64,000 nucleotides of DNA from Arachis hypogaea (Eukaryota; Streptophyta; Magnoliopsida; Fabales; Fabaceae), in contig NC_092045.1 of NCBI RefSeq assembly GCF_003086295.3, positions 27,446,022-27,510,021 on the forward strand, written 5' to 3'. The position numbers and the translations under genes were made by a program. The notes under the pieces were generated by a model that was not told where the DNA came from, searched no databases, and worked only from the letters and a program-made list of their open reading frames with translations. Positions 1-64,000 of this stretch are shown in pieces; position 1 is the first letter of the stretch, and the number at the start of each line of letters is the position of its first letter.

Positions 1-964
1 TGCTTAAGTCTATGTTATTGAGCCTAATGTCTTGAATGTTCACTTGCACCTTTCTTACTTGTATGCTTGTCTCTTTAAGTTAATAAAAAAGAAAATGTTA
101 TGAAAAGAATGAGAGTAGAGTTATTTTGTAAAGTGCATTCTGAATGTTTGTGGTAGAATGATTAGTAAGCTAAGTTGGTTCACCAAGAAAGGAAAGAAAG
201 CAACTATCCATCCTAAGTCCTAAGTTTGAGACACATTCCTTGAGGCTAGCTAAACAATAAGATCCCAGCAAGAAAAAAGAAGAAGAGCAATACAAGTCAA
301 AATAAGAAAGGGAACACAATAAGAAACAATGCTAGGCACCAAGGGTTTTGAAACTGAGGCATGTGTCTGTGGTGTTTATGTATAAGGGATATACTTGGAT
401 GAATAAGCTCTTAGGGGTGCCTTATCACTTGGTAACTTGGATTAACTAATTCGGGATTATCAGCTGAAAGTCCACTATCAAGAGTAACCTTGTTACAGAG
501 CACTTAGTAACCCAAAGAGGTGCTGGACACCAAGGTCTCAAGAAAGAAAGAATAACAAACCATGTGCCTGTGGTGTGTATGTATGAGGGAAAGAGACTTG
601 AGGGAGTAAGTCCTTAGGGGTGTCTTAACACCTAGCACCTTAAAACCAACTAGTTTGGGAGTGTTGGCTGAAAGCTTATCATTAAAAGTCGCCCTCTTAC
701 AAAGCACCTAGAAAAAAGAAAAATAAACTTTGAAAAGAAAAAAAAAGAAGGATCAATAAGAAAGAAGCCTCAAGGGATGCAATCAAGAGAGTGACTAGGG
801 ATTTGATAAAGGCTTGAAACCTAAAAGGAAAGAACCTAAGTTGCTATGCATGAAACTCCATAAACCATGAATGCTATTTCCATCTTATCTTCTTGTTCTT
901 TCATTTCATTTTTCTTATGCTTCAGTACTTGCTTAGGGACGAGCAAGCTTTAAGTTTGGTGTTG
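1..964 (+). other. 3' internal (non-coding) region of LTR element C
   Basis: I see no credible coding frame here. The stretch lies directly upstream of the 3' LTR of element C and has the purine-rich, A/G-tract texture seen in the corresponding 3' untranslated part of elements A and D (for example 11640-12540 and 56060-57100). Two similar blocks at about 350-480 and 530-720 each contain a motif close to 'tgtgtctgtggtgt.tatgtat' and end near 'cttgttacagagcac', so a local duplication is present. The 5' part of C is outside the window. Confidence 0.6.
928..962 (+). promoter_or_regulatory. Hairpin plus plus-strand-primer-like tract before 3' LTR of C
   Basis: CTTGCT (928-933) pairs with AGCAAG (942-947) around TAGGGACG, with one further T-G wobble possible. 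TTTAAGTTTGGTGTTG follows and abuts the LTR start TGATGCC at 965. The position is that of the polypurine tract that primes plus-strand DNA in LTR elements, although the tract is G/T-rich rather than purine-only. The same arrangement is found in A, D and F. The role is inferred. Confidence 0.5.
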
Positions 965-1239
965 TGATGCCAGAGCATCTAGGCCAGTTTCACTGACCTT
1001 TTCTTTACTGTTTTAGGGTAGTTTCATGCATTTTCCTAGTAAACAAGGCAAGTTTTGGGTGAAAATACACTTACACCTTCATTTAAGCAACTATTGTGAA
1101 TTTTTGCATGATTTCATGAGATTTTTGCCAGAATTGCATGATAATTTAATGATGCATAATCTCATGACTTTGGCTAGAGCTTTGATGCACTTTAATTGCT
1201 TGATTTTAGGACAAATGAAGCATGGAAGAATCACGTTAG

Positions 1240-2090
1240 CATTCTCGTTAACTTAGTTAACGTGACTACTAACGTGGGATGGCAAATAGCTTGCAACGTG
1301 ATCACCAATAACGCCTGCGAAGCCATTCATAGCCTACGTTAAGAGCCACGTTAAATAAGTTAACGTGGTACTTAACGTAGAAGAAAAAGAGGACTCCACG
1401 TTAATGAGAAACGTGAACTCCAATAACGTTTCTCCTCAACGTTAGTGGTAAAAGTGAACACCACTAACGTTGGGAAACTAGGCAATGCTCCACGTTAAGA
1501 GTCACATTAACTAAGTTAACGTGAACTCTAACGTGGAAGAGGATCAACAATTCCAACGTTAGTGACATTCACTTTTGTCACTAACGTTGGATCATGAGCA
1601 TTGCCTACGTTAACTCTCACGTTAAGATTGTTAACGTGAAAGTTAACGTGGAGTGGGGTTCAAAGAGCCAACGTTAGTGACACTCACTTTTGTCACTAAC
1701 GTTGGGAGAGGGCTTCATTAGTTAACGTGGGTTCTAACGTAGGGGCTTAAGGCAATTGGAGCATTAGTGACAAAGGTGAGTGTCACTAACGCTCTCGACG
1801 GTGATAGATGCCCACGTTAAGAGCTACGTTAGCTAAGATAATGTAAGACCTAACGTAGGGGGGCAAGAGGCAAGCAACGTTAATGGGAAAAGTGATTCCC
1901 ATTAACGTTTGCAAAAAGGGGCACAAGCCAACGTTAATGGGAAAAGTGAGTCCCATTAACGTTGGCCAAGAATTGAGAAGGAACGTTAGAAGTCACGTTA
2001 AGACTTCTAACGTTGAGAATAACGTGGGCATATAAAGGTGGAATGTTAGTGGAAAAGGTGAATGCCACTAACGTTCTCGCACCCAGAAAT
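1240..2090. repeat. ACGTTA/TAACGT palindrome array in LTR of C
   Basis: Many copies of AACGTTAGTG...CACTAACGTT and CCACGTTAA...TTAACGTGG occur as nested inverted repeats. Examples lie near 1555-1590, 1667-1702 and 1928-1963, each closing a roughly 38-bp palindrome around a TGACATTCACTTTTGTCA-like centre. No protein is encoded. The array occupies the same LTR region, upstream of the TATA box, as the GGCGTTTAACGCC array of A and D, but with a different core. Confidence 0.85.
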
Positions 2091-2237
2091 GTATTCCACG
2101 TTAATCTCACTAAATGCCCAAGCCTAATTCATAATTCTCTGCAAGCTGGGCCAACTAAAGATGAGAATTGCTTCAACTCAAGGTCCAAAGCCCACATCCA
2201 AGACTTGAAGAACTCACTAGAAGATCATGAAGAGTAG

Positions 2238-2245
2238 TATATATA
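2238..2245 (+). promoter_or_regulatory. TATA box of LTR C
   Basis: TATATATA followed by GGAG lies within the LTR downstream of the palindrome array, in the same relative place as the TATATATAGGACC of element A. It probably positions the start of the element transcript. Inferred from sequence and position only. Confidence 0.5.
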
Positions 2246-3169
2246 GGAGTAGTTTTGAAGGAGATAGGGGACTTTTTTGGGACTTTTGGGAACTACTCTC
2301 TGCGTATTTTACTTTTCTGTACTTCTAGTATGGATTCTTCTTTTCTGCCAATTTTGATTCCTAGAGCTATGAACAACTAAACCTCTTTCATTGGGTTAGG
2401 GAGCTCTGCTGTAATTTGATGGATCAATATTAGTTTCATTCTTCTTCTTCTATCTTTTCTCTTGATTTTACTAGAAAGCTTTCAATCTTAATTCCATTGG
2501 TTAGTTGTCTTGGAAAAGAAACTCTCCATAATTGGATCTCTTCGGAACCTTGGAAGAGGAATGAAGAGATCATGCTAGAAATGCTTTCTCATGCTGGACC
2601 AATTTGGGTTTGGATGGATATGTGACTATAATCCTACCAATACTTGATTTGGGAAATGTATGTGGTATAATCAGTGACCATACTTCATCTCTTCTCATGA
2701 GCAATTGACCAAGGAATTGGCTATTGATCAAGATTTGAGAGATTGGATTACCAAGGAATTGGAATCCAATCACTTAAGATTGTCAAGGAGATCAATGAAT
2801 GCATTGATTGAGGAAGAGATGAGAATGAATTTGATCCGGAGAATTATAACATCTCCTAAACCCAATGATTTTCCCATTTCTGATCTTACCCATTCTCTTG
2901 AGTTTCTGCCATTTACTTTTATGAGCATTATCCCAATTCCCCATTTAAGATTCTGCACTTTAATTTCTGCTATTTAATTTCTAGTCATTTAAATTTCTGC
3001 ATCTCAATCTCAATTCTATTTAGCTCAACTAGCATATTCTTCTAACTAAAGTTGCTTGACCAATCAATCCTTGTGGGATTCGACCTCACTCTATAGTGAG
3101 TTTTACTTGACGATAATTCGGTATACTTACCGAAGGGAGATTTGTTGAGAGACAAGTTTCCATGCATCA

Positions 3170-3954
3170 GTAACTCCCAACAAGCTGATGGGGTGTTTGG
3201 CTTTTGTGATTCTGGTGGTGAATTGAGCCATGAATTTTTGCGAGATATCGTGGAAGCCAGTTATGGATCCATTAGGAAGGGTGTTAAACCATTTAATCGT
3301 GGGCCTGGCTAGGTTACCGGGAAGGCCCTGCATCGAACTGCGTCAGCGGCCCCTTCGAGGTTCATCCTGGACTCGAAGGCCGTTAGGTGTTCCTGGGGAT
3401 CCTTGGTTCCGTCATACTTCATATCCGTGAGTTGGTCGAAACCGTTAGGGAGTTTTGCTCTCAGGATTCTTTCAGTAAAGGGAGTAGCTCTCATTATCAC
3501 GTGGTCGATTCTTGTGCGTTTGGCTTCTCAGATCGTCGGTCGTCATCCGTGTCGTGTCGATGACTCGGGAGTTGCAGGAGACGCTGCGATTGTACCTCTT
3601 GCCGTGTCGCTGTTTGGGTGACTTGTCATGCCTTTCGTCATTCACGTCGCTTTGGTGTCCTCGGTCACGGGAGACACTGGGATCGTTCCTTTTGCCATGT
3701 CGCCGCTCGGGCGACCTGCCATGTCTGGTTTCATGACGAGATCTTGACCTGGAAGTCACATGGCTTCCATTATTGGTGTGGTGCTTTTCCTTAGTTGCAA
3801 CTCGTCCCTCGAGTTCTTGTACTCGGAGGGAGAGATCTTGCATTATCTGGGCTGCCTTTTTTCCCAGGTTTTCGGGGGTCCGTGTTTCGGGGCCGTTTTC
3901 CTTGTTTTGCGGTGGGGTGGTCTAGCGAATAGTGTTTGCTATCCTTCCAGGGGT
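3170..3954 (-). pseudogene. Broken gag of antisense Gypsy element B
   Basis: Reading the minus strand, several frames together give a plant Gypsy gag. A basic/Ser-Arg-rich N-terminal part with a short heptad segment (LSLRVQELEGRV, near 3840) is followed by the capsid-type domain with DGTKDPQEHLTAFESRM (near 3400) and IKWFNTLPNGSITGF (near 3270), typical of Tat-lineage gag. There are frameshifts near 3530 and 3330 and an in-frame TAG near 3929, where relatives would be expected to have Gln. Its upstream continuation lies at 14161-14240, on the other side of element A. Its downstream continuation is cut at 3169 by element C. It is dead coding sequence from an older element that hosted two later insertions. 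Confidence 0.8.
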
Positions 3955-4329
3955 GTAGTTGATGAGCGGATAATTTGTACGCTTTTTGGCATTGTTTTTA
4001 GTATGTTTTTAGTATGTTTTAGTTAGTTTTTATTATATTTTTATTAGTTTTTAGTTAAAATTCACTTTTCTGGACTTTACTATGAGTTTGTGTATTTTTC
4101 TGTGATTTCAGGTATTTTCTGGCTAAAATTGAGGGACCTGAGCAAAAATCTGATTCAGAGACTAAAAGGACTGCAGATGCTGTTGGATTCTGACCTCCCT
4201 GCACTCGAAGTGAATTTTCTGGAGCTACAGAAGCCCAGTTGGCGCGCTCTTAACGGCGTTGGAAAGTAGACATCCTGGGCTTTTCCGAAATGTATAATAG
4301 TCCATACTTTGCCCGAGATTTGATGGCCC

Positions 4330-4440
4330 AAACCGGCGTTCCAAATCAGCTCAAAACTGCCCGGCGTTAAACGCCGGAACTGGCACAAGAATGGGAGTTA
4401 AACGCCCAAACTGGCATGAAAGCTGGTGTTTAACTCCAAG
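4330..4440. repeat. GGCGTT-AACGCC palindrome array, LTR A
   Basis: Four copies of the core (exact or degenerate) are centred near 4340, 4371, 4400 and 4430, a pitch of about 30 bp. The clearest is CCGGCGTTAAACGCCGG. The same array recurs at 12910-13020 in the 3' LTR. Confidence 0.85.
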
Positions 4441-4556
4441 AGAAGTCTCTACATGAAAATGCTTCAATGCTCAGCCCAAGCACACACCAAGTGGGCCCGG
4501 AAGTGGATTTTTATGTCATTTACTCATCATTTGTAAACCCTAGACTACTAGTTCTC

Positions 4557-4564
4557 TATATATA
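4557..4564 (+). promoter_or_regulatory. TATA box of LTR A
   Basis: TATATATA followed by GGACC, about 600 bp into the LTR, with an identical copy near 13138 in the 3' LTR. It is the likely core promoter for the genomic transcript. Confidence 0.55.
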
Positions 4565-5579
4565 GGACCTTTCACTCTTGTATTCTCATCTTGGCTCTTC
4601 TGGTTCCCTCTCTGGGGCCGAGGCCAATGATCACTTTTGTTCTTATGTATTTTCAACGGTGGAGTTTCTACACACCATAGATTATGGTGTGGAGCTCTGC
4701 TGTACCTCGAGTATTAATGCAATTACTATTGTTCTTCTATTCAATTCGGCTTATTCTTGTTCTAAGATATTCATTTGCACCCAAGAACATGATGAATGTG
4801 ATGATTATGTGACGCTCATCATCATTCTCACTCATGAACGAGTGCCTGACAACCACTTCTGTTCTACAAGCAAACAAGGCTTGAATGTTTATCTCTTGGA
4901 TCCCTTAATCGGAATCTTCGTGGTATAAGCTAGAATTGATGGCGGCATTCAAGAGAATCCGGAAGGTCTAAACCTTGTCTATGGTATTCTGAGTAGGATT
5001 CAATGATTGAATGACTGTAACAAGCTTCAAACTCCTGAAGGCTGGGCGTTAGTGACAGACGCAAAAGAATCACTGGATTCTATTCCAACCTGATTGAGAA
5101 CCGACAGATGATTAGCCGTGCCGTGACAGGGTGCGTTGAACATTTTCACTGAGAGGATGGGAGGTAGCCACTGACAACGGTGAAATCCTACATACAGCTT
5201 GTCATGGAAAGGAGTAAGAAGGATTGGATGAAGACAGTAGGAAAGCAGAGAGACGGAAGGGACAAAGCATCTCCATACGCTTATCTGAAATTCTCACCAA
5301 TGAATTACATAAGTATCTCTATCTTTATCTTTATGTTTTATTCATACATTATCCATAACCATTTGAGTTTGCCTGACTAAGATTTAGAAGGTGACCATAG
5401 CTTGCTTCATACCAACAATCTCTGTGGGATCGACCCTTACTCGCGTAAGGTTTATTAGTTGGACGACCCAATACACTTGCTAGTTAGTTGTGCAAAGTTG
5501 TGATAAATAGTTGAGATTGCAATTGAGCGTACCATGTTGATGGCACCATTGATGATCACAATTTTATGCACCAAGTTTT

Positions 5580-5690
5580 TGGCGCTGTTGCCGGGGATTG
5601 TTCGAGTTTTCGGCAAGCTTTTGGTCCGGTAACATCAGTGCCAAATTTTTGATCCGGCAACAGCACCAAGTTTTTGGCGCCGTTGCCGGG
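5580..5690 (+). promoter_or_regulatory. Duplicated tRNA-Asp primer-binding site
   Basis: TGGCGCTGTTGCCGGGG (5580-5596) is complementary to the 3' end of plant tRNA-Asp (CCCCGGCAACGGCGCCA) with one mismatch, and would prime minus-strand synthesis. A second copy, TGGCGCCGTTGCCGGG, lies at 5675-5690. The duplicated block starts with the last LTR bases (GCACCAAG at 5568 and again at 5663), so the LTR/primer-site junction itself is tandemly repeated at about 95 bp. The downstream copy is the better match to the tRNA. Confidence 0.85.
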
Positions 5691-6475
5691 AATTGTTTGA
5701 GTTTGGACAACTGACGGTTCATCTTGTTGCTTAGATTGCGTATTTTTTTTAGAATTCTTAAGAATGAATTCTAGAGTTTCATGATGATCTGTTGAAGTCT
5801 GGCTGGCTGTGAAGCCATGTCTAATTTTATTGGACCAAGGTTTCAACTTATCATCACAAGAGCTTGTTGATTTCTATCAATCTTGCTACTGGAGCAATGA
5901 TCTGCTAAGGCTTGGCTGGCCATTGGCCATGTCTAGTGTTTTGGACCGGAGCTTTCTTTGAAAGCTTGGCTGGCTCTGAAGCCATGTCTAATTCCTGGAC
6001 CGGAGTCTTAGACTAGCATTGCAATGATTCCTGGAATTCTAATTAAGAATTTTGATATCTTTATTTTCTTTTCCACTTAATTTTCGAAAAATCCAAAAAA
6101 ATTTACAAAATCATAAAAACCAAAAATATTTTATATTTCTTGTTGAGTCTAGAGTCTCATTTTAAGTTTGGTGTCAATTGCATGTTTTTATTCTTCTTGC
6201 ATTCATTCATGTGTCTTAAGTGATCTTCAAGTTGTTCTTGATGATTTCCTTGTTCTGATCTTTAAATTCTCTTGTCTTGAGTGTTTTGTAGTGTCAGTAG
6301 TATACAAACTGCTAAGTTTGGTGTCTTACATGCATTGTTATTTGATTTTAGTTGCATTTTGATTATTCTTCATTATTAAAAATCCAAAAATATTTTTAAC
6401 TTGTGTCTTTTCAAGTCAATAATACAGAGAATTGAAGATTCAGAACATATTGCAGAGGAATCACACAGAAAAAGC

Positions 6476-6650
6476 TGGGCGTTCAAAACGCCCAGTGAGG
6501 AAGGCAAATTGGCGTTTAAATGCCAGCCAGGGTGTCTGGTTGGGCGTTTAACGCCCAAAAGGGTAGAGCTTTGGGCGTTTAACGCCCAAAAGGGTAGAGC
6601 TTTGGGCGTTAAACGCCAGAATGGATACCATTCTGGGCGTTTAACGCCAG
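6476..6650. repeat. 31-bp-pitch palindrome array in leader of A
   Basis: Six palindromic cores (GGGCGTTTAACGCCC, GGGCGTTAAACGCC and variants) are centred near 6487, 6518, 6549, 6580, 6611 and 6641. Spacers such as AAAAGGGTAGAGCTT are repeated between some copies. It lies between the primer site and gag. Open frames crossing it on both strands are incidental. Confidence 0.9.
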
Positions 6651-7270
6651 GATGGCACAAGAGGGAAGATTCTGTTTTCAATTCAATTTTTTTTTCAAGT
6701 TTTCAAAATTTTTCAAAATCAAATCTTTTTCAAAATCAATTTCTTTCCATTTTTCAAAAATACTTGCTATCAATTAATGATTTGATTCAACATTTCAAGT
6801 ATGTTGCCTTTTCTGTTGAGAAAGGTTTAATGTTTGAATCATATGTTTTTTTGTTAGGCAAGTCATTAATTTTTAAAATCAAATCCTTTTAAATTGTTTT
6901 TCAAATCATATATTCTCAATCACATCTTTTTCAAAATAGTTTTGAATCATATCTTTTTGATTTCTAATTTCAAAATCTTTTTTCAAAAATCACTTGATTT
7001 TTTTTTCACTCTTAGTTTTCGAAAATCAATTGAAGTTTTTCAAAATGTTTTAAAATCTTTTGCTTAATTTTCAAAAATTCTTCCCCTCTTCTCACATCCT
7101 TCAATTTATGGACTAACACCAGTCCTTAATGAACAATTCGAACTCCATCTTCCTTGATAAGTTCAAATTTTCTACCTCTTCCTTCTATTTTTCGTTTCCT
7201 CTGACACCTCAAGGAATCTCTATACTGTGACATAGAGGATTCCATATTTTCTTGTTCTCTTCTCTTTCAT

Positions 7271-9619
7271 ATGAGCAGGAGCAAAGACAAAAGCATTCTT
7301 GTTGAGGCTGACCCTGAACCTGAAAGGACCTTGAAGAGAAAGCTAAGAGAAGCTAAAGCACAACTCTCTGTAGAGGTCCTAACAGAAATCTTCAAACAAG
7401 AAGAAGACATGGCAGCCGAACACAACAATAATGCCAACAATGCAAGGAAGGTGCTTGGTGACTTTACTGCACCTACTCCCGACTTCTATGGGAGAAGCAT
7501 CTCTATCCCTGCCATTGGAGCAAACAACTTTGAGCTTAAGCCTCAATTAGTTTCTCTAATGCAATAGAATTGCAAGTTCCATGGACTTCCATTGGAAGAT
7601 CCTCATCAGTTTTTAGCTGAATTCTTGCAAATCTGTGACACTGTCAAGACCAATGGGGTTGACCCTGAGGTCTACAGACTTATGCTATTCCCTTTTGCTG
7701 TAAGAGACAGAGCTAGGATATGGTTGGACTCACAACCTAAAGAAAGCCTAAACTCTTGGGAAAAGCTAGTCAATGCCTTCTTGGCAAAGTTCTTTCCACC
7801 TCAAAAATTGAGTAAGCTTAGAGTGGAAGTCCAAACCTTCAGACAAAAGGAAGGTGAATCCCTCTATGAAGCTTGGGAAAGACACAAACAATTGATCAGA
7901 AAGTGTCCTTCTGACATGCTTTCTGAATGGAGCATCATAGGTATCTCCTATGATGGTCTGTCTGAACTGTCCAAGATGTCATTGGATAGTTCTGCTGGAG
8001 GCTCTCTTCATCTGAAGAAGACGCCTGTAGAAGCTCAAGAACTGATTGAAATGGTTGCAAATAACCAATTCATGTACACTTCTAAAAGGAATCCTGTGAA
8101 CAATGGGACGAATCAGAAGAAAGGAGTTCTTGAGATTGATACTCTGAATGCCATATTGGCTCAGGACAAAATATTGACTCAGCAAATCAATATAATTTCT
8201 CAAAGTCTGTCTGGAATGCAAGCTGCACCAGGAAGTACTAAGGACGCTTCATCTGAAGAAGAAGCTTATGATCCTGAGAACCCTTCAATGGAAGAGGTGA
8301 ATTACATGGGAGAACCCTATGGAAACACCTATAATCCTTCATGGAGAAATCATCCAAATCTTTCATGGAAGGATCAACAGAGACCTCAACAAGGTTTAAA
8401 CAACAATAATGGTGGAAGAAACAGGTTTAGCAATGGCAAGCCTTTTCCATCATATTCTCAACAACAGATAGAGAATTCTAAGCAGAGCAACTCTAACTTA
8501 GCAACCATGGTCTCTGATCTAATCAAAACCACTCAAAGTTTCATGACTGAAACAAGGTCCTCCATTAGAAACTTGGAGGCACAAGTGGGACAGCTGAGCA
8601 AAAAAATTACTGAACTCCCTCCTAGTACTCTTCCAAGCAATACAGAAGAGAATCCAAAAGGAGAATGCAAGGCCATTAACATGACCCACATGGCCGAACT
8701 TGGAGAGGAGGAAGAGGCAGAGATCGCCACTGAGGAAGACCTCAATGGACGTTCACTGGCCTCCAATGAGTTCCCTAATGAGAAACCATGGGAATCTAAG
8801 GCTCACACTGAGACCATAGAGATTCCATTGAATTTACTTCTGCCATTCATGAGCTCTGATGAGTATTCTTCCTCTGAAGAGGATGAAGATGTCACTGAAG
8901 AGCAAGTTGCTAAATACCTTGGAGCAATCATGAAGCTAAATGACAAGTTATTTAGTAATGAGACTTAGGAGGATGAACCCCCTTTGCTCACCAAAGAACT
9001 GGATGACTTGTCTAGGCAGAAACTACCCCAAAAGAGACAAGATCCTGTGAAGTTCTCAATACCTTGTGCCATAGGCACCATGACCTTCAAGAAGGCCTTG
9101 TGTGACCTAGGGTCAAGCATAAACCTCATGCCTCTCTCTGTAATGGAGAAGCTAGGGATCTTTGAGGTGCAAGCTGCAAGAATCTCACTAGAGATGGCAG
9201 ACAATTCAAGAAAACAAGCTTATGGGCTTGTAGAGGATGTTCTGGTAAAAGTTGAAGACCATTACATCCCTGCTGATTTCATAGTCCTAGAGACTGGGAA
9301 GTGCATGGATGAATCCATCATCCTTGGCAGACCCTTCCTAGCCACAGCAAAGGCTGTGATTGATGTAGACAGAGGAGAATTGATCATTCAAGTTTATGAA
9401 GAATCCCTTGTGTTTAAGGCTCAAGGATATCCCTCTGTCACCATGGAGAGGAAGCATGAAGAGCTTCTCTCGAAACAGAGTCAAATAGAGCCCCCACAGT
9501 CAAACTCTAAGTTTGGTGTTGGGAGGCCACAACCAACTTCTAAGTTTGGTGTTGAACCCCCACATTCAAACTCTAAGTTTGGTGTTGGGAGGTTCCAACA
9601 TTGCTCTGAGTATCTTTGA
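7271..9619 (+). pseudogene. gag-pro: gag-protease of element A (two in-frame amber stops)
   Basis: A single frame of 783 codons starts at ATG 7271 and is broken only by TAG at 7565-7567 and 8966-8968. The N-terminal part has ARKVLGDFTAPTPDFYG and the retrotransposon gag domain (RIWLDSQPKESLNSWEKLVN, SLYEAWERHKQLIRKCP, roughly residues 110-240). A Q/N/S-rich stretch and a RNLEAQVGQLSKKITELP segment follow, as in Athila-like gag; I see no CCHC knuckle. The protease has the catalytic DLGSSINLMP motif (near 9106) and the flap-side ILGRPFLATA motif (near 9331). The first stop probably replaces Gln (QQNC context expected). The second lies between gag and protease, so read-through cannot be excluded. 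No polymerase follows. The C-terminus carries three SKFGV repeats encoded by the AAGTTTGGTGTTG motif. Confidence 0.9.
9508..9590 (+). repeat. Triple AAGTTTGGTGTTG repeat inside protease C-terminus
   Basis: Three copies of (C)TAAGTTTGGTGTTG start near 9508, 9540 and 9573, about 32-33 bp apart. They encode SKFGV three times with Pro-rich linkers. The motif is the one that borders the 3' LTR at 12528-12540. Confidence 0.85.
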
Positions 9620-9668
9620 GGCTCCATGAGAGCCCACTATCAAGCTACTGACATTAAATAAGCGCTTG

Positions 9669-9684
9669 TTGGGAGGCAACCCAA
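9669..9684 (+). promoter_or_regulatory. TTGGG-AGGCAA-CCCAA hairpin after last ORF
   Basis: TTGGG (9669-9673) can pair with CCCAA (9680-9684) around AGGCAA, in the context AGCGCTTGTTGGGAGGCAACCC. Counterparts lie after pol in D (54932-54945) and after ORF1 in F (42225-42242, minus). Function unknown. Confidence 0.6.
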
Positions 9685-9827
9685 TGTTATATTTTATCTA
9701 TTTTCCTTTGTTATTTTATGTTTTCTGTAGGTTGATGATCATGAGAAGTAACAAAATCAGTTGAAAAAGCAAAAACAGAATGAAAAACAGAAAGAAAAAC
9801 AGCACACCCTGGAGGAAGACCTTGCTG

Positions 9828-10000
9828 ACGTTTAAACGCCAGTAAGGGTAGCAAATGGGCGTTTAACGCCCAGTCTGGCACCATTCTGGGCGTTTAACGC
9901 CAGAAAGGGGCACCAGACTGGCGTTAAACGCCAGGAAAGGGCAAGAAGCTGGCGTTAAACGCCAGAAATGGGCACCAGCCCGGCGTTTAACGCCAGAATT
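9828..10000. repeat. 31-bp-pitch palindrome array between protease and ORF2 of A
   Basis: Six cores are centred near 9834, 9865, 9896, 9926, 9957 and 9987, alternating between GGCGTTTAACGCC and its reverse complement GGCGTTAAACGCC. Arms often extend to CTGGCGTT...AACGCCAG. Confidence 0.9.
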
Positions 10001-10301
10001 GGCATAAAGAGCATTTTTGCTCGCCACTTGGTGCAGGGATGACTTTTCCTTGACACCTCAGGATCTGTGGACCCCATAGGATCCCCACCTACCCCACCAC
10101 CCTCTCTCTTCTTCTTCACCCATTCACCAATCACCTCAACCACTCTTCCCCAAAAACCCCTCACCTATCAAATCCCATCTTTCTCTTCACCACTCACATC
10201 CATCCTTCATAAAACCCAACCTACCTCACCATTCAAATTCAAACCACTTTCCCTTCCAAACCCACCCTCCCATAACCGAACCCTACCCCTCTCTCCACCC
10301 C

Positions 10302-10309
10302 TATATAAA
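10302..10309 (+). promoter_or_regulatory. Internal TATA-like box upstream of ORF2 in A
   Basis: TATATAAA sits at the end of an unusually C-rich, G-poor stretch (about 10055-10425) resembling a plant Y-patch leader, about 200 bp before the ORF2 start codon. It could drive a separate ORF2 transcript. Based on sequence appearance only. Confidence 0.35.
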
Positions 10310-10426
10310 CCCATCTTCACTCCTTCATTTTCACATAACCTAAACTCTCCTTCTCCCCCTTTGGCCGAACCACAAAGCCATCTCCATCTCCTCCATTTCT
10401 TCTTCTTCTACTATCTTCTTTCTTCT

Positions 10427-10464
10427 TTTGCTCGAGGACGAGCAAATCTTTTAAGTTTGGTGTG
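10427..10464 (+). promoter_or_regulatory. Internal hairpin plus AAGTTTGGTGT tract upstream of ORF2
   Basis: TTTGCTCG (10427-10434) and CGAGCAAA (10439-10446) form a perfect 8-bp stem with loop AGGA. TTTAAGTTTGGTGTGG follows. This duplicates the hairpin/tract pair at the 3' LTR junction (12503-12540) and suggests a central plus-strand priming site or an RNA signal before ORF2. Confidence 0.6.
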
Positions 10465-10500
10465 GTAAAAGCATTGCTTTTTGTTTTTCCATAACCATTT

Positions 10501-11626
10501 ATGGCATCCAAGGCCAGAGAAACCTCTAGAAAGAGGAAAGGGAAGGCAAAAGCTTCCACCTTCGAGTCATGGGAGATGGAGAGATTCATCTCAAGAGTAC
10601 ATCAAGACCACTTCTATGAAGTTGTGGCCTTGAAGAAGGTGATCCCCAAGGTCCCTTTTAAACTCAAAAAGAGTGAATATCCGGAGATCCGACATGAGAT
10701 TCAAAGAAGAGGTTGGAAAGTTCTTACCAACCCCATTCAACAAGTCGGAATCTTAATGGTTCAAGAGTTCTATGCCAATGCATGGATCACCAAGAACCAT
10801 GATCAAAGTGTGAACCCGGACCCAAAGAATTGGCTTACAATGGTTCAGGGGAAATACTTGGATTTTAGTCCGGAAAATGTGAGGTTGGCATTCAACTTGC
10901 CCATGATGCAAGGAGATGAACACCCTTACACTAGAAGGGTCAACTTTGATCAAAGGTTGGACCAAGTCCTCACAGTCATTTGTGAAGAGGGCGCTCAATG
11001 GAAGAGAGATTCAAGAGGAAAGCCGGTTCAACTGAGAAGGCATGACCTCAAGCCCGTGGCTAGAGGATGGTTGGAGTTTATCCAACGCTCAATCATTCCG
11101 ACTAGCAACCGGTCCAAAGTTACTATAGACCGGACCATCATGATTCATAGCATCATGATTGGAGAAGAAATAGAAGTTCATGAGGTTATAGCCCAAGAAC
11201 GTTATAAGGTGGCGGACAAAGTCCTCTACCTTGGCAAGGTTAGCCTTTCCCCATTTCATTTGTCATCTCTGTTATTCAGTTGGAATTGACATAGAGGGAG
11301 ACATCCCCATTGATGAGGACAAGCCCATCACTAAGAAAAGGATGGAGCAAACAAGAGACCCCTCTCATCATGAAGTCCCTGAGATGCCTCAAGGGATGCA
11401 CTTTCCTCCACAAAACTATTGGGATCAAATCAATACCTCCCTAGGAGAATTGAGTTCCAACATTGGACAACTAAGGGTGGAGCACCAAGAACATTCCATC
11501 CTCCTCCATGAAATTAGAGAAGATCAAAGAATCATGAGAGAGGAGCAACAAAGGCAAGGAAGAGACATTGAGGAGCTCAAGCACTCCATAAGATCTTCAA
11601 GAGGAAGAACAAGCCGCCATCACTAA
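10501..11626 (+). pseudogene. ORF2 of element A (plant mobile-element protein), frameshifted
   Basis: ATG 10501 opens a frame with a Lys/Arg-rich N-terminus (about residues 1-20, nuclear-localisation-like). A conserved region follows with HFYEVVALKKVIPKVPF, GWKVLTNP, VQEFYANAW and FSPENVRLAFNLP. I associate this with the 'putative plant transposon protein' family found downstream of pol in Athila/Tat-like elements; its biochemical role is not known. Near 11236 the reading shifts to the next frame, where LAFPHFICHLCYSVGI continues the domain. A C-terminal coiled coil (about 11440-11600, heptads with Glu/Arg/Gln) and a basic tail ending at 11626 follow. Intact length would be about 375 residues. 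The D counterpart is only its first part (55786-56058). Confidence 0.8.
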
Positions 11627-12502
11627 GGTGGACCCGTTCTTCAATCTCCTTGTTCCTTATTTTCCTGTTTGTCGAAATTTTATGCTTATGTTTATCTATG
11701 TTTGTGTCTTATGATCATTAGTGTCTTAGTGTCTATGCCTTAAAGTTATGAATGTCCTATGAATCCATCACCTTTCTTGAATGAAAAATGTTCTTAATTG
11801 AAAAAGAGAAGAATTGCATGAATTTTAAATTTTATAACAGATTAATTATTTTGATGTGGTGGCAATACTTTTGTTTTCTGAATGTATGCTTAAACAGTGC
11901 ATATGTCTTTTGAATTTGTTGTTCATGAATGGTTGGCTCTTGAAAGAATGATGAAAAAGGAGACATGTTACTGAGGATCTGAAAAATCATAAAAATGATT
12001 CTTGAAGCAAGAAAAAGCAGTGAATACAAAAAAAAAAAGAGAAGAAGCGAAAAAAAAGGCAGAAAGAGAAAAAGAAAGAAAAAGAAAGAAATAAAAGTGT
12101 GATCCAAGGCAAAAAGAGTGTGCTTAAGAACCCTGGACACCTGTAATTGGGGACTCTAGCAAAGCTGAGTCACAATCTGAAAAGATTCACCCAATTATGT
12201 GTCTGTGGCATGTATGTATCCGGTGGTAATACTGGAAGACAGAGTGCTTTGGGCCACAGCCAAGACTCATAAAGTAGCTGTGTTCAAGAATCATCATACT
12301 TAACTAGGAGAATCAATAACACTATCTGGATTCTGAGTTCCTATAGAAGCCAATCATTCTGAATTTCAAAGGATAGAGTGAGATGCCAAAACTATTCAGA
12401 GGCAAAAAGCTAAAAGTCCCGCTCATCTAATTAATACTGATCTTCATAGATGTTTTTGGAATTCATTGCATATTCTCTTCTTTTTATCTTATTTGATTTT
12501 CA
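11627..12502 (+). other. 3' untranslated region of element A
   Basis: No supported gene. It contains a purine-rich AAAGAAAAAGAAAGAAA tract (about 12030-12100) and a block (about 12110-12440, including TGTGTCTGTGGCATGTATGTATCCGGTGG) shared with D (about 56690-56990). Confidence 0.7.
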
Positions 12503-12540
12503 GTTGCTTGGGGACAAGCAACAATTTAAGTTTGGTGTTG
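12503..12540 (+). promoter_or_regulatory. Hairpin plus primer-like tract at 3' LTR of A
   Basis: GTTGCTTG (12503-12510) pairs perfectly with CAAGCAAC (12515-12522) around GGGA. TTTAAGTTTGGTGTTG then directly abuts TGATGAGCGG of the 3' LTR. The position equals that of a polypurine tract; the composition is G/T-rich. Confidence 0.65.
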
Positions 12541-14155
12541 TGATGAGCGGATAATTTGTACGCTTTTGGGCATTGTTTTTAGTATGTTTTTAGTATGTTT
12601 TAGTTAGTTTTTATTATATTTTTATTAGTTTTTAGTTAAAATTCACTTTTCTGGACTTTACTATGAGTTTGTGTGTTTTTCTGTGATTTCAGGTATTTTC
12701 TGGCTGAAATTGAGGGACTTGAGCAAAAATCTGATTCAGAGACTAAAAGGACTGCAGATGCTGTTGGATTCTGACCTCCCTGCACTCGAAGTGGATTTTC
12801 TGGAGCTACAAAAGCCCAATTAGCGCGCACTCAACGGCATTGGAAATTAGACATCCTGCGCTTTCCAGCAATGTATAATAGTTCATACTTTGCCCGAGAT
12901 TTGATGGCCCAAACCGGCGTTCCAAATCAGCTCAAAACTGCCCGGCGTTGAACGCCGAAACTGGCACAAGAATGGGAGTTAAACGCCCAAACTGGCATGA
13001 AAGCTGGCGTTTAACTCCAAGAGAAGTCTCTACATGAAAATGCTTCAATGCTCAGCCCAAGCACACACCAAGTGAGCCCGGAAGTGGATTTTTATGTCAT
13101 TTACTCATCATTTGTAAATTCTAGACTACTAGTTCTCTATATATAGGACCTTTCACTCTTGTATTCTCATCTTGGCTCTTCTGGTTCCCTTTCTAGGGCC
13201 GAGGCCAATGATCACTTTTGTTCTTATGTATTTTCAACGGTGGAGTTTCTACACACCATAGATTAAGGTGTGGAGCTCTGCTGTACCTCGAGTATTAATG
13301 CAATTATTATTGTTCTTCTATTCAATTCGGCTTATTCTTGTTCTAAGATATTCATTTGCACCCAAGAACATGATGAATGTGATGATTATGTGACGCTCAT
13401 CATCATTCTCACTCATGAACGAGTGCCTGACAACCACTTCTGTTCTACAAGCAAACAAGGCTTGAATGTTTATCTCTTGGATCCCTTAATCGGAATCTTC
13501 GTGGTATAAGCTAGAATTGATGGTGGCATTCAAGAGAATCCGGAAGGTCTAAACCTTGTCTGTGGTATTCTGAGTAGGATTCAATGATTGAATGACTGTG
13601 ACGAGCTTCAAACTCCTGAAGGTTAGGCGTTAGTGATAGACGCAAAAGAATCACTGGATTCTATTCCAACCTGATTGAGAACCGACAGATGATTAGTCGT
13701 GCTGTGACAGGGTGCGTTAAACAGTTTCACTGAGAGGATGGGAGGTAGCCACTGACAACAGTGAAACCCTACATACAGCTTGCCATGGAAAGGAGTAAGA
13801 AGGATTGGATGAAGACAGCAAGGAAAGCAGAGAGACGGAAGGGACAAAGCATCTCCACACGCTTATCTGAAATTCTCACCAATGAATTACATAAGTATCT
13901 CTATCTTTATCTTTATGTTTTATTCATACATTATACATAACCATTTGAGTTTGCCTGACTAAGATTTACAAGGTGACCATAGCTTGTTTCATACCAACAA
14001 TCTCTGTGGGATCGACCCTTACTCGCATAAGGTTTATTACTTGGACGACCCAGTACACTTGCTGGTTAGTTGTGCGAAGTTGTGATAAATAGTTGAGATT
14101 GCAATTGAGCGTACCATGTTGATGGCGCCATTGATGATCACAATTTCGTGCACCA
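12541..14155 (+). repeat. 3' LTR of element A
   Basis: Direct repeat of 3960-5573, 1615 bp, followed by the GTAGT duplication at 14156-14160. Confidence 0.92.
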
Positions 14156-14160
14156 GTAGT

Positions 14161-14240
14161 CTCTCGGTGTTTGGGAGTTGGGTTCCTCATTCAATAGTGT
14201 TCCCTATCGTGGCGTTGTTGTTCCCCACAAATGGTGCCAA
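14161..14240 (-). pseudogene. gag start, leader and primer-site-like segment of element B
   Basis: This is the continuation of the antisense gag at 3170-3954: removing element A and one GTAGT copy rejoins the sequences. On the minus strand the segment runs TTGGCACCATTTGTGGGGAA (complement of 14221-14240), a plausible degenerate primer-binding site, then a short leader, then the first gag codons. The tRNA is not assigned with confidence. Confidence 0.6.
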
Positions 14241-14249
14241 TATACAAGA

Positions 14250-14630
14250 TGTGTCTGGTACGGGTTGAGAGATGAATCGGGAACTTGCAGGCCTGGGCAG
14301 ATGCTGGATTCTTCGACTGAAGCAATGAGGGGGGAGATACCTACAAAGAGACTCCGATGCTAAAGTCAGAATGGATCTGAGAGGTATAAGGTATGTAGAA
14401 TGAATGTCGTACCTGAGGGGGTCTGGGGCTCCCCTTTATATAGGTGATGGTAATTATCTTATCTTATCTTATTTGGTTAAGATAAGGGAGGTATTTGAAT
14501 TTGATTGTTGGTTAGGAGCTCTTAGTGGGCCGGTTTCAAGCCTTCTAGAAGGGCGAGACGGGTCGAACCAGGTAATCGGGTTCGGAGACCATTCTGGGTG
14601 TGGACCGGCTCGCGTAACCCATCAAAAAAG
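14250..14630 (-). mobile_element. Probable 5' LTR remnant of element B
   Basis: It lies just upstream (minus strand) of the primer-site-like sequence and would end ...CCAGACACA at 14250. The outer edge is unclear because the sequence changes near 14620-14640 to a different repeat. No second LTR of B is in the window. An open frame on the plus strand (14404-14694) is not supported. Confidence 0.4.
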
Positions 14631-15225
14631 ACGGGCCGGGCTGAAAAATTGGGACCGCCAAAGAACAAAAGTCTGCCTAACTCACATCGCTTAAACCGCA
14701 GACTTTGGCGGACGGGGTGAGTTTCTTTGCGGGGCTTAGTTTTTTTTTTGCCAAAGAGGTATTTTTGCAATTTTTTTGCCAAAACTTAACTTTCCCCAAC
14801 CTAACTTACAAGAGTATGAAGATGAAAATTAAATGTTTTGGATTATGTTTATGTTGCTTTGGAGACAATATTTATAATTATATTTTGGATTATATTTATT
14901 TTGCAAGACAATATTTATAATTATGTTTATTATTTATTTATAATTACAAAAATTTTAATGTTTGTGAATATAAAAAATATAATTTTTTATGCCTTTGGAA
15001 ATTATAAATTTATTAACATAGTTGTAAAATTATATATATTATTAGTAGTTAATAGTAAAAAAAAAAAGAGGAGCTTTGGCGGACTTAGCCGCCATTCCGC
15101 AGTTAGACGGGGCGGAGTGGGATTCTAAGACCGTCTCACTAGGCGGGAAAGAGCGGGGTAATCCGCCAAAGAGCGGGCTTCTAGCGGGGCGGGACGGACT
15201 TCCCTGCTTACCACCCCTACATGTA
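14630..15225. repeat. Unidentified repeat with GC-rich arms and AT-rich core
   Basis: GC-rich segments (14630-14745 and 15065-15220) rich in GGCGGA, GGGGCGG and CCGCCAAAG in both orientations flank a very AT-rich core (14780-15060). The right edge ...TTACCACCCCTA resembles hAT-type termini (TAGGGGTG inverted), but I could not find a matching left terminus or an 8-bp duplication. Possibly a decayed non-autonomous DNA transposon. Confidence 0.35.
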
Positions 15226-15701
15226 GTAAGGGAAAAATTTAAAGAGCAGTGAGTTAAGTAGATTCGTTGTAGCATGTTAGTGATAAGTGTAGTAACTCTC
15301 TCTTGTTCACCGCGTTGAAGATTTGAAAAATTTGTAGAAAAAAAACTCTTTGTGTGATGTGCGCTTTAATGTTTTCACCAACAAAAAAATTAGTTGTCCA
15401 AAAAAATAGTTCAATAAATTAGTATAAATTTTTAAAATAAATTAAATTTAACTCCATACCAAAAACAAAAACTACAATTAGGGGGCAAAATCATCATTAT
15501 CAATTTCGGACAAAATACTAGTGTGAACATTAACTTTGAACAATAACGGTCAGGTTATCAGGCTTTCAGTCATCAACAATGACAATGTCTTTGAGATTAC
15601 ATTTAAAAGATAATCTCAGCAGTATCGTTAAGTCTTTTTTGAAAAACCTCGTCTCACATTTGATTGACAACGGCGGATACCAACGCTAACAACAATAAAA
15701 A
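15226..15701. other. Spacer left of MULE, nothing recognised
   Basis: AT-rich sequence without a supported gene or repeat boundary. Its last bases (CAATAAAAA, 15693-15701) could be one half of the MULE target duplication. Confidence 0.5.
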
Positions 15702-16136
15702 GGGAAGTTCTATGGTGTGGATGGGCAAAAAAATCCACACCTGTGGATATTATGTGGCAAGCTTCTTATGTGAACACGTTTTGGTTGGGTATAGTGACAA
15801 GTTCAGCTGATGGGACACTTGGTCAGGGAGAAGCAGCGAATTTGCAGTTGTACTGCACACTGCAGAAAAGTTAATAAGTCTAGTTAGATGTTAACTTTTT
15901 TTTGGCATGTTGGGGCTATTGGGCAAGTTTTATTTTTTTTTTCTGTATATGTGGCCATGAGTGGGTTTTGGGCTTGGGTCACATTTTTTTTATGCAAGTT
16001 TGCAGAACAATTTTTCTTGTTGATAAAAGTTAGACAAAGATAACATTAAAAAGGAAATGGGCTAAAAATATTTTTGGACTTGTCTGGGTTAACCGATTTT
16101 TTAATTTCCAAGGAATATGACTAAGCTTATGTAACT
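15702..16136 (+). repeat. Left terminal inverted repeat of MULE
   Basis: 435 bp, inverted copy of 30241-30670 with scattered differences. Its first 50 bases also hold an internal palindrome (ATCCACACCTGTGGAT near 15735). Confidence 0.93.
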
Positions 16137-16841
16137 GTTGTTTTGTTAGGGTGTTCTCATAAGATGGAAGGGATTGTATATTGTTAAATGGAGAAATAAA
16201 ACAAAAGGATGTAGTGCATTGTTTTGATATTTAACCTAAAAATTTAAATAAATAAATAAATAAATAAATATGTGACGTATGTTATTAATAAGACAGTAAA
16301 ATAATATTTAACACAAAAAATAATATTTTTATTATTTTTTAAATGTTATCTTTTATTAGTGTGTTAGAAGTAATTATTTATACGGCATAACTTCGCATAA
16401 TTTCAGTGAACTATAAAAATAGAGATTTCCTTTTAAACAATATGTATCTCATATTAATAATGTAAATAAAATCATTATGAGTACGCAATTTATTATAATA
16501 TTTACGAAAGGCATTAAAAAAATAAATACAGATATTTAACACTTTCTCTCGTTTATATTTTTATTCATCCGATTAAAGATATCAGTTTGTAATTTTTTTT
16601 CTTATTGTTCTTATTTTGATTAATTTTTTTACTGTTAACAGTGACTATATTATTGTGAACAGGAGTGGACAGTCACATGAGATGTGGGTGCAAGTCGTGT
16701 GGGGATGTATCTTACAGGATGGTATATAAAATGGTTTTAAAATGAGTTAGGGTCAGATTTGAGAGAAGATATTAGTGGTGTCAGTATTGCTTCCTCCCTT
16801 CCTATTGCAATATACATTTTTCCTTGTATGCGTTAAGCGTT

Positions 16842-17762
16842 ATGAGCACTGAAGTTGGTCGTTTTCCATTCTATGTAGTGCGTAGGGGTCGTGTCCCTGG
16901 TGTTTATAGGATATGGAAGGAGTGTGACAAACAGGTGAATGGCTACCGAAACTCTGAACGTCGTGGCTTTAGGGATTTGGATGAGGCTTTGGCATGGTTG
17001 CGAAGCGCCGCAGCTCCTTCCACCCGTCAGCCAGCAAATGTTGTTCAACCGGTGAGCAAAAGACCATGTAGATTGTTGGAAGGGGCTTTTTGCTCACTCC
17101 TATCATCTCAGCAAGGATGCTTGGGAGTAGTGACAGCGAACAGCGAGCACTGTGTTGCTGGAGTAAAGTCTGGTGGAGATGGAAGTGAGATATTAGAATA
17201 TTTTTTTTTTAAACCTTTCCCAACAGTTTTATGTATGAATCGTTTAATGTCAAAGGGGTTTTCTTGTTATTGATGTGCGTAAGTGTTAGACTATACATAC
17301 TTGGGTCGCGTAGTGGTGGCGCCTGTGAAAGAGAGTGCGTTCATGCATGTCAAAGACATGGAGCTGATGTTGATGCAAGCATGCTCTTTCTTTCGGATTG
17401 GTCCCCCGATTTTTGTTCCTCAGGAAATGAAGTCAAGGGATGGTGATGTCCTGTTTGGATTTAAGGTTGTTCTACCACAGAATGGCAGAGGTCTAGATCT
17501 TTTTGCTCATGGTCCCTTCTGCTACGAGGAGCGTTTTACTCGTCAGGAAGTGTCGTTCGCAATGGTAGAGAAGATTCTTTCTGCCACGGGATATAATGTT
17601 AGTGATTACAATTATCGCATTCTTGGCCGTGTGACAGAGCAGTTGAATGATGCTAAAAAAGAGGAAGTTGACAGGTTGAATGAACGAATTCGTGTACTGG
17701 AAGTTGAAAACGAAGATCTTAGAGGACAAGTTGAAATGTTTGGAGAAATGTTGGAGGAATAG
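16842..17762 (+). CDS. Viroplasmin/RNase H1 N-terminal domain protein with coiled coil, two exons
   Basis: The model is exon 1 16842-17184 and exon 2 17290-17762. The donor is GGAA|GTGAGA and the acceptor is GTGTTAG|AC. Phases agree (343 nt then AC completing an Asn codon), giving 271 residues with no stop. Residues about 9-53 form the caulimovirus VI/RNase H1 N-terminal domain: FYVVRRGRVPGVYRIWKEC, KQVNGY, FRDLDEALAWL. This small fold binds RNA/DNA hybrid or dsRNA in RNase H1; no RNase H catalytic domain follows. The second exon has an unassigned alpha/beta-looking region (HGPFCYEERFTRQEVSFAMVE) and a C-terminal coiled coil (KEEVDRLNERIRVLEVENEDL). It lies about 700 bp inside the left TIR and is the only intact gene of the MULE, so it may be a captured host gene now carried as cargo. 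Function on the element is unknown. Confidence 0.75.
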
Positions 17763-19248
17763 GCTGCATGTAATTGTGTTAGTGTATTTGGTTCTAGTTT
17801 TAATCTCTTCTTTTGTTTTCAATACATGGAAGACTTGCATTCTTCCGATTGTAACTGAGTATTGTTCAGGTGTTTTGGTTAGACTTTACTATTGAAACAA
17901 GTTTAATGTGGATCATGTTGGGATACAATTTACATGTGGATGTGAGGTTGGTTTAGTCACGTGCTAAGTGATTTTCATTAGAGAAAATAAATGGGTAAAG
18001 GTTTCCCAATTAGTAAGATAACTTTGTTCAAATAACTTTATGGTGTTAGTAATAAGTAAAATAAAGAAGCAGAAGCCAAAAAAATAATTATGAGCAAACT
18101 TTTGAACTAACGATTAAAGAACCAATGCTATCATGATGAATTATACTTATCAACGAATTTTGAAATTTACGATAATGAAAATTAAAAGAATACAGAAAAG
18201 TAAAAAACATTGAGAACAAAGTCGGAAATTTGTTTTTAAAAATAATAAATTGGGTTATTTATTTAATCATATTTTTTAGTAGCAAATGATTTGGTTAAAA
18301 ACATACTTATATCGGTTGGTAGTTGATGATTTATTAATAACTCAAAAAAAAATTTAATTTATGATATTATTTTCTTAAGTATATTTAATTTGTTTTTTGA
18401 ACTTCATTCATTATATTTTTTATATAGTTTTTTGACAGTACCTAAATTGGGTATGTTATGAATTTTTAATTTCGTAATGAAAAATAATATTGATTTATTA
18501 GGGTAAAAATAACATACAAAAATAGATAAATTTTTAAGTATTCTTTTGATAATAAAAATTGATATGGACTTGTTAAAATATAATAGGAGACCACTTTAAA
18601 AAATGATAAGTATTCTTTCTTTAAAGATCTTTACATGTGTCATGTTATTATCGGACATTTTTATGAAACTGATTAATAATTTATTTTTTTATAAATCGGA
18701 ACAAAATCGGTTTATTATAGCAGTAATAATAAACCTAATTGTATGCATTATAACTATTAAACCCGATTTGATCCGATTGAATTACACCATCTAAATCGAA
18801 TATGTTTAAAGTTTTTGATAAAAAGACAAATATTTTCCTGTTTTTTCGTTTTGTGGACATTTAAATCCCTAAAAATTTAAAAGTACAATTAGGTCTCCAA
18901 AAAATGGATTTATTGTTATGGTTATAAAAAATTCGGTTTTATTCTAATTTGCCAAAAAAATTAAAATAACTGATTCATTAATACGTCCAATAATAATGCA
19001 AAACATAAGCGCCTTTACAGGAAGACGTTTTAAACGTCTTTATGGGAGCACCCCGCATATAACAATAACGTATAAAATAACATACTTTAGTACTCTCATT
19101 ATGTACTCTCAACAAAGTAGTTATTATTATCATGGATTAGGTTCTATTTTTGTACGAGTTATATTTTGTATTATTGGTGTGGACAATAAACTCTTAATAT
19201 GATTGAGTTTTTCCGGTAAATTACGTATGGCGGAAAAATTTACACATT
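17763..19248. other. AT-rich MULE interior, nothing recognised
   Basis: Strongly AT-rich, with only short chance frames. It includes the 3' flank of the viroplasmin-domain gene. Confidence 0.6.
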
Positions 19249-19621
19249 GTTTGTATTGATGGAATTTAAAGGAAAAGAAAATAGGAAGAGAAAAAATTAA
19301 TGAAAAAGGTTTTTGTTGTTTGCATGAGAAGAGAAAATAGAGGGAAAAGATAAAGAATGGTATCGGGCCTACTAAATTATTTTATGTCCACAGATAAGAA
19401 GAAAATGAAGAAAAATTGTAACAATATGAATAAAGTTAGACTTTTACCCCTTATCATTAATAAATTATAGATTACATATAATGTAGATAAGGGTATTAAT
19501 ATAATTTTATAATATTATGGTTTTCTTTGTTCTCACTTTTCTTTCCTTTAAAACCCAAAAAAAAAAATTTCTCATTATTTTCTTTCTATTTATTTTTCCT
19601 TAATCCAAACAACATACAAAT
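19249..19621. mobile_element. Possible MITE with purine/pyrimidine inverted arms
   Basis: The left arm TTTGTATTGATGGAATTTAAAGG and following GGAAAAGAAAATAGGAAG is matched imperfectly by a pyrimidine-rich right arm ending CCTTAATCCAAACAACATACAAA. A further pyrimidine-rich stretch runs to about 19710, so the right edge is uncertain. No clear target duplication was found. Confidence 0.35.
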
Positions 19622-20457
19622 AATTGTACTTTTTGTTGTATTTGCTTTCCTCTCATTTATTTTCCTCTTATTTTCTTTCCTTGTATTTTGTTTCATAAAT
19701 CCAAAGAAAGTCTGAATAAAATTAAAGAAGGCAAACCAAGTTTTAAGGGAAACCAGATTGTTATCAGTTAATCTAACCACTTTAATTTGTTATAACGTTG
19801 GTTTCAGGTGGTTAGGAAGAACTCATGTTCTTAATTGGGTTGAGTGTTCATTATTTTGTTAGCCGCACTTTTTGTTATACGGTGAGTGAATGGGACAGGA
19901 TGAACTAATGCCAGTGAGAATGGGACAACGCAGGACCAACAAGTGTTGCATCTCCTTGGTGGCATTAGAGAGGTATGAGTTCTTATTTGGTCAAGTGTAT
20001 TTGTTGAGATGTAGTTGTCACGAGGGGTTTACTATGGTCGGTTTCATTGGGTTATTCATGTGCTGATTTCATACTTATCCGCTGTACTTGTAGCATGTGG
20101 ATAAAGATAAGGAAACAACGAAGGCCCTTCTACAGTCTCATGGAGACCAAATCAAGAAGTTGACAGAAGTGGTTGAAGGTCACAGCCACATACTCAGAGC
20201 TTTGATCAAGAATGTGTCAACCAAAGAAGATCCTGTGCCAGCCAAAAAGGATGAAGGAAAGAACGATCCAGCAAAAGAGAGACGGGGCTGACCTAGAAAG
20301 ACCAGCGATGCCACCAAGAAGACAGGGACAGGGGTGGTAGAAAGGAGGACGCTAGGGTTGAAATCGGCGAAGTCAAAGACTGTAGATAGTTCCTTGAAGG
20401 TCATATTGGGTTGAAATGATTGTTATGTGTGATTAGCTGCATTTCTTTGTTAGGTAC

Positions 20458-21871
20458 TGATAAACCATTATTTTATGGTTTATATTGTGTTTAATTGAGT
20501 GGTTTTTATCAAATTCTTTCCCACTTATTCATATGATTTGCATGACTTTACAATTCCTTCCTAGTTTAGTTCTATGGTTGAAACTTGCTTCCTAGAGATC
20601 TTTTAATTAGGTATTTTAATTCCCCTTTATACCATTCGATGCTGTGATCCGTGTGTTAAGTGTTTCAGGCTTCATAGGGCAGGAATGGCTTAGAAAATGG
20701 AGAGGAATCTTGCAAAAATGGAAAGAAGACAAGAAACTAAGGAGATGACCAGCGAACACCGACGCGGACGCATGGCTCACGCGACCGCGTGAAATGGAGA
20801 AAACCGCAGTGATGCGTTCGCGTGCATGACACGAACACGTGTATTGAAGTCTGCACAGACGACGCAAATGCGTGGACGATGCATACGCGTGGTAAGGAAA
20901 GCGCTGGATCACGCGTACGCATGACATGCGCGATCTGCAGAAATTATAGAATACGCTGGAGACAATTTTGTGCCACGTTTTGACCTAGTTTTTGGCCTAG
21001 AAACATAGAATAAAGCCAGAGAACATGCAGAGACTCAATACATACCTAGCATCAGCTGAATATTCACAATTTCAGGATTAGATGTAGTTTTTAGAGAGAG
21101 AGAGAGGCTCTCTCCTCTCTCTTAGGATTTAGGATTTCTATTAGGATTAGGCTATGATTTCTTCATTCCAGGTTTAATGTTCCTTTACTTTGGTTTCTCT
21201 TCTATTTTTATTTATTCTATTACTTAATTTATGAATTCTCATGTTTACTTTGATTTTCTATTTATTGCAATTTGAGGTATTTCATATTTATGATTTTAAT
21301 TTAGCTTTTTACACTTTTAGCTTTGGTTGAGTAATTAGTAACACTTGAGTTATCAAACTCAGCTATTGATTGAAATTGGAATTCTTTGCTTATTAATTTG
21401 TACTCCAATAACTATAGTCTTTCCATAGGAGTTTACTAGGACTTGAGGATCAAATTAATTAGTCCACTTGACTTTCCTTTATTTAGTAAGGGTTAACAAA
21501 AGTGGGAGCAGAATCCAATTCTCATCACACCTGATAAGGATAACTATGATAGGACTTCAATTTCTCATACCTTGTCAAGAGCTTTATTAGTTGTTAATTT
21601 AATTTCTTGCAATTTACTTTTCTTGTTCAACCTATTTTAAAAAACCAAAAATTATACTGTTTTCTTTAACCAATAATAAATCACACCTCCCTGCAATTCC
21701 TTGAGAAGACGACTCGAGGTTTAAATACTTCGGTTTATAAATTTTATTGGGTTTTGTTACTTGTGACAACCAAAACTTTTGCACGAAAGGATTCTCTGTT
21801 GGTTTAGAAACTATACTAGCAACGATAGTTTATTTTTATAAAATTCTTTATCGATAAAAATCCGATCGTCA
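20458..21871 (+). mobile_element. Solo LTR of the F family
   Basis: It starts TGATAAACCATTATTTTATGG, ends ATCCGATCGTCA and is flanked by GGTAC on both sides (20453-20457, 21872-21876). It matches the LTRs of element F in order and sequence. It has a CGCG-type palindrome region (20745-20935), an AGAGAGAGAGAGGCTCTCTC segment (21090-21120), and CCTGCAATTCCTTGAGAAGACGACTCGAGG near 21690. A single LTR with perfect duplications indicates recombination between the two LTRs of a former full element. Confidence 0.92.
20745..20935. repeat. CGCG palindrome array in solo LTR
   Basis: CACGCGACCGCGTG, GATGCGTTCGCGTGCAT, ACACGAACACGTGT and CACGCGTACGCATG occur within 190 bp, the same theme as 41540-42090. 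Confidence 0.8.
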
Positions 21872-23989
21872 GGTACTTTGGTCTCCATGGAGCCTTATGT
21901 GTTAATACCATGTGTTTTTCATTTATAGTCATGTTTCTTAGCGAAAGCTACACTTTGAAGAACAAGAGTCTAGCACCGATGTCATATTGGAAGTACAGTA
22001 GCAGGGTCATGGAACTCCATTCACCTATTACACTCATTCAAATGCCTATATGGATGATGCTGAGACACCTAAGGTATGACCATTATCATCCTATTGATGA
22101 ATATATATGAAAAATGTAATATTGTTTGCCTATTTGAGTTTCTCCTAACTAAGTATGATTTGATAAATAGTGTATGAAATCACTATTCCCACCGCCTGAG
22201 GGAATGGAGTTCGTTGGAATGGAACTTGTTGTTGCCACCTATGTTTTTGGGAAGGATTTGCCTAAGAGGTTTACCAATCTATGTTGAACGATTTCCATTA
22301 TGTTGTTTGCGTCGGTTGTTTTATATATTGGCTATGCCATTGTAATCCTTTCCCTATTACTTAACAGCGAGGTCCTCGTCCCAACGGAGGACTATCTCGG
22401 AGATAGGCGTGCCCTGCACACCCTCTGTCTTGGTGAACGGGTCATGGACGACGTACGAACTATTCACAACGCTTATGCGGTTTGATTTTTTCCGTACATA
22501 CTCAAGAAACCCATTGGCTGACCCTTATCGTAATAAATCATTTATTTGTCGTCCCATTTCGTAGGTGATAAGTCTGGTTGCTGTCATGTGCACCGAAGGC
22601 GCTATGTCGGATTCTGTTCTCAAGAGGTGGTGGCTTCTCACCTCTTTCCAGGTAACGACTGTCCAGCATTTCTCCTTGTAAGTGTTACGAAATTGCAATT
22701 TATAACTTTAAGAATTGCAGCAAATCGCGGTTAATCCAACAAATTATTGTCCAAGCACGCTGAAGTACATCAAGCGCAAGTTCATGGGGAAAGAAGACCA
22801 ACTCTTTAAAGTAACTTTCTCCATTTTTCATGATATGCTAAATGTCTCTATACGTGCCAAACAAACTGTTTCGTTCAACATCCTCAGGTTTACATTCCCC
22901 TGTACACGGAGGATCATTGGTATCTAATGATCATTGATTTCTTCAACTGGAAGTTAGTGTATCTTGACTCGCTGAAAGATCCCAAGCTTACAAAGTCACG
23001 TAAGGATCAGATGTTGTATGTGGTAAGCGCGATTGAAGAAAATTTTTTTAAAAATAATTTACTTCTATGTGAAACAATAGAAAGATGCACTTTGTTGAAT
23101 TGAAATAGTGCATGTTGGCTTGTGGATGAAACAAGCATTTTTCTTGGAAAACTTGTTGTGTGATGACTATTTCTATGAAGGAACACCTAATGAAATGCAC
23201 AAGCCATCCACTTATGAAATAATGGAGCCTGAGATCGGACAACAAGCAGATGAATCGTAAGTAATTGGTTTATTTTTGGTCTTTCAATTGTTTCCCCCTA
23301 CGTGGCAAATAACAGGTTCTCCACCCACAACGAAGTACGTATTTTCCAAGCATTTAAGCACCTATTATGATATACGTTTGTGCCTCAGGTTCTCTATGTG
23401 ACCTATTAAATTTGTATGAATTGTTAATTTTATTTTAAGACAATTTATTGCGTTGTTAATTAAATTGATCAAAGGTCAAGAAATAAGCAGAACGATATTA
23501 ACCATCTTATTATGTACGTTCTTTAATTAAATTAAAATGCCCGATCTGTATTTGTTTTCTTGAATGGGTATAATACTACCAATTATTTTTTCTTATTGGT
23601 CTGATTTATGGTGCGCCCTGTTGCATAATGCTGTTAACTTCAGGAACGACTGCGGAGTGTGGGTCGCTCAATGGATGATCCAATCCCATATGTGGAGTAA
23701 CTACGACCTACCGGTAACTCCAGAAACCACTTGATGTGCCATCAATAGGATAGCAAAATCACCGTTTCCTAATACTATTTTTGTTGTAACTTTTGCTGTT
23801 TTGTAGGTTGTTAATGAACATACATGAATGAGGTTAGCAGTTGATATTGTATTGGGAAGACACAATCCATATCGAGCTGAAATCGACTGGAAAATTGTAG
23901 AATATTGGGACAAAATATGTAGAAAATCATCCAGAACGATTAAGAAGATGACTGACCAGGTGGATGTTACTACAAGCCCTACCATATAG

Positions 23990-25808
23990 AATGTACTCAA
24001 CCAAGATGTACCTTTTTTGGTGGCAAATTATGGGATATTTTTTGTTTTTTGGGTTTTTTTTTTGGATCATATGATGCTGGAATGATTAAACATTATAACA
24101 GGAGTATCTGATGTAAAATGCCCCTTTAGTTTCAACCAACATGTTTCCGATGATGGGCTGTTTGGTTGATATAAAGAGGCACCTTTGGTAAACCTTTTTG
24201 ATTGGGTTATGGGTGTATATGACATGGCCCTTTTGTTGTCTCCGACCCTTGGTCCCTTAGGAATTCAGTGGGTTGAGTGTTTTATGTGGGTACACAATTA
24301 ACAAGAGAAAATATGGCTTCATTTTTTGGGCTATCAGAACCTTCTTAAATTTAATAAAATTTTTTATCTTAAATAATTTTTTACAAAATCACTAACAATT
24401 TAAGTTGTACTTAAATTAAAAAAACAAAATGTTCAATTAATGTTCAACTAATTAACTAATATAGCAAATTTAATTATTTTTATTTGACTTTATTTATTTA
24501 TTGTTTCTACTAAATCAATTTTAATAAAAAAATTTTACTAAAAAATACAAAAAAATTAAACTATATTTTATTTTGAAATAAACATAATGTACTAAGATAT
24601 GTATATATATATTAAGTCAATATCTAATAATACTCACCAAAATGGGTCGTGTTACTGCTAAATTAAATAAAACTTCTTATCGAAAGTAATTGCAGATTCT
24701 AAAGATTAAATCATTTTCGGTGACTCAATTTACAATGAATCACCTATAGTAGGAACTGACCAAGCTGATATGTTGTGACCGTCTTGTTATTACCTACGAC
24801 CAAACAATTTAATAGGATTTTTTGATCATGGTACAGCAAACTCCCATCAATGTGGAATACTTACCTTAGAATACTTCTTCACACTTATATCTGCTACATA
24901 ACTGTGTTACCATTACTTAGCCCCTTGCAACCAAACTTTCCCAACCCAAGAAAGCACCTAATATCAGTCATTCATCCAGTTTTGCATTTTTCTCCCTACA
25001 CAATAGCTTATTTGAGCACCCATGTTGTATTAACAGTATCACCTTATGTAAATTCTTTAATAAAACATATGAAAAAGTTGAACATACAAATACGACTGAA
25101 AATGCAACATTGCTTCTGGCTACAGTAATTAACAGTATTACACCCAAACTTCTGCCGAATTATAAATCCTTTTCATGCAACGACAAACAACTCAACAGGA
25201 GAAACAAGATAAGGTCAAACATATTGGTCCCCATGCCAGTATACATGGATTAGTTTAACATAAAAGCAACATTAAAGGGCTACGGATGGTTGCAACACAA
25301 AAGTAGCCCATACTAACCACCATGCGGTTGGATGGAACACTCGAACGAATGTTCCACTCATCTACACCAATTTAGAGAAGTTGTAGAGTAGTTCCTGAAC
25401 ATGAAACAGTGTCATTTACCAAACTCGTGTTCAACATGGCACACCTTATTACCTTAACAAACTAATTGTTTATGCGTGCAGTTACAAACCTGTTGATTTA
25501 GACCAATACCGTCGCTGGTTCCGAATGACTATTGCCCACGGTATCTACGAAATGGAACCGTATTCATGAGTTCTACCTACGGCATTCGAAGAGACCCACC
25601 TATGAACACATCTTCTACCCCGATAGTTTGATCATTGGATCCGGTCGCGTCCAGTTTAGCCAGCTAAATAACTCACAATTGTTACCAATTCACATATCAG
25701 TAAAAGGTTCTTCACATAAAAAACCTTAATTTAGATGCCCTTGTTGCCTAGTATCTAAGCAAATAAAAAACCTTCACGCGTTACGAACAAATAAATTTAT
25801 ATAAAATT
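23990..25808. other. MULE interior between convergent genes
   Basis: AT-rich. No gene is supported. A short possible exon (25485-25565, plus, with DQYRRWFRMTIAHGIYEME after a CAG acceptor-like site) looks coding but I cannot place it in a gene. Confidence 0.5.
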
Positions 25809-27996
25809 CTAAATTACCTCCTCACTTTGTCCCTCGTCCTCAGCCGAATTGAATGTATCCACTTGGGCTTTTTTTTCCCGACGAGGCCTTCCGTCTGTGC
25901 AAGTCCTCTTAGTATGCCCCGGCTTGTTGCAGTTGGCACACTGTCTCTTGGACGCCTTCCTCTGATGACCCCTTGGTGCTCCCTTTGTTCGCACAACAAC
26001 ATGATCTCGAATTTCACCACGTGCCTTAGAGTTCGTAGGATGGACACATTTGGCCAACTCTGATTCCAAGGTTGCACATAGTCGGCGAATCCCCTCCAAA
26101 GCAACAGCGAATAACCCAACCTGCTGGGCCCCTAAAAAGAACAACCATCGGGACGCCGAATGAAGTGCTCCATGGCGAAGCAAGAACCCTCTATCACCCT
26201 CGTCATCTGTTTTCTCGGCGTATGCGTCTAATAATTTTGCTTCTTTGGTCCAATGCTTCAACACTAGACTACTAGGTATTGTCAACAAGTGTTCATGCTT
26301 CATCACAAAAAATATATGTTCCTGAATTCTCCAAAAATTACAACCACATTCTAATTTACCGATGTTCTTATCACATAAAACTATAATGTGACAGCCTGGA
26401 TGACTGTACTCCTCAACTGTGTACACCTTCGTGGTCAACGACCTCCTCACCCCAACAAAATTAACTGAAGAACACTCTGAATCTCCTGTTTAGCATCTAC
26501 AAATACCTCTCTTGTGTAAACAGAAGCTGCATGACGCTCAAGGGTTTCCAGCGAGGTTGTCAGCACCGGTTCGCTATAAATAGACCTGAACTGTGCCTGA
26601 AATTCATTGTTCTTATACTCCCGCACAAGATGTTCTAGATTCTAAACAAGCTCCAACATACTATGTTTTGATTCAAGGAAATTCTTGCACACTGAATTTA
26701 TCCCTTCGCACCGTAATGTTTTCCGATACCCGGCACAGAATTTTTCACACAGGAAAGTGTTTGCCCACATCTCCTTTTTCCCATAAACTTGGTCCCACCA
26801 TAGTGCATCCTGCAAGCCATAATCGGCTGCGGCCTGAGCCCACTCTGCCTTAAAGTCCTCAACCCTCATTTCAAAATAAATCCATCGATTAAAAAGCCGA
26901 CGTAAATTGTCATCCTTCACGTTTGACGTGACATTCTTCTCAAAATGCCAAGCACATAACCTATGCGTGGCATTTGGAAAAATTGTTCGTACGGCTTCTC
27001 AAATTGAGTCATCACCATCTGTGACAACAACAAACGGCTGCTTGTTGCACATCACCTCCAAGAAATTCTCCAACAGCCACGTATATGATGCAATGCTCTC
27101 ATCTAACACCAAACCAAACCCAAAAATACATGTTTGCTTGTGGTTATTACATCTTGAGAAAATCACTAGCGGCCTCTTGTATTTGTTCTTTTTGTAAGTT
27201 GAGTCAAATGCAAGTACGTCTCCAAAGTATTGGTAATCTATCCTGTTGCCACTGTCGGCCCAAAGTAAATTCGCTAGGATCTCGTCGTCTATCACATTAT
27301 ACCTTACCATCGAAGTCGGGTCTGCATCGACTTTACCCTCCAAGTACACTATAGGTGCGTTCGCGTCTCCGTCAACTATCTTTGCATGACGCTTCTTATC
27401 CATGTAGTTGTAAGCATCTTTCTTCAAAAAACCTACAAATGAATACCCTTCAGATACTCCAGCCATGTACCGCATTGTCTTTGCCGTGGAGATGCCACAA
27501 CCTTGAAACCCATCTAATTGGGCTTTCGCAACATCCGTCACCGAACGAAAACGTGTAATTAGATGAACCATTCCAGGATGAGTCATGTCGTGGTTGTGGT
27601 TCAAAATAATTTTCTTGACCTCTACAATGAGCTTTCCTTATCTAAATATATACACATTCTTGCTTCACAATTCGTCATTGTCTCTGGCTTGTGAGACCTC
27701 TTCCTGTCGATCCTGTTATAATGTTTCTTATCTCTCTGTCCCTCTCTATTGCAAAAAAATCTTCTCCAAACCAAATTACCCTTCTCATCCTTGAACATAT
27801 CTCTTCTTCTAATACCAAACCTGTAGAATTTTCCTAATCTCTTATAAAACTCATATGCATCGCCTTCGCTACGAAACACCTTCCTCAAAATATCATTTTT
27901 CGTTATATCAGCTACATCTCCAAAATCGACAGCGCCCATCACACCTGTCCCCTTGTCACACATTGCATTAATGTCAACAGCCTGGGGAACGTCCAT
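25809..27996 (-). pseudogene. FAR1/MULE-type transposase of the MULE, broken
   Basis: Minus strand, probable start ATG at 27996. Domains in order: FAR1-type DNA-binding domain (FRSEGDAYEFYKRLGKFYRFG to CEARMCIYL, about 27870-27640); a hinge with NHNHDMTHPG (about 27595); the MULE catalytic domain with FGDVLAFDSTYKKNKYKRPL (near 27210) and VVVTDGDDSI (near 27015); CAWHFEKN (near 26950); a degraded SWIM-like segment with ECGCNFWRIQEHIF (near 26320); and a zinc knuckle CANCNKPGHTKRTC (near 25910). FAR1/FHY3 transcription factors derive from such transposases. Damage: frameshift near 27630, TGA near 27000 (Arg expected), TAG near 26643 (Gln expected), frameshift near 26465. It converges with the protease gene, as mudrA and mudrB do in MuDR. 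The enzyme would cut at the TIRs. Confidence 0.88.
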
Positions 27997-28301
27997 CAAA
28001 ATATTTCCAACACAGTGCCAAATTCTTAAAGCAGGCCTGCAAATTAAGCTCAAATAAAAAAAATCCAACAATATTGCACAAAACCAACCACATAAATCTC
28101 GTGTCCCCCAAATAAAACATTAGCTTCTGAGGTCTATGAACCCACTACAATATACCATTTTGTTATCTTAATACATGCAATGATACCCTTCAATGACAGC
28201 AATCAAATGAACTCCAACAAAAGTGACCAGTGCTAGTTGCCACACAGCACCGAAGCCCACAGCAAACTCAGAAATAAATGTGCCAACGTAGTCAAAATAC
28301 A
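27997..28301. other. Upstream region of transposase gene
   Basis: Contains a likely intron acceptor before the start codon (minus strand ...TTTGCAG|GCCTGC at about 28035). No separate gene seen. Confidence 0.4.
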
Positions 28302-29374
28302 ATCCATGTCTTACTAATAACAAGAAGAGAAAAAACTTAACCTCTTGGACTCAATAATTACATCACCTATCCAACCAGATAATTGCATCGAAGTTATCAT
28401 AAACTGCTTTCAAGGCCTAGAAATAGTGTGAAATTAAACACATGAAGCGTATAATATATCAAAAGATCACGAATTGCAAATTATTTAACAACAACACAAG
28501 TTACGAACAACAAAACATGATTAAACATTCAACACTTTTCAGCCAAATTTTAACTAGGCTCGTCGCAATGATTAACAACAACAAAAAATATTGAACGAAC
28601 AGTGAATAAGTTACATAGCTAGGCAGTGCACATTTAAATTTTAAAGGTTATGGACGGAGTAAAAATACTATCCATGTCTTACTAATAACAAGAACAGAAA
28701 AACTCAACCTCTTGAACTCAAAACTTACATCACCTATCCAAGCAGATTATTGCATCGCAGTTATCATAAACTGATTTCAAGGCCTAGAAGCAGTGTGAAA
28801 TTAAACACATGAAGCGTATAATAAATCAGAAGATCACGAATTAGAAATTATTTAACAAGAACACAAGTTACGAACAACGAAACATGATTAAACATTCAAC
28901 ACTTTTCAACTCAATTTTAACCAGGCTCGTCACAATGATTAACAACAACAAAAAATAATGAACGAATAGTGAACCAGTTACATAGGCAGTGCAAATTTAA
29001 AATTTAAAGGTTCTAAACGTAGTAAAATTTCTATCGATGTCTTACTAATAACAAGAACAGGAAAACTCAACCTCTTGAACTCAAAACTTACATCACCTAT
29101 CCAAGCAGATTATTGCATCGCAGTTATCATAAACTGATTTTAAGGCCTAGAAGCAGTGTGAAATTAAACACATGAAGCGTATAATAAATCAAAAGATCAC
29201 GAATTGAAAATTATTTAACAAGAACACAAGTTACGAACAACGAAACATGATTAAACATTCAACACTTTTCAACCTAATTTTAACCAGGCTCGTCACAATG
29301 ATTAACAACAACAAAAAATAATGAACGAACAGTGAATCAGTTACATACGTAGTGCAAATTTAAATTTTAATGGT
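28302..29374. repeat. Three tandem copies of a ~365-bp unit in MULE
   Basis: Units begin at about 28302, 28671 and 29032 with ATCCATGTCTTACTAATAACA (first 20 bases shared, one base differs in copy 3). Each holds GAAATTAAACACATGAAGCG and CAACACTTTTCA. Copies 2 and 3 are more alike than copy 1. They lie upstream of the transposase (minus strand), between it and the right TIR, where they could act as transposase-binding or promoter repeats; that role is inferred. Confidence 0.9.
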
Positions 29375-29499
29375 TCTGAATTTAGAATTCATAATCAAAT
29401 ACAATCAGTGTGCAACGCCAATCAATCAAACACTGACTGAGCATTAAATTCTGGTTCTCTAATTGGGAAGCAACAAATTTAACAAACCCTAGTAAAGTC

Positions 29500-30060
29500 T
29501 TGATTTATCGCAACATTTACATCAGCAACATGCCAAATTTATTGAATACAATTTCAGCAACATACAACAATAGGACGAGAAGGAAAATCTGAACAATATG
29601 GAACATGGTAGGCATGGTGCAGAGACTCACCAACAGGCGACTGCGACTCCGCGACCACCTCTCGGGAGGCAAGCAATCAGGATTTCCCACGAGTTCCTTC
29701 TCCCGCCGACAACGAGAAAGCCGAAATACGAGAACCCAGTAATTGCGACGACACTTGGGTGACACTGGGAGGCAGAATCGACACCTACAGGCAGGGACGG
29801 CGGGCAGCAACCACCATGCAGAGCTAGACCACTCACTGGCGAACGAAAGCGCGAGCAGCCTAGCACAGGTCGGACAGGCGAGCAACGGATGCGGAGGAGA
29901 TAGGAATAGGAACGAGAGCACCACAGCGGAATTCCTTGGGTGCGACGAACGGCGGGGTGCGGTGTACCACTCCCACTGACGGCGACAAGTGATAGTGGAG
30001 GCTAGGGTTAGCTTACTGCGGCGGAGGCTAGGGGAAGTAGCTACTTTCTATAGGAAAGAG
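29500..30060 (-). other. GC-rich segment, possible 5' exon of transposase gene or captured fragment
   Basis: A sharply GC-rich island inside AT-rich MULE DNA. On the minus strand it has an open frame (29924-29517) rich in Leu/Ser/Arg/Cys with no recognised domain, and a strong splice-donor-like CTGTTG|GTGAGTC at about 29630. It may be a 5' untranslated exon for the transposase or a fragment of a host gene. No function assigned. Confidence 0.35.
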
Positions 30061-30240
30061 TTGGAGAAGGGGGGATAACGCGTGCAATCCCTTTTCGCCC
30101 TTTCAAGTAACGAAACGATGTCGTCTTCTGTGAAACGTTCGGTTTAGATCCGGTTTGACAGGCCGGTTTGGTTCGGCTATTCTTAATGGTTTATAATTGG
30201 ACGGTCTTCCACAGATCACCGGCCCGGAAAGACTTTCGGA

Positions 30241-30670
30241 AGTTACATAAGCTTAGCCACATTCCTTGGAAATTAAAAAATCGGTTAACCCAGACAAGTC
30301 CAAAAATATTTTTAGCCCGTTTCCTTTTTAATGTTATCTTTGTCGCACTTTTATCAACAAGAAAACTTATTCTGCACACTTGCATAAAAAAAATGTGACC
30401 CAAACCCAAAACCCACTCATAGCCACATACACAAAAAAAAATTAAACTTGTCCAATAGCCCCACATGCCAAAAAAAATTAACATCTAATTAGACTTATTA
30501 ATTTTTCTGCTGTGTGCAGTACAACTGCAAACCCGCTGCTTCTCCCTGACCAAGTGTCCCATCAGCTGAACTTGTCACTATGCCCAACCAAAACGTGTTC
30601 ACATAAGAAGCTTGCCACATAATATCCACAGGTGTGAATTTTTTTCCGCATCCACACCATAGAACTTCCC
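30241..30670 (-). repeat. Right terminal inverted repeat of MULE
   Basis: 430 bp, inverted copy of 15702-16136, ending ...CCACACCATAGAACTTCCC. Confidence 0.93.
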
Positions 30671-30853
30671 TAAAAAAAAGACGCTAGAAGTGAAGGTGTT
30701 CGAAAACCAGGCTTCTTTATAGCATAGTGGCGGCCATAGAGAAAAAAGAAACGCGTCATCTTGTAATTTTTACCGGATCAGATTGAAGTTGAAAGTTGGT
30801 TTAATCATGCTTTGGGACCTAAACATTCCAATAGCCATAATTAATTTCTATTA
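30671..30853. other. Spacer between MULE and MITE
   Basis: No gene or repeat recognised. Confidence 0.5.
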
Positions 30854-31248
30854 GGTAGCATTTGGTGGAGAGTCAGAGACGGACAGACTGAGACTGAGAG
30901 ATAGAGGGACTAAGAGATAGAGATTGAAATAAATTTCAGTATTTTGTTTGGTACAAAATGAGAGACAGAAATTGAAACAAGAATAAAACTCTAATTTAAT
31001 TTGCACAAAGGATAAAATTAGAATTAATTAATTAAAATGAGGGTATTTAAGGTATAAAATGTTATTAAAGTTTCAGTCTCTATCTCTAAAAATTTTAGTC
31101 TCCTGTGTCTCTACTTTTTGGAGGTACTGAAATACTAAAATTTTAGAGATAGAGACAAAAATTTTAGTACCAGTCTCTAAATCAATAAACATAATACTGA
31201 GTCTCAATCTCTCAGTCTTTGTCTCAGTACCTCAAAACAAACGCTACC
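30854..31248. mobile_element. Tourist-like (PIF/Harbinger) MITE
   Basis: The ends GGTAGCATTTGGTGG and ...AAACAAACGCTACC are inverted repeats continuing into GAGACTGAGAGAT / ATCTCTCAGTCT-type arms. The element is flanked by TTA on both sides (30851-30853, 31249-31251), the 3-bp duplication typical of PIF/Harbinger. At 395 bp it has no coding capacity. A second inner palindrome (AAAATTTTAGTCTC...GAGACAAAAATTTT) lies near 31090-31170. Confidence 0.8.
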
Positions 31249-31251
31249 TTA

Positions 31252-32516
31252 GATACACAAAATATTTATCCAGCCTTTATTAAAAATTCATCATCTTTAA
31301 AACAATCAATGTTGTTGGTTTTCACTCTCTAAAATTGTCAACAGTAAGAATCTTATTAGAGAATTATTCTTGATCATTTTAACTATCACTTTGCTTTAGC
31401 CACCACCGACATTACTTATATACATTAGTAGTTATTTATCTATTTTTCTGTTTGTTTTTCTATATATAATTTTATATCAATAAATTATACAAGTTTTAAT
31501 AAATTTTATAAGAGCAATTAAATTTTTAAACAGTATTAACAATCATTTATACTATAATAGTTATTCATGACTTAAGAATAAAGCTAAAGCAATCATAATG
31601 TATTATAATAATAATTTGACATATACAATATTATAGAAATTGAGATACTTATCGCACACAATATACGTACTTAATTTTATCGCACGGTTGTTAGAACGAT
31701 TATATTATATAAAATAGAATATTGAGCAACAATAAATAAATATAAACACAAATATAAACATAACTAATGAACTATAACTTAAATTATATGGTCTCTTTAT
31801 ATGTTTTATTTTTATTTTAAAAAAATAAATATAAACATAAACTAAATATGAACAAAAATAAAAATAATGAGATTAATAAGTAATAATATATATTTGACTA
31901 AAAATAAAAAAAATATAAAAAAAGTTAGAATAATTTCTATTATTAAAAAGATAACAGACGTAATAATTCTTTTAACAATTAATTATCTTTTGTATTTTTT
32001 TTATGTATGTTCTATTTAATTTTTACAAGGATCATTTTAAATAAATTAAATATATAATTTATAATGTTTTACGCATTTGCATAAATTTTACACGTCACGG
32101 ATAGAGAGTAGTCAAAATCATAAAAAAACACAACTCGAATACCTTATATCTAGGATACATTCAGTTTAAAAATTCATGCAAAAGTCGAATACACTATATC
32201 CATGATACAATCATAATGTATGAATCGCAATTAATTAGCCGTTTAATTAATTAATTTAATTTTTTGAAATATGTTTAAAAATTTAAAATATTAATTAAAA
32301 AATTTAAATATAATATTTAGATTCAATAAATTTTTTAAAAAGGAAAAATGTAATTTTTTATAAAATATTGCGTAAAAATGTGTACCGGTAAATTAGTTGA
32401 TAGTACCAGCTTAACTCTTGCCGAGTAGTTTGCGAATAGTTTGCGACCACGCGAAACTCTTGCCGAATCCGTTAGTTTCATCAAACCAAAGTGGTAAAAT
32501 TTTTGAAAATCTCTGT
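31252..32516. other. AT-rich intergenic DNA
   Basis: No gene or clear element boundary. CGAATACCTTATATCTAGGAT (32133 region) and CGAATACACTATATCCATGAT (32194 region) form an imperfect direct repeat of about 60 bp. Confidence 0.5.
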
Positions 32517-33069
32517 CTAATTTGGTAAGTGGGAAAACATATGGTTGTGATGGCGTGCATGAATGGTGAGTTTTTGTGTGGTTTTGAATGTTTATGAATT
32601 AGTTTTGGCTGTGAAGTTTTGATATTTAGAGAATCTTACTGATTTTTTAGAACTTGATTTTTGGTAAGATTTTTGAAAATTATTGCCCCGTTTTCAGCTA
32701 TTGAGAATTTTGAAATTTTGGATTTTGATTTGAGTGGATTTTTGTGATTTTGGGTGTTTAGTTACACTCTAGTACTTGGTTCCTATTGAGTTTTGTCCTA
32801 ATTAACTGTGGGTAAGGTAAGCTTGCTCTTATCCCTTGTGAAATTGTGTATTTAGGAGCCCTAAGTATTGATTTGTGGTAAATCAATGTGTATAGCTTGA
32901 AAATTTTGATTGTTGATGCTTGTTGGAGTTGATTGGTGGATTGGTTGATGCTTGGAGTCTTGATTTGGACTCAAATTTAGTGTGTGGTGCATATTGGGAA
33001 TCAGCCAAGGTATAATTTTGATTTTCTCTATGTAATATGTAATATTTCTAGATACTTAGGCTAGTGGAC
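32517..33069. repeat. Degenerate repeat block, copy 1
   Basis: GGTAAGTGGGAAAACATATG, GTTGTGATGG, GCATGAATGGTGAG and the following ~130 bp recur at 34949-35110. The right edge is the TGGAC duplication (33065-33069) of the solo LTR beside it. Probably LTR-like remains; no coding seen. Confidence 0.55.
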
Positions 33070-34691
33070 TAATGAGATGTGATTCTTGCCAGTTTGGAAT
33101 TTCTCAAAACAAGAATCACTTAGTCGGTAGCATAGTCCAAACCGGCAATTAAATCTCATCAATCAGAGTTTAAAATTTTTAATACAAACTAACCAAAAGT
33201 AATTAAACCTCGTGTCGTCTTTCCTAGAAACTAGTGCCAACAAGTGCATAAAATTAGTTGTGAGAACAAAGGGATTTTCAATAATGAAGCAAGCAATAAA
33301 GAAATAAAAGAACAATCAAAATTGCAAGTAATAAACTAATGAAGGAATAAAAGAACTATGTATGTAATATGAACAAGTAAAGCTCAAAATTGATGGAAAA
33401 GTGGTTCAAAACATAAATGGAACCTTGACTTAGGATGAGTTATGGAACTCCTTCCTTGCCATAACCACAACTATGATAATTATGATAAATTAATCTCACT
33501 AAGTCAACCTTTAACATCGAAGAGTAAGTCAAGTGAGCATAATTATTTTTAATCCACAAATCCTAGCTAACTTACTAATTACCTTAGTAAGTTACTAGCA
33601 TTAGTGGAAACAATAACAACTAACAACTCAAGGATTATCACTAAATATCAGACATTATAACTCTAGTAATCTATATACTCATTTTCCCAAGTCAAGGGGT
33701 GAAAATCTACCCCCATAATTAAAATTGGCATTTCATCAAACACATGGAGGGCACAATCAATAAACATGGCAAAATTGGGAAAATAATGAAAACTATGAAC
33801 CACAAAAGAACAAAATCAACAATGGCAATCCAATAAACACATAAAAACCATCAAACATCAAATTCATTAACCAAAACTCAAAATTGCAAAACTATGTATA
33901 TATTGACAAGAGAAATGAAAATATAAGAAAGTGTAGAACAACTACTGTAATAAAGAAAGGAATTAAAGAAATACTTACAATGAGATAGCAAAATCTGAGA
34001 TCAAAATTGAACTAAAAATGCTACATTGAAAACCTAATTAAAACCCTAATAGAGAATTTGTATACTACATTACTCCTACTCCTACTATGTGTTTTCTTAA
34101 TCTAAAAGTGAGCTCTCTTTTGATATGAGTTGTTGCCCACTTCATATAGCAAAATTAGCTTCAGCCTTTCAGAAATGGGCCAAAAAGTCCCTCAAATTGT
34201 GAGCCACGTGACTTTTTAATAAAGTCATGCGTTGGTACCTCGTGTGCATACGCACACATGCTGAATTTTCTCCTGTGTGTACGCACAGAAGTTGTGCATG
34301 GGCACACTTGCTGATTTCCATTCTGTGCGTGGGCACAGGTGCTGATTTTGACCCTTGTGTGTAGGCACGGATGGTGTGCATGGGCACACTCTGAAATATT
34401 TTTCTCCTTTGTTTTATTCATATTTTCTCCCAATTCTATGCTTTTCTTCCACTCTTATCAAGTCATTCCAACCTATTACACCTGAAATCACTCATCAAAA
34501 CCATCAAGGCATCGAATGGAGTGAAAGTGGAATAAAATTGATTAAATTAAGCGTAAAATAGCATGTTTTCACAATTAAGCACAATTTAGAGAGAAAACAT
34601 AAAAGCATGCTATTAGATGATTAAATATGGGTTTATATGATGAAATCCACTCAAATCAATCCAAAATTCATCGTCAAATATGGATTCATCA
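33070..34691 (-). mobile_element. Solo LTR, F-related family (I), minus strand
   Basis: Flanked by TGGAC on both sides (33065-33069, 34692-34696). On the minus strand it starts TGATGAATCCATATTTGACG with GAGTGGATTTCATCA shortly after, the same design as the F LTR start (TGATAAACCA...GAGTGGATTTTATCA). The other end reads CTCATTA rather than the usual CA, a possible C-to-T change. It holds a palindrome theme of its own at 34215-34395. Confidence 0.78.
34215..34395. repeat. GTGTGCATACGCACAC-type palindrome array
   Basis: TGTGCATACGCACA, TGTGTGTACGCACA, TGTGCATGGGCACA, TGTGCGTGGGCACA and TGTGTGTAGGCACG occur within 180 bp. The minus-strand open frames through it are a by-product of its composition. 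Confidence 0.8.
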
Positions 34692-34696
34692 TGGAC

Positions 34697-35427
34697 CATA
34701 GGATAGGTTTGAATTGCTGATAGTGGATTATGATTATTGATGTTTGTGATGATTTTAGATGAATCATGACGATAACTATTGATGTTCGGGTGAATAATGA
34801 TAACTATGTGAATTATAATGAAATATGATGAATTGTGTTCGTGAAGAGTCAAATTGTAAAGGTTGGAATCTTGATTGAGAACTTCGGGAGTTTTGTTGAA
34901 TTACGTTTGGAAAGTTGAATGAAATATATTTAAAATGATGAGGAAGTTAATTGGTAAGTGGAAAAATATATGGTTGTGATGGTGGGCATGAATGGTGAGT
35001 TTTGGTGTGGTTTTGAATGTTTACGAATTTGTTTTAGTTTTGAAGTTTTAAGATTTAGAGAACCTTGCTGATTTTGTAAAACTTGATTTTTAGCAAATTT
35101 TGATGGATCACAACTTGAGCCTTAAATCTTTAAATTTGATGATTTTTATTTTAAATTAAAGATTGTTTTAAGAGCTTTAAATTGATATAAAGTTTGAGGA
35201 AAATGGATTTTTGTAGAGGAAGTTATGAACATTTAAAGTTTGGTGTTTAAAAGTGAAATTCTACAGAATTGAAAATTTTCTAAGTCTGGTGAGGTTTACG
35301 TACGGGACACAGTGCATGTGACGCGAGCATTCTATCTAGGTTGGGTATCTCGCGTAAATGGGTACTTCACGCGTACGCAAACTATCAGAATTTTGACCCT
35401 TGCATACGCGAACTTTAACACGCGACA
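34697..35427. repeat. Degenerate repeat block, copy 2, and CGCG-rich segment
   Basis: 34949-35110 repeats 32517-32680. 35290-35425 contains CACGCGTACGC and ACGCGA motifs of the CGCG theme. No coding frame is supported. Confidence 0.5.
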
Positions 35428-36263
35428 TGACGAGAGGGATTTATGCCGATTCAGAATTTAACAAAACAATTCCATTGATAGCATAGTCCAAACTGACAAT
35501 TGATACTCTCAATCAAAGTTTAAATCAAAATGTTACATTCTTGGTTGTGAAATACGGGAGTTTTGATGTATAAAGTGGGAAAATTAAAAGAACTAAAGAA
35601 TAAAACAACTAGCAAGAGATAAAAAAGGGAATTAATGCAATTTAAAAGAAGATAATGTCAAAACTAGTGAAAATGCGATAATTGTATAAAAGAGCCTTGA
35701 CTTGGGAATGAGAATTAAGGAATTCTATCATCGTCATAACCATAACTATGGCAATTATGATGAGTTAATCTCACTTCGTCAACCCCTAATATCGAGAAGT
35801 AAGTCAAGCAAGTATAATTGACTTTAATCCGTAAGTCCTAGCTAACTTACTAATTAACTTAGTAAAAAGCTAGCATCAATAGAAACAAGAGCCAACTAAC
35901 AACCCAAGAATTACCACTAAATATCGGGTATTATGACTCTAGTATCCTAGGAACTCATTTCCTAAGTCAAGGTGTGAAAATCTACTCAAAATCTATAGTT
36001 GGCATTTGCACAAACACCTTGTGGGCATAAAAACAAAGCATGATAAATTGCAAAGGAAAATGAAAAATATAACCAAACTATTCACAATATCAATAATAGA
36101 AACTAAATCAAGCATATATAAATCATAAAAGACCAAATTCATAAACAAAAGATTCAAGAAATTAAAATTGTATATATTAACAAAATAACTTGAACCATAA
36201 GAAAACAAGAGTAAGTGTGAAGTAATTAAAGAGAAATTAAAGAGTACTTACAAAAGAGATGAA
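35428..36263 (-). mobile_element. Truncated second copy of LTR family I
   Basis: From TGACGAGAGGGATTTATGCC onward it parallels 33078-33990 (shared GATAGCATAGTCCAAAC, TCACT.CGTCAACC and CTAGCTAACTTACTAATTA segments), but diverged. It ends near 36263 where the Copia coding sequence begins, so either LTR or Copia was cut there. Confidence 0.65.
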
Positions 36264-36274
36264 TAAGGAATGAG

Positions 36275-37894
36275 GAATGACTGGAATGAGGAAGAAGATT
36301 TTGAATGACTGGAATGAGGAAGAAGATTTTGAAGGTAAAGATAAAATCTGTTTCGTGGCTGGTAATGATCATCTTGATGAGGTAAATTACTATGACTTGT
36401 CTATAGATGATTTACATGCTATAATAGATGATCTTACACTAAATTTCTCAAAACTGTTGGAAAAATACACTAAATGCAAATCTAAGAAAGAAATGTTGAA
36501 AGCTGAAAATGATTTTTTGAGAGAAAATGTGATGGAAACTGAATGTGCTTTGGAAATTATTGAAGAAAACAGATTTCTAAAATCTAAACTTGAAAGACTA
36601 AAAGGAAAGCACATTATGGATCATTCTCAAGAGTTTATTGATGAAAATAAAAGACTAAATGAAATGATTAAAAAGCTGAATGGTGATTTAGCAAAATTTG
36701 CTCAAAGTTCTAGTAAATTGGACAAATTACTTGCAAGTTAAAGACCATTGTTTGAAAAATCTGGTTTAGGTTATGTAACCAAGAAAAGTGCAGTTTTTAA
36801 TGATTTCTCTATGAAATTTGTGACTTCTTCATCAAAAACTAAATCCACATCCAACAAATCTAGTATTGGATATGTTCACACACATGAGCAGAAATTTGAT
36901 GAAACTTACACCAGTGAAACTGAGCCATCACCAAGAACCGAACCTACATCAAATAGGTCAGGTCTGGGATACATTTTGAATAATAAGATTGCTTTCAAAA
37001 AACCACCACTTTATAACAAAACCTCATATTCAAAGAGTCCTAAGGTTTTCAAAAATTCTGGTGGAAATGCTTTTGCAAAGAGGAATAATTACAACAAAAA
37101 TTAGTTTGTCAAAAGAAATGCACCTCTTCCAAAAACCAGAAAATTTCAGTCCTTTAATCATTTCCAGCACAATAACTCACCTCAACTTCAGCGATATGCA
37201 TCAAAAAATCATTGTTTTAACTGCAAGAAATTTGGTCATTCATATTCACAATGTTTCATTGAAAAAGGAATTGTAGGAAACCAAATTTACAATATTGTTT
37301 GTGATTTCAATACACTTGAGCAACCAAGATGGATTAACTTCAAAGGATCCAAATTAATTTGGATACCTAAGATTACTTGAAGTTTTTAATGCAGATTTGC
37401 CTAGCATCTAAGAACAAAAGGGATATGTGGTACTTGGATAGCGGATGCTCAAGGCACATGACTGGAAGGTCAACTTTCTTCATCAAACTAAACAAGTATG
37501 ATGGAGGTTTTGTAACCTTTGGAGATGATGGAAAAGGTAAAATAGTTGCTGTTAGAAAAGTAGGTAATAATCACTCTACTTTCATTGATGATGTCTTTTA
37601 GTAAATAGCTTGAGGCACAATCTTTTGAGTATAAGTCAATTGTGTGACTTGGGTTATTTAGTCACTTTCAAAAGATTTGAATGTTGTGTTATAAATGAAA
37701 AGACCAATGGAGTGCTTTTTATTGCTAAGTGTTGTAATAATGTGTATGGACTTACCCTTGATGAACTAAAGGATCAAATTGTAGTTTGTTTCCATTCTAA
37801 AGATTCTGAAAAGTGGTTATGGCACAAGAGATTGGGCCATACAAGTATGTTTTAAATAAACGAACTTGTTAATAAAGGACTAGTAAGAGGTCTT
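36275..37894 (+). pseudogene. SIRE-type Copia element E: gag end, protease, gag-pre-integrase
   Basis: 5'-truncated. It starts with coiled-coil gag sequence (KAENDFLRENVMETECALEII, SQEFIDENKRLNEMIKKLNG), then the GLGYV/GLGYIL repeats typical of SIRE gag. The zinc knuckle CFNCKKFGHSYSQC is near 37213-37255. The aspartic protease has WYLDSGCSRHMTG (near 37420). The GAG-pre-integrase domain has RHNLLSISQLCDLGY and WLWHKRLGHTSM (to 37852). In-frame stops occur near 36741, 37104, 37376, 37601 and 37855, so it is inactive. It is cut at 37894 by element F after codons for GLVRGL and resumes at 45471. The gag N-terminus and 5' LTR are missing. Confidence 0.85.
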
Positions 37895-39325
37895 TGAAGG
37901 AAAGATTTTTGCGTGGTCTAGAATTCAGAATAAATTCCCGTTGCAAGTATAGCTTCTAAACCAACAAGAATCCTTTCTTACAAATGTTTTGGTTGTCACA
38001 AGTAACAAACCCCTTTAAAATTGATAACAGGGTATTTAAACCTCGAGTCGTCTTCTCAAGGAATTGCAGGGAGGTATGCTCTTATTATTAGTTATGAAGA
38101 TTGTAAATCGGGGTTTTGAAATTTGGGCAATGGGCACATGTATATTTAAATGACAATTAAAATAAATTAACAATAATAAAATCTCTTGGCAAGGTATAAG
38201 AACTGGAAGTCCTATCCTAGTTATCCTTATCAATTGAGATGAGAATTGGATTTTTCTCCCACTTTGCTAACCTCTAACTATGAAGGTAAGTTAAGTGGAT
38301 GAATTAATTCGAATCCTCAAGTCCCAGTATTTCCTTGGGAAAAGTTAGAGTTATTGGATCTCGAATCAATTCTTGAAGAATTCCAATTTTTAATCAACAA
38401 TGAGTTTGATAACTCAAGAGTCACCAATTAATCAACCAAAGCCAAAAGGGGAAATATCTAAATTAAATTAAAAGCATTCATGTAAATAAAGCAATCAAAC
38501 TACGTTTAAACATAAATTCAAATTCAACATAAAAGAGTTCATAAATTAAATTGGGAAAATAAGTAAAGGAAATATTAAACCTAGAAATCAGAAGAAAATT
38601 GTAAGTTGGAATAATAATAAATCCTAAATCCTTTAAGAGGAATCTTAATCCTAATCCTAAGAGAGAGGAGAGAACATCTCTCTCTAAAAACTACATCTAA
38701 AATAATAAAAAGTGAATTATGAGAGCATAATCTGGAGTCCCCTTCATTCCTCCACTTTGCAGCCTTTAATCTGTGTTTTCTGGGCTTGAAACTGGGCCGA
38801 AAATAGCCCAGGATTCGCTGTTTGCGAAATCTGCCACCTGATTTTCGCAGATGTGATGCGATGCGTGGATGATGCGTTTGCGTCGCCTGTCTGTACGGCC
38901 ACTATGGCAAATTATATATCAAATCGAAACCCCGGATGTTAGCTTTCTAACGCAAGTGGAACCGCATCATTTGAACCTCTATAGTCCAAGTTATGGTCGT
39001 TTTAGTGCGAGAGGGTCAGGCTGACAACTTTGCAGTTTCTTCAACTTCTTGTATTCCTTCCACTTTTGCATGCTTTCTTTCCATCCTCTAAGTCATTCTT
39101 GCCCTGTAATCCCTGAAATCACTTAACACACATATTAAGGCATCTAATAGTAATAAGAGAGGATTAAATAAAAGAAAATAAAAGCCAAAGAAGCATGTTT
39201 TCAATCACAGAACAAATTCTGGGAAGGAATTGTAAAACATGCAAATCATATGAATAAATGTCTGAAAGATTGATAAAATCCACTCAAATTAAGCACAAGA
39301 TAAACCATAAAATAGTGGTTTATCA
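37895..39325 (-). repeat. 3' LTR of element F
   Basis: Direct repeat of 44026-45465 (1431 vs 1440 bp). On the plus strand it ends GATAAACCATAAAATAGTGG.TTTATCA, whose GATAAACCA/TGGTTTATC arms form a 9-bp inverted repeat at the LTR start. Confidence 0.92.
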
Positions 39326-39362
39326 ACCTCCCCACACTTAAACAATAGCATGTCCTCATACT
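39326..39362 (-). promoter_or_regulatory. Polypurine tract and AGGA hairpin before 3' LTR of F
   Basis: On the minus strand AGTATG-AGGA-CATGCT (complement of 39347-39362; six pairs, one G-T) is followed by TTTAAGTGTGGGGAGGT (complement of 39326-39342), which abuts the LTR start TGATAAACC. The G-rich tract is a conventional polypurine tract. Confidence 0.75.
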
Positions 39363-40827
39363 AAGCTCAAGAGAAGCTATAAAGGGGTGAAGAGGGATGG
39401 TAGAATGTATGCAATGCAACCTATCTATATGAATGCAACTACATGCAAGAATGTTTCTACTACTTGGTTAAAAGTAAATAAGTTCTCCAAGACAAAAATA
39501 ATTTAAATTCCACTAATTCAAATCATATAAAATAAAGACAAGTAAACTTGTAAGAAGATAGCTCATGAAAGCAGGGAACATAGAATCAAGCATTGAACCC
39601 TCACTGGAAGTGTATATCACTCTAATCTCTCAAGTGTATAGGGTTATTCACTCTACTCTTCTCTAGTCATGCTTTCTAAACCTTGTTCTTCATCTAACCA
39701 ATCAACAAATATTTAATGTACCAATGCAAACATCATGAGGTCTTTTCAAGGTTGTAATGGGGCTGAGGTAAAGGTAAGGATATATGTATGGCCAAGTGAG
39801 CTTTATAAATTGAATCTTTAATTATCCTAAGCTTTCACCTAACATACATATACTCTATATAACTCTAGTTCATGCCTAGCTACCCAAAATTCCCACTTTT
39901 ACATCACATACTCATGTATCAACTTTTTCTTTTTAATTTATCACATGTGCATTGATTTTTCATTAACTTAACATTGGGGTAATTTTGTCCCCTTATTTAT
40001 TTATTTATATTATATTATATTATATTATATTATATATATATATATATTGTTTTTCTTTTTCTCTTTTTTTTTGAATCATAAAAGCAAACATAACTTATCA
40101 ATGCACATGGATTCTCCATTATTTTTCTATTTTGGTTTTTCATGAGTAGGTTCCTAAATTCCTTATATTCAAATAGATTAGAGACATGATGCTTTTCCTT
40201 ATTAACCCATGTTCCCATAGTTTTCCCCACACTTAGTTGATGCACAATCTCTATCTTAAGCTAACCAAAGATTCAATTGGGATATTACTTTTGTTTTTCT
40301 GCTTAAGGCTAGTGATGTGATAAAATACAGAACAAATGGGGATTAAAAGGCTCAAAGTGGTTGACAATGGTGATTTAAAGGGTAGGTTTATTTGGGATAA
40401 GTGAGCTAAAATCAAACAATGGCCTCAATCATATGCAAGCATGTAAATACACTAAATAATGGACATATAGATTGGAACAAAATATAGATTACAATCATAG
40501 AGGAAGAAACACACAAGAATAAAATATTTATGGTTAAATAATGTAACCATGTAAATAAGCTCAAAATCTCATAGGTTGTGTGTTCTTTGGCTCAAAAACC
40601 ATGTTCCAATTACAACTTCAAACAAATTTACACAAAAATTTAAATTAGTGAAATTTTTCAAAAATAGGATCTTAAAAAGAAACTTATTATTTTAACCAAG
40701 CAGTGGCTAAAATGCATAAAATCAAACAAACATGCAATTAAACATGCAAATGCAATAATGAACAAACAAAGAAAATAAAACAATGGTGTTGAGACAAGAA
40801 AGTACTAACCCATGGAGATCGGTATCG
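39363..40827 (-). other. 3' non-coding part of element F
   Basis: No gene supported. It contains a TATAT-rich microsatellite at about 40004-40046. Confidence 0.6.
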
Positions 40828-40865
40828 ACCTCCCCACACTTAAAGATTGCACCGTCCTCGTTGCA
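40828..40865 (-). promoter_or_regulatory. Internal copy of polypurine tract and AGGA hairpin in F
   Basis: The minus strand reads TGCAACG-AGGA-CGGTGCA (complement of 40848-40865; six of seven pairs) then TTTAAGTGTGGGGAGGT (complement of 40828-40844), 17 bases identical to the terminal tract at 39326-39342. CGATACC follows, reminiscent of the LTR start TGATAAACC. Confidence 0.75.
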
Positions 40866-41539
40866 TGCTAAGATATACAAGTGGATGGGCTGCTCCAACT
40901 GATGCCTTTCTCCAAAGATTGTGCAGGTAGACTTGTTTGTCTTCCCATTAGGAAGCTTTTCCTCTCCCTTTGTGGTGGCCATCCTGAAAGAAGAAGGAAA
41001 ATAAGAAAAGTAACCCAAAAATAAAGATAGAAAATAAAAAAAATATGGGTGTTAATGCCAGATAATAAGGGTCTCAATTACATGGTAGCTACAACATGCA
41101 AGTGAGAAAACAGTAGAAGTACATGGCAAAGCAAGAGTGCAAAAATTTGAGACAATGGGAAAGAGAGTGCAAGATAATATAAATTCATGTCAATGCAAAA
41201 TTAATACAAATATCATAAAAGATTAGCATTGACTTAAACAATATTACCCAACAGTGTAAAACAAGTCGTTGAGTACCAAAATAATACCAGAAAAGATGCA
41301 ACAGTTAAATAAGAACAAGTAACACCAATAGAAAAATAATAAATTTAGAAAAGAAAATAAAAATATGCACAAAATTAAAATGCAATGGAAGAAAGCATGC
41401 AAATAAATTAAATAAAATAGAATGGAGGTGAAAAAGATGAGAAGTCAAAGAAAATAAGAAAGGAAGGAGAAAGAAATAAGAAAAGATAAGAAAAATAAGG
41501 ATTTGGAGAAGAAAAGATAAGATATTTGGCAAATTAGGA

Positions 41540-42090
41540 TAAGCTGTGCGACGCAAGCGACGCAATCGCGTGGGGCACGCGGTCGCGTGACTTGCACTTA
41601 TACGGATTGACGTGGTCGCATCGGTCACGCGGTCACGTGACACAGTTTATGCTACTGGCGCGAGGGCAGCCTCGCGCTCGCACAACTCTCTGTTCAAAAT
41701 TTTTATTTTCGCCAAATCTGGGGTAACGCAATCGCGTGGGTCATGCGATCGCGTGAGTGGCCATCATGGAGATATGACGCGGATGCGTGGGGCACGCGTT
41801 CGCGTGGGAGGGCTTGGGCTTCCAGCACGAGTCCGGCCCAACTCTAGCACAACCTTCGGCCATGCACTCTTTTTATGTCGATATTCAGGTCACGCGGCCG
41901 CGTTAGTGACGCGGTCGCGTGGGAGGCCAATGTTCCCACATGACGCGGTCGCGTGGGGTCAAGTTATGCTAAAGGCGTGCCTCCAGCCACGCTTTCGCGT
42001 GACTCTGTGTTCAATTATTTTCTCCCCAACGCACGAGTGATGCGGACGCATCAGCGACGCTGCCGCGTCGCGTGCGTGTTTTCCCTTTTT
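41540..42090. repeat. Paired CGCG palindrome array in F
   Basis: Palindromes such as CACGCGGTCGCGTG (near 41576), GCAATCGC/GCGATCGC (41732, 41749), GCGGATGCG/GCGTTCGCG (41784, 41800), CGCGGCCGCG/CGCGGTCGCG (41897, 41915) and ATGCGGACGCAT (near 42040) tend to come in pairs 15-18 bp apart. Open frames through it are not supported as genes. Confidence 0.85.
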
Positions 42091-42224
42091 TTTAATAATG
42101 CAGTATGCAGAATGCAATGCTAATATGAATGTTATGCAAAATTCCAAGTTCAATACAATAAAATAAAATAAAACTCGAAAACAAATAAAACTAAATAAAA
42201 ATGAAAAAGGAACGATCATACCAT

Positions 42225-42242
42225 GGTGGGTTGTCTCCCACC
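42225..42242 (-). promoter_or_regulatory. GGTGGG-AGACAA-CCCACC hairpin in F
   Basis: The minus strand has a six-pair stem with loop AGACAA, in the context GTGCTGGGTGGGAGACAACCC. It is the counterpart of the hairpins at 9669 (A) and 54932 (D), with the same loop pattern and compensating stem changes. Confidence 0.6.
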
Positions 42243-42291
42243 CAGCACTTTTAGTTAAAGTCCTTAAGTTGGACATTGGTTGAGCTTCGTG

Positions 42292-42660
42292 TTATGGCGG
42301 CTTATGTTTAAATTCATCCAGAAATCTCCACCAATGCTTGGAATGCCAATAGCCTCCGGGGTCCCATACTAGGCATGTAAAGCTTCTGAGCAGCTTCAAA
42401 CAAATTTTCAGGCTCCTGGGATGACGAATGTCAGGATAGGATCCATGATCCCAAGCTTTTCTTTTAAATCCGCCTCTATCTTGATATACATGATTCCATC
42501 CGGGCGGTTTAAAAAGTAGATTCTCACCATGGTGACCAAACGTTCTCCGTGATCCATTCAATTGAGCATGATACCAATTCTTGCGCTTCGAGTTGAAGTG
42601 TGGAACCTTATTGAACCTTGTGCACCAGCTCTGAGTACGAGCTATTTCCCTTTTCCTCTT
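42292..42660 (-). pseudogene. Trp/His/Arg-rich reading frame in F, possible second part of ORF1
   Basis: The minus-strand frame is open from about 42690 to 42292 with PPGWNHVYQDRGGFKRKAWDH and LVWDPGGYWHSKHWW. It is preceded by CTTGAAACAG, which looks like a splice acceptor, while a GTGAGT follows the end of ORF1 near 42750. The phases did not match in my check, so splicing is uncertain. No known domain recognised. Confidence 0.35.
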
Positions 42661-42933
42661 AAAGCCGCAAAGAGCTCTAAGCTGGCCATCTGTTTCAAGT
42701 AAACCATATTCAAGTGCAAAAATAAAGATAAAAGCTAAGGATTTTACTCACTTGAAGCTTGTATTGGGTAGTAGTGGCCTCGGGATAGGTGGTTCCAGTG
42801 GTTCTATAAGTTTTACTCCCTTGTGCTCTTCTGTGAATTTCTCCACTTTATTGCAAATTTCTTCCACTTCAACCATGTCTTGATCAGAGTCTTCAAATTC
42901 TCCCTTATCATCACTCAAGTCATATATTGGAGG

Positions 42934-43911
42934 TTAAGAAAAATCTATTTCAGCATCATCTTCATGTTCACTCGGGGAAGATTCTTCTGTCTCAAAGAAT
43001 TCACTTGAGGATGCAAGTTCGTCACTAAGAGAACAGGACTCGTGATCATCATCATCAAGGAAACCTGCGTCCTGGGTTATTCCGTTCAGTTCTTCATAAG
43101 ATATTTGCAGTGGAGGCGGTGCAAAATCCTCCTCAGCATCAATTGTAACATCCTTGACGGAATTCTCCATAACTCTGGATTCAGGTGGCGGTTCGGCGTC
43201 TCCTAAATCTTCAACCAACTCTTCTTCTTCTGCAATGACAGCTTCCTCTACTTGTTCCAGTACGAAGTTATGCTCTATGCTTTTCACTGGAGCTTCTAGC
43301 ATCTTCTTTGTACTGCATTCTTCATTGGATTCTCCACTTAAAGCCATGGGAGTCTGTTGAGGGGCTGAACGTCTGGAAGATAATTGATTTATTGCTTGCT
43401 CCAGTTGATGAAGGGTTGCAGTAAATTGTTTTATTGATTCTTTAAGGTGAACCTGTGATTCTGGCTTTGATGGATATGAGTATGGTGTATGGGGGAGTGG
43501 TGGTTCTTGGGAGTAATTGGGTTGGAATCGGGATGGTTCTATATATGGTTCATATGGCTCATAAGGTGGTTGGTATGGTGGTTGAGGGTTAGGGTCATAT
43601 GGAAGTGAATGGTGAAAAGGGGCTTGTGAGTATGGTGGTTCAAAATTATATTGAGGAGGATGGGGTTCATAGGCATATGGTGGGTCTTGTTGGTAGTCCA
43701 AAGAGTGCTCACCATAGCCATTGCCTTGATATGCATCACAGAATGGTTGTTGATAGTCCATTGGAGGTGGTTGTTGCCACGAGGGTTGATCAAATCCTTG
43801 TGGCTCCTCCCATCTTTGATTGTTCCAACCATGGTGCATGTTGTCATTATAATCTCCTCTTCCTGCAACATAATTATAACCAGACTCATAGCCAAAGGGG
43901 TGAGAGTTCAT
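42934..43911 (-). CDS. Proline/tyrosine/glutamine-rich acidic protein of element F
   Basis: Start chosen at the second Met (MNSHPFGYESGY), about 95 bases after the primer site. A Met eight codons upstream (43935) is also possible. Residues about 25-185 are low complexity, rich in P, Y, Q with PPY, QPPYQPPYEPYEPY and similar units. Residues about 165-190 are helix-forming (KQFTATLHQLEQAINQLSS). The remainder is very acidic (E/D-rich, ending EHEDDAEIDFS). Translation beyond the stop stays open to about 42752 (PPIYDLSDDKGEFED...), so the TAA may be secondary. It occupies the gag position but shares no gag motif. It may be a nucleic-acid or particle-associated protein specific to this non-autonomous family; that is conjecture. 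Confidence 0.6.
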   Translation of the reverse strand: MNSHPFGYESGYNYVAGRGDYNDNMHHGWNNQRWEEPQGFDQPSWQQPPPMDYQQPFCDAYQGNGYGEHSLDYQQDPPYAYEPHPPQYNFEPPYSQAPFHHSLPYDPNPQPPYQPPYEPYEPYIEPSRFQPNYSQEPPLPHTPYSYPSKPESQVHLKESIKQFTATLHQLEQAINQLSSRRSAPQQTPMALSGESNEECSTKKMLEAPVKSIEHNFVLEQVEEAVIAEEEELVEDLGDAEPPPESRVMENSVKDVTIDAEEDFAPPPLQISYEELNGITQDAGFLDDDDHESCSLSDELASSSEFFETEESSPSEHEDDAEIDFS

Positions 43912-44006
43912 AGTAGTGAGAGATAATAAAAACAAAAACTAACAAAAAAATTTTTTTTTTGAAAAATAATTACAATAACCAATAATAAGGCACACGTTTG
44001 CAATTT

Positions 44007-44022
44007 CCCGGCAACGGCGCCA
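44007..44022 (-). promoter_or_regulatory. tRNA-Asp primer-binding site of F
   Basis: The plus-strand bases CCCGGCAACGGCGCCA are identical to the 3' end of plant tRNA-Asp, so the minus strand is a perfect primer site. It lies four bases from the LTR end (44026). Confidence 0.9.
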
Positions 44023-44025
44023 TTT

Positions 44026-45465
44026 TGACGTTAGGATTTTTGCTAGTAAAGAATTTATAAAAATATTCGCATTGTAGATATAGCTTTTAAACTAACAGAA
44101 ATCCCTTCGTACAAAAGTTTTGGTTGTCACAAGTAACAAACCCCTTTAAAATTGATAACTGAGTATTTAAACCTCGGGTCGTCTTCTCAAGGAATTGCAG
44201 GGAGGTATGCTCTTATTATTAGTTATGAAGATTGTAAATCGGGGTTTTGAAGTTTGGGCGATGGGCACAGGTATATTTAAATGACAATTAAAATAAATTA
44301 ACAATAATAAAATCTCTTGGCAAGGTATAAGAACTGGAAGTCCTATCCTAGTTATCCTTATCAATTGTGATGAGAATTGGATTTTTCTCCCACTTTGTTA
44401 ACCTCTAACTATGAAGGTAAGTTAAGTGGATGAATTAATTCGAATCCTTAAGTCCCAGTCTTTCCTTGGAAAAGTTAGAGTTATTGGATCTCGAATCAGT
44501 TCTTGAAGAATTCCAATTTTCAATCAACAATGAGTTTGATAACTCAAGAGTCACTAATTAATCAACCAAAGCCAAAAGGGAAAATATCTAAATTAAATTA
44601 AAAGCATTCATGTAAATAAAGCAATCAAACTACGTTTAAACATAAATTCAAATTCAACATAAAAGAGTTCATAAATTAAATTGAGAAAATAAGTAAAGGG
44701 AATATTAAACCTGGAATTCAAAAGAAAATTGTAAGTTGGAACAATAATAAATCCTAAATCCTTTAAGAGGAATCCTAATCCTAATCCTAAGAGAGAGAAG
44801 AGAACCTCTCTCTCTCTAAAAACTACATCTAAAATAATAAAAAGTGAATTATGAGAGCATAATCTGGAGTCCCCTTCATTCCTCCACTTTGCAGCCTTTA
44901 ATCTACGTTTCCTATTTTCTGGGCTTGAAACTGGGCCGGAAATAGCCCAGGATTCGCTGTTTACGAAATCTGCCACGCTGATTTTCGCAGATGCGACGCG
45001 TCCGCATGAATGACGCGTTCGCGTCACCTATCTGTATGGCCACTATGGCAAATTATATATCAAATCGAAGCCCCAGACGTTAGCTTTCCAACACAAGTAA
45101 AACCGCGTCATTTGGATCTCTGTAGCTCATGTTATGGTTGTTTTAGTGCGAGAGGATCAGGCTAACAGCTTTGCAGTTTCTTCAACTTCTTGTATTCCTT
45201 CCACTTTTGCATGCTTCCTTTCCATCCTCTAAACCATTCTTGCCCTGTAATCACTGAAATCACTTAACACACATATCAAGGCATCTAATGTTAATAAGAG
45301 AGGATTAAATAAAAGAAAATAAAAGCCAAAGAAGCATGTTTTCAATCATAGAACAAATTCTGGGAAGGAATTGTAAAACATGCAAATCATATGAATAAAT
45401 GTATGAAAGATTGATAAAATCCACTCAATTAAGCACAAGATAAACCATAAAATAGTGGTTTATCA
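44026..45465 (-). repeat. 5' LTR of element F
   Basis: Direct repeat of 37895-39325; followed by GTCTT at 45466-45470. It contains GACGCGTCCGC / GACGCGTTCGCGTC near 44995-45030, where the other LTR (38860-38890) has several C-to-T or G-to-A changes. Confidence 0.92.
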
Positions 45466-45470
45466 GTCTT

Positions 45471-47212
45471 CCTTTAATAAAATTTGACAAAGACATCACT
45501 TGTGATGCTTGCCAAATGGGAAAACAAACAAAAGGTTCATTTAAATCAAAGGAAGACATCTCTACTAAAAGACCACTTGAATTGCTACATATTGATTTGT
45601 TTGGTCCAACAAGAACTCAAAGCTTAGGTGGTAAACATTATGGTTTGGTAATTGTGGATGACTACTCTAGGTTTGGTTGGATTTTATTTTTTGCACATAA
45701 AAATGAAGCCTTTTCGGCATTTGAAATCTTTTGAAAGAAAGTTCAAAATGAAAAAGATTTAAAGATCTCTTCTATAAGAAGTGACCATGGAACTGAATTT
45801 GAAAACCAATTATTTGAATCCTTTTGTGAGGAATTTGGAATTACTCACAACTTCTCTTGTCCAAGGACACCACAACAAAATGGTGTTGTGGAAAGAAGAA
45901 ATAGAAGCATTCAAGAAATGACAAGAGCTATGCTTTGTCAGAGCAATGTTCCAAAACTCCTTTGGGTTGAAGCGATTAACACAGCTTGTCACATTTTGAA
46001 TAGAACTATCATAAGAAAGTTTTTGAAGAAAACCCCTTATGAACTTTGGAAAGGTTACCCTCCAAACTTGGACTATTTGCACATCTTTGGATGCAAATAT
46101 TTTGTTCTTAATAATAAAAATAATTTGGAAAATTTTGATCCAAAGGCGTATGGGTATTTATTTGTATGATATTCCACGACTAGTAAAGCATATAGAGTTT
46201 ATCATCAAGATGCTAGGATAATTGAGGAGTCCATACATGTTACATTTTGTGATACTAACTTAGTTCAAAGTGTTTTGGAAGACTGTGATGCAGGGAATCA
46301 AGCTCAAAAGGAAGATGAAACTGCACAAAATCATGAAAATGAAAATTCTGGACAAGCTGAACCAGAAACTGCAGCTGCTAAAAATCCAACAAGAGACAAT
46401 TCCATTTTGTCTCATGAATCTAAAGAAAATCCTAAAATTAGTAGTTCCCTGAATCCCTTGGTGACTGAATCTGCCTCTAAGTCTACCAGACCTCATGAAT
46501 GGAGATTCTTGAAGAATTATCCTGAGGAATTTGTCATTGGGGACGTCTCTCATGGTGTTAAGACTCGATCTTCAACTAGAAAGGAAAATAAGGAATCAAA
46601 CATTGCTCTTCTCTCTCAAATGGAGCCTCAAAATGTCAAGGAAGCCCTTAATGACCCTTCTTGGGTAAAAGCAATGGAGGATGAGTTTCATGAATTTGAG
46701 AAGAACCAAGTTTGGACATTGGTTCCAAGGCCGAATGAAAAGAAAGTGACCGGCACTAAGTGGATATTTCGGAACAAGCTAGGAGAGGATGGTAGCATTG
46801 CAAGAAACAAAGCAAGGCTAGTGGCACAAGGATATGACTAAGAAGAAGGGATAGACATTGATGAATCCTTTGCCCCTGTTGTCCGAATGGAAGCCATAAG
46901 ACTTCTCTTAGTTTATGCTGCTTTTTGTGGTTTTAAGTTATATAAAATGGATGTGAAATGTGCATTCTTAAATGGTGTGATAGAGAAGTGTATATGGAGC
47001 AGCCATCCGGTTTTGAAAATAAAGAATGCCCTAACCATTTTTTCAAATTATCAAAAGCTCTCTATGGTTTAAGACAAGCTCCTAGAGCTTGGTATGAGAG
47101 ACTTAGTTCTTTTCTTTTAAAAAATGGTTTTCAAAGAGGCACCACAAACACTACTCTATTTATCAAGAATTCTAATGATTCTTTTATTCTAGTCCAAATA
47201 TATGTTGATGAC
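45471..47212 (+). pseudogene. SIRE-type Copia element E: integrase and reverse transcriptase N-terminal part
   Basis: Continues from 37894. Integrase: CDACQMGKQ zinc-binding end, then catalytic Asp in LLHIDLFGPT (near 45582), Asp in RSDHGTEFEN (near 45779) and Glu in NGVVERRNRSIQE (near 45893). A Copia linker (46260-46640) is rich in Glu/Asn/Ser. Reverse transcriptase has KWIFRNKLGEDGSIARNKAR (near 46760), FAPVVRMEAIRLLL, KMDVKCAFLNG (near 46945), KALYGLRQAPRAWYERL (near 47055) and QIYVDD at its end. Stops near 45733, 46168 and 46841 and a frameshift near 46985 inactivate it. The sequence is cut immediately after the YVDD codons by element D. Confidence 0.9.
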
Positions 47213-48754
47213 AGATGAGCGGATATTTTATACGCTTTTTGGGGGTAATTTCATATAGTTTTTAATATGTTTTAGTTAGTTTTTAGTATATTTCTATTAG
47301 TTTTTAAGAAAAATTCATATTTCTAGACTTTACTACGAGTTTGTGTATTTTTCTGTGATTTCAGGTATTTTCTGGCTGAAATTGAAAGCTGAGCAAAAAT
47401 CTAATTTAGGCTGAAAAAGGACGGCTGATGTTGTTGGATTCTGACCTCTCTGCATTAGAAATCGATTTTTTGGAGCTACAGAACTCCAATTGGTGCGCTC
47501 TCAATTGGGTTGGAAACTAGACATCCAGGGCTTTCAAGAAATATATAATAGTTCATACTTTGCACGAAGATAAATGACATAAACTGGCGTTTAACGCCAG
47601 TTTCATGTTGCATTCTGGCATTCAGGGCCAGAAACAGGTTGCAAGTTGGAGTTAAACGCCAGAAACAGGTTACAACCTGGCGTTTAACTCCAGAAACAGC
47701 CTAAGCACGTGAGAAGCTCAAGTCTCAGCCCCAGCACACACCAAGTGGGCCCCAGAAGTGGATTTCTACACCATCTATCTTAGTTTACTCATTTTTTGTA
47801 AACCTAGGTTACCAGTTTAGTATTTAAACAACTTTTAGAGACTTATTTTATATCTGATGACATTTTTTAGATCTGAAATTTGTACTTTTGATGACATGAG
47901 TCTCTAAACTCCATTGTTGGGGTTGAGGAGCTCTGCAGCATCTCGATGAATTAATGCAATTGGTTCTGTTTTCTATTCAAACACGCTTGTTCCTATCTAA
48001 GATGTTCATTCACGCTTCAATATGAAGAAGGTGATGATCCGTGACACTCATCATCATTCTCAACCCATGAACGTGTGCCTGACAACCACCTCCGTTCTAC
48101 ATTAGACTGAATGAGTATCTCTTAGATTCCTTAATCAGAATCTTCGTGGTATAAGCTAGAATCCATTGGCAGCACCCTTGAGAATCCGGAAGGTCTAAAC
48201 CTTGTTTGTGGTATTCTGAGTAGGATTCAAGGATTGGATGACTGTGATGAGCTTCAAACTCGCGAGTGTTAGGTGTAGTGACAGACGCAAAAGGATCAAT
48301 GGATCCTATTCCGACATGATCAAAAACCGACAGATGATTAGCCATGCAGTGACAGAGCATTTGGACCATTTTTACTAAGAGGATGGGAAGTAGCCATTGA
48401 CAATGGTGACGCCCTACATACAGCTTGCCATGGAAGGAGCCTTGCATGTTTGAAAGTGAGAAAGCATTATGTTACAGGGATTTAGAAGACAAAGCATCTC
48501 CAAAAGTCCAGCATATTCTCCATTACTGCATAATAAGTATTACTTAATCCATGTTCTCTTGTTCATTTGCAAATCAATTGATAACTATAATTGGTATCCT
48601 GACTAAGAATAATAAGATAACCATAGCTTGCTTCAAGCCAACAATCTCTGTGGGATTCGACCCTTACTCACGCAAGGTATTACTTGGACGACTCAGTGCA
48701 CTTGCTGGTTAGTTGTGCGGATTGCAAAAGTGTGATTGCAATTTTTGTGCATCA
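47213..48754 (+). repeat. 5' LTR of element D
   Basis: Direct repeat of 57107-58649. It contains a four-core palindrome array (centres near 47591, 47621, 47652, 47683, pitch 31 bp) and TATTTAAA at 47821-47828 as a probable TATA element. It ends GTGCATCA. Confidence 0.92.
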
Positions 48755-48759
48755 CGTTT

Positions 48760-48776
48760 TTAGCACCATTGTCGGG
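48760..48776 (+). promoter_or_regulatory. Decayed tRNA-Asp primer-binding site of D
   Basis: TAGCACCATTGTCGGGG differs from the perfect site TGGCGCCGTTGCCGGGG at four positions, all transitions (G-to-A or C-to-T), three of them in CpG contexts of the perfect site. This is as expected from deamination of methylated cytosines. Confidence 0.75.
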
Positions 48777-49838
48777 GATTGTTTGAGTTTGAACAACTGA
48801 CGGTGATTCTTGTTACTTAGATTAGGAAAAATTGTATTTTTAGTTTAGAGTCACTAGGATTGCATCTTCTATTATTCTTTTTAAAAAATTTTCAAAAATA
48901 TTATTTTTCTTTATTTGAATTTTTGTTTTTTTTATGAGTTTAGTGTCATGTTCTAAGTTTGGTTTCAATTGCATGCTTTTCTTTGTCTCTCAATTTTCGA
49001 ATTGCATGTTCTTTATTTTTTCTTGATCTTCAAATTGTTCTTGTCAATTTTTCTTGTTTGATCTTTGGTTTTTCCTGTTCTGTTTGTTTTCATGTTTTCC
49101 TTGTGCTTTTTCAAAATATCAGTTTTCAAAAATATTAATGTTTATACAATATTAAAATAAGTTAAATTTATAGCTCAATTGGCTAGAGCATTGGCTTATG
49201 TTCTTGGCAATTGGGTATCTTCTTTTTAAAAACTTTTTCAAAAATAATTTTTCTTTGATTAAATCTTGTGCCAAACTTTAAGTTGGGTTTTTCTTATTAA
49301 TCTTTCTTTAATTTTTGAAAATTTTATTGTGGTTTTCTTAAAATTTTAAGTTTGGTGTTCTTTCTTTTGTTCTTGTTGTTCTTGTGAGTCTTCAAAGTGT
49401 TCTTGAGTCTCCTTTGTGCTTTGATCTTAAAATTTTTAAGTTTGGTGTTCCTTGGTGTTTTTCCTCCAAAATTTTCGAAAACAAGGAGCATTAGATCTAA
49501 AAATTTTTAGTCTTGTGTCTTTTGTATGTTTTTCTCTTTCATCATAAAATTCAAAAATCAAAAAAATTATCCTTTCTAACTATTTTTAAGCAATTATTTC
49601 GAATTTTTTTAAGAAAAATCAGATCTTTCTCAAAAAATATCTTAACCACTTTCTCTCTCCTCACTTTTTCGAAAATCTTCATAAAATATTTTTAAATTTT
49701 TTATTTTTTATTTTTTTATTTTTTATTTTTCATTTTTTATTTTGGTTTTTATTTTATTCTATTTTATTATTTCGAAAATAATTTTTTTAATATAATAAAA
49801 TAAATAAAATAAATCCACATCATCTCCCTTTCTGCACC
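48777..49838 (+). other. T-rich leader of D with three AAGTTTGG motifs and a tRNA-half-like stretch
   Basis: Rich in TTTTCAAA and TTTTTTATTTTT tracts, like the leader of A. AAGTTTGG(T) motifs occur near 48955, 49348 and 49438. Around 49170-49200 TATAGCTCAATTGGCTAGAG continues into CATTGGCTTATG, matching the D-arm/A-box half of a tRNA. No T-arm follows. Confidence 0.55.
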
Positions 49839-52800
49839 ATGGACCTAAGTGGAAATGAACAGTCCAGAAGGACTCTCGGGTCATATGCTGACCCCACTAC
49901 TGCTTCATACGGGAGTAGTATCTGTATACCCTCCATCGGAGTCAGTAGCTTTGAGTTGAACCCTCAGCTCATTATCATGGTGCAGCAAAGTTGCTAGTAT
50001 TCTGGTCTTCCACAGGAAGAACCTACAGAGTTTCTGGCACAGTTTTTACAAATTGCTAACACAGTACATGATAAGGAAGTAGATCAGGATGTCTATAGAT
50101 TGTTACTGTTTCCATTTGTTGTAAAAGACCAAGCTAAGAGTTGGTTAAATAACCAACATAAGGACTGCATAAAGACATGGAAACAACTGTTAGAAAAATT
50201 TCTGAATCACTATTTTCCTTCAAAACGGATGACACAGCTAAGGCTGAGCATTCAAGGCTTCAAACAAGGAGATAATAAATCCCTTTATGATGCCTGGGAG
50301 AGATACAGAGAGATGCTAAGAAAATGCCCCTCTGAAATATTTTCAGAATGGGTGCAGTTAGACATCTTTTATCATGGGCTTATAGAGAAAGCTCAGATTT
50401 CTCTAGATCACTCATCTGGTGGATCTATACACATGAGAATGACAGTTGAAGAAGCTCAAGAGCTCATTGATACAATTGCTAGAAGTCAGCATCTGTACCT
50501 AAGCAGTGAACCTTCCATCAACGAAGAGGCTAAAACAGTAACTGTTGAATTCAGTCCTGCAGATCAAGCTACAGAATTCAATCAGCAATTAGATTTTCTA
50601 ACAAAACAGTTAGCCGAATTCAAGGAGAAATTGCAAGAAACAAGAATGGCTATTATGAATATGGAAGTCCAGTTGAAGCAAACAGAACAGCAATTACTAA
50701 AACAAATAATAGAAGAGTGCCAAACAGTTCAATTAAGAAGTGGAAAAATATTAAATACCTCACTTCAAGGCAGCAGGAAGCCAAGAAATGAACAAACTGC
50801 TACCCAAAATTCCTCAGAGGACAGTCAGAGCCCAGAGAGGAATAATTCTGGTGCTCAAACGCCAGAAAAAGGGTGGAAAGTTGGCGTTGAACGCCCAACC
50901 CATGCTCAGTCCTGGCGTTCAACGCCAAAAACAGGCAAGGAATTGGCGCTGAACGCCCAAAGGAAGCATAGTTCTGGCGTTCAGACGCCAGAAACAGGTA
51001 AGGAGTTGGCATCTAACGCCACTCCAGCTTCCACCCCTGGCATTCAAATGCCAGTGGGAGATCAGACATATACAAGTGCTGATAGCAACCCATCTAAAAA
51101 GGCTTCTCAACCCACATCTATAGGTAATAAACCTGTAGCAACTAAGGTTGAGGAATACAAAGCCAAAATGCCTTATCCTCAAAAACTCTACCAGGCGGAA
51201 TAGGATAAGCAATTTGCCCACTTTGCAGACTATCTCAGGACTCTTGAAATAAAGATTCCGTTTACAGAGGCACTTGAGCAAATACCCTCTTATGCTAAGT
51301 TCATGAAATAGATCTTAAGTCATAAGAAGGATTGGAGGGAAACTGAAAAAGTTTACCTCACTGAAGAATACAGTGCAGTCATTCTGAAAAACTTACCTAA
51401 GAAGCTTAAAGATCCTGGAAGCTTTACGATACCATGCACATTAGAGGGTACTTGTACCAAGCAAGCTTTATATGATCTTGGGGCAAGTATCAACCTAATA
51501 CCTGCATCTACTATCAGAAAGCTTGGTTTAACTGAAGAAGTCAAACCAACTCGGATATGTCTCCAACTTGCTGATGGCTCCATTAAATACCCATCAAGCA
51601 TGATTGAAAACATGATTGTCAAGGTTGGGCCATTTGCCTTTCCCACTGACTTTGTGTGCTGGAAATGGAGGAGCACAAGAGTGAAACTCTCATTCTAGGA
51701 AAACCTTTCCTAGCAACTGGACGAACCCTCATTGACGTCCAAAAAGGGGAAGTAACCCTGAGAGTCAATGAGGACGAGTTTAAATTGAATGCTGTCAAAG
51801 CTATGCAGCATCCAGACACCCAAAATGACTGCATGAGCATTGATATTATTGACTCTCTGGTAAAAGAGGTCAATATGACTGAGAGTCTCGAATCAGAGCT
51901 AGAGGATATCTTTAAAGATGCTCAGCCTGATCTGAAAGAACCAGAGAGAATAATAGAACCTCTAAAAATCCCTCAGGAAGAGGAGAAACCTCCCAAGCCC
52001 GAGCTCAAACCATTACCACCATCCCTGAAATATGCATTTCTGGGAGAAGGTGATACCTTTCCCGTAATCATAAGTTCTACCTTAGAGCCACAGGAAGAGA
52101 AAGCACTAATTCAAGTGCTAAGGACACACAAGACAGCTCTTGGGTGGTCCATCAGTGATCTTAAGGGCATTAGCCCAGCCAGATGCATGTACAAGATCCT
52201 ATTGGAGGGTGACGCTAAGCCAGTGGTTCAACCACAGAGGCGGCTAAATCCAGCCATAAAGGAGGTGGTGCAGAAGGAGGTCACTAAATTACTAGAGGCT
52301 GGGGTTATTTATCCTATTTCTGATAGCCCCTGGGTAAGCCCTGTCCAAGTCGTCCCTAAGAAGGGTGGTATGACAGTGGTTCATAATGAAAAAATGAATT
52401 GGTTCCTACAAGAACAGTTACAGGGTGGCGTATGTGTATTGATTATAGAAGACTCAATACAGTCACCAGAAAGGATCATTTTCCTTTACCATTCATAGAC
52501 CATATGCTAGAAAGACTGGCAGGTCATGAATACTACTGCTTCCTGGATGGATATTCAGGTTATAATCAAATTGCAGTAGATTCCTAGGATCAAGAGAAAA
52601 TAGCATTCACATGTCCATCCGGAGTATTTACATACAGAAGGATGCCATTTGGTCTGTGCAATGCACCTGCAACCTTTCAAATGTGCATGCTCTCTATTTT
52701 CTCTGATATGGTGGAAAATTTTCTGGAAGTCTTCATGGATGACTTTTCAGTATTTGGAGACTCATTCAGCTCATGTCTTGACCATCTAGCACTTGTTCTA

Positions 52801-54888
52801 AAGAGGTGCCAAGAGACTAACCTGGTTTTAAACTGGGAGAAATGTCACTTTATGGTGATTGAAGGAATTGTCCTTGGGCACAAAATTTCGAACAAGGGAA
52901 TAGAGGTGGATCAAGCTAAGGTAGAGGTAATTGAAAAATTACCACCACCTGCCAATGTTAAGGCAATCAAAAGCTTTCTAGGGCATGCAGGATTCTATAG
53001 GAGGTTTATAAAAGATTTTTCAAAAATTACCAAACCTCTGAGTAATCTGCTAGCTGCTGACACGCCATTTATGTTTGATAAGGAGTGTCTGCAGGCGTTT
53101 GAAACTCTAAAAGCTAAGCTGGTCACAGCACCCATTATCTCTGCACCAGACTGGACACTACCATTTGAACTGATGTGTGATGCCAGTGACTATGCCATTG
53201 GTGCAGTGTTGGGACAAAGGCATGACAAGCTTCTGCACGTCATTTACTATGCCAGTCGTGTTTTAAATGACGCACAGAAGAACTACACAACCACAGAAAA
53301 AGAGTTACTTGCAGTGGTTTACGCCATTGACAAGTTCAGATCTTATTTAGTAGGATCAAAAGTGATTGTGTACACTGACCATGCTGCTCTTAAATATCTA
53401 CTCACAAAGCAGGATTCAAAACCTAGACTCATCAGATGGGTGTTGCTTCTGCAAGAGTTTGATGTAGAAATAAGAGACAGAAAAGGGACAGAGAACCAAG
53501 TAGCAGATCACCTGTCCTGAATAGAACCAGTAGAAGGGGCGTCCCTCCCTCTTACTGAGATCTCTAAAAACTTTCCGGATGAGCAACTCTTTGCCATCCA
53601 GAAAGTGCCATGGTTTGCAGATATTGCAAACTACAAGGCAGCGAGATTCATACCCAAAGAGTACAATAGGCAGCAATCAAAAAAATTGATCACGGATGCA
53701 AAGTACTATCTTTGGGATGAACCATATCTCTTCAAGAGATGTGTAGACGGAGTAATTCGTAGATGTGTGCCTAAGAAAGAAGCACAAAAGATCCTCTGGC
53801 ACTGCCATGGATCACAGTATGGAGGACATTTTGGAAGTGAGCGAACAGCCACAAGAGTCCTCCAATGTGGCTTCTACTGGCCTACTCTCTATAAAGACTC
53901 CCGAGTGTTTGTACTTAATTGTGACAGTTGCCAAAGATCTGGCAATCTGCCTCACAGTTATGCCATGCCTCAACAAGGGATCTTGGAGATTGAGTTATTT
54001 GATGTATGGGGTATTGACTTCATGGGGCCTTTCTCACCATCATATTCAAACACTTATATTCTAATGGCAATGGATTATGTATCCAAATGGGTTGAGGCTA
54101 TTGCAACACCGACTAATGACACTAAGACAGTGTTGAAATTCCTCCAGAAATACATCTTCAGCAGATTTGGTATCCCTAGAGTACTAATTAGTGATGGGGG
54201 CACTCATTTCTGCAATAAATAGGTTTACTCTGCTTTGGTTCGATACGGAGTTAGCCACAGGGTAGCTACTCCATATCATCCACAGACAAATGGACAAGCA
54301 GAAGTCTCTAATAGAGAACTTAAAAGAATCCTGGAACGGACTGTGATTAACCGTAGAAGGGATTGGAAAAGAAGCTTGGATGATGCTCTGTGGGCATACA
54401 AAACAGCATTCAAGACTCCTATAGGAACTTCTCCATACCAGCTTGTGTATGGAAAAGCCTGTTACTTGCCAGTGGAACTGGAGCATAAGGCCTATTGGGC
54501 AACCAGATTCCTAAACCTTGATGCCAAGTTAGCTGGAGAAAAACGATTGCTCCAGTTAAATGAGCTAGAGGAATTCAGACTCAATGCTTTCGAAAATGCA
54601 AAAATTTACAAATAGTAAGCAAAAATATGGCATGACAAGAAGCTGTCATCCAGAGTCTTTGAGCCATGGCAGAAAGTTCTGCTATTTAATTCTAGGCTCA
54701 AATTATTCCCCGGGAAATTGAAATCTCGGTGGAGAAGTCCATATGTGATTACAAGTGTGTCACTATATGGATACATAGAGCTTCAGGATAATGATTCTAA
54801 CAAAAAGTTCATTGTTAATGGATAGAGAGTCAAACATTATCTTGAAAGCAATTTTGAGCAAGAATGCTCAAAACTGAGACTTGACTAA
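49839..54888 (+). pseudogene. gag-pol: gag-pol of element D, decayed
   Basis: ATG 49839 opens a frame about 1683 codons long. Gag: SWLNNQHKDCIKTWKQLLEK and SLYDAWERYREMLRKCPSEI (50130-50340), then a palindrome-encoded linker (50858-51055). Protease: YDLGASINLIP (near 51472) and ILGKPFLATGRTLIDV. Reverse transcriptase: [46 protein letters not shown] and catalytic [10 protein letters not shown] (near 52733). RNase [31 protein letters not shown] and [11 protein letters not shown]. Integrase: H..H..C..C finger (HCHGSQYGGHF, CDSCQRSGN), [35 protein letters not shown] and a C-terminal KVLLFNSRLKLFPGKLKSRW segment. Damage: TAG 49995, 51201, near 51309, 52585 and 54220; TGA 53518; further stops near 54613 and 54823; frameshifts near 51653 and 52390. 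The C-terminal end is TAA 54886-54888. Confidence 0.9.
50858..51055. repeat. 31-bp-pitch palindrome array inside gag of D
   Basis: Seven cores are centred near 50859, 50890, 50921, 50951, 50982, 51013 and 51043. Cores are TTGAA, TTCAA, CTGAA, TTCAGA or TCTAA rather than the TTTAA/TTAAA of the untranslated arrays. The peptide changes from copy to copy because 31 is not a multiple of three. Confidence 0.9.
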
Positions 54889-54931
54889 AGCTCAGTAATA
54901 GTCCAGCTAAAGATAATAAAGAAGCGCTTGC

Positions 54932-54945
54932 TGGGAGGCAACCCA
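54932..54945 (+). promoter_or_regulatory. TGGG-AGGCAA-CCCA hairpin after pol of D
   Basis: In the context AAGCGCTTGCTGGGAGGCAACC, 44 bases after the pol stop. Same loop as the A hairpin at 9669. Confidence 0.6.
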
Positions 54946-55089
54946 ATCATGAGTTTATTTTATTTGTAATTTTAATTTTAAAAATTAGATAATACATTTC
55001 AGTGAATGATACAGAGTTACAGAAGGCTTCAGAGGATAAAACAGCAAAAAGGAGCTCCCTGGTGCGAAAAAGCCAATAAGAGCTATTTC

Positions 55090-55360
55090 GGGCGTTGAAC
55101 GCCCAAAAGAAGCATCTACTGGGCGTTCAACGCCAATAGAGATAGCCATCTGGGCGTTAAACACCAGAAAGAAGCATCTTCTGGGTGTTTAACGCCAGAT
55201 TTACAGCGTCCTGGGCGTTCATAAAAATGTCCAATAATAAAGGAGTTCCTGGCGTTTAACGCCAGCTAGATGCTACAGCTGGCCGTTAAACGCCTAGGAG
55301 AAGCTACAGATGGGCGTTAAACGCCCAAAACATGTAGCGTTTGGGCGTTTAACGCCAGGA
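55090..55360. repeat. Palindrome array between pol and ORF2 of D
   Basis: About nine cores (GGCGTTNAACGCC type, some degenerate) centred near 55098, 55128, 55159, 55190, 55219, 55258, 55288, 55318 and 55349, mostly 30-31 bp apart. It stands in the same place as 9828-10000 in A. Confidence 0.88.
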
Positions 55361-55711
55361 TTATGGGGAGGAGGTGAATTCGTTTTTAACTCAAATTTTT
55401 TCCATTTTTTATATTTCAATTCATGATTTCTTGCATAAACATGTTACAAATTCTCAACTTTCAACTTCAAAATGCAAAAAAATTCTTAATCCTAAAAATA
55501 TTTCTTCATTCTTCTTCAATCTCTTTTCAAATCTTTTTCAAAACTCATCTATCTTTTTGAATTCTTGTCAAATCTTTTTAATTTCTTCTCAAATCTTTTT
55601 CAAACTCATCATATTATCTTTTTTAAATTCAAAGTTATCTTTTTCAAAATCTCATCATATCTTTTGAATTTTCGAAATTGCCTCTCCTTCTATTCCTCTC
55701 CTTTCCTTTCT

Positions 55712-55746
55712 TTTGCTTGAAGACAAGCAAACCTCTAAGTTTGGTG
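55712..55746 (+). promoter_or_regulatory. Internal hairpin plus AAGTTTGGTGT tract in D
   Basis: TTTGCTTG (55712-55719), loop AAGA, CAAGCAAA (55724-55731): perfect eight-pair stem, followed by CTAAGTTTGGTGTG. Compared with A (TTTGCTCG/CGAGCAAA) one pair changes from C-G to T-A. Confidence 0.65.
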
Positions 55747-55785
55747 TGTTTTTCCATGATCACTGAGCTAAAACTCATCAAGATC

Positions 55786-56058
55786 ATGGCACCTAAGGGA
55801 AAACAAACCACTTCAAGAGGTAAGAAAAAGAATATTCCAAAATCACTTTGGAATCAAGAGAAGTTCTTAACCAAAGAACATGCAGACCAGTACCACAAAA
55901 TAATGGGTCTGAGATCAGTGATCCCGGAAGTTAAATTCTATCTGAAAGAAGACAAATATCTGGAGATACAGGAGCTGAAGCGCCAGAAGCTGTCTTTTGA
56001 AGGACCAAGCACCCCACAGACCAAAGGAGCATCCACCTTCCAAAATAAAGGTTGTTGA
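55786..56058 (+). pseudogene. Truncated ORF2 of element D
   Basis: ATG 55786, about 90 codons. The basic start (MAPKGKQTTSRGKKKN) and the HADQYHKIMGLRSVIPEVKF segment align with the N-terminal third of A's ORF2 (HFYEVVALKKVIPKVPF). The conserved domain beyond about residue 70 is missing and the frame ends in unrelated Ser/Thr/Gln-rich residues, so an internal deletion is likely. Confidence 0.7.
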
Positions 56059-57068
56059 GTCCTAATCTTAATCTTAACTCTGTGATAGTTGTTCTTATAG
56101 GAATTTACCTTAGAAGTTATATATGAGTAGTAGTAATTAGTATATCTATTTTGATTTTATCTCCAAGTAAGCTATAATTTATTTTCTCATCATCATCAAA
56201 CATGAATAAAATAGTAAGATTTTTAGAATAAAGAGGCAATATTTTTTCGAGTTCTTAATAAGGAAAATTCTAATTATTTATATGTGGTGGCAATACTTTT
56301 TGTCTTCTGAATGAATGCTTGAACAGTGCATATTTTTTATATTGAATTTTATGAATGTTAAAATTGTTGGCTCCTGAAAGAATGATGAACAAGAGAAATA
56401 TTATTGCTGATCTGAAAAATTATGAAATTGATTCTGGAAGCAAGAAAAAGCAGTGAAAAAAAAAGTAAAAGAGGTAGAAAAAGCCAATAGCCCTTTAAAC
56501 CAAAAGGCAAGGGTGAAAAGGATCCAAGGCTTTGAGCATCAATGGATAGGAGGGCCCAAGGAAGTAAATCCAGGCCTAAGCGGCTAAATCAAGCTGTCCC
56601 TAACCATGTGCTTGTGGCATGCAGGTCCAAGTGAAAAGCTTGAGACTGAGTGGTTAAAGTCATGATCCAAGGCAAAAGCGTGTGCTTAAGAACTCTGGAC
56701 ACCTCTAATTGGGAACTTGAGCAAAGCTAAGTCACAATCTGAAAAGGTTCACCCAGTTATGTGTTTGTGGCATTTATGTATCCGGTGGTAATACTGGAAA
56801 ACAAAGTGCTTAGGGCCACAGCCAAGACTCATCAAGTAGCTGTGTTCAAGAATCAACATACTAAACTAGGAGAATCAATAATACTATCTGAATTCTGAGT
56901 TCCTATGGATGCCAATCATTCTGAATTTCAAAGGATAAAGTGAGATGACAAAACTGTTCAAAAGCAAAAAGCTACTAGTCCCGCTCATCTAGTTAGAATC
57001 TGAGCTTCACTTAAAACTCTGAGATACTATTGCTTCTTGATTTCTTTTTATCCTATTTTATTTATCTA
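56059..57068 (+). other. 3' untranslated region of D
   Basis: No gene. It shares with A (11640-12500) the segment around GTGGTGGCAATACTTTT and TGTATCCGGTGGTAATACTGG. Confidence 0.65.
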
Positions 57069-57106
57069 GTTGCTTTAGGATAAGCAACAGCTTAAGTTTG
57101 GTGTTG
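57069..57106 (+). promoter_or_regulatory. Hairpin plus primer-like tract at 3' LTR of D
   Basis: GTTGCTT (57069-57075) pairs with AAGCAAC (57082-57088) around TAGGAT; CTTAAGTTTGGTGTTG then abuts the LTR. Confidence 0.6.
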
Positions 57107-58649
57107 TGATGAGCGGATATTTTATACGCTTTTTGGGGGTAATTTCATATAATTTTTAGTATGTTTTAGTTAGTTTTTAGTATATTTCTATTAGTTTTTA
57201 GGCAAAATTCATATTTCTGGACTTTACTATGAGTTTGTGTGTTTTTCTGTGATTTCAGGTATTTTCTGGCTGAAATTGAGGGAGCTGAGCAAAAATCTGA
57301 TTTAGGCTGAAAAAGGACTGCTAATGCTGATGGATTCTGACCTCCCTACACTCGGAATGGTTTTTTGGAGCTACAGAAGTCCAACTGGCGCGCTCTCATA
57401 TGGGTTGGAAAGTAGACATCCAGGGCTTTCCAGCAATATATAATAGTTCATACTTTGCGCGAAGATAAACGACGTAAACTGGCGTTTAACGCCAGTTCCA
57501 TGTTGCATTCTGGCGTTCAACGCCAGAAACAGGTTGCAAGTTGGAGTTAAACGCCAGAAGCAGGTTACAACCTGGCGTTTAACTCCAGAAATAGCCCAGA
57601 CACGTGAGAAGCTCAAGTCTCAGCCCCAGCACACACCAAGTGGGTCCCAGAAGTAGATTTCTGCACCATCTATCTTAGTTTACTCATTTTCTGTAAACCT
57701 AGGTTACCAATTTAGTATTTAAACAATTTTTAGAGACTTATTTTATATCTGATGACATTTTTTAGATCTGAACTTTGTACTTTTGACGGAATGAGTCTCT
57801 AAACTCCATTGTTGGGGGTGAGGAGCTCTGCAGCGTCTCGATGAATTAATGCAATTGTTTCTGTTTTCTATTCAAACACGCTTGTTTCTATCTAAGATGT
57901 TCATTCATGCTTCAATATGAAGAATGTGATGATCCGTGACACTCATCATCATTCTCAACCCATGAACGTGTGCCTAACAACCACCTCCGTTCTACATTAG
58001 AATGAATGGGTATCTCTTAGATTCCTTAATTAGAATCTTCGTAGTATAAGCTAGAATCCATTGGCAGCACCCTTGGGAATCTAGAAGGTCTAAACTTTGT
58101 CTGTGGTATTCTGAGTAGGATCCAAGGATTGGATGACTGTGACGAGCTTCAAACTCGCGAGTGTTGGGCGTAATGACAGACGCAAAAGGATCAATGGATC
58201 CTATTCCGACATGATTGAAAACCGACAGATGATTAGCCGTGCTGTGACAGAGCATTTGGACCATTTTTACTAAGAGGATGGGAAGTAGCCATTGACAATG
58301 GTGACGCCCTACATACAGCTTGCCATGGAAGGAGCCTTGCATGTTTGAAAGTGAGAAAGCATTATGTTACAGGGATTTAGAAGACAAAGCATCTCCAAAA
58401 GTCCAGCATATTCTCCATTACTGCATAATAAGTATTACTTAATCCATGTTCTCTTGTTCATTTGCAAATCAATTGATAACTATAATTGGTATCCTGACTA
58501 AGAATAATAAGATAACCATAGCTTGCTTCAAGCCAACAATCTCCGTGGGATTCGACCCTTACTCACGTAAGGTATTACTTGGACGACCCAGTGCACTTGC
58601 TGGTTAGTTGTGCGGATTGCAAAAGTGTGATTGCAATTTTCATGCACCA
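57107..58649 (+). repeat. 3' LTR of element D
   Basis: Starts TGATGAGCGGATATTTTATACG and ends CATGCACCA, followed by ATGAC at 58650-58654. Palindrome array at 57478-57595. Confidence 0.92.
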
Positions 58650-58654
58650 ATGAC

Positions 58655-59601
58655 ATTATTTTTGGATCAGCCAACGAATTCCTTTGTACTGAATTTGGAA
58701 AACTCATGACAAGTAAATTTGACATGGGTATGATGGGTGAACTTAATTTTTTCCTTGGACTACAAATTAAACAAACCAAAAATGGTATTTTCATTCATCA
58801 AGAGATGTATGCCAAGGAACTAGTTAAGAAATTTAGTGAAATGCCAAACCCATGGGAACTCCCATGCACCCTAATTCAAATTTAGACAAGGGAGAAACTG
58901 AGAAAGATGTATATGAGACTATGTATAGAGGAATGATTGGCTCTCTTATGTACTTAACTTCTTCTAGACCTGATATTGTGCAAAGTATTGGAATGTGTTT
59001 AAGATTCCAATCTAAACCAAAAGAATCTCATCTTTCTGCAGTTAAGAGGATCATTAGATATGTTCATGGCACATCCAATTTTGGTCTTTGGTATCCTAAG
59101 ATTGATGATTTTTTTGTAGTTGGTTATTATGATGCAGATTTTGCCGGTGATAGAGTTGATAGAAGGAGCACATCAAGCTTATATTGTTTCCTTGGAAAGT
59201 CTTTGAATGTTTGGTCAAATAAGAAGCAGCCAACAGTGGCTTTATCCACTACAGAGGCTGAGTATATAGCTGTTTCTTCTTGTTGTTCTCAGCTTATGTG
59301 GTTAAAAACACAGCTTGCTGACTACAAATTAAATACTGAAAATATTCCCTTATTGTGTGATAATATGAGTGCCATTAATATTTCAAAGAACCCAGTTTTT
59401 CACTCTAGAACTAAACATATTGAAATGAGGTCTCACTCAATAAGAGAACATGTTCAAAAAGGGGAAATCAACATTCAATTTGTTAAATCAGATGAGCAAT
59501 TAGCTGATATTTTCACGAAACCACTAGTTGAGGACAGATTTTGCATGCTCAGGACTAATCTAGGGATTTTAAGCTATGATTCATTGTTTGAAAGTTGTTG
59601 A
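58655..59601 (+). pseudogene. SIRE-type Copia element E: reverse transcriptase C-terminal part and RNase H
   Basis: Resumes with IIFGSANEFLCTEFGKLM, the residues that follow YVDD in Copia reverse transcriptases, then MGELNFFLGLQIKQ and a frameshift near 58860. RNase H motifs: LMYLTSSRPDIVQSIGMCLR, YYDADFAGDRVDRRSTSSLY, KKQPTVALSTTEAEYIAVSS and RTKHIEMRSHSIREH. It ends LADIFTKPLVEDRF...LFESC at TGA 59601. Except for the frameshift this is the best-preserved part of E. Confidence 0.9.
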
Positions 59602-60102
59602 TGTGTTTGTTGGATTTTTTGTCTCATAAACAAGTATGAGACAATTTCGGGCAAATGAAGAACCTTCTCTCCAAACAGCGTTCTCTGGCCTTGTTGGACA
59701 TGCAAAATCATCTGGGCCAACCTAAAAAATCAGAACATGGGTGGTCCTATATGTTTCCTTAATCCAAACCACCTCTGGGCCCAATATAAGTGCTACATGA
59801 TTTTTTTGTTTTATTTTGGTTTGTTTGTTTTATTTTATTTTCTCTTTTTGTCTTCAAGTCCAAAAGGTTTCAAATTTTAAAATTAATTTCCATTTTAATT
59901 TTTTAATAAAATCAAATCTTTCTCTTTGTGATGTCAAATCCTTTCAAGTCAAATCAGAGGTGATGTAGTTGCATGGTTTAAGTAAATTTCTTTTGGGTAC
60001 GGATATCATTACTTCTTCTTCTCCCTCCATAACTCCTCAAACTCTTTGGTTTCTCCCACTACCTTTATTGCTTCTCTTTGTTCAAAACCAAAAACCAACC
60101 AA
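59602..60102 (+). other. Spacer between pol and env-like ORF of E
   Basis: Non-coding, T-rich. SIRE elements typically have such a spacer before the third ORF. Confidence 0.5.
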
Positions 60103-60451
60103 ATGAGGAAGAAAACTATTTCACAAGAGCCCCCTCGTGAAAAGATCTTCAACCTTCCTGTAAAACAAAAACCCTCCACTCGCTCTCAAGAACAAACCTT
60201 CACTCCATCTCCTTCTCCTCCTACTTCACCTCCTCAGTCGGATCTAATGGCTCGCACTAAGAACCCCTCAAGGTTTCCACCCTCAGCCAAGCAGACGCCA
60301 CCACCAAAGGAACTTCTTCTAAACTTGGTTTGTCGAAGCTAAGCTCTTCGAAAGGGAAACGCCTAGTTGCTACCGAACCTACCTCTGAACCCACTCAACC
60401 TAAGACAAGGTCTGTTCCCTTGCATTCTCAGAGAGATAAACCTCGACTCCG
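60103..60451 (+). pseudogene. Start of env-like ORF of Copia element E
   Basis: From ATG 60103 the frame gives a basic, Pro/Ser/Thr-rich protein (SQEPPREKIF, TPSPSPPTSPPQ) and shifts frame near 60270, continuing with SSKGKRLVATEPTSEPTQP to about 60450. Position after pol and composition fit the N-terminal part of the env-like ORF of the SIRE/Maximus lineage. The function of that protein in plants is unproven. It is truncated by the LTR fragment at 60452. Confidence 0.55.
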
Positions 60452-61390
60452 GATGCATGAAATTTTAATCCCAATATCAAAATCAAGATTTCTTATGATT
60501 TCATACCACTAACCAGCAAGTGCACTGGGTCGTCCAAGTAATACCTTACGTGAGTAAGGGTCGATCCCACGGAGATTATTGGTTTGAAGCAAGATATGTT
60601 TATTTTATTATTCTTAGTCAGGATATCAAATACAATTATCAGTTTGAATTATTAGAAAAATAAAAGAGCATGAAATAATTACTTGTTGTACAGTAATAGA
60701 GAATATGTTGGGGTTTTGGAGATGCTTTGTCTTCTGAATTCCTGTAATGTAATATTCAACTCAATACCATAATGCAAGGTTCCTTCCATGGCAAGCTCTA
60801 TATAGGGTGTCACCGTTGTCAATGGCTACTTCCCATCCTCTCAGTGAAAATGGTCCAAATGCTCTGTCACAGCATGGCTAATTAGTTGTTGGTTCTCGAT
60901 CATGTCGGAATAGAATCTATTGATTCTTTTGCATTTGTCATCATGCCCAACACTTGCGAGTTTGAAGCTCGTCACAGCCATCCAATCCCAGAATCCTACT
61001 CGGAATACCACAGACAAGGTTTAGACTTTCCGGATTCTCATGAATGCCGCCATCAATCCGGCTTATACCACGAAGATTCTGATTAAGGAATCTAAGAGAT
61101 ATTCATTCAATCTGATGTAGAACGGAGGTGGTTGTCAGACACACGTTCATGGGTTGAGGAAGGTGATGAGTGTCACGGATCATCACCTTCTCCATAATTA
61201 AGCGCGAATGAACATCTTAGATAGGAACACGCATATTTGAATGGAAAAATATAAGTGATTGCATTAAATCATCGAGACGCTGCAGAGCTCCTCACCCCCA
61301 ACAATGAAGTTTAGAGACTCATGCCATTAAAGAGTATAAATTTCAGATCTAAAAATGTCATGAGGTACTAAAAGTTGTTTAAATACTAAA
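60452..61390 (-). mobile_element. Truncated D-type LTR, minus strand (G)
   Basis: Reverse complement of the 3' two-thirds of the D LTR: GATGCATGA at the left terminus, then AACCAGCAAGTGCACTGGGTC, ACCACGAAGATTC and GTTGTTTAAATACTAAACT near 61375-61393. The rest of the LTR, upstream of TTTAGTATTTAAAC, is missing; at 61391 the sequence changes abruptly to element H. Diverged from D, with an insertion of unrelated bases near 60470-60510. Confidence 0.8.
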
Positions 61391-62256
61391 CTCCCTGGCC
61401 ATTTGCAAAGTGGGGACTCGATCTTCTCGGACCCTTTCCCCAGGGATCGGGACAAGTCAAATTCCTCATAGTAGGGATAGACTATTTCACAAAATGGATC
61501 GAGGCAGAATCCCTAGCCAACGCCACTGCTCAAAGAAGCCGGAAATTCCTATATAGGAACATCATTACAAGGTTCGGGGTCCCATACTCCATCACCACAG
61601 ATAATGGCACCCAATTCACAGATGCAGGCTTCAGAAAACTAGTGGCCGACTTGAATATAAAACACTAGTTCACCTCCGTCGAACATCCCCAAGCCAATGG
61701 ACAAGCCGAAGCGGCCAATAAAGTCATATTGACCGGGCTAAAATGGAGACTGCAAGAAGCAAAGGGAGCTTGGGCCGAGGAACTTCCACAAGTCCTATGG
61801 GCGTATCGAACAACCCCCCATTCTACTACGAACGACTCACCATTTCGATTAGCATACGGAGTGGAGGCAATGATTCCAATAGAAGTCGAGGAAGGGTCTC
61901 CCCGAGTAGTCCACTACAATGAACAAACCAACTCTCAACTTCAAAGAGAAGAGCTCGACCTACTTTCGGAAATCCAAGAAAGAGCTCGGATCAGAGAAGA
62001 AGCACTAAAGCGGCAAATGGCTTCCAGGTATAATTAAAAGGTAGTGCCAAGAGGTTTCGCTGAGAACGATCTCATCTTAATCCGAAATGATATTGGAACA
62101 ACTCGACCCAGAGAAGGAAAGCTGGCAGCCAACTGGAAAGGACCCTATCAAGTCAAAGAAGTACTTGAGAAGGGCTACTACAGACTGTCCAAACTCGAGG
62201 GACGAGAACTCCCCAGATCATGGCACGCCTGTAACCTAAGAAGGTACTATAGATAG
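61391..62256 (+). pseudogene. Integrase of Tat/Retand-type Gypsy element H, partial
   Basis: Begins inside pol: PFAKWGLDLLGPFPQG (first catalytic Asp), ITTDNGTQFTDAGF (second Asp), HPQANGQAEAANK (Glu), then WAYRTTPHSTTNDSPFRLAYG and a C-terminal GKLAANWKGPYQVKEVL / SWHACNLRRYYR, typical of the Tat branch. In-frame TAG near 61666 (Gln expected) and TAA near 62036 (Lys expected). All upstream domains are absent, removed at the 61390 junction. Confidence 0.88.
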
Positions 62257-62787
62257 GAAAGGTAAAAGATCTCATCACAAGATGCACTCTTTTTCCTGAA
62301 CAGGTTTTTTAATGAGGCATCAAGACTGAGATTTAATCCGACTTAAGGGTACGAAAAACTCCCACATGTATATATTTGCACTTTCTTTGAATCAAATACA
62401 TTTCAGATATTCTACAAATTCCCAAGACGCATTAACCTGAAGCATTCATCGTTTGATTATAAAGCAATAGATCGACAGAAAGTGAAGAACAGATTCACTG
62501 TACGATCTCGATAGGAATGATCGTCCGACAAAGGTGAAAACGCGATTCACCTAAAGGACGATCAACCAGGACAGAAACCACCATCTACAAATCGGCAAAG
62601 ATGAACACAGAATAATGCAAGAAGTTATCGAAAGTGATCCCAAAAAGAACTTGACGAGGTCTTATGGATTGCTACATAATAACTTAAAAAGACTGGCCGA
62701 CACTAAAAAATCAGACCAAGTCAACCCAAGTTATCAGCAAATCCCTGGAAAGAGGTCTGGCCAACCCTATTAAAGAGGAATTGCTAT
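62257..62787 (+). other. 3' region of H after pol
   Basis: No plus-strand gene. Leads into the tandem repeat. Confidence 0.5.
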
Positions 62788-63340
62788 AACTTAGAAGAGA
62801 TCGACCTAACGAAGTCGGTCTCCTACAAGACAAGTTATAAAAGTAATCCCTGAAAGAGACCTGACAAAGGTCCAAGAAAGAGGATTACAAAAATAACTTA
62901 GAAGAGATCGACCTAACGAAGTCGGTCTCCTACAAGACAAGTTATAAAAGTAATCCCTGAAAGAGACCTGACAAAGGTCCAAGAAAGAGGATTACAAAAA
63001 TAACTTAGAAGAGATCGACCTAACGAAGTCGGTCTCCTACAAAGACAAGTTATAAAAGTAATCCCTGAAAGAGACCTAACAAAGGTCCAAGAAAGAGGAT
63101 TACAAAAATAACTTAGAAGAGATCGACCTAACGAAGTCAGTCTCCTACAAGACAAGTTATAAAAGTAATCCCTGAAAGAGACCTAACAAAGGTCCAAGAA
63201 AGAGGATTACAAAAATAACTTAGAAGAGATCGACCTAACAAAGTCGGTCTCCTACAATACAAGTTATAAAAGTAATCCCTGAAAGAGACCTGACAAAAGT
63301 CCAAGAAAGAGGATTACAAAAATAACTTAGAAGGGGACTA
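62788..63340. repeat. 107-bp tandem repeat, five units and a partial
   Basis: Units start with AACTTAGAAGAGATCGACC near 62788, 62895, 63002, 63110, 63217 and 63324 (one unit is 108 bp). They include AAGTCGGTCTCCTAC and AAAGAGACCTGACAAAGGTC. Copies are nearly identical. A minus-strand frame through it (62913-63155) is a by-product of the repeat. Confidence 0.95.
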
Positions 63341-63653
63341 ACACATAGAAATCGGTTATGGGGCGCTAAAATACAAGCAAAAGCAAGAAAACCGAGAAAC
63401 AAGTTGGACCCATACAGTCACGGCCTCAAAGGATCCAAGTTACAAACAATAAGTACAAAAGCAATCCAAAGAGGTCAAGCAGCAAGATCCTAACACTCTC
63501 AGAAACCAGAAGAGATACCATGTTAAAGCGCAATAAAAGCATAGTATAATAAAGCTTCAAGAGGCCACCAAAATCTACCTCAGAAAGCTACTTTTGTTTT
63601 TCAAAGTAAAAGTTGCCAGGCACGCAACTAAAAAGCGTCAGTAGTTAAACAAA
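63341..63653. other. Spacer between tandem repeat and antisense ORF
   Basis: Nothing recognised. Confidence 0.5.
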
Positions 63654-64000
63654 TCAATAAAACAGTTCAAAAGCCCATAAACCAGGCTGTTTACACAAAT
63701 ACTTAAAAAGAAGATCAGCAAAGATCGGGAGCTTTCCCGGCAGCATCAGTACGAGGAGAGGAGGGCGAGTCTGAATAGGCACAGCATCTACAGTTCCATC
63801 ATCCCGGTTCAGAATCTGACAATCTGGATCAGACATATCTAGAGGAACCGAGGAGGTCGACACCTTGATAGAAGGCACTGGGGGATTTTCATCATCATCA
63901 TCATCCTGGTCATCAGGGACAATCTTACCATCCCTCACAACATTATCCAGGCTGAAGAGACTAAGATCGGCCTCAGGAGCAATAACCCGAACCTGCTCCT
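63654..64000 (-). CDS. Antisense ORF of element H, partial at window end
   Basis: The minus-strand frame is open from the window edge (64000) to 63654, at least 115 residues: an acidic run (DDQDDDDDENPPVP), CQILNRDDGTVDAVPIQTRP and a hydrophobic C-terminus (IFADLLFKYLCKQPGLWAFE). Antisense ORFs downstream of pol are described for Retand/Tat-type plant Gypsy elements, which this one resembles in pol. Function unknown. The true start is outside the window. Confidence 0.55.
   Translation of the reverse strand, partial: EQVRVIAPEADLSLFSLDNVVRDGKIVPDDQDDDDDENPPVPSIKVSTSSVPLDMSDPDCQILNRDDGTVDAVPIQTRPPLLVLMLPGKLPIFADLLFKYLCKQPGLWAFELFY

Follow-up and report, generated by a model that had tools for sequence, protein, structure and literature searches.

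How a reverse transcriptase (RT) chooses plus-strand origins that have no common polypurine tract (PPT) sequence is an old question, and a hairpin-plus-tract module repeated in peanut retrotransposons offers a directly testable case of it. The window, meaning the whole stretch of DNA that was analysed, comprises 64,000 nt of Arachis hypogaea contig NC_092045.1 and holds elements A, C, F and X, with FIDEL or Feral presumably being possible names for A and F. We consider the chances about even that the module, present twice per element, serves plus-strand priming in Athila/Calypso-like Ty3/gypsy elements; priming, pausing, the cut site and use of the internal copy we infer from sequence.

Self-comparison and junction reading gave LTR identities of 96.5% for element A and 94.8% for element F (LTRs at ~47213-48745 and 57107-58640). 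Element C lies on the minus strand (LTRs at ~45465-44035 and 39325-37904; 93.2% identity), and element X is represented by its 3' end at 928-964. The main landmarks of element A are as follows.

3960-5573, plus strand: 5' LTR of element A, TGATGAGC...GCACCA, with the target-site duplication GTAGT just before it
5580-5600, plus strand: primer binding site of element A, TGGCGCTGTTGCCGGGGATTG, 6 nt past the LTR
10501-11289, plus strand: ORF2 of element A, matching PF20167 (Transposase_32, a plant extra ORF) at 105.3 bits and starting 38 nt past the internal tract
12541-14155, plus strand: 3' LTR of element A, with GTAGT directly after it

In Pfam searches the ORFs of element F matched Retrotrans_gag, RVT_1, RT_RNaseH, Integrase_H2C2 and rve, and those of element A matched Retrotrans_gag in addition to PF20167, with an aspartyl-protease match below threshold; RT and integrase were not found among the element A ORFs tested, and the single ORF tested from element C had no Pfam match. 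ORF2 of element A, which occupies the place of a plant-type extra ORF between pol and the 3' LTR, shares 86% identity with a protein of Arachis stenosperma and 88% with another protein, and has relatives in Arachis and Stylosanthes (among 120 listed of 227). The primer binding site TGGCGCYGTTGCCGGG occurs in elements A and C, with a degenerate form in F; the site in element A we take, from the tRNA end, to be of tRNA-Asp type. Calypso and Diaspora use tRNA-Asp as well, 5 bp after the LTR (PMC1142308, excerpt). We assign A and F to the Athila/Calypso lineage of Ty3/gypsy elements on the basis of primer binding sites, the plant-type extra ORF and passages in the literature, and the window is described on these sequence grounds as Athila/Calypso-like.

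The module follows one plan at seven window sites: an 8-nt stem arm, a loop (AGGA, GGGA or AAGA), a second 8-nt arm, 1-3 nt and a 13-nt tract. A, F and C each have two copies, one internal and one beside the 3' LTR, and X has a copy at its LTR. Bit scores below are those of covariance model R1.

928-964, plus strand: element X terminal module, CTTGCTTA-GGGA-CGAGCAAG, tract at 949-961, TTG, then the LTR (TGATGCC) at 965; 43.9 bits
10387-10426, plus strand: pyrimidine-rich stretch (93%) directly 5' of the element A internal hairpin
10427-10462, plus strand: element A internal module, hairpin TTTGCTCG-AGGA-CGAGCAAA at 10427-10446, tract TTTAAGTTTGGTG at 10450-10462; 49.5 bits
12503-12540, plus strand: element A terminal module, hairpin GTTGCTTG-GGGA-CAAGCAAC at 12503-12522, tract at 12525-12537, TTG, then the 3' LTR at 12541; 51.6 bits
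39326-39364, minus strand: element C terminal module, TAGTATG-AGGA-CATGCTA within the hairpin at 39364-39345, tract TTTAAGTGTGGGG at 39342-39330, AGGT, then the 3' LTR at 39325; 45.2 bits
40832-40866, minus strand: element C internal module, ATGCAACG-AGGA-CGGTGCAA with 6 of 8 pairs formed, tract TTTAAGTGTGGGG; 43.4 bits
55712-55746, plus strand: element F internal module, hairpin TTTGCTTG-AAGA-CAAGCAAA from 55712, tract TCTAAGTTTGGTG; 48.6 bits
57069-57106, plus strand: element F terminal module, hairpin GTTGCTT-TAGGAT-AAGCAAC from 57069, tract CTTAAGTTTGGTG, TTG, then the 3' LTR at 57107; 48.1 bits

All five hairpins of the initial annotation lie where it had placed them, and two sites come in addition, the C internal site and that of X at 928-961. 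The short distance to the tract was also correct, but at 1-3 nt it is well below the 'about ten bases' given there; similarly, the terminal copy noted for element C stands, but an internal copy with mismatches on the minus strand, at 40866-40832, had been overlooked. The element F tracts at 55734 and 57091 each differ from TTTAAGTTTGGTG by one base. At six of the seven sites the 40 nt 5' of the hairpin are 78-93% pyrimidine, the C internal site having 55%.

Compensating changes had been put forward as an argument for a selected structure, and the window hairpins support this. Across the seven, 91.1% of cells are paired, six of the eight pairs show double changes, and a hand count requires at least 8 double changes. 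The covariation score was 0.589. Shuffling the hairpins gave 0.230, with none of 500 shuffles reaching the observed value, and sliding the partners gave 0.125 or less. The covariance model ranked the seven sites first in the window (at least 43.4 bits, next match 22.7), as did the sequence-only model R2 (at least 22.8, next 12.6), but both were built from these same sites and their ranking is no independent test. In leave-family-out scoring of the hairpin alone, pair-aware scoring reduced the false positives above the C internal site from 4,933 (sequence-only) to 28 and those for the C terminal site from 31 to 8; when the tract was scored as well, the corresponding changes were 16 to 1 and 1 to 1. 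Nothing was gained for A and F (0 false positives both ways), and X fared slightly worse with the hairpin alone (0 to 2). The advantage over a sequence-only model, on which the structural claim had been made to depend, is therefore found for the diverged element C and not for A, F or X. RNA folding in context does not favour the hairpin at the F terminal site (probability at most 0.02), at the C internal site (0.55, dropping to 0.02) or, with two of four flank lengths, at the X terminal site (0.89, 0.15, 0.09 and 0.64).

The module is very abundant. In the 2.557-Gb assembly, where repeat counts are lower bounds, exact TTTAAGTTTGGTG has at least 147,933 matches (7,573 for the reversed pattern), GGAC followed by a short gap and TTTAAGTTTGGTG at least 71,073 (25 for the reversed control), and GAGGAC followed by a gap and the C-type tract at least 30,792 (0 for the reversed control), so that two loop-plus-tract patterns give more than 100,000 matches in one peanut genome. 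Among 100 listed of the 30,792 C-type places were 15 internal-terminal neighbours on the same strand, 1.39-1.54 kb apart. Forty C-type sites were fetched, a non-random choice from those 100 for rare 3' arms with one of the eight pairs (the loop-closing G-C) set by the search pattern; 33 of the 5' arms, all unseen at selection, form at least 7 of the 8 pairs, and 39 form at least 6.

Could shared descent with gene conversion account for the likeness of the hairpins by itself, with no selection on pairing? The copies are related, and in the pooled set of 85 hairpins (43 distinct) two of five measures fell within the shuffles, namely pairs with a double change (889 of 1,000) and pair types (667 of 1,000). 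Against this, 86.9% of pooled cells were paired, compared with 58.1% in shuffles (maximum 64.0; 0 of 1,000), and the covariation score was 0.709, compared with 0.21 (maximum 0.292; 0 of 1,000) and with at most 0.121 in six slid versions, values to be read with pair 8 also partly set by the filter and with shuffle and slide controls that model relatedness incompletely. We regard descent alone as very improbable. The 43 distinct hairpins include seven different cores of 7 bp that are Watson-Crick throughout (TTGCTTG, TTGCTCG, TAGCATG, AAGCATG, AGCATCG, AGCACGG and TGCACCG). The loop and its closing G-C pair are nearly constant, both partly fixed by selection of the sites, and the stem is variable. 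That the hairpin changes sequence between families with its pairing preserved suggests that it helps to set the second-strand start.

Hairpin and tract coincide at particular places. Among 99 tract sites from 29 sources, at least 7 of 8 pairs form at 18 of 22 terminal, 18 of 20 internal and 0 of 57 other sites, where the internal class was defined by downstream strings already seen beside hairpins, so that its count is not independent, and where some filing errors remain (the L025 internal copy and the L029 and L032 gag-tail copies under terminal, the decayed internal copy of L016 under other). In the same sources (286 kb), 46 of 103 hairpins with a stem of at least 6 and the loop RRGA are then followed by the tract. 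In twenty larger loci, chosen around listed tract sites, R1 had 39 matches. Thirty-six of these belong to 18 internal-terminal pairs with 1.0-2.2 kb between the partners, spread over 16 loci; of the remaining three, one lies at the margin of a locus and two have partners that have decayed, and L023 and L036 had no R1 match. The internal copy, whose lack in related families would have spoken against the initial annotation, is thus present in them. Within the window, AAGTTTGGTG occurs 13 times (0.28 expected), once outside the described elements (35236), and TAAGTKTGGKG occurs 15 times (0.16 expected). Tract flavour follows family in exact window matches, with TTTGGTG in A, F and X and TGTGGGG in C; Sirevirus PPT variants are likewise family-linked, according to the excerpt of PMC2829016.

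The most regular property of the terminal copy is its position. It adjoins the 3' LTR in four window elements, with TTG or AGGT between. Thirty-four sites have an LTR-like start, one of them with no hairpin, and in 32 the spacer from tract to LTR measures 3 or 4 nt. Of the 33 copies that have both an LTR-like start and a hairpin, 30 have their hairpin base 17-19 nt from the LTR start when gap and spacer are allowed to vary (17 nt once, 18 nt 13 times, 19 nt 16 times; outliers at 20, 23 and 24 nt), a spacing mostly shared by descent among 30 copies that are not independent. Among the outliers, L043 probably represents an internal copy that happens to carry an LTR-like string, and in L035 a base of the loop is missing. 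With the spacer set by the pattern, 29 of 29 sites conform.

The terminal tract occupies the place required of the plus-strand primer and is by position the primer site. Over 16 nt it contains 44-50% purine in A, F and X and 69% in C; the A/F/X tract is a poor polypurine tract, not purine-rich, and is not a classical PPT. How it could nevertheless serve is suggested by the spacing. In HIV-1 RT the polymerase-dependent RNase H cut falls 18 bp behind the polymerase site, and one hypothesis is that pausing makes the PPT-U3 cut possible (PMC3185654, excerpt); for Sireviruses, Bousios et al., drawing also on Ty1 work, argue that processing by RNase H may require a structure close to the PPT (PMC2829016, excerpt). 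Taking these together with the 17-19 nt, we propose that the hairpin halts RT in such a position that its RNase H lies at the tract/LTR junction, which would account for the use of a tract with 44-50% purine. The module would then run, 5' to 3', from a pyrimidine-rich stretch through a hairpin (G-AGGA-C loop, stem free in sequence but paired) and 1-3 nt to the 13-nt tract. Minus-strand synthesis would copy the LTR and the tract and then stall at the hairpin base, so that the RNase H site, ~18 nt behind the polymerase site, would sit at the tract/LTR junction, cut there and set the primer 3' end; the conserved loop may also be touched by RT or nucleocapsid. The 18 bp is a figure for HIV-1 RT and may not be that of this lineage. 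Going further, a loop-specific hairpin could act as a ruler for RT, replacing polypurine composition as the determinant of the plus-strand origin and giving Athila-like elements a plus strand with two origins, a generalisation that we offer tentatively and with the chances against it.

A loop so nearly invariant would be unnecessary for a mere roadblock, and hints at protein binding. Hairpin and tract might instead be a binding signal for Gag/nucleocapsid or a host protein, serving packaging, export or dimer formation, with the neighbouring LTR secondary. A near-invariant loop on a varied stem is common for protein sites, even if the constancy is here partly fixed by selection of the sites, and bare GGTG tracts occur in the leader and the gag tail, where packaging signals are expected; the loop may also resemble the GGAG/GGUG loops of HIV-1. 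Packaging does not, however, predict the 17-19 nt LTR spacing in 30 of 33 copies, nor that the tracts filed as other, including those of leader and gag tail, are without the hairpin (0 of 57). We judge a protein-binding site unlikely, yet the constancy of the loop keeps it a serious rival to priming.

What, then, is the internal copy for? The initial annotation proposed either a central plus-strand primer or a signal for ORF2 expression. An internal copy of the terminal tract, as a central PPT would have, was found in A, F and C in the window and in the 18 pairs of the 16 loci. The primer proposal is plausible and has a precedent in the lineage (PMC2829016, excerpt), but with a tract of just 44-50% purine in A, F and X the primer role stays putative. 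As the best reading of the sequences, the internal copy is probably used as a second plus-strand start, which would lie 1-2 kb upstream, as in lentiviruses and Ty1.

The expression proposal would make the internal copy part of an ORF2 leader, as a splice acceptor, internal promoter or translation signal. In element A the internal module lies 38 nt 5' of the ORF2 ATG, its pyrimidine stretch followed by AG looks like a 3' splice site, a TATA-like CCTATATAAACCC occurs ~120 nt upstream, and Bagy2 has a spliced env-like message (PMC7264820, excerpt). The same module, however, stands at the 3' LTR with no ORF after it, and no long ORF was found in the C and X-type internal-terminal intervals examined. 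Five such intervals have no ATG-ORF above 68 aa (longest 31 and 30 aa in L017 on the plus and minus strands, 43 in L025, 68 in L027 and 62 in window C), and all have the module with a paired stem: three are X-type copies and two are C-like, window C having 6 of 8 pairs. ORF decay in single copies is possible. Since the module is kept in these intervals, ORF2 expression is weakened as a general reason for the internal copy, and we rate an ORF2-leader role as improbable.

Equally, the internal copy might be a relic of an old 3'-end duplication or recombination, with no present role. C internal copies run on into LTR-like letters (AGGTCGATA compared with AGGTTGATA), and the window C internal copy has mismatches. 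Internal stems nevertheless differ across at least 6 downstream sequences and mostly pair (TGCACCG, AGCATCG and AGCACGG cores), which disfavours a relic, since a relic would lose pairing. The mismatch itself allowed a prediction. The C internal module lies inside an 86-aa ORF, four relatives of which keep LAC-E-GAIFK-GEVDTD; all four have Thr in place of the window Asn, which predicts an ACC codon and a C-G pair in place of the A-G mismatch. DNA relatives of the C internal copy later showed ATGCACCG: the stem-6 A of the window copy is absent from all nine copies with the same downstream start, which have C in 9 of 9 and pairing in 7 of 9. An inert relic seems improbable, and a second plus-strand start stays our preferred reading.

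An extra primer tract in the Athila/Calypso lineage is not new, since one extra PPT in the pol-to-LTR linker of Athila4 and Calypso is already in print (Wright and Voytas 2002, cited in PMC2829016, excerpt). The peanut elements resemble Athila4 and Calypso in the extra ORF after pol, the tRNA-Asp-type primer binding site a few nt past the LTR and the second, upstream PPT-like tract, and differ in the hairpin, its covariation, the 17-19 nt spacing and the duplication of hairpin with tract, which are absent from the descriptions excerpted from PMC2829016. Sireviruses (Ty1/copia) share multiple tract copies, variants common to the copies of one element, and structure near the terminal PPT; in the excerpt of the same source, however, their inverted-repeat arms flank the PPT and extend into the LTR, and their upstream PPTs have no repeat. 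In peanut the whole hairpin lies 5' of the tract, and a second one accompanies the internal tract. With the lentiviral central PPT and Ty1 PPT2 the likeness is the second plus-strand start inside the element (PMC2829016, excerpt). Those two are bare tracts, whereas the peanut module is a hairpin with a tract, a putative primer that is half purine in A, F and X. A search of one open-access library, a scope outside which Wright and Voytas 2002 falls, turned up no description of such a covarying hairpin, of its duplication or of the spacing, and for printed copies of the motif it gave only papers judged unrelated. Conserved loop, free stem, narrow spacing, half-purine tract and internal repeat are all found in very abundant plant elements, and the module is a sharper landmark than a purine run for Athila-like 3' LTR junctions and linker boundaries.

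Other candidates were set aside. The element A internal hairpin was flagged as terminator-like, but its tract is no T run and the terminal copy precedes an LTR; a dimer kissing loop was rejected, as AGGA is not self-complementary, and a sigma-70 scan is not applicable to plants. Rfam gave no match at gathering score. Pattern scans of viral contigs returned 0 stretches, and protein scans no confirmed relatives. Six matches to one pattern (L001-L006) were judged chance, the three that were aligned each having at least 2 non-standard pairs, as was L007 from a scan of bacterial genome contigs; L008 is plant-like sequence in a leaf-symbiont assembly, in which R1 finds no module. The translated module motifs tried were absent from ORF2 relatives (120 listed of 227).

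Bare copies of the tract occur elsewhere in the elements, and those in the leader and gag tail are unaccounted for by the priming model.

6161-6323, plus strand: two bare tract copies within the element A leader, at 6161-6173 and 6311-6323
9506-9584, plus strand: three bare tract copies in element A, without the module hairpin, spaced at 33 nt and in frame (SKFGV) where an ORF ends
40225-40237, minus strand: bare tract of C type, ACTAAGTGTGGGG, between the two modules of element C
48952-48964 (with changes), 49345-49357 and 49435-49447, plus strand: bare tract copies within the element F leader

In the three in-frame copies of element A the 15-nt tract is identical, and the 18-nt linkers agree at 7 to 15 positions. 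Among the 120 relatives listed, out of 2,693 hits, the motif KFG[VAI] occurs at least once in 63 and at least three times in 34.

The protease-like ORF of element A, an Athila/Calypso-like Ty3/gypsy element, ends in three SKFGV repeats (window 9506-9584) that encode the primer-like tract found next to a hairpin in the internal and 3' LTR modules. Across these copies 15 of 15 tract nucleotides are identical and the linkers vary, and at least one SKFGV-type motif occurs in 63 of 120 relatives, among those listed. Tract copies also lie on the sense strand in the leaders of A and of F, another such element (window 6161-6323 and 48952-49447, respectively), where the hairpin is absent.

Closely 3' of the gag-pro or pol end, A and F have in common the conserved string GCGCTTNYTGGGAGGCAACCCA, which holds a short inverted repeat (TGGG..CCCA) and lies in DNA that is apparently non-coding. 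It also occurs in plant-like sequence (locus L008) on a contig of the leaf symbiont Candidatus Burkholderia humilis.

Copies of GCGCTTNYTGGGAGGCAACCCA:
window 9662-9684
window 54924-54946
L008 3113-3134

About 120 nt 5' of the internal hairpin of A lies the TATA-like string CCTATATAAACCC (window 10290-10320), with a CT-rich stretch after it; this is a possible internal promoter for ORF2, the extra ORF of this element. In element C, which lies on the minus strand, a string resembling a 3' splice site, with a long pyrimidine run and CAG (window 40983-41020, minus strand), stands immediately 5' of the small ORF containing the internal module.

Element A carries many palindromic repeats of the GGGCGTTTAACGCC type, both in its leader and in its linker, and the F linker has many as well.

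Other repeats and domains in the window:
6500-6660, 9840-10000 and 55060-55360, GGGCGTTTAACGCC-type palindromic repeats
26999-27604, minus strand, MULE transposase domain (PF10551)
62786-63333, tandem repeat with a period of ~107-108 bp, copies 97-98% identical
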